Source of the DNA: Fuerstiella sp.
Lineage (GTDB): Bacteria > Planctomycetota > Planctomycetia > Planctomycetales > Planctomycetaceae
Assembly (NCBI GenBank): GCA_029247265.1
Contig: JAQWLN010000267.1
Span: forward strand, 1 to 56,398
DNA: 56,398 nt
Reading direction: 5' to 3'
In this document: positions 1 through 56,398 of the stretch, in pieces
Numbering within the stretch: position 1 is the stretch's first letter
How the letters are laid out: each line of letters begins with the position of its first letter
Notes under the pieces: model-generated
What the model saw: the letters and a program-made list of their open reading frames with translations, nothing else
Told to the model about the DNA's origin: nothing
The model's database searches: none
Position numbers and translations under genes: made by a program

Positions 1-1957
1 CAGCATCCTTCATCGGGGAAATCATCGATCGGTAGGTCTCCGCCAGCAGTATCCTTCCCGCAGGCGTCTGCCCTTCGTTGAACATACAGACCAGAAACTT
101 TGACAGATCAGACACGCTTGCATACAGGTTCCCAGCAGGGCCGGTGCCCAGCAGAAATGTGGGTGCTTCAAAGCGTCGGCCGTCGTAAGTACGCATCCAT
201 CCGGTCGCCAGCTTTTGTTTGACAGCCGGCGTGACGACAAACCCACTGCTGCCCATGTTTAATGGGTTCAGAATGGACTGCCGCACCTGCGCCGCATGAG
301 ACGCGTCCAGCTGTTTCTCCAGCACCGCCCCGACAACGGCGATGGCAGCGTTTGAGTACTTCGTTCTGGTGTTGGGCCCATAAACCAGTTTCGTACGGTT
401 CAGGCTGGCGACTGTCGCTGCCAGAGTTGGTTCGGTGGGATCGAAGTAATTGCCCACCGGTGACTCGCGGACCAGACCGGACCGATGAGTCATCAGTTGA
501 CGCAACGTGATGGCTATGTCGAACGGATTATTCGGCTGAAACTCAGGCAGATAGGATTCTACCGGAACGTCCAGGTCAAGCCGCCCGCGTTCCACCAGTT
601 GCATTACGGCAATGTCGGTGAACAGCTTCGAAACCGAGCCGACGCGATAAACGGTTTCGGCAGTTGCCGGTATTTTTTTCTCGGCATCCTGAAACCCGAA
701 TCCGTCACTCCAGACAACTCGTTCGTCGTCGACCAGTGAAATGGAAAATGCGGGCAACTGTTTCTGTTCGACTTCATGACGAATGGCGGACTTCAGTTTT
801 TCGACAACGGAACTGTAGTCGGTAACGGCCAGTGGCTGCGGCGCAACAATATCGGCAACCGATTCCGCAAGTTGTAACAGACTGACATGCTGCAGATTGC
901 ACATGATCGCGACGGAAGTGCCTGTTTCCGGAATCAACAACAGGACGGTCGACGTTCCCGACTGACCGCCCGTGTGCGACACCCGCTTTTGCCCCAGACG
1001 CGACGCGACCTTCCAGCCCAGACCGTAGCCCGTATCCTTCCCATCACGAGTTTTCTGGCTGCTCCACATTTGCTTCAACGACTCGCCATTCAGCAGGTTT
1101 TCCGTGTTGGCTGCGATCGCGAATCTGACCAGATCGGAAGCCGTTGACAACAGGCCACCGCCCGGAATCTTCATGCTGGTATCGTGCAACGGGGCATTAA
1201 ACAGCTCACCCGGTTTCGAAGCGTCGTCACCGAACAACGCCGCCTGCCGCTCTTTCGTCGGTCGCATATACCCCCGTGTTCGGTGCGGAATAATGGCGTA
1301 CTGGTCGTCCACTACGGTCTGTGTCATGTTTGCGGACAGCAGGACATGCTGACGGAGCAGTTCGACGAACGTCTGATTTGTCGCCCCTTCCACGACGTTA
1401 CCCAGCAGATTGAAACCGAATGTCGTGTAGTGAAACTTCGTTTCCGGTTCGTGCAGCAGCGGATCGTCGCGAAAAGTCTGCAGTGCTGCATCGAGGCTGC
1501 TGAAGTACTGAGTCGAAAGGGCCTCCGCTCCGCTCTTGTAATGCCTTACGCCCGCCAAATGGCCAAGTAGTCGTCGTGACGTAACCGGCCAGCGTTTTTG
1601 CGGATACTCAGGCCTGTACCGCTGAACTTCCGCATCAAGGTCAATGCCACCTTGCTCAGCCAATGCAAGCACGATAACGGCCGTCATCGACTTGGCGATG
1701 GACGCGGTGCGAAAAAGCGTATCGCTCGTGGCCGCAACCGAATTTTCGACGTCGGCCAAGCCGAAGCCCCGTGAGTAGGAAAGTTGGTTGCCAGTAGCCA
1801 CAGCGACTGAAGCACCAGGTACTCCGTGATCTGCAACAAACTTCGATATGAGCCGCTCAACGTCCGCGACGGTCTGCGGCTTCAGTTCCTCAGCAGGCGC
1901 AGATTGAACGAATACTGCCGCTGCAACAGCCAGAACGCAGATGTGTTCCGAATTCAT
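1..1957 (-). CDS. Serine hydrolase with two beta-lactamase/D,D-peptidase-like domains (partial, 3' end beyond window)
   Basis: The frame is open from an ATG at 1957 to the left edge, so the C-terminus is missing. The first residues (MNSEHICVLAVAAAVF) look like a signal peptide, suggesting export. The chain carries two serine-hydrolase domains of the class C beta-lactamase/D-alanyl-D-alanine carboxypeptidase fold. Domain 1 has the nucleophile motif SIAK near residue 88 and a late HTGG box. Domain 2, encoded from about position 790 down to the edge, has SVSK and a YSN triad. In domain 1 the YxN box is less clear (YTTFGFN). Family members cleave D,D-peptides, D-amino-acid amides or esters, and the true substrate cannot be read from the sequence. 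The gene starts 29 bases after the stop of the deacylase fusion and is the last visible gene of a four-gene operon. Two catalytic domains in one chain are unusual, because most homologues have one. Confidence 0.85.
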   Translation of the reverse strand, partial: MNSEHICVLAVAAAVFVQSAPAEELKPQTVADVERLISKFVADHGVPGASVAVATGNQLSYSRGFGLADVENSVAATSDTLFRTASIAKSMTAVIVLALAEQGGIDLDAEVQRYRPEYPQKRWPVTSRRLLGHLAGVRHYKSGAEALSTQYFSSLDAALQTFRDDPLLHEPETKFHYTTFGFNLLGNVVEGATNQTFVELLRQHVLLSANMTQTVVDDQYAIIPHRTRGYMRPTKERQAALFGDDASKPGELFNAPLHDTSMKIPGGGLLSTASDLVRFAIAANTENLLNGESLKQMWSSQKTRDGKDTGYGLGWKVASRLGQKRVSHTGGQSGTSTVLLLIPETGTSVAIMCNLQHVSLLQLAESVADIVAPQPLAVTDYSSVVEKLKSAIRHEVEQKQLPAFSISLVDDERVVWSDGFGFQDAEKKIPATAETVYRVGSVSKLFTDIAVMQLVERGRLDLDVPVESYLPEFQPNNPFDIAITLRQLMTHRSGLVRESPVGNYFDPTEPTLAATVASLNRTKLVYGPNTRTKYSNAAIAVVGAVLEKQLDASHAAQVRQSILNPLNMGSSGFVVTPAVKQKLATGWMRTYDGRRFEAPTFLLGTGPAGNLYASVSDLSKFLVCMFNEGQTPAGRILLAETYRSMISPMKDA

Positions 1958-1986
1958 GGGACGGTCTCAGACTTCAGCAGTGAAGG

Positions 1987-4734
1987 TTAGGGGACGATTT
2001 GTGTTGCTGAACCCGTTCGGGTTAAAACGCGACCGGAAAGATTACCGGTCCATTGTTCTCGATCAACTGCCAGCTGCCCGTTGACAAAAACGTACTCGAT
2101 TCCCTCGGAATATTGGTGTGGATCAAATGCATCAGCCCGGTCGCGAATCCGAATCGGGTCGAAGACGACAAGATCTGCGGGAACGCCCTTACGAATAACA
2201 CCTCGGTTGGGCAGTTTCAGAATCTTCGCCGGCAACGACGTCGAAACGCGAACGGCTTCCTCAATGCTCATCAAACCACGGTCGATTGCATAGTGCCGAA
2301 TCTTTCTGGGAAACGCTCCATAGAATCGGGGATGCACCGGTCCATCATCTGGTAACGCAATTCCGGCATCGCTCGACGTGGCTGTCCACGGTGTGGCGGC
2401 GAATGCTTCCACATCTTTCTCCGACATTGAAAACGCCCTGAGTCGTGCTCCACCCCGTCGCCCCCGATCTCCGTTTAACTGTAGTGAAATGGCGGCTTCA
2501 ACGATGGTAGATTTCAATTCTGTGGCGAACTCCTGCAACGTCTTTCCGACAACATCAGCCTTCGGGTGATCGACGATCAGGATATTGTCACTGCCACCAC
2601 GGCGAGTGATTTCGTATTCAATATCACGACGTAAGTTCGCCGCCAGCGCTTCATCAGCCAGAACCTTCTCGAGCGTCTCGGCTGGACTCAGCGTGTCGCC
2701 TGTTTCGGAATTCTCACTGGCCTGATCCGAAGATGCCCAGGCAGGAATCAGAACGACACGCCCGTCAGATCCGCTGGTATTGTACGAATACTGGTCAGCG
2801 AAAAATGGCAATCCTTCGCTCCTCGCGTGTCGAATCAATTCATTCATCTCCTGGCTGGAGCCCCAGAAGTCTGTGCCTCTGGCTTTAATATGTGTGGCAA
2901 CCGTGGTCACTTTGGTGGCGGCGGCGATTTCAACCAGCTCCTTAAGATTATCCAGCATCGACGGCTGATCTGCCGAATCACGGCTGGGCAGAAACCACAT
3001 CGGCCGGCTGCCGGAACTTCGTTCGTGCACGATGTACACGCCGGCGAAAGAAGCGATCGTTTTCGCCAGTGCTTCCATCTCGCGAGCAGTGCTCCAGCGA
3101 CCGGGCACATATTCAAGACCGGCTGACATTCCGAATGCGCCCTGCTGCAGGCACGATTGCAGAAGTCGGTTCATTCGTTCCACCTCATCGACGCTGGCCG
3201 GCCGTTGGTGGTCCTGCCCCATGACTTCTCTGCGAACTGTTCCGTGTCCGATAACCGGGGCAACGTTCATGCCGACACCAAGACGTTCCATCGTCTGACG
3301 TTGATCGGCAAGGTCCAGTGGACCACCTCCGTCCTGGTTCACGACCACGGTGGTAATTCCCTGAGTAATCAGGTTGGGCGCGCTGCGCCGCGCCGGGTCG
3401 GCGGCGACGAGACCTGATTCGGCGTGACTGTGCAGATCAATGAAGCCTGGCGATACCAGCCGTCCGTCTGCGTCAATGACGGTCCGGGCGGTCTCGTTTG
3501 CCAGCATACCGATTTCAGCAATGACGCCGTCCAGTATCCCCACATCAGCCTTGTCACGTGGTCGCCCGGTGCCGTCGATCACCTCTGCGTTGCGAAGAAT
3601 GACATCAAACGTCAGCCCCCCTTCTCCGTCTAATTTCGTCGCTGCACGCACCGGATTCAGATCTGCGATGGCTGTCGATGCCGTCGGCCTAGCGGCAACG
3701 ATCATCGAGAGCAGCTTTCCGAAATCCGCCTTCGACACTGATGTGCCCTGCTGGAACGTATTCACGCGATGACAAATCACCAGGTCCCACTGGGGAATCA
3801 CTAACAGATACTGTCCGCGATAGCCTCGTGCTGAATACGTGCCGTCCGGAAGTGAAATGCCGGGGAAATGCCGGCCGTCAACGGCAACCCACCACATGTA
3901 ACCGTAGCCACCTGAGGCTCCCACGCCGGAATAGGATGTTGTGCTTTCATCTACCCAGCGCTCGGGAATCAGCTGTCGTCCCTTCCAATTGCCACCGCGC
4001 AGAAACAACAGTCCGAATCGGGCAAGATCACGAGTGCTGAGCTCAAAGGGGTAGGCAGAGTGCACGGAGTTGTCGCCTGTGACATACCGCGTGTGACGAT
4101 CGCGATGGAAGTCCTCCAGATCAATCGGCCCGGCGATGCGATCCTCAAACTCCTCGAAGATGCTGCGTCTGGTCAGCTTTTCGAAGATAGAACAGGACGC
4201 ATTGAAGTCCCAGTTATTGTAGTACCAAAAGGTGTTCGGAGCGCGGGAACCGCGTTGCGGTCGGGCTGCTGCCATTGATGCCGTTTCGTACAGCGCGGGA
4301 TGGTAGATACCAGAACGTGCTGTCAGAAGATCGCGGATCCGTGCCTGACGTTCCGACTCCGACAGTGACGGTTCATTGTCATTGACGCCCAGTTTCTGCA
4401 TCGTCAGGTTCAGATCGATCACTCCGCTGTCAACGTGTGATCCGTACAACGCGCTTAGCAGGCTCTTCCTGACGGAATGGCAATTCAACGGCAGAGCGAC
4501 GGCGCCCCATTGATCCACTACACGCCCGCCTTCCACAATCATAATGGCCGCTGTATCAAGCGATTCTGAGAATTCCCTGGCCGTTGCCAACTCTTCGACG
4601 GACCAGCCTGCGTCGGACGGCGAAGTCAGCCGTTCCCAGCTGCGTCCTGGAAAATCGTCGCCCGATGCGGACGACAGCACACAGCTACAAATGAGCCAGA
4701 CGACACACATTTTTCCGGAAATCGATCTTCGCAT
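1987..4734 (-). CDS. Fusion of a beta-lactamase-like serine hydrolase and an N-acyl-D-amino-acid deacylase
   Basis: A 915-residue protein with an N-terminal signal peptide ending near SSASGDD. Residues ~30-350 form a serine hydrolase: the SxxK motif is SVRK at 87-90, the YxN box is YNN at 172-174, and a GYRGQY strand near 304 replaces the usual K/HTG. Residues ~377-915 form an amidohydrolase of the D-aminoacylase family, starting with [14 protein letters not shown]. It has the HxH metal motif in DLHSHAE (435-437), THIKARG, a late SSDAGI segment and the closing [11 protein letters not shown] strand. Known D-aminoacylases remove the acyl group from N-acyl-D-amino acids. The classical enzyme from Alcaligenes has a zinc-ligand Cys in the TTVV strand; here the strand reads [10 protein letters not shown], so that Cys is absent and metal use may differ. 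The gene begins 32 bases after the epimerase stop. The fusion suggests coupled cleavage of D-peptides and deacylation outside the cytoplasm. This is inference from architecture. Confidence 0.85.
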
Positions 4735-4766
4735 GAATTGTTTCTCAGTAGACCGGTCGGTAGGTT

Positions 4767-5810
4767 TCAGACGGTCAGTTTGTCAGCTTTCTCCGGCACA
4801 AGCTCCGCACCGTTTCCGTATCTGTCGCTAAGGCGGACATGCCCGTTGATGACTGCAACGCCATCGGCCGGGTCTTCCGCCAGCAACACAGCACCGTCAA
4901 GATCGGCATAGTCAAGCAGGGGCAAAAGCTGCGCAGCGGCTGAGATGCCGACGGTGCTTTCCACCATGCAGCCGACCATCGTTTTCATGCCACTGGAACT
5001 TGCCTGCCGCAGCATTCGCGCGGCAGCAGTGAGTCCGCCACACTTGCAGACTTTGACATTTACTCCGTGAAAACGTCCGACACACTTTTCGACGTCCGAT
5101 TCCACAAGGCAACTTTCATCAGCGACTACTGGCAGCGATGATTCGTCAAAGACGCGTCGATGGTCTTTGTCAGCCGCCGCAGCCGGCAGCGGCTGTTCGA
5201 TAAACTCAACACCCAGTGGCTTCAACTGAATTGAGTTGGCGATCGTCTCTTCGGCCGTCCAGCCGCAATTGGCATCGACACGAAACAGGGCAGACGTGTG
5301 TTCTCGCAACTGGCGGACGATCTCAACGTCCTGCGACGTCCCCAGCTTGATCTTGTAGATACCCCAATCAGGTTTTTCACGCAGCTTTGCGACCATCTCA
5401 CTAATCGGGGCGATCCCGATCGTATAACTGCTCGGAGGCACATTCTGCCACTCCAGTGCCAGTACATCGTAGGTTCTTTGATTCTGGAGTTTTCCGTATA
5501 GATCATGCGCAGCCAGGTCAATCGCTGACAGAGCGAACGAATCGTCTTTCAAAAGTGGCTGCAGATGGTCCCACAGGTCCTCCGGGTCTCCGAAGCAGTA
5601 GTTCTTCAGAAAGGACTCACAACGGTGAATCGATTCAGTCATCGATTCCAGAGAATGCCCGTAGAAGGCATTTTCTGTGACTTCGCCCAATCCATAGATG
5701 CCGTCATGTTGAAGCTCCACGATCAGCGAACGCTGCACGGTCGTGGTCGCACGAGCAATCCGGAATGCGTGTGCCAGAGGCAGCCCAAACCTATGCAGCT
5801 GAACATCCAT
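4767..5810 (-). CDS. Enolase-superfamily epimerase/racemase (DgcA-like or L-Ala-D/L-Glu epimerase)
   Basis: A 347-residue member of the muconate-lactonizing-enzyme subgroup of the enolase superfamily, without a signal peptide, so cytoplasmic. All catalytic elements are present: the KxK pair K153/K155 (YKIKLG), metal ligands D179 (RVDANCGW), E205 (FIEQPL) and D231 (ADESC), and the opposing lysine in NVKVCKCGG (K253/K256). A DLDG segment at 313-316 resembles the DxD region of dipeptide epimerases. Relatives interconvert L-Ala-D-Glu and L-Ala-L-Glu in peptidoglycan recycling. When paired with a DUF1611 protein they have been assigned as DgcA, which racemises N-acetyl-D-glutamate. The start overlaps the stop of the DUF1611 gene as TGATG, indicating translational coupling, which favours the DgcA reading. 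A dipeptide epimerase role is not excluded. Confidence 0.88.
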
Positions 5811-6877
5811 CAGCGTCGCTCCCCGCGGAGAGCGAGAACAGCGTCGGCCAGCGCGTCGGCCCCGTTACGGTAGACGTCACATGCTGGCAGTCCAAGCTCT
5901 GAACTCACGCGTTCGCATTCGGCTGCGGTCTGGTCAGCGGACAGGTTGCGTCCGTTTACAGAGACACCAATCACTCGACACGGATTCCGCAACGCTGCCA
6001 TGGTTTCATATGCGGTCACCAGCTGCTGCAATGGTGGAATCTGAATTTCATCCAGCCCCTTGACCATCTCCCGACCCGCCTCATAACACATGATTAACCC
6101 GTCCGGAGCGCACCCGTGCAGCAAACCCAGCGTTACTGCCGAGAAGCTGGGGTGAGAAATGCTGCCCTGCCCTTCAATTAGCAGGATGTCATGTTTTTCG
6201 TGTCGCTGGACCAGGGATTCCGCGGCCCCATTGACAAAGTCGGCGACGACGCAGTCAATCGGCACACCGTCTCCAGCAATCATGATTCCAGTCTGTCCGG
6301 TGGCAACAAATCGTGCGTCTTCGCCACGTTCTGCCAGGACACGCTGAGTCTCCAGCGATGTGACCATTTTCCCGACACTGCAGTCGTGACCGACCGTGAG
6401 AACCCGCAGGCATCCTTGGCGAAAATCCACATGTTGCGCCGTATGCCGTTCGGTATTCCGGCGAACGTCAATCAATTGACAACCGTGTTTTTCCGCAGCA
6501 CTGGTGAATTCACTGTCATTGCACAGGAAGTCATGCAGTCCTGAGACCACGTCCATGCCTCGGCCTAATGCGCTAACCACAATCTGACGCCAGTGGTCCG
6601 GAAGCTTTCCCCCCGGCGGTGCGATGCCAATAAACAGCGCGTCCGCTTCTGCCTCGTCAAGAGATCCGACTACGGGGACGGTGCCCCCGGTTCCGAATAG
6701 TGCCTGCGCCGTACTCCCCGCCTCAGTGGCATCAAGAACTGCAGCGATATCGTCTTGTCGGTATCGCAGCAAGCTGATCGCTGTCTTAGCCAGGAACGGC
6801 GTCGAGAAGCCATCCGTAAGCAGCATGATTCGACGATACCGATCCAGTTCCGATTCACTTCCGTCTGCTTCGTCCAC
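5810..6877 (-). CDS. DUF1611 protein, DgcN-like (putative D-glutamate N-acetyltransferase)
   Basis: A 355-residue soluble protein of the DUF1611 family. The N-terminal domain begins [19 protein letters not shown], the usual family opening, after about 13 extra residues, so a start inside the annotated frame is possible. The second domain is a P-loop-like fold: GHDCSVGK at 153-160, ATGQTG at 182-187 and [10 protein letters not shown] at 225-234. DUF1611 proteins were once annotated as NAD-dependent epimerases or mobilisation-like proteins. In a marine D-glutamate pathway (DgcN) the family was shown to acetylate D-glutamate so that an enolase-superfamily partner can racemise it. Its TGATG overlap with that partner here supports the assignment. 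It is the first gene of the minus-strand operon, so the promoter should lie in 6878-7269. Confidence 0.85.
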
Positions 6878-7269
6878 GATACCTCACACCCTGAAAATGC
6901 TGCGTCTGACACGAGGAATACACGACGACTCTCCACAAGTCCGAGCATTAGAGCAAAAGTCATCTCAATCTGCACACGTATGGGGCGAATGCCCGTCCGG
7001 GCAAGCTGGGCAAGTACCAATCCACGTTGAGACATGCGGCACGACTTGCCGGTCCACGCCCTGCATCGACAGCGATGTCCACGATGGTGGCTGCCATGTG
7101 CGGTCGGATGGTTCCTGGGCCCAATTCGCCTTTAGCCGTCCTACCGGTTGTGACGATCAGATCATTAATCCGCTTTTCTGCGCCGAAGGTTCCTTTGTGC
7201 GCTTGAGCGAATACTTGATCAGTCACCTGTCACGTCATACGGCGTCTCTGTCTCAAACGAACCAGGCCT
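6878..7269. promoter_or_regulatory. Divergent intergenic region between the dgc-like operon and the RND exporter
   Basis: 392 bases between two divergently transcribed genes, so it must hold promoters for both. I see no convincing -35/-10 pair, operator palindrome or riboswitch fold. A minus-strand open frame at 6960-7226 (88 residues) has no recognisable domain and no ribosome binding site, and I do not annotate it as a gene. Confidence 0.4.
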
Positions 7270-10200
7270 GTGGCATCTGAAAGCCAATCTTCCCCCGGAA
7301 TGTTCTCCCGATGCGTTGGCAGCATCGTAGGCTATTCCGCGCGCCGACCACGGTTTGTGCTGTGGCTCATGGTCTTCATTGGCTGCGCAGCAGTCGGTGT
7401 AACCGTGTCGGACCTGAAGCTTAAGAGTAGTCGATCACATCTGCTGGGGCCCGACCAGGCATGGCAGGACTACAATCAAGCATTTGGTAACGAGGCAGAC
7501 CTGGTAGTCGTAGTCGAAACAGACGGGCCAAATCCACAACTCATCCAAACGGTGCTGAGTCAACTTGGGACGCGACTTGAACGTGAACCCGAACTGTTTT
7601 CTCACGTTCTTTATCGAGTTAACCAGTCGGCGTTGCGACGCAAAGGGTTGCAGTATCTTACCGAGGAACAGTTGCAATCAGCCCTCCGACGAGTTCGCAG
7701 TTTCGATCCGATTCTGCGGCAGGAACGATGGGATTTGCTGCGTGTCGAAAAACTGGCTAACCAGCTGCAGCGCAGTGTTCATGCGGCGAACAATGAAGGA
7801 AAGACTTCTGCGGCGACCAGTTATGCGGAACGTTTTGCCAGCAGTCTGAGTCATTTCCTGCCAGCAAACGCATCGGACGCTGTCGTCAACAGCGGCAGCT
7901 TTAAGTCACCGTGGCCGGAAATTGTCGACACAGAAATTGAACACTCCGCCGAAGACAGCGATCTTGCATACCTGATGAATGATAATCGCAGCGTCGGCAT
8001 GCTGCACGTCATACCAGTGACCGAAGAATCCGGCACTGACGGAAGCGCGGCATCCATCATCCGTCTCCGCGAGCATCTGGCCGAGTTGTCAAAAGAGTAT
8101 GGTCAGCTGGCACCAGACCTGCAGTTGTCGGCCACAGGCATTCCCGCGCTGGAACACGATGAACTACACCGTTCCGGACGCGACATGATTAACGCCGCAC
8201 TCATTGCCTTCGCTGCTGTCGGCTTTCTTCTGGCGTTCGGCCTGCGAGGACTACGGCATCCGGTTCTGGTGCTGATCATGCTGGTGCTGGCGCTGGCACT
8301 GACGTTTGGACTGGCGACTCTTACTGTCGGTCACTTGAATATTCTGAGCATTTGTTTCTCGGCCATCATGATCGGCCTGGGCGTCGACTTCGGCATACAC
8401 TTCGTCACTCGCTACCTGTTTCTGCGACAGGAATTGCACGAGATGGACGAGTCACTGGTACTGACTGGCTCATCGGTCGGCAGCGGAATTCTGACATCCG
8501 CCGCAACGACGGCGATTGCCTTCGGCAGCGCCACGCTGACAGGATACCCGGGCCTGGCGGAACTGGGTTTGATTTCGGCCTGCGGAATAATGGTCTGCGC
8601 CTTTCTGACGTTTACGTTCCTTCCCGCACTGATCGCTTTGTCTGACGAATGCGTAGACATTGAAGATTTGCCGGAACCCCGATCGGGCAGGATGTGGCGC
8701 GTCGCCGTTGCCAGCTATCCGCTAACAGCAATCGCTGTGGCGGTTGTCGCAATTGGAGCCACCGCGTGGCAAGCGGCCAGCTATCAGGACGGCCAAGTGC
8801 ACTGGCATGTCAACTACGACGGAAACCTGATGGCTTTGCAGGACGATGATTTACCATCTGTTCGAGCAGAAAAGACTCTTTCTGATTCAGATGACTCGCT
8901 GCTTTATGCCGTTGCTCTGGCGGAATCAAAAACCGCGGTGGACGAACTCCGTGCCAAATTCATGGCGCTGCCGACCGTCGGACGCATAACAGATCTTTCC
9001 AGCAAGATTCCTGATCCTCCGAACACCACGCAGCGCGAACTGATCCTGACCCTGGAATCGCAGTTAACGAATTTACCGACGAAGACACCGACATTTACTA
9101 CGTCCAACCCGATTCCTGTCGGGAAAAGTATCGACCAGCTGTACAAGTCATTGAGAGCCTCACGAAATCTGGAATCGCAGGAAGCGGCTAAGACGCTCGA
9201 CAAATTTCTTGATCGGCTGGCGTCACTGTCGTCCAGTCAGCAGGCAGCTGTGATTGAAGCGTACCAGAATCTCATGGTCAGCTCTTTGCTGAAAGAATTC
9301 CACCAGGTCGCTCGGGCGACGTCGCTCGAGCCAGTGAGCCACCAGGATCTTCCGCTTGTGTGGCGTGATAGATATCTACGAGCTGACGGTGACCGGGAAT
9401 TGTGGCTCATGAAGGTCTATCCCAAACGAGGTATCTGGAATCAGGACGCTCTGGGGGCCTTTGTAAAAGACCTGCGCGGCGTGGATCCGTCCATTACCGG
9501 AATACCGGTACAGAACTTCGATTCCGCCAACAAGATGCAGGAATGCTATACCACGATCGCGATTTACTCGATTGCCGCCATTGCGTTGTTCCTGCTGTTT
9601 GACTTCCTGCGCCCCGGCCAGAAACTGTTGACCATCGTGCCACCGATGCTCGTTGTGGGCTTTGTGGGGTACACGGCGATGCAGCGTGCGACCAGTCTTA
9701 ATCCACACACGCTGGTTGCCATCTATCTTTCAATGGTGGCGTTCATCGCAACGGTATTCGACGTGCGGAACCTGCGGGACACCCTACTGGCAATGGTTCC
9801 ACCAGTCGGAGGCGGATTGATTCTGCTGGGACTGATGGCGATGCTGAATGTGGATTTCAACCCCATCAATCTCATCGTTCTGCCGCTGGTTCTGGGGATC
9901 GGAGTGGACGATGGCATCCACATGGTCCACGACTACCGCCGACAACTGGCCGACGGCGCCAAGGAATATTCACCATCCGGCGACACTGTCAATGGTGTCC
10001 TGTTAACGTCACTGACGTCCATCGTCGGCTTCGGCAGTCTGATGATTGCCGCGCATCAGGGACTAAAAAGCGTGGGAATCGTCCTCGCCCTGGGCATTGC
10101 CTCGTGTCTGGCAGTGGCATTGATCCTGCTGCCACCGCTATTAGTGCTTGTCGCTCGTTATCAGCCTGCGTCATTGGAGCCTGTAGTGCCTCCGAAAGCG

Positions 10201-10302
10201 AAGAAAACAAGTTCTGATGCCGACAACGGGAATTCAGAAACTGCAGAACCGGACAACTCAAAACGGTTGTCACGAAAACAGCGACGACAACAAGCCGCCT
10301 GA
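7270..10302 (+). CDS. RND/MMPL-family exporter, HpnN-like
   Basis: A 1010-residue inner-membrane transporter with the two-fold RND layout. There is one N-terminal membrane helix (about 28-46) and a large periplasmic loop to about 305. A five-helix bundle holds GVDFGIHF at 371-378. A second helix at about 480-500 and a second periplasmic loop lead to a final bundle holding GVDDGIHM at 878-885. The acidic residues in these two motifs are where proton relay is expected. The opening segment and length resemble HpnN-type lipid exporters that move hopanoids between membranes, but no hopanoid gene is visible nearby, so the substrate is unassigned. The C-terminal ~45 residues are a charged tail (KKTSSDADNG... 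SRKQRRQQ). The start is GTG at 7270; an in-frame ATG at 7300 is an alternative. It is monocistronic here, facing away from the dgc-like operon and convergent with the ceramidase-like gene. Confidence 0.85.
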   Translation: MASESQSSPGMFSRCVGSIVGYSARRPRFVLWLMVFIGCAAVGVTVSDLKLKSSRSHLLGPDQAWQDYNQAFGNEADLVVVVETDGPNPQLIQTVLSQLGTRLEREPELFSHVLYRVNQSALRRKGLQYLTEEQLQSALRRVRSFDPILRQERWDLLRVEKLANQLQRSVHAANNEGKTSAATSYAERFASSLSHFLPANASDAVVNSGSFKSPWPEIVDTEIEHSAEDSDLAYLMNDNRSVGMLHVIPVTEESGTDGSAASIIRLREHLAELSKEYGQLAPDLQLSATGIPALEHDELHRSGRDMINAALIAFAAVGFLLAFGLRGLRHPVLVLIMLVLALALTFGLATLTVGHLNILSICFSAIMIGLGVDFGIHFVTRYLFLRQELHEMDESLVLTGSSVGSGILTSAATTAIAFGSATLTGYPGLAELGLISACGIMVCAFLTFTFLPALIALSDECVDIEDLPEPRSGRMWRVAVASYPLTAIAVAVVAIGATAWQAASYQDGQVHWHVNYDGNLMALQDDDLPSVRAEKTLSDSDDSLLYAVALAESKTAVDELRAKFMALPTVGRITDLSSKIPDPPNTTQRELILTLESQLTNLPTKTPTFTTSNPIPVGKSIDQLYKSLRASRNLESQEAAKTLDKFLDRLASLSSSQQAAVIEAYQNLMVSSLLKEFHQVARATSLEPVSHQDLPLVWRDRYLRADGDRELWLMKVYPKRGIWNQDALGAFVKDLRGVDPSITGIPVQNFDSANKMQECYTTIAIYSIAAIALFLLFDFLRPGQKLLTIVPPMLVVGFVGYTAMQRATSLNPHTLVAIYLSMVAFIATVFDVRNLRDTLLAMVPPVGGGLILLGLMAMLNVDFNPINLIVLPLVLGIGVDDGIHMVHDYRRQLADGAKEYSPSGDTVNGVLLTSLTSIVGFGSLMIAAHQGLKSVGIVLALGIASCLAVALILLPPLLVLVARYQPASLEPVVPPKAKKTSSDADNGNSETAEPDNSKRLSRKQRRQQAA

Positions 10303-10339
10303 ACAGAGCTTCCGCCGGACTGTGTGAACCGTTGTGGCA

Positions 10340-11734
10340 TCACTCGACGCGTAGAGACTTCAGCATCTGCAGAGTTGTCTCAGTGATCGTCGCGGACGCC
10401 TCTGTCTCCAGATAGCTCCAGCCCAATCGCCAGGTTTCGTAGCCACCAAGAACATGCTGCCGAGGCGTTGGCAGATAACCGCTATACCCATTCGCCAGTG
10501 CAATCACGAAGGTCGTGCGGAAGGGACTGCGACGTTTGATCTCGAGACCAATCTCAGCAAACACTTCACACGGAATCGCCAGGTCGCCCACAGCGATCGT
10601 CTGCAGCTTCAGATTCACGCTTGAAGCACCTTCATGCAGTCGGATAGATTCCTGGGCATAAAGCTCCTCCATCGTCAGTCGTTGTGAATCAGCAGCATTT
10701 TCAACCAGGTGTCGAGCACGTTGTAATTCCGTCTCATCGGGCCGTCGCACACCCAGTTCGATCTCTTGCTCACATGCCCGCAGGGCAGCTTCCTGAACAA
10801 ACCGCACAGAACCGTGCATGCCGTGAACTCGATCCGCGACGATCTCCGCTACAGCCTCCATGCGTTCATACGACACAGCTCGCGGGCGGGGATTCAGAAA
10901 ATCATAGTTGTTGACGTCGCCGCTGGCACCGTTGGACATGATGCGAACGAATTCCCGGCCGCCATTCAGCCGAGTTCCGATTTGTCGCGCAAAGGCGCCA
11001 AAATAGTCCGCCGACAATTGTCCGGGAGCAATTCCGCCTACATAGTGCAGCCCGTAGTTTGCCAGCAATGACAAGGCCGCGCCGTCTGTCGAACGGACAC
11101 TCAGAAATGTGACGTCCGGATCGACCGGACCAGCCGGTCGAATCAAAAGTCCCGTCCCGCGAGGAGGATTCATGCGAACCAGGACGTCCGTGCGCCCAAA
11201 TGGATTCGCTGTCATTGCCTCAGGATTAATGAACCAGCGACGGTTGTTGATTTCATCGGGAGCTGCTGCAACTCCCCATCCGATTTCAACCAGCTGCATG
11301 CGATCGTGTGCAACAATCACCGCTTCCGCGATCTGCTTTGTGAGGTACACAAGATACTACGGATCGGGAGAACACTGCGCGAGGCTTAACGCCGTTGGAG
11401 CCGTGTGAGTATGTGTCGCTGCTGTCAGGATACGTGAACTGGGAATGCCGGTTCTCTGTGACGCTATGTCCTTTGCCTTGTCATGGATGTCCCGTGGAAT
11501 CAGACAGCTGTCAATGATGACAAATGCGAATTGCGTTTTTCCGTCAGCCAGCACAAGGCACCTTGCGTGCAGCCGGTCGTGAACCCCGGTGGCCCTTCGA
11601 TCCTGAAAACCGCCAGTCATGGATATCGGCAGATGCAAAGGAGTAACATCGATTGCTGCAGCCCCGGCCCGAAGCGCCCCGGCTTCGCAACGGGGACTGA
11701 ACAGAACGATCAGCACGATTGGAAAGTATCGCAT
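10340..11734 (-). pseudogene. Neutral/alkaline ceramidase-like protein interrupted by one in-frame amber codon
   Basis: Two open stretches in the same reading frame make one protein of about 464 residues. The upstream part (125 residues from ATG 11734) has a signal peptide and the family opening RAGAAAIDVTP, with the metal-binding THTHTAPT motif near 110. It ends at TAG (11357-11359) after CSPDP. The downstream part continues in frame as YLVYLTKQIAEAV and contains MSNGASGDVNNYDF, the active-site region that is conserved in planctomycete ceramidase-like proteins. Related proteins read straight through here as DPxYL, so the TAG replaces a sense codon and nothing else is missing. Options are a recent nonsense mutation, a sequencing error or readthrough. 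Enzymes of the family hydrolyse the amide bond of ceramides, but many planctomycete members are uncharacterised. UAG is used as a genuine stop by the neighbouring cytochrome gene, which argues against codon reassignment. Confidence 0.8.
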
Positions 11735-12056
11735 TAAGAGTCATCCCAGATACAGGAGGAGAATCCGTGAACGCGGCGCAGCAACACTCCAACCATTCTG
11801 GCCCTTGTGGCCCAGGCATCAACACTGTGCAACAAAACATAACACAGCAGAATGCCCACGATCAACGATCCCTTCGTTTTCAATCGGCGGCAGTGCGCGT
11901 TCACCAGCAACGTGAACATGGGCCGCGAGGCGCGGCAAGACGGTCTAAACCCGAAAATAATCAGCAACGAAATCAGTGGAAATACTAACGCCAGCGGGGG
12001 ACTCCGCTATTCGCGCCGTAACGCGTGGTGGCATCCGACACTCTCTACGCTAGAAT
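11735..12056. other. Intergenic region between divergent ceramidase-like and cytochrome genes
   Basis: About 320 bases that should contain divergent promoters. A minus-strand frame at 11734-11967 (77 residues, one hydrophobic stretch) ends in TAATG overlapping the ceramidase start, but it resembles no family I know and is left unannotated. No repeat or RNA gene is evident. Confidence 0.35.
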
Positions 12057-14888
12057 GTGTTACAGGACGTCACTGTCCTCCTTCCTCCATTTCCCAGCTC
12101 GCCCTGCTATGAAGGCGGCTGTCCTGCCTCACGTTCCTGCCGAATCACTTTGTCTGCCACATCTTCCTTCCGATGTACCACCTGCGGATTTCGTTTCCGA
12201 GTTGAGGATCGATTTCTCGGTCGTATCGTGCGCTGTCCGTCAGACGACTGCGGCACGCGAATTCGCCTGGCCAAATCCAGCACTGACTCTCACTCTCCGG
12301 CGTCGTCGCGTACAGAGTCTGGCCCCGAGAACAAGACAATATCCGGTGCTGGAAGCCAACGTAGCGCTGAAAAACCACCGATGCCTCGGACCACGTCTGC
12401 GAAAAACATCTCCGGCAGTTGCAAACCGGAGTCTCGCGCACCGAAATGGCAATCGAGATTGATTGGTTCTGGTGGGCTGATGTTCGTGATCGTCGGACTC
12501 GCGTTTTTCATAAAAGGCGGAGCCGTCGCCAGTGGTCCTCAGGCATTTGTTCGACGTGATGACTCTTCCGTCGCAATACTCGCGAATCAGCCAGCCCCAA
12601 TCGCACAAGACAGTGAGCAGCAGTTGGCAGCTCAAAAGGCGAAGGAAAACGAGGCCATCCGCAACGAGACTCTGCGGCGCTTGGTTCTGCCGTATTTGAA
12701 CAAATACTGCACGGACTGCCACGGAGCAGATGCGCAGGAAGGAGACATCACGGTTCACGAACTGCGAACAGTCGACCAGTTCCTGAACGAGAGGAAGACC
12801 TGGCAGCGTGTTTATCGAATGATCAATGCCGGTGCAATGCCCCCGGCCGACCACGATCCTCGTCCTGCCACCGACGAACAGCAGAAGGTCGCTGAGTTTC
12901 TCTATGATGAGTTGAATAATTTCGATTGCACACTGGTTTACAATCCCGGGCGACCGGCCGTCCAGCGTCTGAATCGAACAGAATACAACAACACAATCCA
13001 GGACCTGTTTGGCATCGAACTGACGCCGGCTGACAATTTCCCGGCCGATGACGTTGGCGAAGGCTTTGACAACATTGGTGACGTATTGTCGCTGCCCCCG
13101 TTGTTAATGGAAAAGTATCTCAATGCCGCCGAACAGGTCGCCGACGCCGTCATCGACACGACCGACTATTCACGCCCTCTGGAATTCACTTTGCCTGCAG
13201 AGCAGCTGCAGGGGGGCAGTATGTCAGGAGATTCCCGATGGTTGTCGTCCAACGGTGAAATCTTCGGCACCATTGAGCTTCCAGCAACAGGCGAGTATGA
13301 ACTTCGCGTCGTTGCCAGTGCCACCCAGATGGAAAAGGAAAGGGCCAGGTTCGCACTTCGACGTGGAAAAGATCTGCTGGGCGAATTTGATGTGCAGAAG
13401 CACAAGACGGACGAGACGTTTCTGCATCGCATCAAGCTGGAAGCGGGAAGTATTCGAATCGCCACCGCATTTCTGAATGACGCCTACGATCCCGACGCCG
13501 GGAACGATCGAAATTTTGCTGTCCGAAGCATTTCTGTTCACGGCCCCATCGGCGGAGGAGTTGTCAACTACGCAGATACTCACAAACGCCTTGTCACTGT
13601 CCGTCCGGGCAAGGATATGGACGTGACGGCAGCCGCGCAAAAAGTACTGCGGCCGGTTCTTGACCGAGCGTTTCGACGACCGGTGTCGGAAGACAAGCTG
13701 GGCCGATATGCTCGACTGGTGCGAGTGACTGTCGACGAAATGGGAGAGACCTATGAAACGGGGTTGTCCATGGCGTTGCAGGCGATTCTGGTCGCTCCTG
13801 AGTTCTTGTTTCGACTGGAAGGCGAGCCGGAACCTGGTCAGTCGGAACGACGATTGGATGACTTCGAACTGGCGTCCCGACTGTCGTATTTTTTATGGAG
13901 CAGTATGCCGGACGAAGAGCTGTTCGAACTCGCGAAACGAAGTGAGCTGGGAAAGCCGGGCACGCTACGGCAACAGGTAGCCAGAATGCTCCACGACGAT
14001 CGTGCCGAAGCATTGGTGGACAATTTTGCCGCGCAATGGCTTAACCTGCGAAACCTGGATAACGTCAGCCTCAACACGGACCTGTTCAAATCCTTCAACG
14101 ACGCACTGCGGGTGGACATGCGACAGGAAACGGAGTTGCTGTTTCGATCCGTTATGCAGGAAGACCGCAGCATTGAAGAGCTACTGTCGTCGGAATTTAC
14201 CTTCGTCAACAAACGCCTGGCCGAGCATTACGGAATCAAAGGTGTCGAGTCGGACGAATTTGAACGAGTTTCGCTTGCCGGCACCAACCGTTCGGGTGTG
14301 CTGACCCACGCCAGCATTCTGACGTTGACCTCCAACCCCGACCGCACCAGCCCTGTCAAACGAGGCAAGTGGGTCATGGAAAACATTTTTGGCGAAGCCC
14401 CGCCGCCACCGCCACCGGGTGTGCCTGAACTGGAAGAAACGGCGAAGGTTTCGCCGGACGCAACATTACGAGAACAGCTGGCGAAGCATCGTGAAGATCC
14501 TGGATGTGCTGCCTGCCATAAACTGATGGATCCTCTCGGTCTGGGATTCGAAAACTTCAACGCCATCGGACAATGGCGGACTGAGGACGAAGGCAAAGCG
14601 ATTGATGCCGCGGGCAGCCTGCCGTCGGGAGAGAACTTTGACGGGCCACTGCAGTTGATCTCAATCGTGCGCAGCCGACGAGAAGATTTTTTTCGCACAA
14701 TGTCCGAAAAAATGTTAGTCTACGCAGTTGGGCGTGGAGCCGAGTATTATGACAAATGTGCCGTTGATCAGTGTCTGAAACTGCTGCATCAACGCGGCAA
14801 TCGGTTCTCAGCATTGGTTGAGGCCATCGTTCTTTCCGATCCTTTCCTAAAGAAACGTGCACTGACAGAGTCAGTGAAAGAGAATTAG
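12057..14888 (+). CDS. Membrane-anchored zinc-ribbon/cytochrome c protein with DUF1587-DUF1592-DUF1588-DUF1585 domains
   Basis: Up to 943 residues from a GTG at 12057. The sequence that looks native begins at a TTG at 12150 (LSATSSFRC), so the true start is uncertain. Order of features: a Cys4 zinc ribbon (C40, C43, C60, C65 in the longer frame), a Ser/Pro-rich linker, one membrane helix near 137-156, and a heme c site CTDCH at 218-222 in a planctomycete-type cytochrome domain. The DUF1587 motif RLNRTEYNNTIQDL is near 304. DUF1595/DUF1592 follow, then DUF1588 around 749 (NPDRTSPVKRG) with a proline run, and DUF1585 at the end. The cytochrome and DUF part should be outside the cytoplasm and the ribbon inside. 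Proteins of this set are abundant and uncharacterised in planctomycetes and are nearly always followed by a DUF1552 gene, as here 90 bases downstream. A redox role in oxidative attack on organic matter is a common guess. Confidence 0.88.
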   Translation: MLQDVTVLLPPFPSSPCYEGGCPASRSCRITLSATSSFRCTTCGFRFRVEDRFLGRIVRCPSDDCGTRIRLAKSSTDSHSPASSRTESGPENKTISGAGSQRSAEKPPMPRTTSAKNISGSCKPESRAPKWQSRLIGSGGLMFVIVGLAFFIKGGAVASGPQAFVRRDDSSVAILANQPAPIAQDSEQQLAAQKAKENEAIRNETLRRLVLPYLNKYCTDCHGADAQEGDITVHELRTVDQFLNERKTWQRVYRMINAGAMPPADHDPRPATDEQQKVAEFLYDELNNFDCTLVYNPGRPAVQRLNRTEYNNTIQDLFGIELTPADNFPADDVGEGFDNIGDVLSLPPLLMEKYLNAAEQVADAVIDTTDYSRPLEFTLPAEQLQGGSMSGDSRWLSSNGEIFGTIELPATGEYELRVVASATQMEKERARFALRRGKDLLGEFDVQKHKTDETFLHRIKLEAGSIRIATAFLNDAYDPDAGNDRNFAVRSISVHGPIGGGVVNYADTHKRLVTVRPGKDMDVTAAAQKVLRPVLDRAFRRPVSEDKLGRYARLVRVTVDEMGETYETGLSMALQAILVAPEFLFRLEGEPEPGQSERRLDDFELASRLSYFLWSSMPDEELFELAKRSELGKPGTLRQQVARMLHDDRAEALVDNFAAQWLNLRNLDNVSLNTDLFKSFNDALRVDMRQETELLFRSVMQEDRSIEELLSSEFTFVNKRLAEHYGIKGVESDEFERVSLAGTNRSGVLTHASILTLTSNPDRTSPVKRGKWVMENIFGEAPPPPPPGVPELEETAKVSPDATLREQLAKHREDPGCAACHKLMDPLGLGFENFNAIGQWRTEDEGKAIDAAGSLPSGENFDGPLQLISIVRSRREDFFRTMSEKMLVYAVGRGAEYYDKCAVDQCLKLLHQRGNRFSALVEAIVLSDPFLKKRALTESVKEN

Positions 14889-14978
14889 CGTTGCCTCGTC
14901 CCGCAGTACAAAAATCCTCCCACAGCCATATCGGCTGGCCGAATCTCCCTCGGTTTAAGTACAGGTAAGGCGTCACTG

Positions 14979-16304
14979 ATGATATCCAGCTATATTAATC
15001 GCAGAACCGTTCTTCGCGGTACCGGCACGGCGTTGTCGCTGCCGTTCCTCGACATCATGCAACCCGCCTCGGCAGCGTCGAAGGCGACCGCTGCTCCCAC
15101 ACGCATGGCGTTCGTGTTTTTCCCGAACGGCGCCATCATGGACCGCTGGAAACCAGACGGCGAAGGCACTGAGTTTGAGCTGAGTGAAACCCTCAAACCG
15201 CTGCAGGCACACAAGAATGATCTGCTGGTCATGACCGGGCTTACTCAGCATCACGCACGAGCTAACGGTGACGGCGGTGGCGATCACGCTCGCAATGCCA
15301 GTGCATTCCTCACCGGCGCACAACCCAGAAAGACGTCCGGTGCGGACATCGAAGTTGGCATCTCGGCCGATCAGGCCGCTGCAAAGCTGATCGGCGCTCA
15401 AACTCGATTACCGTCACTGGAACTGGGAATCGACCGCGGTCGGAATGCCGGCAACTGCGATTCCGGCTATAGCTGTGCCTATTCCACTAACGTCAGCTGG
15501 AAATCACCAAACACTCCGACCGCGAAGGAAATCAATCCGCGTCTTGCGTTCGAGCGAATCTTTGGCAGTCGGGAAGCCGCTGCTACTCAGGAACGCCGTC
15601 AACGGTTCCGAAAAAGCATTCTGGATTTCGTTTCAGAAGACGCCAGACGCCTGCAGGAAAAGCTCGGTGGAACCGACCGTCAGAAACTGGACGAATACTT
15701 CACCAGCGTTCGTGAAGTCGAGCAGCGCATCGATCGCGCCAATCATTTGCGTCCTGAAGACATTCCTGAAGTCAGCCTTCCGGCCGGTGTGCCGCCTGAG
15801 CTGTCAGAACACCTGCGTCTGATGTACGACATCATGCTGCTGTCTTTTCAGACTGATTCGACAAGAATCGCCACCTTCATGGTTGGCGATGCCGGTTGCA
15901 ATCGAACCTACCGCGAGGTAGACGTAAAAAGTGGTCATCATCAGTTGTCGCATCATCGAAATGATGAGGAGAAGATGGCAGAGATTGCGAAGATCGATAA
16001 GTTCCTGGCAGAACAGTTCTCAGGTTTTCTTGCGAAAATGAAGGCTGTGCAGGAAGGCGACAGCAATCTGCTGGACAACAGTATGATTCTATATGGCAGT
16101 GCGATTTCTGATGCGAACAGGCACGATCATCACGACCTGCCGATTGTTGTGGCCGGTCGGGGCGGAGGAAGTGTGCAAACTGGTCGGGTGGTTCATCACC
16201 CCAATGAAACGCCGCTGAACAACCTGCTGCTGGCAATGGCACAGCGTGTCGGTGCCGACATTGGCGAACTCGGAGACAGCACCGAGCACATGAACCTGTC
16301 GTAA
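14979..16304 (+). CDS. DUF1552 domain protein, Tat-exported
   Basis: 441 residues. The N-terminus has a twin-arginine motif (NRRTVLRG) followed by a hydrophobic stretch ending PASAAS, so Tat export is likely, implying folding or cofactor insertion in the cytoplasm. The family core is recognisable: RMAFVFFPNGAIMDRW, LLVMTGLTQHHA, ASAFLTGAQP, SLELGID and the C-terminal DANRHDHHDLPIVVAG. It is the standard partner of the upstream DUF1592-group cytochrome and is probably cotranscribed with it across the 90-base gap. No activity is established for the family; its fold is related to the DUF1501/sulfatase-like alkaline phosphatase superfamily, which would fit a hydrolytic or metal-dependent role. 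Transcription probably ends at the hairpin at 16346-16371. Confidence 0.9.
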   Translation: MISSYINRRTVLRGTGTALSLPFLDIMQPASAASKATAAPTRMAFVFFPNGAIMDRWKPDGEGTEFELSETLKPLQAHKNDLLVMTGLTQHHARANGDGGGDHARNASAFLTGAQPRKTSGADIEVGISADQAAAKLIGAQTRLPSLELGIDRGRNAGNCDSGYSCAYSTNVSWKSPNTPTAKEINPRLAFERIFGSREAAATQERRQRFRKSILDFVSEDARRLQEKLGGTDRQKLDEYFTSVREVEQRIDRANHLRPEDIPEVSLPAGVPPELSEHLRLMYDIMLLSFQTDSTRIATFMVGDAGCNRTYREVDVKSGHHQLSHHRNDEEKMAEIAKIDKFLAEQFSGFLAKMKAVQEGDSNLLDNSMILYGSAISDANRHDHHDLPIVVAGRGGGSVQTGRVVHHPNETPLNNLLLAMAQRVGADIGELGDSTEHMNLS

Positions 16305-16345
16305 CGCACGGCCAGTTTCTGCGGTATCCAGTGGGGTCCCTCGCC

Positions 16346-16371
16346 AGCGATTATGGTCGCTATTTTTTTTT
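16346..16371 (+). terminator. Intrinsic terminator of the cytochrome/DUF1552 operon
   Basis: Stem AGCGA(T) / (G)TCGCT with a four-to-six base loop, then A and nine T (16363-16371), placed 41 bases after the DUF1552 stop. Unusually, the T tract is followed directly by eight G (16372-16379), giving a T9G8 block. Confidence 0.75.
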
Positions 16372-16560
16372 GGGGGGGGTAACACTCAGGGAACGACGCA
16401 GGCCTTTTTGATTGGCCCGTCCCGCCCCCAACCACGTCTCGAAGCGCGTTCCGTGTCCCCCACATTTTATCCGGATGTTCTTTCCGGTATGCTGGAACGT
16501 CGTGATGACGTTGACCATGGACGGCGTTCCAAAACATTGGCCACTGGAACCATTGAGACG

Positions 16561-17497
16561 ATGCGTACATTTCCTGGTTGCGTGCCGGCCATCTGGCTCA
16601 GTTGTCTGGCCTGTGTTCCCATTGCTGCTGACGATCCCGTAGCTGACGCCCCTTATGTCGCTGTTTTGGGTGTTGCCCAGGACGCAGGTTTCCCACAGGC
16701 CGGATGCCGCAAAAAGTGTTGCCAAGCCGCGTGGAACAACAACGAACTCAGGCGATATGCTGCGTGTCTGGCGATTGTTGACCCGCTGCACGGTCAGCGC
16801 TGGCTGATCGACTGCACACCGGACTTCCGTGAGCAATTGCGTACGCTGGAGCAGCTGGCGCCGAAAAATAGATCTTCGCCCCTCGATGGCATCCTGCTCA
16901 CCCATGCTCACATCGGCCATTACGCCGGCCTGATTCATCTCGGGCGAGAGGTGATGGGCGCGAACGGCGTACCAGTCTACGCCATGCCGGGAATGCGGCG
17001 GTTTCTGGAAGAAAACGACCCATGGGAACAATTGCTCAGACTGGAACAGATCACCATCCAGGAACTCACCGCAGGTCAGCCAGTCAACCTGAACCGACGC
17101 CCTTCCTGGTACCGCATCGCGACGAGTACTCGGAAACCGTCGGCTTCAGCATTCAGGGGCCTTTGCGCACGGTGATCTACATACCGGACATCGACAAATG
17201 GGAACGCTGGGACATCAGCATCGAAGACATCCTTGTCGACGCCGACATCGCCTACCTGGACGGACTTTTTTCGCTGACGGAGAATTGCCCGGACGTGACA
17301 TGTCAAAGATACCGCATCCTTTTGTGACTGAGAGCATGGCGAGGTTCAACAGCCTGTCCGCCGCAGATCGCGACAAAGTGCGGTTCATACATGCTAATCA
17401 CACTAACCCCATTCTTAACCCGTCATCTGCGGCCACGCGTATCGTCAAAGACGCCGGGTACCATGTAGCCGAACAGGGAGAACGGTTTAGATTCTAA
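16561..17497 (+). pseudogene. PqqB-like metallo-beta-lactamase-fold hydrolase, broken by two frameshifts
   Basis: Begins at ATG 16561 with a signal peptide (MRTFPGCVPAIWLSCLACV). The metal motif is LLTHAHIGHYAGL, the HxHxxH box of the MBL fold, and PYVAVLGVAQDAGFPQAGC is the usual opening of the planctomycete PqqB-like family. The reading frame then changes twice. Near 17090-17100 the sequence moves to a second frame that encodes TPFLVPHRDEYSETVGF and IPDIDKWERW. Near 17262-17264 (before ACTTTTTTCGC) it moves to a third frame encoding FFADGELPGRDMSKIPHPF and HANHTNP to the stop at 17497. Both changes equal loss of one base. With both restored, the protein would be about 312 residues and complete, so the damage is recent or an assembly artefact. 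It follows the terminator and seems to be an independent unit. Confidence 0.82.
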
Positions 17498-17562
17498 ACG
17501 CAGGCCGCGTGAAACGCGGCGGCGATGAGTCGCTGCCGACAACTTTGTCGTGCCGCCTGCGT
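17498..17562. repeat. Palindromic element able to fold as a four-way junction
   Basis: An outer 7-bp stem pairs ACGCAGG (17498-17504) with CCTGCGT (17556-17562). Inside it are three successive hairpins: CCGCGT-gaa-ACGCGG (17505-17519), GCGA-tgag-TCGC (17522-17533) and CGACA-actt-TGTCG (17537-17550). The result is cloverleaf-like but lacks tRNA sequence features. It starts on the stop codon of the broken MBL gene, between two convergent genes. A dispersed palindromic repeat or a structured 3' RNA element are both possible. Confidence 0.55.
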
Positions 17563-17589
17563 ACACGTCGCTGCCGCATGCATTTCGTT

Positions 17590-17655
17590 TAACCGCGGGG
17601 GCAACGCCCCGCGCCATGGCGGAAATCCGAAGCGAGGCCGCTGGGCACGCGGTTA
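17590..17655. repeat. REP-like palindromic element, copy A
   Basis: Ends are the inverted repeat TAACCGCG (17590-17597) and CGCGGTTA (17648-17655). Inside is the hairpin GGGGC-AAC-GCCCC (17598-17610). A 15-base core GGGCAACGCCCCGCG (17599-17613) recurs exactly at 21159-21173, and GCGGTTA recurs at nearly the same distance (50 versus 52 bases), so the two are related dispersed elements. It lies between convergent gene ends. Confidence 0.6.
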
Positions 17656-17686
17656 GTCGAAGGACACTGGTTTCGTCGGCTCGTGA

Positions 17687-19129
17687 CTACTCATAGTCGT
17701 TGCCATTCAGACTGTTGATCACAGACCTCCGCCATGCGGTGAGTTCTTTCTGCATCGACAACACACGTTCCGGCTGACTGGCGACCAGATTCTTCGCTTC
17801 CATCGGATCCGTTTTCAGATTGTAGAGTTCAATTGTCACCCTGCCAGACTGCTTCGTTCCGGCGCCGATGTGGTGGAGTTTCCAGGGCCATGCCAGCCAT
17901 GCGGAATGTCCGGACTGTTCGTCATCTGCAAACCGCGTTTTAATCACGGCCGCGTCGGTCACAAGTCGAGCTTCGTCGTGATATTCTTTGCCGGTCTGTT
18001 GAGCGGCCAGTTCTTCTCGCATCCATTTATCACTGGGCGTGGAGATGCCTCCCTGATTCATCTTCCAGAAGCCCATCCCGTTTGGCCGCACGTCCGACTT
18101 GTCGTCGATGACGGACACCAGACTGATGCCATCAAGGACCGGCTGGTGTGCAGGCTCGATGCCCGTTAGTTCCAGAAGCGTGGGATAGATGTCTGTCGTG
18201 TTTGCCGGGATCTGTGTGATACGCGGCTTCTTGATGCGGGCAGGCCATTCAATGATGGCGGGCACTCGGAGCCCTCCCTCGTAGATGGCTCCCTTCTTTG
18301 CACGACCACCGCTGCTGGCCGTTTGTAATCCGCCGTTATCCGACGTGTACCAGAACAGAGTATTATCGCTGACACCCACATCCTTCAGAGCCGTGCGGAG
18401 TTTGCCGACCGCACGGTCCAGACCGGTTATCTCGCCCAGCCAGTGTGCGTTCTTTTGACCTTCGTAGTGGGCCAGATCTTCCGCAGCCGCTCGATGAGGA
18501 CTATGCGGTGAACCGAACCAGACGACCGCCAGGAACGGTTTGGATTCTTCTACCTGTGACTGAATGAACTCAATCGCAGCATCCGCGGCCAGTATGGAAC
18601 TCTCGCCGGGCACTTCGACGGCTTTCCCTTCGTGACTGAGCACGGGATCGTTGTCATAGAAATTGAAGGCGGACAGCCAGTGGTCGAATCCGCTGTTGCC
18701 GGGACTGACCGGGCTGCCCTTCAGCACGGATCCCAGATGCCATTTGCCGAAGTGTCCGGTAACGTAACCTGCCGCCTGCAGACGCTCGGCGACTGTGATT
18801 TCCTGTGGACGCAGCGGTCGGCCCCATGAGAAGCATCCAAACCGATTCGGGTGCCGGCCCGTCATGACGCTGCCGCGCGTCGGTGAACAGACCGGAGCCG
18901 CGGCGTAAAAGTGCTCGAAACGCAGACCGTCAGCTGCCATCGCATCCAGATGAGGAGTCTTCAATAAAGGGTGGCCGTTATATGCCGTATCGCCCCAGCC
19001 CTGGTCATCCGCCATGCACAGCACAATATTGGGCAGGGCCGCGTGAGTCCGGAAAGGAGCCGCCACGGACGCGACGACCAGAACCGCCAATGGCAGCGAA
19101 TTCCTGACTTTCATGAGTTGACACTTCAT
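17687..19129 (-). CDS. Arylsulfatase-family protein
   Basis: 480 residues with a signal peptide ending near FRTHA. The sulfatase core is complete. It has the metal-binding MADDQGWGD (DD at 41-42), the CSPTRGSVMTG motif with C81 to be converted to formylglycine, GKWHLG, the later YTSDNGG and the GGLRVPAII strand. The enzyme should hydrolyse sulfate esters of polysaccharides in the periplasm or outside. The start at 19129 is preceded by AGGA at good spacing; a second ATG five codons later is possible. It lies 60 bases downstream of another sulfatase gene in the same direction and is probably cotranscribed. The formylglycine-generating enzyme it needs is not in the window. Confidence 0.92.
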   Translation of the reverse strand: MKCQLMKVRNSLPLAVLVVASVAAPFRTHAALPNIVLCMADDQGWGDTAYNGHPLLKTPHLDAMAADGLRFEHFYAAAPVCSPTRGSVMTGRHPNRFGCFSWGRPLRPQEITVAERLQAAGYVTGHFGKWHLGSVLKGSPVSPGNSGFDHWLSAFNFYDNDPVLSHEGKAVEVPGESSILAADAAIEFIQSQVEESKPFLAVVWFGSPHSPHRAAAEDLAHYEGQKNAHWLGEITGLDRAVGKLRTALKDVGVSDNTLFWYTSDNGGLQTASSGGRAKKGAIYEGGLRVPAIIEWPARIKKPRITQIPANTTDIYPTLLELTGIEPAHQPVLDGISLVSVIDDKSDVRPNGMGFWKMNQGGISTPSDKWMREELAAQQTGKEYHDEARLVTDAAVIKTRFADDEQSGHSAWLAWPWKLHHIGAGTKQSGRVTIELYNLKTDPMEAKNLVASQPERVLSMQKELTAWRRSVINSLNGNDYE

Positions 19130-19189
19130 CGATGTTCCTGATTCTACCTTTTTCGGATGGGCGATGTCTTTATGACAGGCAGTCGTCGA

Positions 19190-21025
19190 CTATTTCTTCC
19201 GGTTGCGTTTCTTCTTTTCCGCTGGATTAGCAACGCCCATGTACTGTTGCATGCGGGCCACGTATCCGCTGTGACTGAAGCTGCAGACTTTCATGGCATC
19301 CGCATACGGCTCGTGGCCATCACCGATCCAGTCAATAATGTTGAAAATCTTCAATGAGGCATATGAGCTTTCATTCAGTAACTCGTTCCAACAGGCTTGG
19401 GCGGTTTCTTTGTCGCCAGCTCGATACAGAACCCAGGCGGCCATGATACGAACATGATGACATTCGTCGGCCAGACTCTTCCTGATCACGTCCATGTCCA
19501 ATGACGCCTTTTCCTGAACGTTGAAGCAACCGACGATCGCCCAGTAGCGAACTCCCGCATCGACGTCGTTAAAGTCCTTATAAAAAGTGGCGACATTCGC
19601 GGCATCCTGTTCCAACGCCGTAGCTGACGCCTGCTGCAGCGCCTTCAGGTTGTACAGCGACGGATCTCGAACAAGGTCATAGATCGTCTTGCCGGCTTCC
19701 TCCGACCGTTTGACGATCTCACTTTCCGGCAACAGTGCTGAGTCGTAGTGCTCAAGCTGCCACTGGTCCATGGCTTTGCTCAACCGAGCAATATCTGCCG
19801 CGTGCCTGGGATCATCAATAAGATTGTGTACGTTGTCGGGATCGACAGACGTGTCGTACAACTCCTCCATCGGCTTGGTCCCGAAGAAGCGACCAGTGAT
19901 CGCGTTCGTCCTGCCTTCTTTGTGATGCTGCTCCCATGCCTGAGTCGCTTTCATTGTCCACAGATAGTTCAGGTGCTGCCCCCATGGCGCGTAAGGCATG
20001 TAGTTGCGGATGTACAGAAACTTCCGGTCTCGAATGGCTCGCACGTTGTCACAGCGTTCATCCATGCGTGTCCGAAAACTGACGTGATAGTCCCGTGACT
20101 CGACGTCCGGCCCCAGAAACACTCTTCCCTGGAGGTAGTCCGGTGTTTCGGCGCCGCACAAATCCAGCCAGGTCTTCGTCATGTCGATAAAGCTGACCAA
20201 CGTATTAATTTTACTGCCGGGCTCGGCGGGACGCAGATGGGCAAACTTCTCCGGAATCCGGATGACCAGCGGGCAGTGAGTCCCACTGTTAAACAGGAAT
20301 CGTTTACTGCGAGCGATAACGCCACCGTGGTCCGAGTTGTGCACAACGATCGTATTCTCGGCCATGCCGCTAGCTTCCAGATCCGCCAGTGCTTTGCCGA
20401 TATCGGCGTCCATTTTCTTCACCTGATCATGGTAGTGAGCATAGTTCCGACGAATGTCAGGAATGTCAGGGTGGTACTCGGCCAGGCGCACATCAGACGG
20501 GCTGTGCGTGGATTTTGTAACGTCACCAAAGGCCTTCGATTCATGAGACTTGGTGCTATTGATCACCATGAAGAATGGCTGCTGTTTCTTCAGTTCCGAC
20601 CAGTCGACCTTACTCGTATCCCACGGACTGCGATCTTCCCGGCCGCCAATGTTGTAGTCGGTCTTGCCAGCGTTTCCGACATAGTATCCAGCATCCTTCA
20701 TCAGGTCCGGATAATACCGGATGGTATCGTGCGGTATGAGATAGCGACTCCGCATCGGATGGGTTCCCATCGACACGGCATGCACGCCGGTAATCCATGT
20801 ACTTCTCGACGGTGCACACACGGGTGCGTTTGCGTAGCAGTGCATGTACTGAAACCCCTCAGCCGCCAGCGCGTCGATATTGGGAGTGTCGGCATACGAG
20901 TTTCCGTAACAGCCGACCCAGTTGACATTATTATCTTCGCAGGTCAGCCACAGGATGTTGGGACGGTCCGCTGCTGAGGCGAAGGAGGCCGGAAAGAGCA
21001 GAACGGCTAGGATCAGTTTCTTCAT
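19190..21025 (-). CDS. Sulfatase with C-terminal helical (HEAT-like) region
   Basis: 611 residues with a signal peptide (MKKLILAVLLFPASFASA). The N-terminal ~460 residues are a sulfatase: NILWLTCEDNN in place of the usual DD, the formylglycine motif CAPSRSTWITG with C70, and HNSDHGG. The region after ~480 is helical with a HEAT-like pattern (VRYWAIVGCF, VRIMAAWVLYRAG), as seen in several planctomycete sulfatases and perhaps used for protein or glycan contact. The tail is strongly basic (EKKKRNRKK). It is upstream of a second sulfatase and downstream of the propeller and DUF6807 genes; the whole block looks like a sulfated-glycan utilisation locus. The 267-base gap upstream contains a REP-like element. 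Confidence 0.9.
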   Translation of the reverse strand: MKKLILAVLLFPASFASAADRPNILWLTCEDNNVNWVGCYGNSYADTPNIDALAAEGFQYMHCYANAPVCAPSRSTWITGVHAVSMGTHPMRSRYLIPHDTIRYYPDLMKDAGYYVGNAGKTDYNIGGREDRSPWDTSKVDWSELKKQQPFFMVINSTKSHESKAFGDVTKSTHSPSDVRLAEYHPDIPDIRRNYAHYHDQVKKMDADIGKALADLEASGMAENTIVVHNSDHGGVIARSKRFLFNSGTHCPLVIRIPEKFAHLRPAEPGSKINTLVSFIDMTKTWLDLCGAETPDYLQGRVFLGPDVESRDYHVSFRTRMDERCDNVRAIRDRKFLYIRNYMPYAPWGQHLNYLWTMKATQAWEQHHKEGRTNAITGRFFGTKPMEELYDTSVDPDNVHNLIDDPRHAADIARLSKAMDQWQLEHYDSALLPESEIVKRSEEAGKTIYDLVRDPSLYNLKALQQASATALEQDAANVATFYKDFNDVDAGVRYWAIVGCFNVQEKASLDMDVIRKSLADECHHVRIMAAWVLYRAGDKETAQACWNELLNESSYASLKIFNIIDWIGDGHEPYADAMKVCSFSHSGYVARMQQYMGVANPAEKKKRNRKK

Positions 21026-21149
21026 ATCAAATCATTTCCGGGCTGATGTGGCCGGTGCCGTCACAGAGAGTTGGGGGAAGATTTCATCTTCTTCGATTTC
21101 CGTCGCGAAGCAAGCAAGCGACTCGCGTATTCGCCAGAGGAGACCAGAG

Positions 21150-21217
21150 ATTCCGCACGGGCAACGCCCCGCGTATCAGGACCACAGAAAAACCGCGCCC
21201 CGCCGGACAAGCGGTTA
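21150..21217. repeat. REP-like palindromic element, copy B
   Basis: Shares the exact 15-base core (21159-21173) and the terminal GCGGTTA (21211-21217) with copy A at 17590-17655. Here AACCGC (21191-21196) pairs with GCGGTT (21211-21216) as a separate hairpin, so the arm arrangement differs. It sits in the gap between the propeller gene and the sulfatase gene, where it could affect mRNA stability. Confidence 0.55.
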
Positions 21218-21292
21218 AAGAACAGCAACTCTGATTCGTCAGCTGGGGGGGCAGCGACGGGCGATTCAGCGGAGATCAACGCATATACGATA

Positions 21293-22618
21293 TCACCGAT
21301 CGGGGCCACCTTGACCTGCGACGACGCCGATGATGAACATCTGCCGAGTCATATTCTCTGCCAGTCCAGGTACGAGAATTGCGTTGTTGGCTCGATTCCA
21401 GCGTGGCGCGGGATCGATGCGGATGTCGCCGGAGTAGTCGCCCTTGTCCAGGCCTTTGCTGCGCACGTATACACCGTCGCTGCGGCGATACACCACGAAG
21501 CGATTCTCGGTGCCGTTCTTGTAACCGTTGGCAAACAGCGTGCCATCAGGTGACAGCGAAACGTCTCCCTCCGGTTTGGGAAAGATGTCAGGTGTCCCCA
21601 GTTTTCCGACAATTGTCTGCTTGTCGACGTCATACAGAATCTGATCATCCTTCCATCGGCCGATCAGCAGATGGTCTTCCGCCCATTCAGGATGCCCACC
21701 GATATGTGTATCGTGCATGGTCAGCCCGGTCCCATCGATATGGATCGAAAAGGGTTTGTTGATCTTCGTCCGTCCCTTGCTTCGTTTTTCCCAGTTGCCC
21801 CTTGCGAAGAAGTACACACGGTCTCCGGGTCGATTCCAGAGCGTGTGGTTGACAAACAGAGCGGTGTCTTCGATGTCGGGATAAACGCTGGCGAGCTTGT
21901 CCGCCAGCTGGCGGTAGGAGACCAGCAATCGCCTGGCGCCGGTATTGATGTCCACCACAAAGATGCCGTCATTGGAGGGAGCATTGTCCTGCTTCGACCA
22001 GTCGAGTGTATCTGGATAACCGGTGACCGCACGCAGCCGCGCCAGCCGTCCGTAGTTAATCCCAAGAAACGCCCCACCTTTCTGTGCGAACCCACCGTTG
22101 CCGATGGGGGCACGCTCGTCGCGGAATTCCTTGATGCGTTTTCTCTTCTCAATATCGTACAGTACGGCGAACACCTTGCCCGTCTTTACATCACGATCGT
22201 TGAAGATGAACTGCGTTTCCGCAGCCAGAGGATTCCAATAGAACATCGTCCCCTGCTGCGGGTTCCACGCATGTGTCCTGTCGATCCGGATGATCCTGTT
22301 GTTCTGATGCGTATCGACAAGGATGATGACAGCTGCCTCGTCAGCCCTGGGCATTCGATCGATGTGCTCGATCTCCATGCCCAGGATGTATCGGTCACTG
22401 GCATTCCAGGGAATTGTCCGACACTGACCGATATACCCGAAGAAATGATGTTTTGTCCCGAATGTGATTTGATCGACCTTCAGTTCGAATGGCGAATCAT
22501 CCGCCCATCCTTTTTCTGACTGGCACACGACTGCGAATGCCACGATCAACAGGCAGCCTGTCATCACCCACGCCTGAACGAAAACACCGCGCAGCGAGCG
22601 CACTCGACTTATTTCCAT
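21293..22618 (-). CDS. Secreted beta-propeller protein (TolB/oligogalacturonate-lyase-like), function unknown
   Basis: I chose ATG 22618 because CAGGAAAACTG precedes it; the frame extends ten codons further to a TTG. About 441 residues with a signal peptide or N-terminal membrane helix (VMTGCLLIVAFAVV). The body has repeated beta-propeller strands: KHHFFGYIGQCRTIPWNASDR, NNRIIRIDRTHAWNPQQG, QTIVGKLGTPDIF, and the TolB-like SLSPDGTLFANGYKNG. The HHFFGY...PWN signature occurs in a propeller family related to oligogalacturonate lyases, but I cannot see the lyase catalytic set and do not assign an activity. It lies between DUF6807 and sulfatase genes and may help bind or degrade a polysaccharide. 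Confidence 0.7.
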   Translation of the reverse strand: MEISRVRSLRGVFVQAWVMTGCLLIVAFAVVCQSEKGWADDSPFELKVDQITFGTKHHFFGYIGQCRTIPWNASDRYILGMEIEHIDRMPRADEAAVIILVDTHQNNRIIRIDRTHAWNPQQGTMFYWNPLAAETQFIFNDRDVKTGKVFAVLYDIEKRKRIKEFRDERAPIGNGGFAQKGGAFLGINYGRLARLRAVTGYPDTLDWSKQDNAPSNDGIFVVDINTGARRLLVSYRQLADKLASVYPDIEDTALFVNHTLWNRPGDRVYFFARGNWEKRSKGRTKINKPFSIHIDGTGLTMHDTHIGGHPEWAEDHLLIGRWKDDQILYDVDKQTIVGKLGTPDIFPKPEGDVSLSPDGTLFANGYKNGTENRFVVYRRSDGVYVRSKGLDKGDYSGDIRIDPAPRWNRANNAILVPGLAENMTRQMFIIGVVAGQGGPDR

Positions 22619-22730
22619 CAGTTTTCCTGCCACCAGTTTGCTCTTCAAACGTATCTGCCTCCAACGGCTGATTTAGTCGATTTGATGTACCGAAATGAAC
22701 CGACAGCCAGACCTGCAATGTCCTCGATCG

Positions 22731-23729
22731 TCATTTGGAATACACGTCCCAGGCCTCCGCGATCCCCGCTTTCTTCTCATCGCCATCGTGAAAGATGAGA
22801 CGATGTTTAAGAACGATACTCTGCCCACTGGCGAGTTCAAAGTCGCCGTGATCGTCCTCGCCCGCCACTTCTTTCAAAGCGAAAGGATTGGCCGTGAACA
22901 GACCGTAACTGCGAACATGCCAGGGCGTCGGATGACGGAAACTATCAGGATGATTCAGCATCGCCACGCCCATAGTCTTTCCATCGACGGGACCGTTGAA
23001 GTCGACCCATGGAACACGTTTCCCCCAGGCCTTTCCGTTCTCTTCGCCGTTGCTGTTGATAACTCGCCCGCCGAGTCCCGCATCAACACACATGCTGTGA
23101 GCAACCCGAACCGTGAGGCCTGAATCCTTTTTCCCCACGACTGTGATGCCCTGTTTCACGCCAATGAGGGCAATTTCAATATCCATCACGCGAGAACCGC
23201 TGTCAGCCACATGGAAATTCACCGTACGAGTCTGTCGCATGTAGACGTCACCGTCGGGCGTCGTGTTGTCGCACTCAACGACGAGTGTCGCTGAATTCCC
23301 CGACGCCTCGGATCTGACAACCTTGGTGTGAACCTGACGGCCCAGTGTCGCCTCCTTCTTCTCATCCACTTTGCCGTCTCGTGTAAACGTCAGGCGCTCA
23401 TGCCACGTATTATATCCGCCGGCGTTCTGCAGCCCGAAGCACACAGAGCGGTGGTGAGGATGATCCTGCTTTTCACCTTCGACATCTTTCATCGGAAAGG
23501 CTCGCGTCATCGGTGCACCACTGGGACCGATCACAGGCCAGAAATAACACTTATTGGTCACCGTATCGGTCGTTACGTAACGAGTGAAAAGCTTGCCATC
23601 AATTTGTACCACGATGTCGCCCGAGTCCTCCCGGTCGATCGAAAACTCAGCAGCGCCAGTAACGGACAGCATTGAAAGGGCCACACCGAACGCGACGCTC
23701 AGGACGGCAGGTCGGCTGAATTTGAACAT
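22731..23729 (-). CDS. DUF6807 (PmoA-like) family protein
   Basis: Start set at ATG 23729, which has GGAG six bases upstream and is followed by a signal peptide (MFKFSRPAVLSVAFGVALSML); the open frame runs 31 codons further upstream without such support. About 332 residues. The family core is visible in FTRYVTTDTVTNKCYFWPV, GPSGAPMTR, DHPHHRSVCFG and WVDFNGPVDGKTMGVAMLNHP. The protein is predicted to be a galactose-mutarotase-like beta-sandwich. It has nothing to do with particulate methane monooxygenase despite the older name. Such genes are common in planctomycete catabolic loci next to sulfatases and DUF1080 proteins. Its substrate is unknown. It is the first gene of the 17687-23729 minus-strand series. 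Confidence 0.85.
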   Translation of the reverse strand: MFKFSRPAVLSVAFGVALSMLSVTGAAEFSIDREDSGDIVVQIDGKLFTRYVTTDTVTNKCYFWPVIGPSGAPMTRAFPMKDVEGEKQDHPHHRSVCFGLQNAGGYNTWHERLTFTRDGKVDEKKEATLGRQVHTKVVRSEASGNSATLVVECDNTTPDGDVYMRQTRTVNFHVADSGSRVMDIEIALIGVKQGITVVGKKDSGLTVRVAHSMCVDAGLGGRVINSNGEENGKAWGKRVPWVDFNGPVDGKTMGVAMLNHPDSFRHPTPWHVRSYGLFTANPFALKEVAGEDDHGDFELASGQSIVLKHRLIFHDGDEKKAGIAEAWDVYSK

Positions 23730-24400
23730 ACATTTCTCCATATCAGATGATGAGTCATTACTGGTAGTATTACTCTTCAGGAACTTAGTATCCCGCCATA
23801 CCAGATTAGTCGCCGAGTCCATGATCCAAACGGCGGTAGTACATGATGTACGCTACCACGTCGACAGTCATGACCTGCACGACAGAGTGTCCCTATTTAA
23901 CCTGGTGTTCAGTGCTTGGCAATTCGCCCGGCAAAGAAGTGTTCCAATTCCGGCCAGGCGGCGTTGACTTCGCGAACAACGACATTTCTATATCTAACCG
24001 AGATGACATCCGAATAAGGATGGACTGATACAGCATTTGCGTTTTTGACGAACCAGGGTAAATTGAAAATACTCCTTGTTTCAGCGTCGACAACTACTAT
24101 TCTCCCGTCGCCCGAATTGGCATACGAATTTAAGTGACAGCAGGAATCAGAATGAACCGTTCAATCAGTCAACGCGTTCAGCTGTAAATGTCAGATTGAG
24201 TATCTTGCTCATCGGTCACATAACGCAGGGCCGATGGCACCCGAACCGTTACTGTTATGGGCGTCGATTGTGACACCGCTAATGGGACAACGGCCTTCGG
24301 CGGAACTAAACGAGCGGCGACTGTTGATTCGACGGGTTCACAACCTGTGTGTCGGGTATTTGGCGTTGTCTCGAATTCCTGCTAAGAGAGCATCAGCGAA
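23730..24400. other. Gene-poor stretch
   Basis: 670 bases with no gene I can support. On the minus strand, 23808-23900 encodes a short frame ending DVVAYIMYYRRLDHGLGD and then a stop, reminiscent of the C-terminal helix of cytochrome-like proteins, but it is preceded by in-frame stops and no further homology is visible. It may be a gene relic. Confidence 0.3.
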
Positions 24401-24850
24401 ATGACTTGCCCCGACGACGAGAAATCAAGTGCGACAGCCGTTGGTCCAAGGTGGCCGTAGTGGGAGCCATACCTGTTTACTGCCGGTGTCCTCGTAGCCT
24501 TTCTCGCTCTGCTCATGGCGTTTGGCTACGTTGCTCGGATTCCTTTTGCCGAACACATCATGTTTTCCCTGGTGACCATTGCTGCAATTGTCCAGGCACT
24601 TCGCAGATCAACGCCGTCGTCATCACTGCCTTGCAACATTTCCGTCATCGCCTTTTTCGGGTTGGCCAGTTTCGCTTATATGTCGACGAAGCAGCTGTTA
24701 CCTGGTGCCGGTTACGCTTTAATGTCGGTGATCTGGCTTGGCTTGACCATCTATGCTGCAATGGTGCGGCACAGACTTGAGAAGGAAAGTTCTGCGACGC
24801 TGGCTCGGGCGGTTAATTCGACGCGTCGTGCAATGGAGAACGACGAGTAG
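24401..24850 (+). pseudogene. Small membrane protein with an in-frame amber codon
   Basis: One frame starts at ATG 24401 (MTCPDDEKSSATAVGPRWP), meets TAG at 24458-24460, and continues without shift as WEPYLFTAGVLVAFLALL and on to the stop at 24848-24850. Ignoring the TAG gives a 149-residue protein with three or four membrane helices: YLFTAGVLVAFLALLMAFG, HIMFSLVTIAAIVQAL, NISVIAFFGLASFAYM and GYALMSVIWLGLTIYAAM. A charged tail follows. The split falls just before the first helix, so the upstream 19 codons read as the natural cytoplasmic N-terminus. I recognise no family. An internal ATG at 24515 could give a shortened product. It may be a nonsense mutation or an error. Confidence 0.55.
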
Positions 24851-25146
24851 CGGGACTACCGACTCATAAGTCTCCATAATCAATGGCTGCGAGGCCCGCT
24901 ACCGTGACGGGACGGCAACATCCCGTATTTGGCGCAAGGATCAAAGCTGCTAGATACTACGAATCTGCGTACGGAACGGCTCAGGTTCTTTTTACGAAAA
25001 ACCACAGATCGGCACCTGGTGAATGGACGTACTGCACACGATGGTGCAAATCCGCCAAACAGCTGGGCATCTGGCACCGCAGACTCATTTTCTGATTTGA
25101 CACGCAGGTTCGCACAATCGCGCCTTCAGCCAGGGATATATTCTTC
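24851..25146. other. Intergenic region upstream of the exonuclease
   Basis: Nearly 300 bases with no supportable gene. It contains a small palindrome CGGGA-cggcaaca-TCCCG around 24907-24925, similar in style to the REP-like elements, and AGGGAT eleven bases before the exonuclease start. Confidence 0.35.
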
Positions 25147-25665
25147 ATGCCGTACGTCATGGTCGACATTGAATCCGATGGCCCGATTCCCGGCGACTAT
25201 TCGATGATCTGTTTTGGCGCAGTCATCGTGGAACCCGGGCTGGAACGCACGTTTTATGGACGTCTGAGACCAATCTCCGACACGTACATTCCTGACTCAC
25301 TGGCCATCAGTGGATTCTCACGCGAACAATGCCTGGAATTCAATGATCCACAGGACGTCATGTATTCCTTTGATAAGTGGTTAAAATTGCACAGTAGTAG
25401 CCGATGCCTGTTTATCTCGGATAACAACGGCTTTGACTGGCAGTTCATCAACTGGTACTTCCATCACTTTACAGGCAGCAATCCATTTGGGTTCAGTTCG
25501 ACAAACCTTGGATCACTGTACAAAGGAATGGAAAAAGACACGCTCGTCAGTTTTAAAAACCTTCGTAAAACGAAGCACACTCACCACCCCGTCGATGACG
25601 CGCGAGGAAACGCTGAGGCCCTGTTGCAATTGCGGGAAATGGGACTCAGAATCTGTCTCACCTGA
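25147..25665 (+). CDS. DEDDh-type 3'-5' exonuclease (RNase H fold)
   Basis: 172 residues, cytoplasmic. The three exonuclease motifs are present: Exo I MVDIESDGP (D7, E9), Exo II SDNNGFDWQF with the second acidic position, and Exo III HHPVDDARGNAEAL with the catalytic His and Asp. This places it in the DnaQ-like superfamily, closest in pattern to the stand-alone Rv2179c-type exoribonucleases. It probably trims RNA or degrades single-stranded nucleic acid; the exact substrate cannot be read. Unlike its neighbours it is intact. It stands alone, with 128 bases before the broken sulfatase gene. Confidence 0.85.
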   Translation: MPYVMVDIESDGPIPGDYSMICFGAVIVEPGLERTFYGRLRPISDTYIPDSLAISGFSREQCLEFNDPQDVMYSFDKWLKLHSSSRCLFISDNNGFDWQFINWYFHHFTGSNPFGFSSTNLGSLYKGMEKDTLVSFKNLRKTKHTHHPVDDARGNAEALLQLREMGLRICLT

Positions 25666-25793
25666 TGTCATTCGTTGTCGACCTGCAGAACGGTGCCTGT
25701 GTCGACTCGCGTCACCTGTTCCATATTTTCATCAATGCTGAGTCCTGCTGTGATCACACCTGCCACACCGCCTTCACAAAACAAGAGAACTCC

Positions 25794-27232
25794 ATGAAAA
25801 TTCCCACGGCTGCGTTTTACTGTCTTGTTGGATTTTCTGTCGGGGCAAATGTGTTTGCCCGCGACAAACCAAACATTGTGTAAATGCTGGTGGATAACTG
25901 GGGATGGGGCGATATCAGCGTCCAGGGAGGCACACTCCCGACACCTCGCATCGACACCTTTACTGCACAGGGGATGCGATTCACCAACTTCAACGTTCAG
26001 AATCAGTGCACACCAACGCGATCAGCAATCATGACCGGCCGCTTTCCCATCCGCATGGGAACGCAAAAGGTGGCAGCCCCTGGCGAACCGGACGGAATGG
26101 CGCCGTGGGAGTACACGATTGCCGAGCTGCTTTCCGATGCGGGCTATGCGACCGCTCTTTTCGGAAAGTGGCATGTGGGTTCGAAAGTGGGACGGCACCC
26201 CAACGACCAGGGTTTCGACGAATGGTGGGGCATAAACGAGGGATCTAATGCGGCAGCATACACCAGCACTCCTCAGTTTGATCCTTCCGTCGCCGAAGTT
26301 CCTCACTTCTGGCCCGGCGTGAAGGGCCAACCAGCCCGAACGACGGAAATTTATGACATCCCCGCGAAGGCAACGATGGACCATCGCTCAACCGCAAAGG
26401 CCATTGACTTCATAACTACGCGTTCTGCAGAGGAGAAACCGTACTTTGTCTATCTGGGCTTTACTCATTTTCATCCACCATGGGGTGTACACCCTGACTT
26501 TACAGGACGGTCGAAGGCCGGTGTCTACGCCGACACAAAAATGGAGGTCGATTACAACATCGGCAGGGTGCTGGATGCCATCGATACGACAGGCGGAGCG
26601 AGCAATACCATTGTGATCCTCACTGGTGACAACGGAGCTGCCAACTACCCTTCTCCAGGAGTCGTCACAGGAGAGGTCGGTGGATCCAACGGACCGTGGC
26701 GCGGCGGGCTCAGTACCGCGTGGGAAGGCGGTATGCGAACTCCGGCGATGATTCGATGGCCCGGCAGAATTGCGGCCGGCAAAGTGACAGACGAAATTGT
26801 GGCCGACCTGGACTGGTTTCCGACCATTGCCAGCTTTGTCGGAGAACAGGCACGAATTCCCCACGACCGCCCGATAGGCGGAATCAACCAGGCAAACTTT
26901 CTTCGCGGCAGGCAACAGAAATCCGATCGTGAACACGTCGTGACATATGTCGGCGATACCGTTTTTTTTCTGTAAAATGGCGCAATATGAAGGTGCACTT
27001 TGCGACAGCTGAAGGAACTCATTCCATTGTCCAAAGGTACACGTTCCCTCAGGTTTTCGACATCAGGGAGGACGTCAAAGAAAGTTATGAACTGTGGGGC
27101 AACGAAGGTTATGCTCACGCATGGGTGATGAGCCCGGTAACAAAACTTCTTGTTGAGTTGCAGCAGAGCATGGCCCGATATCCGAATGTTCGTCCCGGTC
27201 AGAACTTTAAGGGATATGACCGAACCAAATGA
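25794..27232 (+). pseudogene. Arylsulfatase interrupted by an in-frame ochre codon and a frameshift
   Basis: Starts at ATG 25794 with a signal peptide (MKIPTAAFYCLVGFSVGANVFA). It reads KPNIV and then meets TAA at 25881-25883, exactly where sulfatases have an aromatic or aliphatic residue. It continues in frame as MLVDNWGWGD, with an ATG directly after the stop. The formylglycine motif CTPTRSAIMTG and the core follow intact. At 26962-26969 a run of eight T shifts the frame and ends translation at 26975. Adding one T gives VFFSVKWRNMKVHFATAEG, and the C-terminal part then runs to 27232 (ELWGNEGYAHAWVM). So two lesions affect an otherwise full-length sulfatase of about 479 residues. The TAAATG arrangement could let ribosomes restart and make a form without signal peptide, but the second lesion would still remove the C-terminus. 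Confidence 0.85.
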
Positions 27233-27341
27233 ACAGGACAGGAGCCTGCGTGTAAAGCTTCACGCACACGGAATTCCTGATACACAAGCGTCGAGCGATC
27301 AATTGCCACGTTTAGCTTTTTCCTGTTGGTCTGCCGCTGTG

Positions 27342-27932
27342 TTATCGACCGGACTTCTTTGAAGCGAAACTCTGTTGTTTCTTTACGGCTCTTAACACGA
27401 AATAAGAATCCACCATTCGGCAATCGACGAAGCCAAAAATCGCTCGAAGCTTGTTGCGATACCATTTGTCCCGCTTCGTTACGAACCAGAATTCGCCGCC
27501 GATGGTAAGGCGATTGAATCCTTTTTGAATGAAATGCTTCGCGACTGCGAAGTCCGTGTGATACGGAGGGTTGCACAGAATTTTCGTAAATCCGATTTCG
27601 CGAAATTCACGAAACCCATCGCTGAGTGAAATGGACACATCAGGCACATCGTTCAGAACGGCATTTCGTCCAGCGTACTGAATCGCGATGGGATTACTGT
27701 CGAGAAGCCAAACACTGGAGTCCTCAAGTGTCTTTGCGGCGTAAATGCCGACAACCCCATAGCCACAACCGAGATCCAGGACTTTGTCTCCGGCACGTAA
27801 CTCTACTGTTTTCAGCACGGCCAGCGTGCCGGCGTCAGTTCGGCGTGGCGAAAAAAGGTCCGGGTGCGTCTCGAATGTCAGGGACGTCCCGCGAATCGTC
27901 GTTTTATAGGAATACACGTAAGATTCTTGCAA
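27342..27932 (-). CDS. Class I SAM-dependent methyltransferase, RsmC-like
   Basis: About 196 residues from a TTG start. Motif I is VLDLGCGYGVVG, the acidic end of strand 2 is LLDSNP, and the catalytic NPPY motif is CNPPYH, typical of N-methylation of exocyclic amines of guanine. The segment SYKTTIRGTSLTFETHPDLFSP is the usual opening of the RsmC/RlmG C-terminal domain, which in E. coli methylates G1207 of 16S rRNA. The duplicated N-terminal domain of RsmC is absent, as in many bacterial single-domain versions. It starts 25 bases after the stop of the DUF4159 gene and may be the last gene of that operon, although a housekeeping role is likely. Confidence 0.82.
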   Translation of the reverse strand: MQESYVYSYKTTIRGTSLTFETHPDLFSPRRTDAGTLAVLKTVELRAGDKVLDLGCGYGVVGIYAAKTLEDSSVWLLDSNPIAIQYAGRNAVLNDVPDVSISLSDGFREFREIGFTKILCNPPYHTDFAVAKHFIQKGFNRLTIGGEFWFVTKRDKWYRNKLRAIFGFVDCRMVDSYFVLRAVKKQQSFASKKSGR

Positions 27933-27957
27933 CTTCGGGACAGAAATTCGGGACTGA

Positions 27958-30414
27958 TTAGTCCGTTGTGTTGTCGCCCCAGGCTCCGCTGATGTCCTGG
28001 AGCATCGAATAGAGGACTATATTCATGGCTACCTTCATGGCGTCTTCCTCGACATAGCCATCACATGCGAGTGAGGCCTGATTCTCAAGGGCGCAGCTAA
28101 TGTCGTAGCGACTGTAAATCACTGCATAGCGGCCGTCAATTTCGACACCTTCCAGCACCGGCGGACCCGCTTCGGTCCTCGACTTCATAGCGGCATTCGC
28201 TGCACCGGCTACCATTTTACGCAGGCGTACACGATCGATACGGTGGCCTGTGACATCAGAGAAAAGCTCATGGTCCACGGGAATCGGCTGCAGCGGATGA
28301 TCCGGAAACATCTGTCCCATCAGATCGCGAAAGCTGCGATCAAATCTGGTTGAACCACAGCACGCATCAGCGAACAGAACAGGCCCCCGACTCAGATAGT
28401 CACGCAGAGCGTCCCGTTCCTGCTGTGACAACTGAAATCGATAGCGTCCGTGCATGTACGCGAGCGGGAAACGCCTCAGTCCGCTCAGTGTGATGGGGAT
28501 TGTTTTTCGCTTGGGGGCGACTCCGATGCCGATGGTCTCGTTGAGCCCCTGCAATAGATTCTCCAGAGCCTTCGGAGCCGTGTCCCAGCCTCCTTTATGC
28601 CGCAATTGGGCAATCTCGATCAGTCCACGTCGAATGCGCGATCGACTCTTCCTGTTCGTGTCCTCGCTGCTGTTCAGTTTAACCGGAGGCTCGCGTCCGG
28701 TGGCATAGGCCAGCACGTTGACACCAATGCGGTTCGCGCGAATGATGCGTTGAATCAGTCCCTCAGATCTGGCAGGCGGATCGTGCCGCATCCACTTCTG
28801 CCACAGGCACCCAAGATCTTCAGGTGAATAAATGATGGCGGTTCGACAGCCAAAGTCGACACCGTACAGTTCGATGGCCTCTGTATTAGTCAATGCGTAT
28901 TCACTGCGGTAAACCGGGTGATCCGCCTGCAATCGCTGCAGAGACGCATCGCCGTCCGGGAACATGCGTTTTATCAGGTCACGAAATCCGTCGTCAAAAG
29001 TGCCGTCAGTGCAGTTGGCCACTGCAAAAATAAATCCGCCTTCATCCACATATTCACGCAGCCAGGCGACGTGGTCGTCCGTGAGGGTCGGCGCATCCCT
29101 GCCGCTTATGTACAGCACCGGGGCCTGATTCATATCGTTGACGGCCGTGTCACCATTCAGGCGTCCAAGCGACAGGACCTGACTGATGAGCCTCGGTGGC
29201 CAGCCCTTTAAACCGTCAATTTTTTCAATCAGATTCGGAACGTCAAATGGGTGCCGGTTCCACTCGCCGTTTGTCTCTTCTTCGTGACCGACTGAGTTGT
29301 AGTCCAGTTTGTTCACAACAACGCGAGAAAGTCCCTTGGCCAGAAACAACAGTGCAAACGACGACGATAGAACCGGCGTGGAACCGCTGCGTTCGTTCCA
29401 GCCTCCGTCGCCACTCTGTGCGGCGACCAGATACCGAGCGCCCTGACGGTACCAATCGTGCTGTCCGAAGAAGCGAACGTTGCCCAACCTGCCGGCACGT
29501 TCAAGGCCGTACAGATAGTAATAGTGCCAGTTCTGCCCGGGCGGATTTGTGTTGACTGAAAAGTGCCTGGCAAGCCACTTTCGTCCTTTCTCGAAGGCAT
29601 CGGGCACGGGATGTGGCGTGCAGCAGTCAGGACGCCCCACTCTGTCAACGTCGCTGTCGTCCTGAAGCATCCGCGTCGTCACGGCCAGTGTTGACAGTCC
29701 TGCTGTCGTCATGCTTCCCTTGGCGGGGTCGTTGGGCTTGTAACCCCATCCTCCGTCAGTGCGTTGAGTGCTGAGCCAGTGCTCATGCGTTCGTTCCCAG
29801 ACAGGACGATCAATTTCGATTCCCGCGTAGGCTGCATCGCGGAGCGCCAACACGGCGAACTGTCCGTTGCTGTGGTCTTCGCCGTTGCCGCCCGGCGAAC
29901 CACCTCGCCGAACCAGATGGTATCCCCACAATCCGCTGTTCGGGCCCCGTGTGCATTGCGTCTTCACCAGCAACCTGGTGATTCGTTCGATTCTGGCAAT
30001 GTCCTTGTCTAATTCGTCTGCAGCACAATAAGCCATCACCATCAGTGATGCTTCATAAACGAACTCCGGCTGATTCGGTGGAGCTGACCGCAGAAAGGCG
30101 AGGCCGCGCTGCACAGGCTCAGAGTCGACCGGCACGTCACTGTTGATCAATGCCAGAATTGCAAGTGACGTGATTCCGTACGTGTACGGTGCCTCGCTGC
30201 CCGTAGCACTCCACGATCCATTGCCCTGCTGACGACGCTTCAGAAAGTCGATGCCATCGCGCAGCGATCGCATGATGCGTTCGCGCAGCTCCACGTCGGA
30301 CAGCTGCCCGTTCTGTGGCGCGGCTGCCGCCGTGGGGCCTGTCAGCACAAACGACAGAGTCAGCATCAGGCAGATAAACCAGGCGTACCGCTGTGACTCA
30401 ATGGATCCGGGCAT
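27958..30414 (-). CDS. Terpene-cyclase-fold (squalene/prenyltransferase repeat) protein with two DUF4159 domains
   Basis: Start set at ATG 30414 (MPGSIESQRYAWF), preceded by CGGAGAGAAATC; the open frame runs 14 codons further and would overlap the MDR gene. About 818 residues with a signal peptide or anchor (WFICLMLTLSFVLTG). Residues ~40-365 carry alpha-toroid repeats of the prenyltransferase/squalene-oxidase type (RRQQGNGSWS, STQRTDGGWGYKP, AAQSGDGGWNE). The rest holds two DUF4159 domains, recognisable from PVLYISGRDAPTLTDDH, GGFIFAVANCTDGTFDDGFR and PLAYMHGRYRFQLSQQERDALRDYL, VLFADACCGSTRFDRSFRD. The QW-like repeats without a cyclase DxDD motif suggest binding, not catalysis. The family occurs in planctomycete operons for envelope or glycan functions, and its role is unknown. 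Confidence 0.85.
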   Translation of the reverse strand: MPGSIESQRYAWFICLMLTLSFVLTGPTAAAAPQNGQLSDVELRERIMRSLRDGIDFLKRRQQGNGSWSATGSEAPYTYGITSLAILALINSDVPVDSEPVQRGLAFLRSAPPNQPEFVYEASLMVMAYCAADELDKDIARIERITRLLVKTQCTRGPNSGLWGYHLVRRGGSPGGNGEDHSNGQFAVLALRDAAYAGIEIDRPVWERTHEHWLSTQRTDGGWGYKPNDPAKGSMTTAGLSTLAVTTRMLQDDSDVDRVGRPDCCTPHPVPDAFEKGRKWLARHFSVNTNPPGQNWHYYYLYGLERAGRLGNVRFFGQHDWYRQGARYLVAAQSGDGGWNERSGSTPVLSSSFALLFLAKGLSRVVVNKLDYNSVGHEEETNGEWNRHPFDVPNLIEKIDGLKGWPPRLISQVLSLGRLNGDTAVNDMNQAPVLYISGRDAPTLTDDHVAWLREYVDEGGFIFAVANCTDGTFDDGFRDLIKRMFPDGDASLQRLQADHPVYRSEYALTNTEAIELYGVDFGCRTAIIYSPEDLGCLWQKWMRHDPPARSEGLIQRIIRANRIGVNVLAYATGREPPVKLNSSEDTNRKSRSRIRRGLIEIAQLRHKGGWDTAPKALENLLQGLNETIGIGVAPKRKTIPITLSGLRRFPLAYMHGRYRFQLSQQERDALRDYLSRGPVLFADACCGSTRFDRSFRDLMGQMFPDHPLQPIPVDHELFSDVTGHRIDRVRLRKMVAGAANAAMKSRTEAGPPVLEGVEIDGRYAVIYSRYDISCALENQASLACDGYVEEDAMKVAMNIVLYSMLQDISGAWGDNTTD

Positions 30415-30436
30415 GATTTCTCTCCGTTTGCTGAGC

Positions 30437-31393
30437 TCACACGCTGTCAGACACATGCAGCAGAACTTTAAGTGTATCGGGCTGTTCAGCGTGTCGAAAT
30501 GCCTGAATCGCCTGATCGAGCGGGTATTCCGCAGTAATGAGAGACTCTACACGGACAATTTTGTCTGCGATCATCTGCAGTGCCGGAGTAAACGGACCGC
30601 AACGGGAACCCATGACCTGCACTTCGTTGATGACCACCGGCGCGAGATGCAAAGGCTGCTCAGCCGCGACGGTCGTTTTCAGAATTACGGTCCCACACGG
30701 CCTGACGGTCTGCAACGACAACGGGAATCCGGTCGGTGAGCCTGTACAATCAACTACGAAATCTGCGGCACCAGCGGGCTGGAAGTCTTCCAGCATGGTT
30801 GTCTGAATGCCGATGGCGTTAAGCTGCTGCATCTTCCAGTCGTGTTTCCCGACCACCAGCACATCAGCTTTCGTGGTGGAAATCACCTGAGCACAAAGAT
30901 TTCCCAGACGCCCGTCGCCCAGGATCACCACATGGTGGTCACGGTTAATGTCTGCCTGCTCCAGAATTCGACACGCCGCTGCGACCGGTTCAGTGAATAC
31001 AGCGTGCTCCGTCGAAATGTAGTCTGGCACAGGGTGCAGGTTTTCCTCAGGCACGAACAGTGAGTCGGCGAAGGCGCCGTCGTGATTCAGGATCCCGATC
31101 ACTGTGCGGTTTTCGCAATGCCGAGGCACGCCCCGCTGACAAAAGCTGCAGTGACCGCAGGCGCAGTTGATCTCGCCGACGACGCGGCGACCAGCGAATC
31201 GCCCCGACTGAGCGATGCCGACAAACTCGTGCCCCAACACGCCGTTGAAGCTCATATACCCCTGCGTCAATTGCAGATCTGTTTCACAAATGCCCGCCTT
31301 CAGAACGTGTACTTCCACACGACCAGCCGCGTCCGCGTGTGGGTAATGAGCATCATAATTCAGCTCGCCGTCAAGTAGTGTGATCGCTCGCAT
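30437..31393 (-). CDS. Zinc-dependent medium-chain dehydrogenase (MDR superfamily)
   Basis: 318 residues. The catalytic zinc site is suggested by the Cys in KAGICETD and by GHE in LGHEFVG. The structural zinc site is the four-cysteine loop CACGHCSFCQRGVPRHC. The nucleotide-binding Rossmann motif is VVILGDGRLGNLCAQV, and DCTGSPTG follows the NAD fold. Family members oxidise alcohols or polyols with NAD(P). The acidic or neutral end of strand 2 (VVGKHDWK) gives no clear cofactor preference. Its ATG directly follows the TAA of the M28 peptidase gene (TAAATG), so the two are translationally coupled. The combination of peptidase, dehydrogenase and DUF4159 protein under a kinase gene is noted as a finding. 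Confidence 0.88.
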   Translation of the reverse strand: MRAITLLDGELNYDAHYPHADAAGRVEVHVLKAGICETDLQLTQGYMSFNGVLGHEFVGIAQSGRFAGRRVVGEINCACGHCSFCQRGVPRHCENRTVIGILNHDGAFADSLFVPEENLHPVPDYISTEHAVFTEPVAAACRILEQADINRDHHVVILGDGRLGNLCAQVISTTKADVLVVGKHDWKMQQLNAIGIQTTMLEDFQPAGAADFVVDCTGSPTGFPLSLQTVRPCGTVILKTTVAAEQPLHLAPVVINEVQVMGSRCGPFTPALQMIADKIVRVESLITAEYPLDQAIQAFRHAEQPDTLKVLLHVSDSV

Positions 31394-33262
31394 TTACTTC
31401 GGCTGGCCCAAAGTCGCCTGCAATTCGAGTTGTTCGTCGCTTCGAATGATCGAGATGCGGATTCTCCGACCGGCTTGACTGCCCTGAAGAAACTGAATCA
31501 GATCGCCATAATCATTGGTCTCCGTCTTGTCGATTTTCACGATAACGTCACCGACCTGCAGTCCCCCCATGTCCGCCGGGCTGTCCGGCCGAACGGAGCG
31601 AATGGGAACGCCAGTTTCTCCTTCAGCAGTGTCGAGATTCGGAGCGATACCCAGGAATGGAGTGCGACGACGTCGAGTCCGTCGGGATACATTTTTGAAT
31701 TCCGGGGCTGTCCCCAGTGAGTCAATGCCTCTCAGCAGATGTTCTGTGTAGTCAATGACGGAAACAACCCCTTCCACGTTGATTGTGTCAAAGTCGTCGT
31801 CCGGTGTGTGGTATCTTGAAGTCACGCCGGTGAAGCAGAACATGACGGGAATCTGCCGTTGAAAAAACGGCAGGTGATCACTGCCGGCAAACGGATGTTC
31901 AATAATGGTAACGTCCAGAGCAGATGACTCGTTTGCAGCGTCGACAATCGGACGAAACTCAATAGCTGTGCCGACACCGTTGACCTCAACCCGGTCGTTT
32001 CGCAACGTACCAATCATGTCATAGTTCAGCATGGCAACGGTTTGTTCAAGCGGCACAATGGGACTGCTCACGTAATACTTGCTGCCAAGCAGTCCTCGTT
32101 CTTCGCCGGAAAAACAAATAAACACGATGCGGCGGCGGGGCGCCGGTCCGGCACTCATTCGTCGCACGATTTCCAGTACAGCTGCTGTTCCCGTTGCATT
32201 GTCATCGGCGCCGTTGTGGATTTCGCCTTTTCTGTCTTTGGCTCGTGAACCATAGCCGCCGTAACCAAGATGGTCGTAGTGAGCACCAACGACTATTGTT
32301 TCGTTCGCCACGTCGCCTTCACCCTCAAGTATGCCAATCAGATTGTGGGCGGTGACGGAGTTCGTGTCGAACTTAGTCACAACTTCGGCCTGCCAGCCAG
32401 CAAGTGGCTGCGACACGGGACGCAACGTGGTATCGATAAAATCCGTAACGTCGAGCAGAGTGGTGAGTTTCTGCTCGTTGCCGTCGTGCGTCGCGGAAAT
32501 GGGACTCTGCTGCAAAATCTGATTAATGACGCTCTGGCGGACGTGCACAAAAGCAATTCCTGAGCCCTGCGTGCCGAACCCGGTGGGATCAGACAATTCG
32601 TCCTGATCCGCAGACCGTACGGTGTGCGGATCGTTGACGAAAATGACTCCGGCGGCTTTGTGTTCTTTCGCAAGCTGCAGTTTTCTGTTGATGTACGAAT
32701 GCTCAGTTGTTGTGACCCCGTCGAAAGCACCGTCGGCCCGAGCCTGGTGCGGCTCACGACGGATCATGACCAGTACCTTGCCCGCAACATCGATATTTTT
32801 GTACTCGTCAAAGTCGTCTTCCGTCGACGTGATCCCATAACCGACGAAAACCAGCTGGCCGGCTGCCGAGCCGTTCGTGCCGCGTCTCAGCGGCTGGAAC
32901 TGGCCGCCTACTTTGAGGCGAATTGTCGTGTCGGAAGGGCTCTTCAACGCGACTGATGTGTCATTGGATATCACTGCCTTGTCTATTTGAACTTCGAATG
33001 GCTGCCTGTAACTGCCGTCGGGCATTCCTGGTTTCAGTCCCGCGCGCTTGTAGTCAGCAATGATTCGATCAGCTGCCAGGTGAATGCCTTCGGTCTGGAC
33101 TCCACGGCCTTCCAGTTCGTCGGATGCCAGATAACGAATATCTTCACCGACACGTTCCACTACGGCAGTTCGGTTTTCACCTGCAGTGACAGACCAACTG
33201 TGCAGCGTACAGGAACCAGCCAGCACGTTGACTGAGACTATCAACAGCAGAAAACGCTTCAT
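31394..33262 (-). CDS. Secreted M28-family metallopeptidase with PA and PDZ domains
   Basis: Start set at ATG 33262 (MKRFLLLIVSVNVLAGSC), which has GGAAGGG upstream and opens a signal peptide, possibly a lipoprotein; the frame extends 13 codons further. About 622 residues. A protease-associated insert lies around 120-260 (FVGYGI, VAGKVLVMI, KAAGVIFVNDP). The zinc ligands of M28 aminopeptidases are all visible: GAHYDHLG, NGADDNATG, FSGEERGLLGS, NYDMIGT and RYHTPDDDFD. A PDZ domain closes the protein (FLGIAPN, VRPDSPADMGGLQVGDVIVKI). It should release N-terminal residues from peptides outside the cytoplasm. It lies 40 bases after the kinase stop and is coupled to the MDR gene. Confidence 0.9.
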   Translation of the reverse strand: MKRFLLLIVSVNVLAGSCTLHSWSVTAGENRTAVVERVGEDIRYLASDELEGRGVQTEGIHLAADRIIADYKRAGLKPGMPDGSYRQPFEVQIDKAVISNDTSVALKSPSDTTIRLKVGGQFQPLRRGTNGSAAGQLVFVGYGITSTEDDFDEYKNIDVAGKVLVMIRREPHQARADGAFDGVTTTEHSYINRKLQLAKEHKAAGVIFVNDPHTVRSADQDELSDPTGFGTQGSGIAFVHVRQSVINQILQQSPISATHDGNEQKLTTLLDVTDFIDTTLRPVSQPLAGWQAEVVTKFDTNSVTAHNLIGILEGEGDVANETIVVGAHYDHLGYGGYGSRAKDRKGEIHNGADDNATGTAAVLEIVRRMSAGPAPRRRIVFICFSGEERGLLGSKYYVSSPIVPLEQTVAMLNYDMIGTLRNDRVEVNGVGTAIEFRPIVDAANESSALDVTIIEHPFAGSDHLPFFQRQIPVMFCFTGVTSRYHTPDDDFDTINVEGVVSVIDYTEHLLRGIDSLGTAPEFKNVSRRTRRRRTPFLGIAPNLDTAEGETGVPIRSVRPDSPADMGGLQVGDVIVKIDKTETNDYGDLIQFLQGSQAGRRIRISIIRSDEQLELQATLGQPK

Positions 33263-33302
33263 GTTTGCCCTTCCGGCAGCAGTGAAGAATCGTGAAGACA
33301 AG

Positions 33303-34406
33303 TCAGCGCGACCACGCCAGCCAGGCCAGCTGTGCGAAGATACAAACTATTGCACCAAACAGCAGCCAGAATGCGGAACTGATGTCGAAACTTTTTCGAC
33401 TGCTTGCACGTAGTAGTTGAAACAACGCAGGAATTTCATAGACAGACACGGGCTTGCCCAGAAGGTAAGCGCGAAGATCGTCTGTCATTTGAGCCATCGA
33501 ACTGTAACGGTCCTGAGGATCCTTCAGTAATGCTTTGCGACAGATAGCATTCACTTCCGGTGGTACGGCGCTGCGTGGCATGATATCGGCGGGTGTTCGC
33601 ACCGGCCCATCCAGAATTTTGCGTTTAATTTCCTTGAAGTTGCGGCCGGACATCAAACTCTGATTGGTCAGAATTTCGTACAGAATAATTCCCATGTTAT
33701 AGATGTCGGTACGGCCATCGACATCGCTTGTTTCACGAGCCTGCTCGGGAGACATGTAGAATGGCGTTCCCTGAACGTCCCCGCGACCGGTAAGTCTGCC
33801 CGACATCTGCTGCTGACCACTGCGCAAAAGTTCTTCAAGTTCTTCGTGGTCTTCCATGTTCCAGACCTTCGCCAGCCCCCAGTCCAGCAGCGTCACTTCG
33901 CCATATTCACCGATCATGATGTTGGCAGGTTTCAGGTCGCGGTGTACCACGCCCAGGTTGTGAGCGTACGACAGACACTGGCCGATATGGATCAGCACAT
34001 TCAACAGTGTTTCCACAGGAAAGGCGGCAATCGTTTCTGCGTCGCCTTCCGCGATTCGGTCAAGAATATCACAAAGATCACGACCGCCCAGTCGCTTCAT
34101 TGTAAAGTAAGCGTTGCCTTCGCGGTCGCGACTGATCTCGTACACCGGCACCGTTGCCGGATGAGGGATCTGGGCCGTCACGCGTGCTTCTCGCAGAAAA
34201 CGTTTCTTGTAGACCTCCAGATTCTGCAGCTGCGGCAGCAGCGTCTTCATCACGACCGTTCGCCCGAGATTTTCATCGTAACAGGTCTGCAACAACGCCT
34301 CACCGCCCTGAGTCAGCGGTTTAAAGTCGCGATATCGCATGAAGCCGTTTTTCACGTGCTTCGGCAAATCACGATCTGTTTCACTCAGGCTGATATTGTT
34401 CGACAC
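33303..34406 (-). CDS. Transmembrane Ser/Thr protein kinase (Hanks type)
   Basis: 367 residues from a GTG at 34406. Kinase motifs are complete: VVMKTL with K54, the helix-C glutamate in REARVT (E73), VVHRDLKPANIM (D157), LLDWGLAK with a DWG in place of DFG (D175), and GTPFYMSPEQA in the activation segment. The glycine loop is degenerate (LTQGGEALL). A single membrane helix lies at about 345-364, with only three residues after it, so the kinase faces the cytoplasm without an extracellular sensor. DWG kinases are common in planctomycetes. It is the first gene of a five-gene minus-strand run, so it may control the exported peptidase and DUF4159 protein or respond to the same signal. Confidence 0.9.
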   Translation of the reverse strand: MSNNISLSETDRDLPKHVKNGFMRYRDFKPLTQGGEALLQTCYDENLGRTVVMKTLLPQLQNLEVYKKRFLREARVTAQIPHPATVPVYEISRDREGNAYFTMKRLGGRDLCDILDRIAEGDAETIAAFPVETLLNVLIHIGQCLSYAHNLGVVHRDLKPANIMIGEYGEVTLLDWGLAKVWNMEDHEELEELLRSGQQQMSGRLTGRGDVQGTPFYMSPEQARETSDVDGRTDIYNMGIILYEILTNQSLMSGRNFKEIKRKILDGPVRTPADIMPRSAVPPEVNAICRKALLKDPQDRYSSMAQMTDDLRAYLLGKPVSVYEIPALFQLLRASSRKSFDISSAFWLLFGAIVCIFAQLAWLAWSR

Positions 34407-34816
34407 GATCTGGCAATTTCAAAAACGTCTCGACGGTCGTTGTTGGGACGAAGCGTAGGGTCTATTGCTGCAGGTGTACAGACCATCAGGTGAATCGTTT
34501 TGAGTACTGTCATGCATCGCCGCGCCGTCCTGTCCGTCGTTCAGAATTCTTGCGGTCAGGAGAAAGCATTTCCGTTGTTGCGGCACGCCATGCCAATGGA
34601 GAAACCGTCGTCGATCGGCGGAAAAACAGGTGTCATAGCAATGCACCTTTCAGATTTGCGTGTTTGCTCGCTGAAAATGGCACGGCTGGCACACAAATTC
34701 ATGCCGACGCTCGGATATTGCTGGCCTGTTGCCGGTCGTCGGTGTAAGAATGCGAAGAAGCGCACTGAGTGCTGGTTCGATGGACATTGGGAAGTCAGGA
34801 ACAGGGAATACGAGTA
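34407..34816. promoter_or_regulatory. Divergent intergenic region between the kinase operon and a sulfatase gene
   Basis: 410 bases that should hold promoters in both directions. A plus-strand frame at 34500-34817 ends in TAATG on the sulfatase start, but it is rich in Arg and Cys without any domain, and I do not call it. AGGAACAGGGA before 34817 is the likely sulfatase ribosome binding site. Confidence 0.4.
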
Positions 34817-36307
34817 ATGCGTAGACGCGATTTTGTTCAGACCACAACCGGAGCAGCAACAGGAATGGCTCTTGCACCGTCGTTGGCTCAGTCACGAAGT
34901 GCGCCCAGGCGGAAACCGAATCTTCTGATCATCCATTGTGATGAATTGAACTTTCGCACACTCGGTTGTTATCGCGATACGCTGCGGGCAGAGCAGGCCT
35001 TCATGTGGGGATCTGAGGCGTATGTGGAAACGCCGCACATCGATTCCATCGCACAGGATGGTACGCTGTGCACCAAGTTTTACGCGGCGACTCCTGTTTG
35101 CTCGCCGTCCCGATCAAGCTTCATATCAGGCATGTACCCTCACCACACGCCGGTCACGACAAACAACGTTCGTCTGGGCGATGAAGTCGTCAGCTTTGCG
35201 CACATGCTTGGAGAGCATGGCTACTCCACTGGCTATGCGGGGAAATGGCATCTTGACGGCGAAGGCAAACCACAATGGGAGCCTGAACGCAAGTTCGGTT
35301 TTCAGGACAATCGATATATGTTCAATCGTGGACACTGGAAGCAGCTGGAACTCACTGATAAAGGTCCCCGCGTCAAAACCAAAGATCGCAAGGGGAAGCC
35401 CAGCTACAGTGTGGAGGGGGCCGATGACGAGAGCTTTACGACAGACTGGCTCACCGATCGTGCCATCGAATTTATTGATGAGCATGAAGACGAACCCTTC
35501 TGCTACATGCTCAGCATTCCGGATCCTCACGGCCCGGATACAGTCCGATCTCCCTATGACACGATGTATGACGATTCGATCGTCGAGGCGCCCCGAACAT
35601 TTGGTAAACCAACCGAAGGCGTTCCCAGTTGGGCGATGCCGGCGAAAAACTGCAACTACAGGATGGCCAGCTATCACGGTATGGTGAAGTGCGTCGATGA
35701 CAACGTCGGACGAATCATCGCTGAACTCCGCGAACGGGATCTTCTGGATGACACAATCCTTGTGTTCACAGCCGATCACGGCGACATGCGTGGTGAGCAC
35801 GGGCGGCAGAATAAGGGGATCCCACTGGAAGCCTCTGCGAAGGTTCCCTTCGTGGTCCGCTATCCCAAATCCATTCCTGCAGCGGCACGCATCAACGAGG
35901 TCCTGAACACAGTCGATTTCCTTCCCTCCATGCTATCGCTGATGGGCGTCGAAACAGCAGACCATGTGCAGGGTCGGGACGCGTCACCTCTTTTGCAAAC
36001 CAGCACGGCGCCTCCGGACTGGAACGACATCACGTTTATGCGGAGCACAGGAAAACCGGGAGGTTCGTTCGGCTGGGTTTCGGCCCTGACACCACGTTAT
36101 AAACTGATCGTTTCGTCTTCTGATGAACCATGGCTTCTGGACCTGCAGACAGATCCGGATGAACTGGTCAATTTCATTGACTCTCCGGAACACAAACGCA
36201 TTGTGCAGCACCTTGCCAGAGAACTCAGGAATTACGGCAAACGGCTCGCCGACCCGTACACGACGAACCCCAAGACAAGCGCAACGATCGAGAAGCTGAT
36301 TGCCTGA
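34817..36307 (+). CDS. Tat-exported sulfatase
   Basis: Start set at ATG 34817, which opens a twin-arginine signal (MRRRDFVQTTTGAATGMALA) and is preceded by AGGAACAGGGA; the frame extends 16 codons upstream. About 496 residues. Metal-binding start LLIIHCDELNFRTLGCYRD, formylglycine motif CSPSRSSFISGMYPHH with C95, GYAGKWHLDG, and the second metal cluster VFTADHGDMRGEH. The last points to the choline-sulfatase/iduronate-sulfatase branch more than to the arylsulfatases elsewhere in the window. Tat export suggests folding before secretion. It is a single gene, convergent with the GH3-like gene 30 bases away. Confidence 0.9.
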   Translation: MRRRDFVQTTTGAATGMALAPSLAQSRSAPRRKPNLLIIHCDELNFRTLGCYRDTLRAEQAFMWGSEAYVETPHIDSIAQDGTLCTKFYAATPVCSPSRSSFISGMYPHHTPVTTNNVRLGDEVVSFAHMLGEHGYSTGYAGKWHLDGEGKPQWEPERKFGFQDNRYMFNRGHWKQLELTDKGPRVKTKDRKGKPSYSVEGADDESFTTDWLTDRAIEFIDEHEDEPFCYMLSIPDPHGPDTVRSPYDTMYDDSIVEAPRTFGKPTEGVPSWAMPAKNCNYRMASYHGMVKCVDDNVGRIIAELRERDLLDDTILVFTADHGDMRGEHGRQNKGIPLEASAKVPFVVRYPKSIPAAARINEVLNTVDFLPSMLSLMGVETADHVQGRDASPLLQTSTAPPDWNDITFMRSTGKPGGSFGWVSALTPRYKLIVSSSDEPWLLDLQTDPDELVNFIDSPEHKRIVQHLARELRNYGKRLADPYTTNPKTSATIEKLIA

Positions 36308-36337
36308 GCATCACTCCCGAAATGTCTTCCACCCCCA

Positions 36338-38080
36338 TTAACCATTTTCCGTTTTTTTTTGGGACGAAGTGACAAACACCCCGTCGAACTGAGGGTCCGG
36401 CAGCAGGCAGGGATGTTTGTATTGTTCCGGACTGCCACCGGACTTCCTGAGTCGATTGCCAGCGAACCTGCTCCATGAATCCGCTGAGACGCCTTCGCAC
36501 TGTATCACCGCCAGACGTCCTGTGGCTCGTTTCTCGCTGTATTCGCAGTTCTGCCGACAAAGAGCAGCGTCAACCCGGACTGCGAGCTGGTCCAGGATGG
36601 ACGTTTCCTCAGCTGCAGCCTGTGCCGTCTGAACGAATAAAGTATATCCCGGTGGTTCACCCCATTCCGGCGTCAGCGTGAACTGCTGCAGGGACACCGT
36701 GGTCTGCCGACAAGCCGCGGCGACTGATTCCACGACCTGCGATTCTGAAATCTTTTCACCAGCGATGCTCGACAGGTGCTGGCCCTTGTGACGGAACTCA
36801 AGCAATGGAGTTGTACCGAAGAATCCCGTGCAGCGGACGACGTCAAAGATGTTGTATCGGTACAGCCCAGATGATGTTGTCAGAAGAATGAAGTATTCTA
36901 CGTCACGTTCAAGTTCATGAGCTTCCAATACAACCGGGGCCGTGGAATCAATTTCGTCCACGGGGACAAATTCAAAGAAATGTGATTCGATGTCCAGTAC
37001 ACCGCTCGGCGTATTGTCTTCGAATGGAATCGTCATGCGACCTTCACTGGCGTGCAGACCATGGTCGCGTACGGCAATGTCCCCGAACGTTTCCTGTAAC
37101 CGTGATGCATATGCTCCGGCGCTGCCTCCCGACCAGACAGCAAGGCATTCAAGGTTGGGCCAGCAGTGCACGGGCGATAGGCCACCGAATTCAGACATGA
37201 CCAATTCAAGCCCCGCTGCCCGCGATGGATTGCTTTTCAGAAACGGACGTAATGAAGCTGATTCTACATCAGAAAGTGCGTCATCGGTCAGTGTGCCATC
37301 GTGAATATCTCTGATCAGGCGTGCTGCGTTTTCGTTCGAATACTCCATTAACTGCAACAGCGTACCGGGATTGGCAGTCACAAACATTCCGACGCAGGCA
37401 TCGGCAAATGCGAATCGTGCCGTGACGTATTTTTTGGCGACAGCTTTATCAATCTGAGCCGCCTGTCTCGGTACGGTGTACAGCTTGCGAATTATCGGCT
37501 TCTGCATGGAGGTGACCAGGCCGCTAATATTGCCGCAGGGAGTACCGTCTTCCGCACGGCTGCGACTATGGCTGCTGATGATCTGCACCATGCGAAGCAG
37601 CTTCATTCGTGGATGCGACTGATGAGTCGCGATTCCCCAGTGCTGCCAGCTGCGACGATAGTCGCGGACAAAGTGATCGGTAATCGGAATCAGCTTTGCC
37701 CTGTCGGTCGTGCCGCTGGTCGTGGCATACATCAGCAGCTTATTGCAGCTCCCCAGCAGTGCGTCGTGCGATCCGCGCTGCATCTGCTCAATCCAGGGAC
37801 GAAACAATTCGTAATCAGAAACGGCAATTCGCTTCCGAAAATCGTCCACGTTCAAGTTCGGCGCGATTGAGTGTTCACGCGAGAAACGGCTGTCAGCGTT
37901 GAGACTCAATAATCGCTGCAGCGTCTTTCTTTGTGTGTCTCGGCAAGCGCTACGTGCCGTGCGGAGAAACCGGTCCTTCGCCCGAATCATAGGGCGACGA
38001 AAGACGCTGCCAACAGCAGAACGAATCCTGCTCCTTAGTGAAATTGAGGCCATCGTGGCGGGCTGCAACCGGGAGGCCAT
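36338..38080 (-). CDS. GH3 auxin-responsive-promoter-like acyl-adenylating protein
   Basis: 580 residues, soluble. The fold is the GH3 branch of the adenylate-forming superfamily. The ATP motif is MYATTSGTTDRAKLIPIT near 120, and later there are LECLAVWSGGSAGAY, DHGLHASEGRM and LTTSSGLYRYNIFDVVRC, the hinge and adenylate-binding region. Plant GH3 proteins join amino acids to jasmonate or auxin; bacterial members are largely unassigned and may activate a carboxylic acid for amide formation. The gene starts three bases after the CehA-like stop, so the two are coupled. The last codons run through a nine-A tract (36352-36360 on the plus strand), where slippage would alter the C-terminus. Confidence 0.85.
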   Translation of the reverse strand: MASRLQPATMASISLRSRIRSAVGSVFRRPMIRAKDRFLRTARSACRDTQRKTLQRLLSLNADSRFSREHSIAPNLNVDDFRKRIAVSDYELFRPWIEQMQRGSHDALLGSCNKLLMYATTSGTTDRAKLIPITDHFVRDYRRSWQHWGIATHQSHPRMKLLRMVQIISSHSRSRAEDGTPCGNISGLVTSMQKPIIRKLYTVPRQAAQIDKAVAKKYVTARFAFADACVGMFVTANPGTLLQLMEYSNENAARLIRDIHDGTLTDDALSDVESASLRPFLKSNPSRAAGLELVMSEFGGLSPVHCWPNLECLAVWSGGSAGAYASRLQETFGDIAVRDHGLHASEGRMTIPFEDNTPSGVLDIESHFFEFVPVDEIDSTAPVVLEAHELERDVEYFILLTTSSGLYRYNIFDVVRCTGFFGTTPLLEFRHKGQHLSSIAGEKISESQVVESVAAACRQTTVSLQQFTLTPEWGEPPGYTLFVQTAQAAAEETSILDQLAVRVDAALCRQNCEYSEKRATGRLAVIQCEGVSADSWSRFAGNRLRKSGGSPEQYKHPCLLPDPQFDGVFVTSSQKKTENG

Positions 38081-38083
38081 TGT

Positions 38084-40480
38084 TCAGTCGGATTCTCCGG
38101 CGATTGTGCGGTAGATCGCTTCGGCGTTGTCGTAAGCCGCTTTGGCTGCTTCGCGTTCTTCTTCGCGAATCTGGCCCTTCTTCGAATTCCAGCATGTCTG
38201 CACAGCCTGCACGCACCATTCTGCACTCTTTTTGCTGGCCCGGATGGCGTGATCGCCGACATGAATGAATATCGGGTTGGTGTGGACCGAAGGCAAAATC
38301 CGCACGGCGACCCAGGACGACTTGTCAATTTCGATCGGGATATCAAAGGCCTTGTTGCTGCCGTCTGCCAGCAACGTCTTTGTGGCAACAACCTCGCCGT
38401 TGACAATGACTTCCACCGGCACTTTGCGCGTGTCATTGATGCGGCAGCGTTCAATGTGCCAGTATGGTTTTTCGTCCAGCCGCCGACCGCGAATCTGTCG
38501 CGTTGAATCGGTCTCCTGTGCTTCCAGCAGTGCTGTTGCGTCAAAAGTGACGTTGACGGTTGATGACTGCTTCAGATTAAGCCGGCTGATTCCGGATTCC
38601 GATTGGCTGCCCACTCCGACTCCGTCAACTGCGAAATCCAGGACGTGACTCAGGCCGTCCCCGCAGTAACTTCGTCCATCCTTCAGTCCGTCAACCCAGC
38701 TTTCGTATGTGAGCTCCTGATCGTCGTCCAGTTGCACGTAGATTCTTCCGAGACCAACGCGGTCCCCGTAGATGCACGGAAAATCCGTCTCGCCACTGAT
38801 GCGCGTAGTCATGCCGCAGTTGAGTGTGTGGTACCAGACATTCAGTTCCCAGATCGCGGGAGTGTCGACCGCAGAAATGAAGTCACAGACACCGTGCGGT
38901 GCAGTGACAACAAACTCGTTCGCTCCGATGCCGTCGAATGGAGGCATGGCATAGTCGGGCAGCGTGCTGGCGGCTTTGCCTTTCCAGTCGTTCGGTGCGC
39001 CTCCCCACGGTCGTTTTACGAATTGCCGAGTCCCATTGGGCATCACGTCTGGCAATGCCAAGCCCCATCCACTGTGACTGTAACCCACGACGCCGCCCTG
39101 ATCCTGTCCCCATTTCAGAACAGGCAGAGTCCAGCTGGGCCACTGTTCAAGGCGAGTTGTCCCGGGATAATCGTCTTCGTTCAGTTTCAGCAAACACAGA
39201 TGACCGGCGTGTGACGAAGGGAAGCCGCTGACTTCGACGTCGTACCGCATCAGGTTTCCCGGCCGCGAAAGTTGTGAGACTTGGGCTTCGAAAAATTGTT
39301 TCTGGCTGTACCAGCACGGCCCCCAGCTCAGGACGCACCCGACATTCAGGTCTTCGCCAAGGATGTGCCGCATCATATCTTCGGGCCCGACGCCTTCCGT
39401 CGGACTGTCGTAGTGCGCACAGCCGGCGGCGTGCACGTGATGGTCACCTGAGTACCAATTCCGTTTTGCGACATGAATCCACCGCTGCAACTGAATATCC
39501 AACGAATGCTCTTTTATGTCGGGGACCCTGACGTCCAGTGCGACGGGAAGGTATTCCGGGCCACGGGTCACTGTGATCTCATAATCACCGGGGGGCAGAT
39601 CAACAGACTCTCCGTCATGACGGTAAACCTGGTGGTGAAAGAAGAAATCGGGAGCCAGACGCCTTGCCGGACTGGGGTAGATGCGTCCCTGTCGGTCTTT
39701 GATTACGAACGCCGCAGTTGTGGGATCACCATCGACGTCCTTGACATTCAGCACCACCTTAACGGCCGGCTCGCAGTCAAACAGAATCGGCACGGCGTTG
39801 CGAAAACCGATATCCTGAGTGCCCTGCCCAATGTTGAACGCCAGCGAGCCTTCACGTTTGCCAACGTCTCGGCTGAACAGTAACAGAGGGCGGTATTCGA
39901 CCAGCAACCCCGTCAGTTTTTTCGTCATTGGTTCGCGACTCAACAGCGATACATCCAGCCAGCGATTTGGCACATCGGACGGGTTGACCAGTTTTTCGTC
40001 TGTTCGAGGTTGCTGACGCGTGCCCTTTCCTCTCTGGTACACCGGGGCAGCGTTGGGACTCTCAACCTTAAGCTCCGGATTGATACCGGCTTCGTTGTGT
40101 ACTTTGACCAGAAACGTACGCCAGCCCTGCTGCATCAGTTTCTTTCCGACAGGCCCCTCTTTCACCTTCACGCGACTTTCCGCGTTGATATTGACGGCAG
40201 CCAGGCAGAGCGGATCCAGAAGTTCCTGGATGCGTTTAACGGCTGTACGGTCGTCCTGCTCCTTGAACGCTTCCTTCAACTGAGCCACCACGCCAGGAGC
40301 AAGCGGCGTACCAGAGAACTGCAACGCTTCGATCAGTCGTTGCGTGGCGGCAACCAACGGTTGCCGTTCCACGTCAGACACGACTGCCAGGTCATCGCCC
40401 GACACTCGCGGTGTGGCAGCAACCAGCATCGTAAACAAAACGCCGGTCACGATACTCGGGCAGCCAGCAAGACGTAACAT
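38084..40480 (-). CDS. CehA/McbA-family metallohydrolase (PHP domain)
   Basis: 798 residues with a signal peptide (MLRLAGCPSIVTGVLFTMLVAA). Residues ~30-330 are an all-beta and linker region. The PHP-type metallohydrolase follows: WYSGDHHVHAAGCAHYD gives the first HxH ligands, VLSWGPCWY and VVGYSHSGWGLALPD further ligands, and SGETDFPCIYGDRVGLGR the final acidic site. CehA-type enzymes hydrolyse esters or carbamates, but planctomycete paralogues are exported and uncharacterised. A C-terminal beta domain is present. It is the upstream partner of the GH3-like gene with only three bases between. The pairing of a hydrolase with a putative acyl-adenylating ligase suggests release and then re-use of a carboxylic acid, which is inference. 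Confidence 0.87.
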   Translation of the reverse strand: MLRLAGCPSIVTGVLFTMLVAATPRVSGDDLAVVSDVERQPLVAATQRLIEALQFSGTPLAPGVVAQLKEAFKEQDDRTAVKRIQELLDPLCLAAVNINAESRVKVKEGPVGKKLMQQGWRTFLVKVHNEAGINPELKVESPNAAPVYQRGKGTRQQPRTDEKLVNPSDVPNRWLDVSLLSREPMTKKLTGLLVEYRPLLLFSRDVGKREGSLAFNIGQGTQDIGFRNAVPILFDCEPAVKVVLNVKDVDGDPTTAAFVIKDRQGRIYPSPARRLAPDFFFHHQVYRHDGESVDLPPGDYEITVTRGPEYLPVALDVRVPDIKEHSLDIQLQRWIHVAKRNWYSGDHHVHAAGCAHYDSPTEGVGPEDMMRHILGEDLNVGCVLSWGPCWYSQKQFFEAQVSQLSRPGNLMRYDVEVSGFPSSHAGHLCLLKLNEDDYPGTTRLEQWPSWTLPVLKWGQDQGGVVGYSHSGWGLALPDVMPNGTRQFVKRPWGGAPNDWKGKAASTLPDYAMPPFDGIGANEFVVTAPHGVCDFISAVDTPAIWELNVWYHTLNCGMTTRISGETDFPCIYGDRVGLGRIYVQLDDDQELTYESWVDGLKDGRSYCGDGLSHVLDFAVDGVGVGSQSESGISRLNLKQSSTVNVTFDATALLEAQETDSTRQIRGRRLDEKPYWHIERCRINDTRKVPVEVIVNGEVVATKTLLADGSNKAFDIPIEIDKSSWVAVRILPSVHTNPIFIHVGDHAIRASKKSAEWCVQAVQTCWNSKKGQIREEEREAAKAAYDNAEAIYRTIAGESD

Positions 40481-40717
40481 TTTCGTTTCCCCGCACTCGG
40501 AATCAAGACTACAGCGTATTACGCTGACTTGTGGCCGCGAACAACGTGTTTTGGATGCAAGTGCAATACTTCCACGAGCCTCTAACGTTCACGACAAAAG
40601 GTAAGTGTCCCTATTCGTGACAGGCATTGTGAACGGAATGACGTCCGCGAGCAAACGAGTGGGCGCAAAAAGCCCCCGCCCCTCGGAGTGCCTCAGTCGA
40701 AAACCTGGACTGTCGGC

Positions 40718-41458
40718 CTACGAGTGATCCGTACGGATACGTACCTGCAGAGCCCCCAGCATCTTCGTGATGCGTTCTTCCTTCTGGTTGATGAAGAAGA
40801 CATTCTCCAGCACGATTGCTCGACGCTCCTGACTGGGGTGCAGAACCAAACGACCGGATCGAAGCAGCATGTATTCGAAGATGTCGTTGATTTCTTTGTC
40901 GATACGAAGGTTCGGGGCTGAGAAACGCTCCAGGTCACTCAGAATGCCGTGATGGTGCAGCAGTTCGTTGCCACGCACTTCCCAGTAGTCGAAGCGGCGA
41001 CTGATCATCACGCACGTAAACAGAAACAACATCATCAAGACGTAGAGCATGTAGAATGAAGCGTTGGCCGCCGGGGACACCTTGTGCAGTTGTTTTGTAA
41101 TCCACGGGGCGAACGTCGGGTTCATATCAAACAACATCCAAAGTGTCACGCTGACGGCAACGAAGCCAGAGAACAACACCAACGAGTTCGCGCGAGGAAA
41201 GTCGAATGCGATCACGACGAAATTGACCAAAACTACCAGTAGAAAGATTATGCCCGGAAGTCGTGCATAACTCTGAGCCGAATCGTTGCCATTGACCCAC
41301 ATGAAAATTGCCCCAAACAACGCCGCCAGGACAGTGGGGTATAGAAACACGATCTTGGGATACGACACAAGGAAGACCGGGCCTGGTGTCGCAGGAGCCA
41401 GTGCCGAACTGTCATCGCCGCTGGCAACTTGTGGGGTGTCGGGGGTTTCGTCTGTCAT
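40718..41458 (-). CDS. Membrane protein with bacterial PH-like domain
   Basis: Start set at ATG 41458 (MTDETPDTPQVASGDD), where protein-like composition begins; the frame runs 134 codons further upstream through sequence that looks non-coding. About 246 residues. Four hydrophobic helices are clear: KIVFLYPTVLAALFGAIFMW, LPGIIFLLVVLVNFVVIAF, LVLFSGFVAVSVTLWMLF and ASFYMLYVLMMLFLFTCVMI. A C-terminal domain follows with RFDYWEVRGNELLHHHGIL and RRAIVLENVFFINQKEERI, the beta-strand pattern of the YdbT-type bacterial PH domain. The cytoplasmic domain may bind protein or lipid. No operon partner is close, and the function is unknown. Confidence 0.72.
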   Translation of the reverse strand: MTDETPDTPQVASGDDSSALAPATPGPVFLVSYPKIVFLYPTVLAALFGAIFMWVNGNDSAQSYARLPGIIFLLVVLVNFVVIAFDFPRANSLVLFSGFVAVSVTLWMLFDMNPTFAPWITKQLHKVSPAANASFYMLYVLMMLFLFTCVMISRRFDYWEVRGNELLHHHGILSDLERFSAPNLRIDKEINDIFEYMLLRSGRLVLHPSQERRAIVLENVFFINQKEERITKMLGALQVRIRTDHS

Positions 41459-42215
41459 CTGTTTTTGTTTCTGTGCAATGGGACGAGAGGCTGTGCTGAC
41501 CGGGCGGTGCCGACCGCCAGCGGATTCGAGCTGCCGCTCGGAACAGAAAATTCGAAGGAAATCTGAAATCAGGATCTGGAAGAAAAAAAGTGGCCGAAGC
41601 GACGGAGGCCGTTCAATTCCATGCAATGGCTCCGGTCGTCGACACACTTTATCGACAGACCCTAATAACATCCAGGCAGTCGACGGGGCGCAAGACCCCG
41701 TTGGTCTGCACGCAAAAATGCCGGCTAACCACTGGGCTTGAGGCCGGCAAACGCAGAAATATTCGCCGGGGATCAGACGGATTACATAATTCCCAAAGAA
41801 TTCGCAGCTCTGAAACGACCACAGACGGAGATTCCCAGCCGCGAATGGCAGCCGACACACGCCCGCCGCCCCATAGTGCGAGCTACCAGCGCGCCTGATC
41901 CGGACTCGACTCAGGCCGGCAACTACGCTGCAGACATCCGACCTCGTCGCACGCGACAGATACTCTCGTGTTTGATCATCAAAAATCTTTATGAAGAAAA
42001 TCGTCAGGCCCGAGTTGTGTTTTATCCGATACTCACGCCCTGTTCAGCGTTCAGTCACTGCTTCAGATGAACGCCGTGCGACTGCTGAAAGACAGGGCGG
42101 TTGAAGATGAGACGTGACCAAAACGGTGCGAAGATTGGACAGGCGCGGCCAGAGGCTCGTTCACAATCACAACGTCACACTGACATCAGCGTGGGTTGCG
42201 GGAGCGAACCTGGAT
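41459..42215. other. Gene-poor region with a degenerate palindrome
   Basis: 757 bases without a supportable gene. The open frames on the plus strand at 41590-41898 and 41738-42070 show no domain or ribosome binding site. A hairpin GGGGC-gcaaga-CCCCG around 41684-41702 resembles the inner hairpin of the REP-like elements at 17.6 and 21.2 kb, followed by TAACCACT. Confidence 0.35.
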
Positions 42216-42628
42216 TTACGGTTCCAGCAGTTCGACAATGCCCACGCGCCGCGAATCGCTGCGAATGAGCAGTTGACCGTTCTTGTTGGCCTGCAGCTGC
42301 AACACACCTTCTTTGAGGTCCAGCTGTGTCAGGTCGACAATGTCTGTGGCGGCCTTGATCGAACAGGCACGCACGAGACCGGTCGAATCCACGAGATGCA
42401 GGCTGTTCCCTGATGGGTCGATTGCGAAGGTGTGGAATTCACCTGTCAGCCGCAGAAACGCTTCGTGCACAAGAGCAGTGGGCTGAAGCGTATGGTCCTC
42501 CCGCTCATTCGCCATTTTCGCAGCAGCCAGTGTTCTGAGCTCTGCATAGACAAGCGGCAGTAACCTGCTGACCGGCTTCGATTTGCAGAAGAACTGATTT
42601 GCAGAAGAACTGGCGTAACGTTGGACAT
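42216..42628 (-). pseudogene. Relic of an ECF sigma factor fused to the tail of a WD40-type propeller protein
   Basis: An ATG at 42628 begins [11 protein letters not shown], the standard opening of the planctomycete/acidobacterial ECF sigma family that is often followed by a kinase gene. A perfect 16-base tandem duplication (42580-42611) shifts the frame. After a further small indel the conserved sigma-2 part [20 protein letters not shown] and [18 protein letters not shown] is readable, ending near 42440. There it joins in frame to [20 protein letters not shown] and a final beta-strand region ending in a stop at 42216, a propeller-blade C-terminus. Sigma regions 2.2-4 and everything between are missing. 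The simplest reading is an internal deletion that fused the first gene of a sigma-kinase/WD40 operon to the end of the last. A non-functional relic is most likely. Confidence 0.75.
42580..42611. repeat. Perfect 16-bp tandem duplication
   Basis: GATTTGCAGAAGAACT occurs twice head to tail inside the ECF sigma relic. Its length is not a multiple of three, so it is a frameshifting lesion. Confidence 0.95.
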
Positions 42629-42955
42629 GCCGGGGAAGCGTGACCTGTGCTGCTGCGGGGATTTGGCGGCTTGAAGAGTCAGAATTGTGGCCGCTGCGTC
42701 AGGCAAATGCAAGTCGCAGGCCGATCTGCCCCTGCCCCATGTTCGCTAATCCACCACGTTTGCCGCCCTGCAACAGACGGTTGCCTGCAATGGTGTAGCC
42801 AGTTGGCCGGGGCCGGGGCCGGGAAGAACCTGGACTTTTTAGTGGCCGTACTCAGCAAGCTGTGCACTCACTATATGGAGTTCCTAACTCTTCGCAGTGC
42901 GTGTGTCATATAGCACCGCGTTGAAGGGACGATCTGACGAAGCGACGGCGTTCTA
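42629..42955. other. Intergenic region upstream of the sigma relic
   Basis: 327 bases with no supportable gene. It contains a short G-rich tract GGCCGGGGCCGGGGCCGGG near 42812-42830. With only three runs of three or more G it is weak as a quadruplex candidate. Confidence 0.3.
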
Positions 42956-44686
42956 CTACTGAACCAGCTCTCGCTCGATCGTCCGACACAGAGTGCGGGT
43001 TGAAGACACAGCACCGGTCATCGTGGACTTGGGAAACATCAACTTTGGCACGGAACCCCGTCCCACTCTCTTGTAGAGTTCGACGTGTCGCTTGATGTAT
43101 TCTTCAGCATGCGGTTTGGCCAGCTCTGCGGTCAGTTCCGCCTTGCCGACCAGCTGTTCTGCTTTTTGTCTTGCAGATACGGAACTGCGGCGAGAGCTGC
43201 CAAACAGCCAGTCATGAAAATCCCTGAACTTCGACCGATCCACTCGCCAGACCGCTACGGATATGCGGGCCAGCTCACAGGCATTGGCATGTGACGAAGA
43301 CGTACTGCGTACAGTGTCGTTGCAGGAACCATCCAGCGGAACAGGCAGGGCGATGACGGCCAGATCTTCTCCGTATTCCTTGAAAGCCCCGTCAATGGCG
43401 CGGTGGGTGTTTCGACAGTGCGGACACGTGTAGTCGAACATTTCCACGAAGACATACTTGGCATCAGGGTCACCCAGCAGAGGCCAGTGTCGGGTATCGA
43501 GCCGAAATTTTTTGCCCGACACACTCACCAGGCGAGGCTCCGGCTTCGGTGGAGCCACCGGAATTGGGTCTGTTTTTGCGACTGTATCAGTCGCTGACGA
43601 ATCTTTGTCCTGCTTTGACTCGACGCTGTCTGTCCCCTCATCCGGGGTGGAGTCGGACTGCAAAGTGCCAGCAGAGTAATCCGGGGAAAAGACGATTCTG
43701 CTCAGCATGACAGCCGTGGACGGGGATATAAACAGGTAAGCGGCCGTGGCAACGGAGGTGTTCGATCCGTCTGCGGGATCAGGTTTCCGGACAGGATTCT
43801 GGACAGGTTCACTGACTTCCGAAGTTGTAACGTCGTCGCCCACAGACGGCTTTTCAGAAACATCAACGACTGGCGGTGCGGGATCGACTGCCACTGCCGA
43901 CTCGCCTGCAGGAACGGCAGCTGGTTTATCGAAGTCGATCGGAGGCTCGAAGACATTACCGGCGACGACAGGTTCGTCCGTGACCGGCGGAGCAAACAAA
44001 TTGTCGTCGTCTGCTTCTGGATATGCATCACCAGGTGGAGCGAACTCAATTGCTGTGTCCAGGTCAGCAATATAAGTGTCCGCATTTTCAATGTCGTCGA
44101 ATCGCTCAACGACAAACAGATCCGGTTCTTCACTTGTCACCTGGGCCGTGATCATGACGGCTACCGCCGCAATGCTGGCGATAGACCACGCTGACGTCTG
44201 CCAGTTACCGAGAGGACGTTTCCACAGGATGATTCCGGCAAGAATCAGTCCACAGCTGTGAGCCCCCAAGCAGTAAGCACACAAGTGTTCCAGTTCGAAG
44301 ACCTGTACGTTGATAAACCACAGCGCTGACAGAGCGGCGGCGATTGCTCCAAAGGTCAGAACCGACCATCCGGCACGCAGCAGCTTCGCGGGCGTGTCAC
44401 GTCGAAAGAACGCAAGAACGGCCAGCAGAGTCAGGTACAGAGCAACGGCCGGGACACTGACAGGAAGCCCAAAGACCTTGGCGTATTTGCTGGTCAGTAC
44501 GTGACCACAATCAAATACTTCTCCACCACCACAGCCATAAACGGGAATTGCATTCAATGCGGTCCACGCAAGATACCCGCTGATTGTCAGTGCTGTGATA
44601 CACAGAATACGAAACGTCCACAACAACTTCCCGGATGGAAGCAGTCCGTTGGACAACGAATGATTCTGGCTGGCTGGGGTTGTCAC
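42956..44686 (-). CDS. VKOR-DsbA fusion: self-contained disulfide-forming system
   Basis: 576 residues from GTG 44686. The N-terminal ~185 residues are a vitamin K epoxide reductase domain with four to five helices, loop cysteines C52 and C60 and the quinone-proximal CAYC (C136, C139). A linker of about 180 residues follows, rich in Asp, Pro, Ser and Val and likely disordered, with a short hydrophobic stretch near 310. The C-terminal thioredoxin-like DsbA domain has FDYTCPHC (421-424) and the cis-proline segment SVPKLMF. In known VKOR-Trx fusions, electrons go from substrate cysteines to the Trx domain, then VKOR, then quinone. The linker here is unusually long and acidic. It stands alone on the minus strand. 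Confidence 0.9.
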   Translation of the reverse strand: MTTPASQNHSLSNGLLPSGKLLWTFRILCITALTISGYLAWTALNAIPVYGCGGGEVFDCGHVLTSKYAKVFGLPVSVPAVALYLTLLAVLAFFRRDTPAKLLRAGWSVLTFGAIAAALSALWFINVQVFELEHLCAYCLGAHSCGLILAGIILWKRPLGNWQTSAWSIASIAAVAVMITAQVTSEEPDLFVVERFDDIENADTYIADLDTAIEFAPPGDAYPEADDDNLFAPPVTDEPVVAGNVFEPPIDFDKPAAVPAGESAVAVDPAPPVVDVSEKPSVGDDVTTSEVSEPVQNPVRKPDPADGSNTSVATAAYLFISPSTAVMLSRIVFSPDYSAGTLQSDSTPDEGTDSVESKQDKDSSATDTVAKTDPIPVAPPKPEPRLVSVSGKKFRLDTRHWPLLGDPDAKYVFVEMFDYTCPHCRNTHRAIDGAFKEYGEDLAVIALPVPLDGSCNDTVRSTSSSHANACELARISVAVWRVDRSKFRDFHDWLFGSSRRSSVSARQKAEQLVGKAELTAELAKPHAEEYIKRHVELYKRVGRGSVPKLMFPKSTMTGAVSSTRTLCRTIERELVQ

Positions 44687-45033
44687 AGCAAAATCTCCCG
44701 AAGTGGGGGGCTTGGGACCTGTTCCTGACAGACGTTAGAGTCCACGTGGACTCAGCGTCCGTGCATATCCTGAATGTTCTCCTCAATTAACTTAGCCGCT
44801 TTTTCACCAGCGGTGGCCACGCGAGATGCAAGATTCCTGTATATATTAGTGGAATAAAAGACCTGGGAGTCAAGAATTACCTAGCTTAATTAACCCGCAC
44901 TCAACAAATCATCGGATAAATCGTGACCGTTATCAACAACCCGCCAGAAGTCTTCGCGATGAACAGTTTCCGCTAAAGTCGTATTACTGCCTGTTCTACG
45001 CGGCGTCCCCGTCTTGTTGGGTTTTCGGGAGTT
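44687..45033. promoter_or_regulatory. Divergent intergenic region with an AT-rich core
   Basis: 347 bases between two divergent genes. Bases ~44835-44895 (GTATATATTAGTGGAATAAA and onward) are much richer in A and T than the rest of the window and may contain the promoters, but no exact box can be named. Confidence 0.4.
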
Positions 45034-47187
45034 ATGCGACAATATACCTTCCGCTACGGGAACTGGACATTTCAAACAGGACGGAAGCGAATGGAGTCGC
45101 GGATGTTTGCCGGTAGAAACTTGCTGCACCGATTTCGGATTGGTCGATCTCGCCGCAGGAACGCAATTGGACGATGTTTCGCGGCCGTCGCCGCCGAGCT
45201 GGAGCGCCGCGTTCTGCTAACGGCGGCTGTGACGACCGCGCTGCCGGACACGTCGTTTGCCGTCGATGCACAGGCGTTGTCATTGACGTTGACGGATTAC
45301 TTTGACGATTCGGAGATTTCCGGATCCGCCGTGGCGGTCGATACACCGCTTGGTACGTTCTACCTTGAAATCTACGACAACATCACACCGATCACGGCGC
45401 AAAACTTTCTGGCGTTGGCGGCATCCGGTAACTATGCGGACATGTTCTTTCATCGCTCCGTTGCCGGCTTTGTCGTTCAGGGCGGCGGTTTCAACTACCC
45501 ATCTGGCGCGACCGGCCCCGGCAACGTTGTCAATAATGGAACGATTGTTAACGAATTCAATAACTGGTTTGATCCACAGTTGGGGGGCCTGCAGACAGGG
45601 GACCCCGTTAATCTGCGCGGAACCGTGGCGATGGCGAAGTTGGGTGGTGATCCCGATAGCGCAACGTCACAGTGGTTTGTCAGTCTGGCTGACAACTCAA
45701 CTATCCTGGATCCTCAGAACGGGGGCTTTACGGTCTTCGCTCGTGTCCTGTTTGATGGCATGACAGTCGTGGACGACATTGCTGCGCTCTCTCGAGTTAA
45801 TGCGGGAAGTCCGTTCGACACACTTCCCGTTCGAGACTACACATCCGGTGCCATTGAACGGCAGCACCTTGTGACCTCATCCACGACTGTTGTGGGTGAA
45901 CTTTCCTTTGCAGTGACCGGCAACAGCAATACGTCACTGGTAACAGCGACCGTTGTGGACGGCGTGCTGCAGCTGACCCCGGCGACAGGGCAGTCGGGTA
46001 ATGCAACGATCATTGTCCAGGCGACCGACCTGCAGGGCAGTACCGTGTCCAGCACGTTTCAGGTTGCGGTCGGTGTACCATTCACAACCGATTTGACGGG
46101 GCCAACGGGCAACAGCATCTCAAGCCGGCCGGCAATCACATGGAACGCCGTCAGCGGAGCCGATTCCTATGAGCTATGGGTCAATCAGATCGGTGGAACA
46201 AATGCCATAATCCGCGAGACAGCACTAACAACGGCGTCCTTTACTGCCACGGCAGATCTGCCTGACAGCACCTATCGGGGATGGGTCCGTGCCAGGAACA
46301 GCGAAGGGTATTCGAACTGGAGCGATCCATTCGATTTTCGAATTGGAGTTTCAACGCCGGCCCCAGTTACCCTGACCAGCCCGTCTGTGGCAATTGTCGA
46401 AGGACGTCGGCCAGTCATTGAATGGACGGTCTCTGATCGTGCGACGGAATACGATTTGTGGGTGAATCACCTCGGAGTGCAGAATCAGGTCATTCGGGAA
46501 CCGAATTGGCCATCGACTTCGTATACACCTGCCACTGATCTAGAGGATGGGAATTACCGCGTCTGGGTTAAAGCGAAGAACACCGCCGGAGATTCAGTAT
46601 GGAGCGATTCTGTGACCTTCCAGGTTGGCGCCACTCCGTTGATGATCACCGGGCCAACTGGATCGTCGATTCCAGCTCAACCAACGATAGTGTGGACATC
46701 CGGCGGCGCTGGTGCCACATATGAGTTGTGGGTCAATCAGATTAACGGTACGTCTCGTGTCATCCACGAAGCTGCACTGACCACCACGTCATTCACTCCG
46801 ACGAGCGACTTATCCGAGGGTGACTATCGTGCCTGGATACGCGCCACACCGTCAGGCGGCGTACCGCTCACATGGACCGATGCGTTTGACTTTACCATCG
46901 GCGCAGGGACCAGTCCCGGCGCGACAGAAGTGACCACAGTTACCGGCACAGACACCGCTCGTCCAACGATCTCCTGGACGGTTGCGACAAACGCAGTCCG
47001 TTACGAACTGTGGGTTAACAGAGATGGAGGAGCGACGCGCGTTATCCACGACACACAGTTGACCGCTCTTGAGTTTACAGCTGCGGAAGACCTGGTCAGT
47101 GGTACCTATCGAATCTGGCTGCGGGCATTCAACGCTACCGGCGTCGCCGGTGACTGGAGTACGGCCTTCGATTTTACGGTGACGTGA
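45034..47187 (+). CDS. Exported cyclophilin-type peptidyl-prolyl isomerase with four fibronectin-III-like repeats
   Basis: Up to 717 residues; starts at 45034, 45091 (GGAAGCGA upstream) and 45100 are all possible. An Arg-rich leader ends with AELERRVLLTA, a form of the LEPR-XLL motif that marks large exported planctomycete proteins. A cyclophilin domain follows at about 100-270 (TPLGTFYLEIYDNITPITAQNF, FHRSVAGFVVQGGGF, RGTVAMAKLGGDPDSATSQWF). A cadherin-like beta domain spans about 290-350. Four repeats of about 90 residues then carry the pattern YELWVNQ..., a VIRE/VIHE strand, a SFTPT strand and YRxWVRAxN...W. The repeats look like FN3 or Y_Y_Y-type beta-sandwiches. It probably acts in assembly or folding at the cell surface. 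Confidence 0.85.
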   Translation: MRQYTFRYGNWTFQTGRKRMESRMFAGRNLLHRFRIGRSRRRNAIGRCFAAVAAELERRVLLTAAVTTALPDTSFAVDAQALSLTLTDYFDDSEISGSAVAVDTPLGTFYLEIYDNITPITAQNFLALAASGNYADMFFHRSVAGFVVQGGGFNYPSGATGPGNVVNNGTIVNEFNNWFDPQLGGLQTGDPVNLRGTVAMAKLGGDPDSATSQWFVSLADNSTILDPQNGGFTVFARVLFDGMTVVDDIAALSRVNAGSPFDTLPVRDYTSGAIERQHLVTSSTTVVGELSFAVTGNSNTSLVTATVVDGVLQLTPATGQSGNATIIVQATDLQGSTVSSTFQVAVGVPFTTDLTGPTGNSISSRPAITWNAVSGADSYELWVNQIGGTNAIIRETALTTASFTATADLPDSTYRGWVRARNSEGYSNWSDPFDFRIGVSTPAPVTLTSPSVAIVEGRRPVIEWTVSDRATEYDLWVNHLGVQNQVIREPNWPSTSYTPATDLEDGNYRVWVKAKNTAGDSVWSDSVTFQVGATPLMITGPTGSSIPAQPTIVWTSGGAGATYELWVNQINGTSRVIHEAALTTTSFTPTSDLSEGDYRAWIRATPSGGVPLTWTDAFDFTIGAGTSPGATEVTTVTGTDTARPTISWTVATNAVRYELWVNRDGGATRVIHDTQLTALEFTAAEDLVSGTYRIWLRAFNATGVAGDWSTAFDFTVT

Positions 47188-47223
47188 TTGCTGAGCAGCG
47201 CCGCGCGAAGTTCCGACGTACGA

Positions 47224-48321
47224 TCACGTCAGTTCATCGCATATTTCAGACAGTAACGTCGTCGCGAACGTTCCTGCGGCTAAATCAAATCCAAGTTGCA
47301 GACTTCCGTCACTCTGCACTTCCGCCGAAACGTTCCGTGGGAACTCGACGTACTTCCGGCGAGTACCCGGCGTCAGCCTGGTGTTTCGGGAAAAGTCATC
47401 GTCACTTAACGACAGACGCGCCATGTTTTGTTGTTCCGACGCCTGGACATCGCCGAACGTCTTTATCATTTTTCCGCCCGGCATGGGGCCCATCGGGTTG
47501 AGCTCTGTGATATCGACATCTGAGTCGGGACCGTAGACAAATGGTTTGATGCCGTTTTTTCGACATGCCACATCGCCATACGAAACCGCTGAACATGTCT
47601 TCTGTCCGACTCGCTGCGCCAGACAGAGATTGAAGACGGCCGACTGCACCGCACTAGCCGATAGCTTCGACAGGAATCTACGCTGCTGTCGTTTCCATGA
47701 TTTCGGTGGCTTACCCGATGTCAGCAGTTCGATGCCGTCACTGATGGAGCTGCCGCCGTGGCCGAAACGCTGCGGACCGAAGTAGTTCGGAAAGCCGTTT
47801 GATTCCAGAAGTTGCAGCCGTTCTGACACGGCAGCCGCGTCTGTTGCACTGAACGTCGCTCCGTCCTTTCCACGCAGTACGATGGTAAACCGATTTCCGG
47901 AAAGGTGTCCGGTTCGTAGTTTGTTGCCGTGGGCAGAAATCGACAGGACCTGAATTCCGGCGTTTAACAGACTGCAGATGTTTTCCGCGCAGCTGCGCGG
48001 CACCGAGACAAACTGCCGAGTTACAGCGCGACGATCCTTTTGTCCGGCGACGCCGATATCGCGCGCGGACACCTTCAGCCCCCTCGCCAAACGGGAAACC
48101 AGCTCACTGGCGGACACGTTACGTTTCTGAATCCACAGAAACAGGTGCTGACCAGTCCCGTCGGGCAAGTACGTGGGAATTTCTTCAACCTGAAAATCTT
48201 CCGGTTGCCAACGAAGAACTGCCGCCGGCAAGACGGAAAGATTGCCGCGTGGCGGAGAAATGATTTCTTGCAGCAGAGCGTCATCCATGACATTGCGGTC
48301 CGTTGGTCGCGATGAATTCAC
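47224..48321 (-). CDS. truD: tRNA pseudouridine(13) synthase TruD
   Basis: 365 residues from a GTG that overlaps the esterase stop (GTGA); an ATG at 48288 opening [10 protein letters not shown] is the more natural start and gives about 354 residues. The catalytic Asp lies in [14 protein letters not shown], and the conserved [17 protein letters not shown] and [12 protein letters not shown] segments identify TruD, which converts U13 of certain tRNAs to pseudouridine. The TRUD insertion domain is present. It is a housekeeping enzyme. Its position behind a carbohydrate esterase gene looks incidental or reflects simple read-through. Confidence 0.93.
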
Positions 48322-49841
48322 CGATTGTCGATCGTTATTCCGGGCCAGCTGTCAGTACGAAACGGAGTGACCGGCAGGCCTTCCCGGTTCTGCACATTAC
48401 AGACAGGATTGTCCGCCCATGCATACCGCACTGCAACAGGAGCATCCACAGAATCCGACCAGACTTCGACGGTATTTTTGCTGACAATTTTTGCTGAGGC
48501 CGACACAAACTTTTGATCGTCGCCGGCGATGGTGAATCCTATCGGCATGGTGACATCGAACGTATCCAGCCCGCCGCCAACGTGATCGAACGTAAGGATC
48601 ACCTTCTTACCGCTGACGTTTATCGATTTATACACTGGGCTGCGATGCACAACATCGATGCCGTAGTCCTTCGCCAACGCCCAGCGGGCCAGACGCTTGG
48701 CAACATCCTGCTTGTTCTTCGGATGTATGTCGGCCGCTTCGCCAAGATTCAGAATCACCGCTTCGCCCGTGTTTGGCAGTTTGCTCATCGTTAATGTCTG
48801 AGCTTCACGAAGTTCAGCCCAGTCGCTGTCTGCCGGTGAGGACTGTTCTGCTTTGAAGTCGGCCAGTTGGACCCAGTAAAATGAAAAATCGCCCTGAGCC
48901 CATTCGTTTCGCCAGCTTTGAATCATCAGCGGAAAGAGATCACGGTACTGGTACGCTCGACCCGTGTTGTGTTCTCCCTGATACCAGACACAGCCCTTGA
49001 TCGTATAGCCCAGCACCGGCTTCAGCACCCCGTTGTACAGATTTGCCGGACGATGCTGACCGGTCAGTGGATTACGTGGGGCTCGTGGCTGGCGTCCCTT
49101 CTTGCTGGCCTTCCATTTCTGAACGCGTTCGTTCCAGACTGAGACGGCCGCGTCATGGTCATACGTCACTTCGGTCTTCTTCCAACGATCAAGCAATGGG
49201 CCATACAGATCTTTGTCCGACAACAAATCACGACGAACCCATGCTTCACATGCGGATCCCCCCCAGGCTGTGTCGATAAGACCGATCGGGACGTCCAACG
49301 TCTGATGCAGTTGCCGACCAAAGAAATATCCCACGGCCGAAAAGCTGCGAACGGTTTCCGGATTACAGTCTGTCCATTCACCGTTGAAGTCGTCCTGCGG
49401 TTCCTGAGTTCCAACCTGAGGAACCGAGATCAGCCGAATCTTCGGATAATTGGCCGACAGAGCTTCCAGTTCAGGGTCGTTGGATGATGACACGGCAAAC
49501 TGCATATTGGACTGGCCGGAACACAGCCAGACTTCACCAACCAGTACATCCTGAAACGTTTTCGTTTCGTCGGCATTTACGGTCAGCGTATACGGCCCTC
49601 CCGCAGCCACAGGGTCCAGATCCAGTTGAAAGCGACCATCCCTGTCGGCCATGGCCACGGCTTTCTGGGACGCAATCTCAACAGACACGCTTTGGTTCGG
49701 GTTGGTCCAGCCCCAGACACGGATAGGCTGTTTTTGCTGCAGCACCATGTGGTCGCCAAATACGGAACTCATTTTGAGCTCCGCCTGGCACGGCGCCGCA
49801 ATCACAAGACAGATGGAGGCTAATAGTAGACTGCGTATCAT
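48318..49841 (-). CDS. Sialate O-acetylesterase-like SGNH hydrolase
   Basis: 507 residues with a signal peptide ([20 protein letters not shown]). The family opening [24 protein letters not shown] is followed by a beta-sandwich, then the SGNH core: LCSGQSNMQ carries the catalytic Ser, [13 protein letters not shown] the oxyanion-hole Gly, WYQGEHNT the Asn-containing block, and a C-terminal sandwich. The enzymes remove O-acetyl groups from sialic acids or acetylated polysaccharides. Planctomycetes often carry many copies, and the actual glycan is unknown. The stop overlaps the TruD start by four bases. Confidence 0.9.
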
Positions 49842-50102
49842 AGATTTCTTCAGTTGCTGTTGGGGGACGACTTCCGCGCCCCGTAATCCGGAGCTGATCA
49901 GACTTTGCGTTGCTGCGAGCAGCTTTTCTCGGCGGCCGAACTATGATGCGTTCCACGGCCCTTTTCAACTACGCCGTTGCTTTTGCCGCGCCGCGGAATC
50001 CTTCTGCATGCTGCACATCCAGTCGCGTAGAGTATACCAGGAACGTCTGACTCACTACAAAATGGAGACCATCCGCCAGTTTCGATCAATGAAAGATCCG
50101 TC
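49842..50102. other. Divergent intergenic region
   Basis: About 260 bases between the esterase gene and the Kelch gene, which point away from each other. No clear promoter, hairpin or RNA gene is visible. Confidence 0.3.
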
Positions 50103-51146
50103 ATGCCCCGATTGCTTCTGTACCTTTCTGTCAGCGTTGTTGTCGTGATCAAAACGGGAACTGACGTCATCGCCGACGACGTAGAAGTTAACGCTGGTGC
50201 CGCGCCGGCGGTAAGCTGGGTACGAGCAACGGAGAACGCAGGGTGGCAGCCTCGCGATTCTCAGGGAGAACTGGTCTTTGACAATAAGCTGTGGATTCTT
50301 GGAGGCTGGTACAACTCGTTTGAGGCTCCTCCAACTGATGTCTGGAATTCATCGGACGGAAAAAGATGGAGCATGGTGCGGAACGATGCGCCATGGAAGC
50401 ACAGCGACCTGTCAATGTCTGTCACATTCAAGGACCGCATGTGGTTTATGGGCGGCTGGTACAACGGTCGCCTGCCCGGACATTCAGCCAGCAACATGGT
50501 CTGGTCGTCAAAAGATGGCAGTACCTGGGCACAGGAGACGGACCACGCGGGCTGGTCGCCTCGACTGGCTGCGGGGCTTGTCGTGTTCAAAGACCGAATG
50601 TGGATGCTGGGCGGAACGGAAAACTACTATTTTGGGGACGACAACAGCTTAAAGAACGACGTTTGGTCATCGGCCGACGGCAAGTCATGGAAGCAGGAAA
50701 CTGCAGCGGCACCGTGGCCAGCCAGAGCATATCTACAGGCGGCCGTTCTGAATGACCGAATTTACGTTTTCGGTGGCGGTAACTACGTCCCTGAATACAA
50801 GGCGTTCAACGATGTCTGGAGCAGTGCGGACGGAATCGACTGGCGTCAGGAAACACCCAACGCTCCATGGCATGAACGTCTATGGTTTTCGTCGGTCGTG
50901 TATCGCGGTCAGATCTGGGTACTTGGCGGCTGGTCAAACAACCCATCGACGAACTGGGGTGACGTCTGGCATTCGGCAAACGGTCGCGATTGGAAACAGC
51001 TGCAAACCGATGAATCATGGAAAGAACGCCACGAGCATTCGGCCTTCGTCATGAACGACCGAATCTGGATTGCCGGCGGCCACGCCAGACCGCTCAGCAG
51101 CGAAGTCTGGTCACTGAACCTACCGAAGAACTGGGCAGGCCAATAA
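50103..51146 (+). CDS. Secreted Kelch-type beta-propeller
   Basis: 347 residues with a signal peptide (MPRLLLYLSVSVVVVIKTGTDVIA). The body consists of about six Kelch repeats with alternating patterns: WILGGWYNS, WFMGGWYNG, WMLGGTENY, YVFGGGNYV, WVLGGWSNN and WIAGGHARP. Between them are WxSxDGxxW strands such as VWSSADGKSWKQET. This dual pattern resembles galactose-oxidase central domains, but no copper ligands or second domain are visible, so a binding or scaffold role is more likely than oxidation. It is convergent with the triple-DUF1080 gene. Confidence 0.8.
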   Translation: MPRLLLYLSVSVVVVIKTGTDVIADDVEVNAGAAPAVSWVRATENAGWQPRDSQGELVFDNKLWILGGWYNSFEAPPTDVWNSSDGKRWSMVRNDAPWKHSDLSMSVTFKDRMWFMGGWYNGRLPGHSASNMVWSSKDGSTWAQETDHAGWSPRLAAGLVVFKDRMWMLGGTENYYFGDDNSLKNDVWSSADGKSWKQETAAAPWPARAYLQAAVLNDRIYVFGGGNYVPEYKAFNDVWSSADGIDWRQETPNAPWHERLWFSSVVYRGQIWVLGGWSNNPSTNWGDVWHSANGRDWKQLQTDESWKERHEHSAFVMNDRIWIAGGHARPLSSEVWSLNLPKNWAGQ

Positions 51147-51195
51147 TGGCGTTGCCCAGACACGGAATGCCAGCACAAACGAACTGGTCTCCGCG

Positions 51196-53295
51196 TCAAT
51201 CCTTTGGAGCTTTGCCTAGTGGCCACAGTTCGAACCGGCGGACAAACATCTCTGCCTGTTCGGTCTGCAGCAGTAGCCTGCCGAAGTCGGGTTTCGCTGC
51301 GAAGGCTTCATTGACGACCGCACCGTTGACCTTGTACAGCAGGTGACCTCCGTCCGCGATGACTTCCATTCGCGTCCATTCGCCGAGCGGACTTTCCACG
51401 TCATCGCGGCCACGAAATCCGATCGTGTCGGCCCAGTCGACGTCACGTCCAAACCAGTTGATGCGGCCACTTGAAATCGTGACACGTTCACCACCCTTCT
51501 TCCAGACCTTTTCTCCATCGCGGTCCTTTGTAATCTCGGCCGTCAGCGATGTTGGCAGGACCTGTCCGGTGTCAGGGTCTGTCCCCGACAGCACAAGAAT
51601 ATCACCGACGCCACCTTCAATAATCTGGGCCTCAATGGAAGCCATCCAGGTGTTGCTGTAACCCCCGTTCGGTCCCCAGCAATGCAGCAACAGACCGGAA
51701 TCGCGTGTACGGTCGACTCGATTGCCCCAGGTTTTTCCGCCCCATTTGAATTCCACGATCAGATGGTAGTCGCGGTAGGATTGATTCGTGATCAGTCCGC
51801 CATAACCGTTCCCTGAGATGTGAATCATACCGTCCCTGACGGTGAACACCTTGTTGGGATCGGAATAGGTTTCGTCCCGAATCCAGGTGTAAAACCCTTC
51901 CATGTTGCGACCGTTGAATAGCTTGATCGGCCCATCGGTCGGGCTGACAGCAACATCGCGCGAAGGTGGTGAAGCCGGTTCACCCGGCAACTCACGAATG
52001 GAAATATTGCGAAACGCCACGGGGTCGTTGTGGCCGGCAAATCCGAAGTGCCCACTTTTGACTTTCGCACCTGCTGGCACCGCCCCGTCCTTTGATTCGG
52101 TAACTTCACTCAGATCTGCATCCAGAATAGTCGAACCATTCAGTTCGACCTTGATCTTTGAACCTCGCACGGTGACCTGCTGGAAATTCCATTCCCCTGT
52201 GGGGCGCAGATGGCCGCGGTGAGCCGGGACGAGTCCGTACACGGATCCGTGATACTGTCGCGGATCCAGCTTCGCGTATTTCGGATGCTCAGAGTCCAGC
52301 ACCTGTAATTCCAGTCCGTCCAGATGCGGTGCGCCTTCACCCGGGTAACGAATCGCCAATCCGTTATTGCCGCCGGATGGCAGCTTGAATTCCAGTCGCG
52401 CGATAAAGTCCGAGTACTGTTTTTCGGTAAAGACGGTGCCGCCTTTGCCTTCTTTGCACCGAATCGCACCATCGACGACTTCGTAGTTTTCTAACTCGCC
52501 TGTCCAGCCGCTGAGGTTTCTTCCGTTGAAGACACTTTCATACTTCTTTGCATCCTTCGCAGCCAGAATGCTATTCACCTCGTCTGACGGCAGTTCACGG
52601 ACGTACAGATTGCGAAAGTACAGAGTGTTGCCGTGGTTCTGCAGTTCAATCTGGCCACGGGGGTAGATCGGCAGTTCGCGTTCCCAATAGTTTTCCAGCA
52701 CGACGTCATCGACGATCAGTTGACCGTTCAGCTTGATGGTCACGCGTTCGCCCACCATACGGATGACAAAGGTATTCCATTCGCCAACCGGATTGTCTGC
52801 CTTGACCAATGGGAACCGTGCATTCTTCTTATTGTTCCACATTGATCCGGAACCATTTTCAGCTCCGTGGCGAAAGTAAGCCTCGAATTCAGTGTCCCAG
52901 ATCTGCACCTGTGGACAGCCTCGCAGATACAGTCCGCTGTCGCCGCCTTCCAGAATCTTCCAGTCAACATACAGCTCGATGTCGCCGTAGTCCTTTGCCG
53001 TACACAGGCTCTTCCCTTTGCCATCGAAGACCAGTTCGCCATCGATGACACTCCAGTGAGCTCGCATGATTTCATCCGCCTGCTCCTGTGCGGTCGCAAG
53101 TTCATCCGATGACATTGCCGCTCGGCTCTTAGGATTTCCGACCAGCCCCTTCCAGCCGGTCAGGTCCTGGCCATTGAACAGGGGCGTGAAGCCGGACGGT
53201 GGCTCAGCCTGCGCGGATGTCGTCGAAGCTAACAACAGCGCGAGCAGCAGTGTTGCCTGTGAATATGATCGGTGGCTGAGGGGGCTGGTTAGCAT
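51196..53295 (-). CDS. Secreted protein with three DUF1080 (3-keto-disaccharide hydrolase) domains
   Basis: Start set at ATG 53295 (MLTSPLSHRSYSQATLLLALLLA), seven codons into the open frame, because it opens the signal peptide. About 699 residues. Three concanavalin-like DUF1080 domains follow each other, each opening with FNGxxLxGW or a variant: PLFNGQDLTGWKG (about 45-240), SVFNGRNLSGWTG (about 262-445) and KLFNGRNMEGFYTW (about 465-695). Family members hydrolyse 3-keto-glucosides or 3-keto-disaccharides. Single-domain forms are usual, so the triple array is notable. It is the last gene of the right-hand minus-strand cluster with the LamG/propeller and DUF1501 genes. Confidence 0.88.
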   Translation of the reverse strand: MLTSPLSHRSYSQATLLLALLLASTTSAQAEPPSGFTPLFNGQDLTGWKGLVGNPKSRAAMSSDELATAQEQADEIMRAHWSVIDGELVFDGKGKSLCTAKDYGDIELYVDWKILEGGDSGLYLRGCPQVQIWDTEFEAYFRHGAENGSGSMWNNKKNARFPLVKADNPVGEWNTFVIRMVGERVTIKLNGQLIVDDVVLENYWERELPIYPRGQIELQNHGNTLYFRNLYVRELPSDEVNSILAAKDAKKYESVFNGRNLSGWTGELENYEVVDGAIRCKEGKGGTVFTEKQYSDFIARLEFKLPSGGNNGLAIRYPGEGAPHLDGLELQVLDSEHPKYAKLDPRQYHGSVYGLVPAHRGHLRPTGEWNFQQVTVRGSKIKVELNGSTILDADLSEVTESKDGAVPAGAKVKSGHFGFAGHNDPVAFRNISIRELPGEPASPPSRDVAVSPTDGPIKLFNGRNMEGFYTWIRDETYSDPNKVFTVRDGMIHISGNGYGGLITNQSYRDYHLIVEFKWGGKTWGNRVDRTRDSGLLLHCWGPNGGYSNTWMASIEAQIIEGGVGDILVLSGTDPDTGQVLPTSLTAEITKDRDGEKVWKKGGERVTISSGRINWFGRDVDWADTIGFRGRDDVESPLGEWTRMEVIADGGHLLYKVNGAVVNEAFAAKPDFGRLLLQTEQAEMFVRRFELWPLGKAPKD

Positions 53296-53391
53296 GTCTG
53301 TATTCCGGAGCGTCAAGGAAGGTGTCGAGGGGGAGGGGTTGCCTCTGGGTGTCTGAGTCAGGCAACAGAGGAAACTGGCTGGTCCGGCGAT

Positions 53392-55071
53392 TCACCTCAT
53401 CGCCTGTTGCAGAACGTCAATGGCACTCAGGGCACGACCATACAGCTTAATATCCGACAGACGACCTGTGAAGTAATCGTTCGGTCCGACTCCGATTCGA
53501 AGCGGCAGGTTGTTCGAAAGATCATAGTGGGCCGCATCGAAACCCGACTCGCCACCGGTGAGTTTTCCGTCAAGAAAGATCTTCAGCGAACCGCCTGACC
53601 GGACGGCCGCGACGTGATGCCAGCCTGACGGCAGGGCTTTGTCTGCCATTGCTATCCGGCCGGCCCGCCACGAATAGATTCGTCCGGATGGCAGCGTGCT
53701 GCAAAACACCTGACCACCATATTCTGCCATCGTCCACGCTCGGCGATAGCGGACGTCCGGCGTGTGGTCCAGCCGCGTCAGATGCTTCCATCTTGAGCGA
53801 CCATCGAATTCGTAAACGTCTGCCAGAGGTAGTGTGCCCGCAATCAGCCGACCGTTGTGGTTCAGCATTCCCATAACCTCAAGCTCCTCCCCAAGTCGTC
53901 CTACGTCAGTCCAGCTGTGCGGTGCTTCGAAACGATAGACTCGTCCGCTTCGCCACGTTCCCACAAACAGGCGGCCAGCCTGGACGGCAAAGGCATAGGT
54001 CTGCGTGTTGTCGCCCAGCTGTCCGCAGTCAAACCACTTGTGTCCGTCGAATCGGAACACTCGACCGCCGTCGTAACTCGTGGCATACAGCCAGCCGTTG
54101 TAGACGCCCAGCGCTTCCATTCGCATGTGAGTCGTTTCGCCCGGCGCATCATCCGGCCGGCGAGGGCTGCCACAGTCCTGCCACATCTGTCCGCCTTCGT
54201 ACCGAAAAAATCCGGCCGGACGATACAGCGAAGACGCATAAAGTTTCCCGCGAAACACGACCAATCCTCCGACGGCTTCAGCATTCGTCAGAGAACCACA
54301 GTCGGTCCAGTGGCCGTTGCCATTGTATCGGAAGATCTTTCCGCCCAGTGTGTTGTTTTGGGATTCTTCCAACGCCGATCCGCCCAGTCGATACTTGCCG
54401 GTTCCCGCATAGAGTTTGCCATTAAAGGCGGCCAACGAAGTGACGGCGTTTGAGTCGTCGGGGGAGCCGCAGTCGGTCCACTGGTCTTCCCCGGCATAAC
54501 GATAGACGTGCCCGGATTCGTTGACGCCCGGCTCGCACGTCCCGGCGTAAAGGTTCCCCCTGAACGTGCACAAAGCAAACGCGAGCACAGCGTTTCCTGG
54601 CCGACCTCGATCTCGCCAGCGTTCCTGCGCTCGGTTCTGGTCAATGCCGAACTGTACTTGACGATCGTTCGCCTGTGAAAATGTAACGCCGGCATTGGTC
54701 TTCACCGCCAGGTGAAACCCGCATCGCGATTTCGAATCGTACTGACTGAGAATATCGCCTGGAACATCGTCGAGATCGGCAGCCGTGTGAACCCAGGCGC
54801 TCACGGTAAAATCGCTGACGCCCAGCTCTAATTGTTCATTCGCCGGCACCTTCATCCAGGCTGTACGACCGTCAAATATCGCGGACGTACGATGATCGGC
54901 CCCGTCACCGGCAGAGAATTTCACGCCATACATCGTTGCGTGCAGACCATTCCCGGATACGTCCTGGCCATCACCGGCCAATGGCCAGTGGCCGATCAAT
55001 TTCTCGTCGGCTCCGGTTGCGGCAGTACAGCTCACGATCAGAATCATGAGTCGAGTCAGTTGTTGAGACAT
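53392..55071 (-). CDS. Secreted LamG domain split by an inserted beta-propeller
   Basis: Start set at ATG 55071 (MSQQLTRLMILIVSC), with AGGAG eight bases upstream; the frame extends 37 codons further. About 559 residues. The first half of a LamG jelly roll runs from LIGHWPLAGDGQDVSGNG to about residue 140 (FTVSAWVHTAADL, FHLAVKTNAGV). Then come about 300 residues of propeller with seven or so repeats of the type GKLYAGTG...VYRYxG...WTDCG. After them the second LamG half resumes (WHHVAAVRSGGSLKIFLDGKL, PLRIGVGPNDYFTGRLSDIKLY). The two halves together give one complete LamG sandwich, so the propeller is nested inside it. It is probably a surface carbohydrate-binding protein. Confidence 0.85.
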   Translation of the reverse strand: MSQQLTRLMILIVSCTAATGADEKLIGHWPLAGDGQDVSGNGLHATMYGVKFSAGDGADHRTSAIFDGRTAWMKVPANEQLELGVSDFTVSAWVHTAADLDDVPGDILSQYDSKSRCGFHLAVKTNAGVTFSQANDRQVQFGIDQNRAQERWRDRGRPGNAVLAFALCTFRGNLYAGTCEPGVNESGHVYRYAGEDQWTDCGSPDDSNAVTSLAAFNGKLYAGTGKYRLGGSALEESQNNTLGGKIFRYNGNGHWTDCGSLTNAEAVGGLVVFRGKLYASSLYRPAGFFRYEGGQMWQDCGSPRRPDDAPGETTHMRMEALGVYNGWLYATSYDGGRVFRFDGHKWFDCGQLGDNTQTYAFAVQAGRLFVGTWRSGRVYRFEAPHSWTDVGRLGEELEVMGMLNHNGRLIAGTLPLADVYEFDGRSRWKHLTRLDHTPDVRYRRAWTMAEYGGQVFCSTLPSGRIYSWRAGRIAMADKALPSGWHHVAAVRSGGSLKIFLDGKLTGGESGFDAAHYDLSNNLPLRIGVGPNDYFTGRLSDIKLYGRALSAIDVLQQAMR

Positions 55072-55120
55072 GCTGTACGCTCCTGTGAATATTCCAGTCC
55101 GATGGTCATTCAATGATCCT

Positions 55121-56398
55121 TCACAAGAATAATTCATCGATCGCCGTGCCGTGGTCCGTGATCGCGATCGGACGATCACCATCGTACAGTTCAGCGGACG
55201 GGTTCATACCGAGTGCCGTCATGATGGTGGCATGAAAGTCCGGGACCGAGACAGGACGATCAACAACCGTGCGGCCCAGTTCGTCGGTTGCGCCGATCGC
55301 CTGTCCTGTCCTCAGTCCTCCGCCAAACAGTGCGGCACTGAACGCTGCCGACTGGTGGCCTCGGCCGCCCTGGCCGTCGAACTCGGGAGGCCGACCGAAT
55401 TCAGTGGCCACGACGATCAGTGTTTCGTCGAGCAGGCCTCGCAGGTCCAGATCTTCGACCAGCGCACTGAGAGACTGGTCCAGGTCTTCGATCAGCAGAT
55501 GCTGATCCGCCTGGCCCTGTCGGTGAGTATCCCAGCCAGTGCCGTTCGTGAAGTTCAGATCGTACGCCACTTCAACAAATCTCACGCCGGATTCGATCAG
55601 GCGGCGAGCCAGCAGGCATCGTTGACCAAAGGTGCTGCCGTACCGCTGTCGCGTTGAGTCTCGTTCACCTGCAAGGTTGAACACTTTCGCGAATGAGCCG
55701 TTCATCAGCTTCTGCGCTTCAGTGATGGCATCGTTGTAATCAATAATCGATTGGTCTGCGATGGACCGACCACCTGCCTTTTCACGCAGCAATCCCAGAA
55801 GACTCTGTCGACGCCGCTGCCGGAACCGGTCGATATCGCGCGGACGACTAATGAACTCCGGACCTGCTTCAGGATCCGTCAGATACAAGTAGCTGTAACG
55901 ACTGCCGAGGAACCCGGGGCCACGGGTGACATTCGGATACCCCATGACCACATACGGCGGAACCGAACGGTCGCGCGCTCCTCGCTGATGACTGACCAAC
56001 GAACCAAGCGAAGGGTAGACGACTGTTCCACTGGTTCTGCGTCCGTTTTTAAGCAGGTTCGTCGAATCTGCGTGATCTACTTTCAGCGGATGATTTAACG
56101 TGCGCAGCAGGATTCCACGATCCAGCAGGTTGGCGGTGCGTGACAGATGCTGACAAATTCGGACATCAGGAATCGCTGTGGGAATTGATCTGTACGCAGA
56201 CCCCGCTTTGTTCGCCAGAGGATCGCCGACGGTTTTGGGGTCGAAGGTGTCGACGTGACACATCCCCCCCCCCAGCCAGATCAGCACGCAGGACTGAGCA
56301 TTTCCACGGGGAATGACAGGTGCTGAAGTGTGACCGGTAGCAGTGGCCAGCGAAACAGTTCCGGCAGCAGCCAGTTCATTGAAGGCGCGACGAGATCC
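55121..56398 (-). CDS. DUF1501 domain protein (partial, 5' end beyond window)
   Basis: The frame is open to the right edge, so the start is missing; the visible part has about 425 residues. It begins SRRAFNELAAAGTVSLA, which is the Tat signal region of this family, then CVLIWLGGGMCHVDTFDPK, LLRTLNHPLKVDHADS, and the C-terminal TEFGRPPEFDGQGGRGHQSAAF. DUF1501 proteins belong to the alkaline-phosphatase/sulfatase-like superfamily, are exported through Tat, and are usually encoded beside DUF1549/DUF1553 cytochromes, which would be expected to the right of the window. The IWLGGG codons form a run of ten G (C10 at 56264-56273 on the plus strand). Confidence 0.9.
   Translation of the reverse strand, partial: GSRRAFNELAAAGTVSLATATGHTSAPVIPRGNAQSCVLIWLGGGMCHVDTFDPKTVGDPLANKAGSAYRSIPTAIPDVRICQHLSRTANLLDRGILLRTLNHPLKVDHADSTNLLKNGRRTSGTVVYPSLGSLVSHQRGARDRSVPPYVVMGYPNVTRGPGFLGSRYSYLYLTDPEAGPEFISRPRDIDRFRQRRRQSLLGLLREKAGGRSIADQSIIDYNDAITEAQKLMNGSFAKVFNLAGERDSTRQRYGSTFGQRCLLARRLIESGVRFVEVAYDLNFTNGTGWDTHRQGQADQHLLIEDLDQSLSALVEDLDLRGLLDETLIVVATEFGRPPEFDGQGGRGHQSAAFSAALFGGGLRTGQAIGATDELGRTVVDRPVSVPDFHATIMTALGMNPSAELYDGDRPIAITDHGTAIDELFL

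Follow-up and report, generated by a model that had tools for sequence, protein, structure and literature searches.

Exported hydrolases and DgcN-DgcA-like enzymes in one Fuerstiella operon: a probable route for D-glutamate salvage

Why would a planctomycete encode large hydrolases of export type directly behind two enzymes that resemble those of cytosolic D-glutamate catabolism? The question is raised by the window analyzed here, a 56,398-nucleotide stretch of Fuerstiella sp. (G000:C70:1-56398) in which four ORFs lie together on the minus strand (domains by Pfam). Gene 1 (5810..6877, -; 355 aa, GTG start) encodes a DUF1611 protein (PF17396 and PF07755), a putative DgcN-like N-acetyltransferase, and gene 2 (4767..5810, -; 347 aa; MR_MLE_N and MR_MLE_C) encodes an enolase-superfamily epimerase resembling DgcA and L-Ala-D/L-Glu epimerases. 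Gene 3 (1987..4734, -; 915 aa) combines a PF00144 serine hydrolase (‘blaX’) with a C-terminal PRK09061-type Amidohydro_3 domain, and gene 4 (2..1957, -), which is cut by the contig end, encodes the first two PF00144 domains of a bla-bla-M15 polyprotein with predicted export. Genes 1 and 2 share one base (TGATG), and gaps of 32 and 29 bases separate gene 2 from gene 3 and gene 3 from gene 4; ORF coordinates and Pfam domains bear out the arrangement given by the sequence-only reading. A divergent MMPL gene lies upstream of the DUF1611 gene, and the four-gene operon itself contains neither a transporter gene nor a gene for an N-acetyl-L-Glu deacetylase; both absences count against a role in D-glutamate salvage.

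We consider it probable (roughly 0.68) that this is a D-glutamate salvage operon, in which exported hydrolases serve cytosolic DgcN-DgcA-like enzymes. Outside the cytoplasm, the hydrolases would cut peptides containing D-amino acids (e.g., peptidoglycan stem peptides), with gene 4 contributing two PF00144 domains and a VanX-type M15 domain, and gene 3 an N-acyl-D-Glu/D-amino-acid deacylase with one more PF00144 domain attached. A transporter encoded outside the four-gene unit would then import D-Glu or a D-Glu dipeptide. Inside the cell, the cytosolic DgcN-like protein would use acetyl-CoA to acetylate D-Glu, the epimerase would convert N-acetyl-D-Glu to N-acetyl-L-Glu, and the product may be deacetylated to L-Glu or used as an arginine precursor. 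The origin of the D-Glu in wall peptides is the least certain of these steps. This coupling of exported D-peptide hydrolases to DgcN/DgcA, already proposed from the sequence alone, gains from co-occurrence, both fusion orders, the N-termini and the M15 domain, but loses from enzymes that score below the DgcN and DgcA cut-offs and an epimerase nearer to 3iji than to the founding DgcA.

Gene 1 exceeds the Pfam cut-offs for PF07755 (249 bits) and PF17396 (98 bits) and has the DUF1611_N and DUF1611_C architecture; its GTG start and N-terminus have a counterpart in locus L091. It shares 37.5% identity with DgcN of Pseudoalteromonas sp. CF6-2, the strain in which Yu et al. reportedly defined the DgcN-DgcA D-glutamate catabolic pathway in 2023. 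Against the NCBIfam DgcN model NF041892 it scores 293 bits (equivalog cut-off 480; positive control, CF6-2 DgcN, 493 bits), and gene 2 scores 216 bits against the DgcA model NF042940 (equivalog cut-off 400; positive control, CF6-2 DgcA, 412 bits). Both enzymes fall below the curated cut-offs, which we counted against salvage; we therefore infer their substrates. The KIKLG, VDAN, EQP, ADES and VKVCK segments of gene 2 align with CF6-2 DgcA, 1jpd and 3iji, and carry KxK, Asp, Glu, Asp and Lys, which we take to be the catalytic positions of the enolase superfamily.

The epimerase may have another substrate. E. coli YcjG and B. subtilis YkfB are epimerases acting on L-Ala-D-Glu, and gene 2 could act likewise, with the DUF1611 protein using the same or a related metabolite and free D-Glu not being the main intermediate. 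The best solved structure for gene 2 is 3iji (37% identity, vs. 27.5% to CF6-2 DgcA), and 1jpd, an L-Ala-D/L-Glu epimerase structure, is also among the closest. Gene 2 has DLDG, as do both structures, and this DxD motif is, we assume, the contact for the dipeptide ammonium in L-Ala-D/L-Glu epimerase. A dipeptide route would also fit the transporter genes at related loci: a POT oligopeptide symporter in the cluster on the Croceicoccus marinus plasmid NZ_CP019603, and ABC transporter genes in the stretches from Halorussus and Haloprofundus. We nevertheless regard this route as unlikely, since the best NCBIfam score of gene 2 is to DgcA (216 bits, vs. 149 for the L-Ala-D/L-Glu epimerase model NF011708, equivalog cut-off 343) and the tight coupling of DUF1611 to DgcA, within 300 nt at 62 of 84 loci (L065 row ignored), better fits an N-acetyl intermediate. 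DLDG is present in CF6-2 DgcA too (DMDG in the L020 row), so it cannot separate the two substrates, and we dropped the motif as a criterion between dipeptide and N-acetyl forms. The 22 loci lacking DgcA within 300 nt, ten of them ArgJ-linked, were counted against salvage; the locus sample is biased to close relatives because it was gathered by short peptide patterns of the window protein, and four duplicates (L092, L095, L096 and L100, equal to L007, L011, L012 and L009) were dropped before counting.

Genes 3 and 4 are the only two of the four whose N-termini look, by eye, like signal peptides, which suggests export. The best NCBIfam match of gene 3 is NF006560 (163 bits, cut-off 340), for which the neighbours in CF6-2, Croceicoccus, Natrinema and Haladaptatus are likewise below cut-off (180-217 bits). 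In alignment with 1rjp fragments and CF6-2, its deacylase half keeps HxH, His, His and Asp (1rjp is blank at the second His), which we take to be the metal-site residues of PRK09061-type amidohydrolases and D-aminoacylases. Where D-aminoacylase presumably has a Cys metal ligand, the window's deacylase has Asp, as do CF6-2 and the Verrucomicrobiota loci L036 and L042; this change too was counted against salvage.

Gene 4 had been described as a two-domain serine hydrolase; both PF00144 domains are there, but a third domain, M15, lies beyond the contig edge. An intact homologue from the same genus matches the window part over residues 34-687 and, over residues 703-1169, the open frame with which G000:C174 begins (L150:3-1406). 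Because these are successive parts of one protein, full gene 4 is predicted to be a three-domain PF00144-PF00144-Peptidase_M15 polyprotein, with a VanX-type M15 dipeptidase last. SxHxxGxAxD and ExWH, which we take to be the Zn-site motifs of M15 D-Ala-D-Ala dipeptidase, are present on C174 and in all six homologues checked, and the SxxK motif is kept in each of the three PF00144 domains of genes 3 and 4. For the L091 homologue, the best NCBIfam M15 match is D-alanyl-D-alanine dipeptidase (NF007557, 140 bits, cut-off 176), while the VanX model NF033115 gives 86 bits (cut-off 320).

PF00144 also covers esterases and other hydrolases, a breadth we counted against salvage, and solved relatives of the domains found here include LACTB, esterases and class C beta-lactamases. 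The hydrolases might accordingly serve another purpose, as esterases or in the hydrolysis of lipids or beta-lactams, and owe their place in the operon to chance or common regulation alone. Beta-lactam resistance by gene 4 was rejected, as the family-specific models among the matches listed were all far below their cut-offs (e.g., class C beta-lactamase NF033085, 137 bits, cut-off 415). Genomic distribution bears on the broader question in both directions. DUF1611 is present in 17 of 58 genomes. The four-gene set occurs in three of them, G000, G001 and G002, all of the same genus (once on a single contig, twice across contig ends), and every one of the seven genomes of this genus that encode DUF1611 carries such hydrolases at that locus, but in the 10 DUF1611-bearing relatives from other genera none was seen there (two stretches are short). 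In 17 genomes M15 proteins (16 of 17 fused to PF00144) have no DgcN in up to 12 kb around them; this and the 10 hydrolase-free relatives speak for an unrelated role and were counted against salvage.

On the other side, the serine hydrolase-deacylase fusion was found in at least 4 of 58 genomes (15 candidates scored in some genomes), on every occasion at a DgcN locus (for G001, as judged by contig ends). In Verrucomicrobiota (L036, L042), DgcN-DgcA stands beside an AH-blaX fusion, with reverse domain order, and a PF00144 gene; L012 and L018, whose amidohydrolase parts have lost HxH, were left out of the tally of active deacylases. The cultured relative Thalassoglobus neptunius KOR42 (L014) has the set DgcN-DgcA-bla-M15. 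Within 4.2 kb downstream of DgcN, hydrolase domains of these kinds occur at 10 of 41 loci, vs. 2 of 123 equal-sized control intervals from the same loci (Fisher p = 2e-5, indicative only, because the loci are related). This sample comprised loci with ≥8.3 kb on both sides, leaving out the window, plasmid records and the four duplicates. The enrichment argues against a chance arrangement. Together with the M15 dipeptidase domain, the variety of arrangements at DgcN loci across two phyla, with both fusion orders represented, and the recurrence of these families on the Croceicoccus plasmid and of the amidohydrolase in CF6-2 and haloarchaea, it makes an unrelated role improbable. Label changes on the locus tree (short row L067 left out) are upper-limit guesses, because two loci in the 84-locus hydrolase count, L018 and L032, have their hydrolase genes on the other strand, perhaps by coincidence, and some hydrolase-free rows end on short contigs.

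Where would salvaged D-glutamate go? DgcN adjoins argJ in 11 loci, the order argJ-acpS-dgcN occurs as well, and the ArgJ-linked DgcN form one clade, from Pirellulales-type genomes, in which DgcN follows argJ, thus pointing to N-acetyl-L-glutamate as the exit. ArgJ is present in the window's own genome, and all eight ArgJ-linked genomes tested have a DgcA relative elsewhere, outside the stretch taken around DgcN. No intact MurI-family gene (PF01177) was found in the 58 genomes; we counted this, the single ArgJ-linked clade and its DgcA relatives in favour of salvage. It is very improbable that the operon runs in the biosynthetic direction, with the epimerase, for want of MurI, making N-acetyl-D-Glu from the arginine intermediate N-acetyl-L-Glu and the deacylase freeing D-Glu for the wall: the missing PF01177 and the argJ linkage would fit, but only 17 of 58 genomes have DUF1611 though D-Glu is presumably needed by all, acetyl-CoA-dependent acetylation runs towards D-Glu consumption, the deacylase N-terminus is of export type, and DapF, whose family has a gene in 10 of 10 genomes tested, is proposed in PMC5885031 as D-Glu supplier in this superphylum. 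MurI replacement was set aside as the principal reading, since DUF1611 is so patchy and yet an intact PF01177 gene is missing from all 58. Tentatively, D-glutamate salvage in these MurI-less bacteria might N-acetylate wall D-Glu and so feed it to the N-acetyl-L-Glu pool from which arginine is made, with Fuerstiella-type genomes encoding the extracellular half as giant hydrolase polyproteins in the same operon, and Pirellulales-type genomes having moved DgcN beside argJ as an N-acetylglutamate source.

The D-glutamate pathway gains a candidate upstream half, i.e., the hydrolases that may feed it. According to PMC12363236, D-amino acids are an important part of the recalcitrant dissolved organic matter of the deep sea. 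Genomes can be screened for the module as a combination of DUF1611, epimerase, PRK09061-type amidohydrolase and PF00144/M15, and with the argJ-linked clade, what becomes of N-acetyl-L-Glu can be tested directly.

Among known systems, CF6-2 has adjacent DUF1611 and enolase-superfamily genes, as in the window, preceded on their own strand by genes for a PRK09061-family amidohydrolase (the fourth before dgcN), an M14 carboxypeptidase and a TonB receptor. It differs in sequence (37.5% identity for DgcN and 27.5% for DgcA, with the window enzymes below the equivalog cut-offs) and in that dgcR precedes dgcN, where the window has the divergent MMPL gene. The hydrolases of the Fuerstiella operon follow immediately downstream as multi-domain fusions and include M15 and PF00144 domains, neither of which was found by domain queries of the CF6-2 stretch. 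VanX/DdpX share the SxHxxGxAxD and ExWH motifs with gene 4, in which M15 is instead the C-terminal domain of a predicted-exported polyprotein with two PF00144 domains. The muropeptide dipeptide modules ycjG-mpaA of E. coli and ykfABCD of B. subtilis likewise link a dipeptide epimerase with wall-peptide peptidases, but to our knowledge contain neither a DUF1611 protein nor a deacylase fusion. We found no paper in the open-access literature on the linkage of all four activities, as the sequence-only reading had supposed, yet its claim of novelty is narrowed by the amidohydrolase near dgcN in CF6-2 and by the Croceicoccus plasmid, which has all four families: a PF00144 gene, epimerase, DUF1611, a second PF00144 gene and a PRK09061-type amidohydrolase on one strand. 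There each is a separate protein, genes for the POT peptide symporter and a TonB receptor are interspersed, the epimerase is not adjacent to DUF1611, and a search of the cluster gave no M15 match. DUF1611, epimerase and PRK09061-family amidohydrolase recur in CF6-2, Croceicoccus, Natrinema and Haladaptatus, the amidohydrolase lying near the DUF1611-epimerase pair on the haloarchaeal plasmids, and in Halorussus NlpC/P60, DacB and an oligopeptide ABC gene surround that pair. Whole or partial versions of the gene set thus occur in other bacteria and in salt-loving archaea, and the operon probably represents a variant of the already known DgcN-DgcA pathway.

The four genes at the start of the window support a reading as one D-glutamate salvage module, in which extracellular hydrolases (an M15 dipeptidase, PF00144 hydrolases and a D-acyl deacylase) would form one half, joined to a cytosolic half of DgcN-DgcA-like enzymes. 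We infer the substrates, export and flux direction of the module.

All four genes are on the minus strand: a DUF1611 ORF (5810-6877), an enolase-superfamily ORF (4767-5810) that overlaps it by one base, gene 3 (1987-4734), separated by 32 bases, and, after a gap of 29, gene 4 (2-1957), which runs off the contig end, base 1 of the window being the first base of contig C70. The ORFs of the sequence-only reading were thus recovered, but gene 4, described there as a two-domain hydrolase, is incomplete in the window. In G002, a genome of the same genus, the four genes lie on one contig in identical order (locus L091); there the gene 4 ORF encodes 1169 aa, with a pair of PF00144 domains followed by Peptidase_M15 at the C-terminus. 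Contig C174 of the window's own genome has an M15 domain near its start. Since the window part of gene 4 and the C174 open frame match successive stretches of the L091 protein (residues 34-687, 79% identity; residues 703-1169, 88% identity), the gene was most likely split by assembly, with about 15 codons absent between C70 and C174. The M15 zinc-site motifs SRHNRGCAVD and EWWH are intact in the C174 piece. A similar contig break occurs in genome G001, where the fusion gene is divided between the end of C10 (matching residues 2-71) and the start of C251 (residues 55-915), which continues into bla-bla-M15 (bla, PF00144 domain). Judged by eye, a signal-peptide-like N-terminus is present in genes 3 and 4 and absent from genes 1 and 2. 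A divergent MMPL-family gene (7270-10302) lies upstream of the operon, and one is also beside DgcN in L007 and L091; three sulfatase genes occupy 17687-26975 (17687-19129, 19190-21025 and 25884-26975).

Both cytosolic enzymes miss the NCBIfam equivalog cut-offs, and ‘DgcN-like’ and ‘DgcA-like’ are therefore their proper names. The DUF1611 protein scores 293 bits on the DgcN model (cut-off 480; positive control, DgcN of Pseudoalteromonas CF6-2, 493 bits), and the epimerase scores 216 bits on the DgcA model (cut-off 400) and 149 on the L-Ala-D/L-Glu epimerase model (cut-off 343). The solved structures nearest the epimerase are 3iji (37% identity), then 1jpd (33%) and 3rit; identity to CF6-2 DgcA is 27.5%.

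In gene 3, the amidohydrolase half has matches to 1rjp, a D-aminoacylase (6e-51), and to 3gip, an N-acyl-D-glutamate deacylase (1.5e-48). The top NCBIfam model for the fusion is PRK09061 (163 bits, below the cut-off of 340), a model that once carried the label D-glutamate deacylase. The metal residues of gene 3 are intact except for a Cys ligand replaced by Asp, as also in the CF6-2 and verrucomicrobial relatives. Among the candidates scored in 58 related genomes (15 in some genomes), both halves occur together in four, every time at a DgcN locus (in G001 this placement rests on contig ends), and the serine hydrolase half (blaX) without the amidohydrolase half gave one weak match, in G018. In one of the four, the single-contig genome G005, the fusion is broken by a DDE_Tnp_1 transposase gene, at a second DgcN copy without DgcA (L097:9743-13758).

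DUF1611 is present in 17 of the 58 genomes, the window's own included. The co-occurrence with hydrolases that the sequence-only reading proposed to look for extends beyond this genome within the genus (PF00144-type hydrolases at the locus in 7/7 DUF1611 genomes, of eight in the genus), but not to the ten DUF1611 genomes outside it, where none was found in the stretches examined (two short). Across 84 non-duplicate loci (81 from the window, a locus scan and relatives, plus three plasmid records), a DgcA-like gene lies within 300 nt of DgcN in 62; ten of the remaining 22 are ArgJ-linked. Within 4.5 kb downstream of DgcN, hydrolase domains occur in 23/84 loci, Asparaginase_2 in five and M15 in eight, all Planctomycetota (the window's own M15, on C174, left out). 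As an internal control, hydrolases were found in the first 4.2 kb downstream of DgcN in 10/41 loci versus 2/123 control intervals. Counting against a tight link, M15 proteins without DgcN in up to 12 kb examined occur in 17 genomes (fused to PF00144 in 16/17). Several Verrucomicrobiota have a DgcN-DgcA pair and then a convergent blaX gene, which in L036 and L042 forms part of an AH-blaX fusion (AH, amidohydrolase) with the planctomycete domain order reversed, followed by a PF00144 gene. Verrucomicrobial rows are separate from the Fuerstiella group in the DgcN tree, and because the hydrolase-bearing rows need at least eight label changes on starred branches, the linkage appears to have arisen or vanished repeatedly, short contigs permitting.

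Other arrangements and matches were also seen. An Asparaginase_2 (PF01112) gene directly follows DgcA in L012, L016, L020, L023 and L025, with bla-M15 after it in L012 and L016; L103 has a Peptidase_C26 gene in its place. Two same-family genomes carry a second, distant DUF1611 type (L101:8692-9894, L106:8905-10164), each with a 4-base overlap with a 360-364 aa gene. Frames of 283-349 aa in G011, G017, G024, G000:C59 (own genome), G001:C476 and G006:C645 match a short part of the M15 model (110-188) and are unlike the bla-M15 proteins.

DgcN follows argJ in 11/84 loci (L035, L038, L040, L041, L045, L047, L049, L056, L062, L063 and L065), with acpS between them in nine and an argC-type gene upstream in seven. 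Together with L054 these rows form one clade (support 100/100) nested among DgcA-linked rows. In all eight of the 11 genomes that were searched, a DgcA relative lies beyond the stretch around DgcN, 62-68% identical to that of L065. These findings give independent support to a putative N-acetyl-Glu chemistry for the DUF1611 protein, and they suggest that D-Glu is fed into arginine synthesis in these genomes. ArgJ is present in the window's own genome.

No intact PF01177 (MurI/Asp-Glu racemase family) gene was found in the 58 genomes, the one match being a 74-codon piece with stops in G002; the same search gave a match in 10/14 control genomes. A published survey describes much of this superphylum as lacking MurI, with DapF proposed as the D-Glu racemase (PMC5885031). 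A DapF-family gene was present in 10/10 genomes tested.

The DgcN-DgcA pathway itself is already known; among the open-access papers searched, none was found to describe a hydrolase-coupled DgcN-DgcA module or to place DgcN within an arg operon. DUF1611 occurs in 102 plasmid records (40 listed), of which nine, hand-picked across genera, were examined. The epimerase gene adjoins DUF1611 in seven of these, is present at a non-adjacent position in Croceicoccus and was not found in the Sinorhizobium stretch. Five stretches contain an amidohydrolase or D-aminoacylase gene (CF6-2, Croceicoccus, Haloprofundus, Natrinema and Haladaptatus), with PRK09061 as the top model for 4/4 amidohydrolases scanned (180-217 bits); the Bradyrhizobium and Sinorhizobium stretches have no hydrolase of these kinds. 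In Halorussus, NlpC/P60, DacB and an oligopeptide ABC gene surround the DUF1611-epimerase pair in a stretch with no amidohydrolase. All four families of the operon are present on the Croceicoccus plasmid, where a POT peptide symporter and TonB receptor accompany them.
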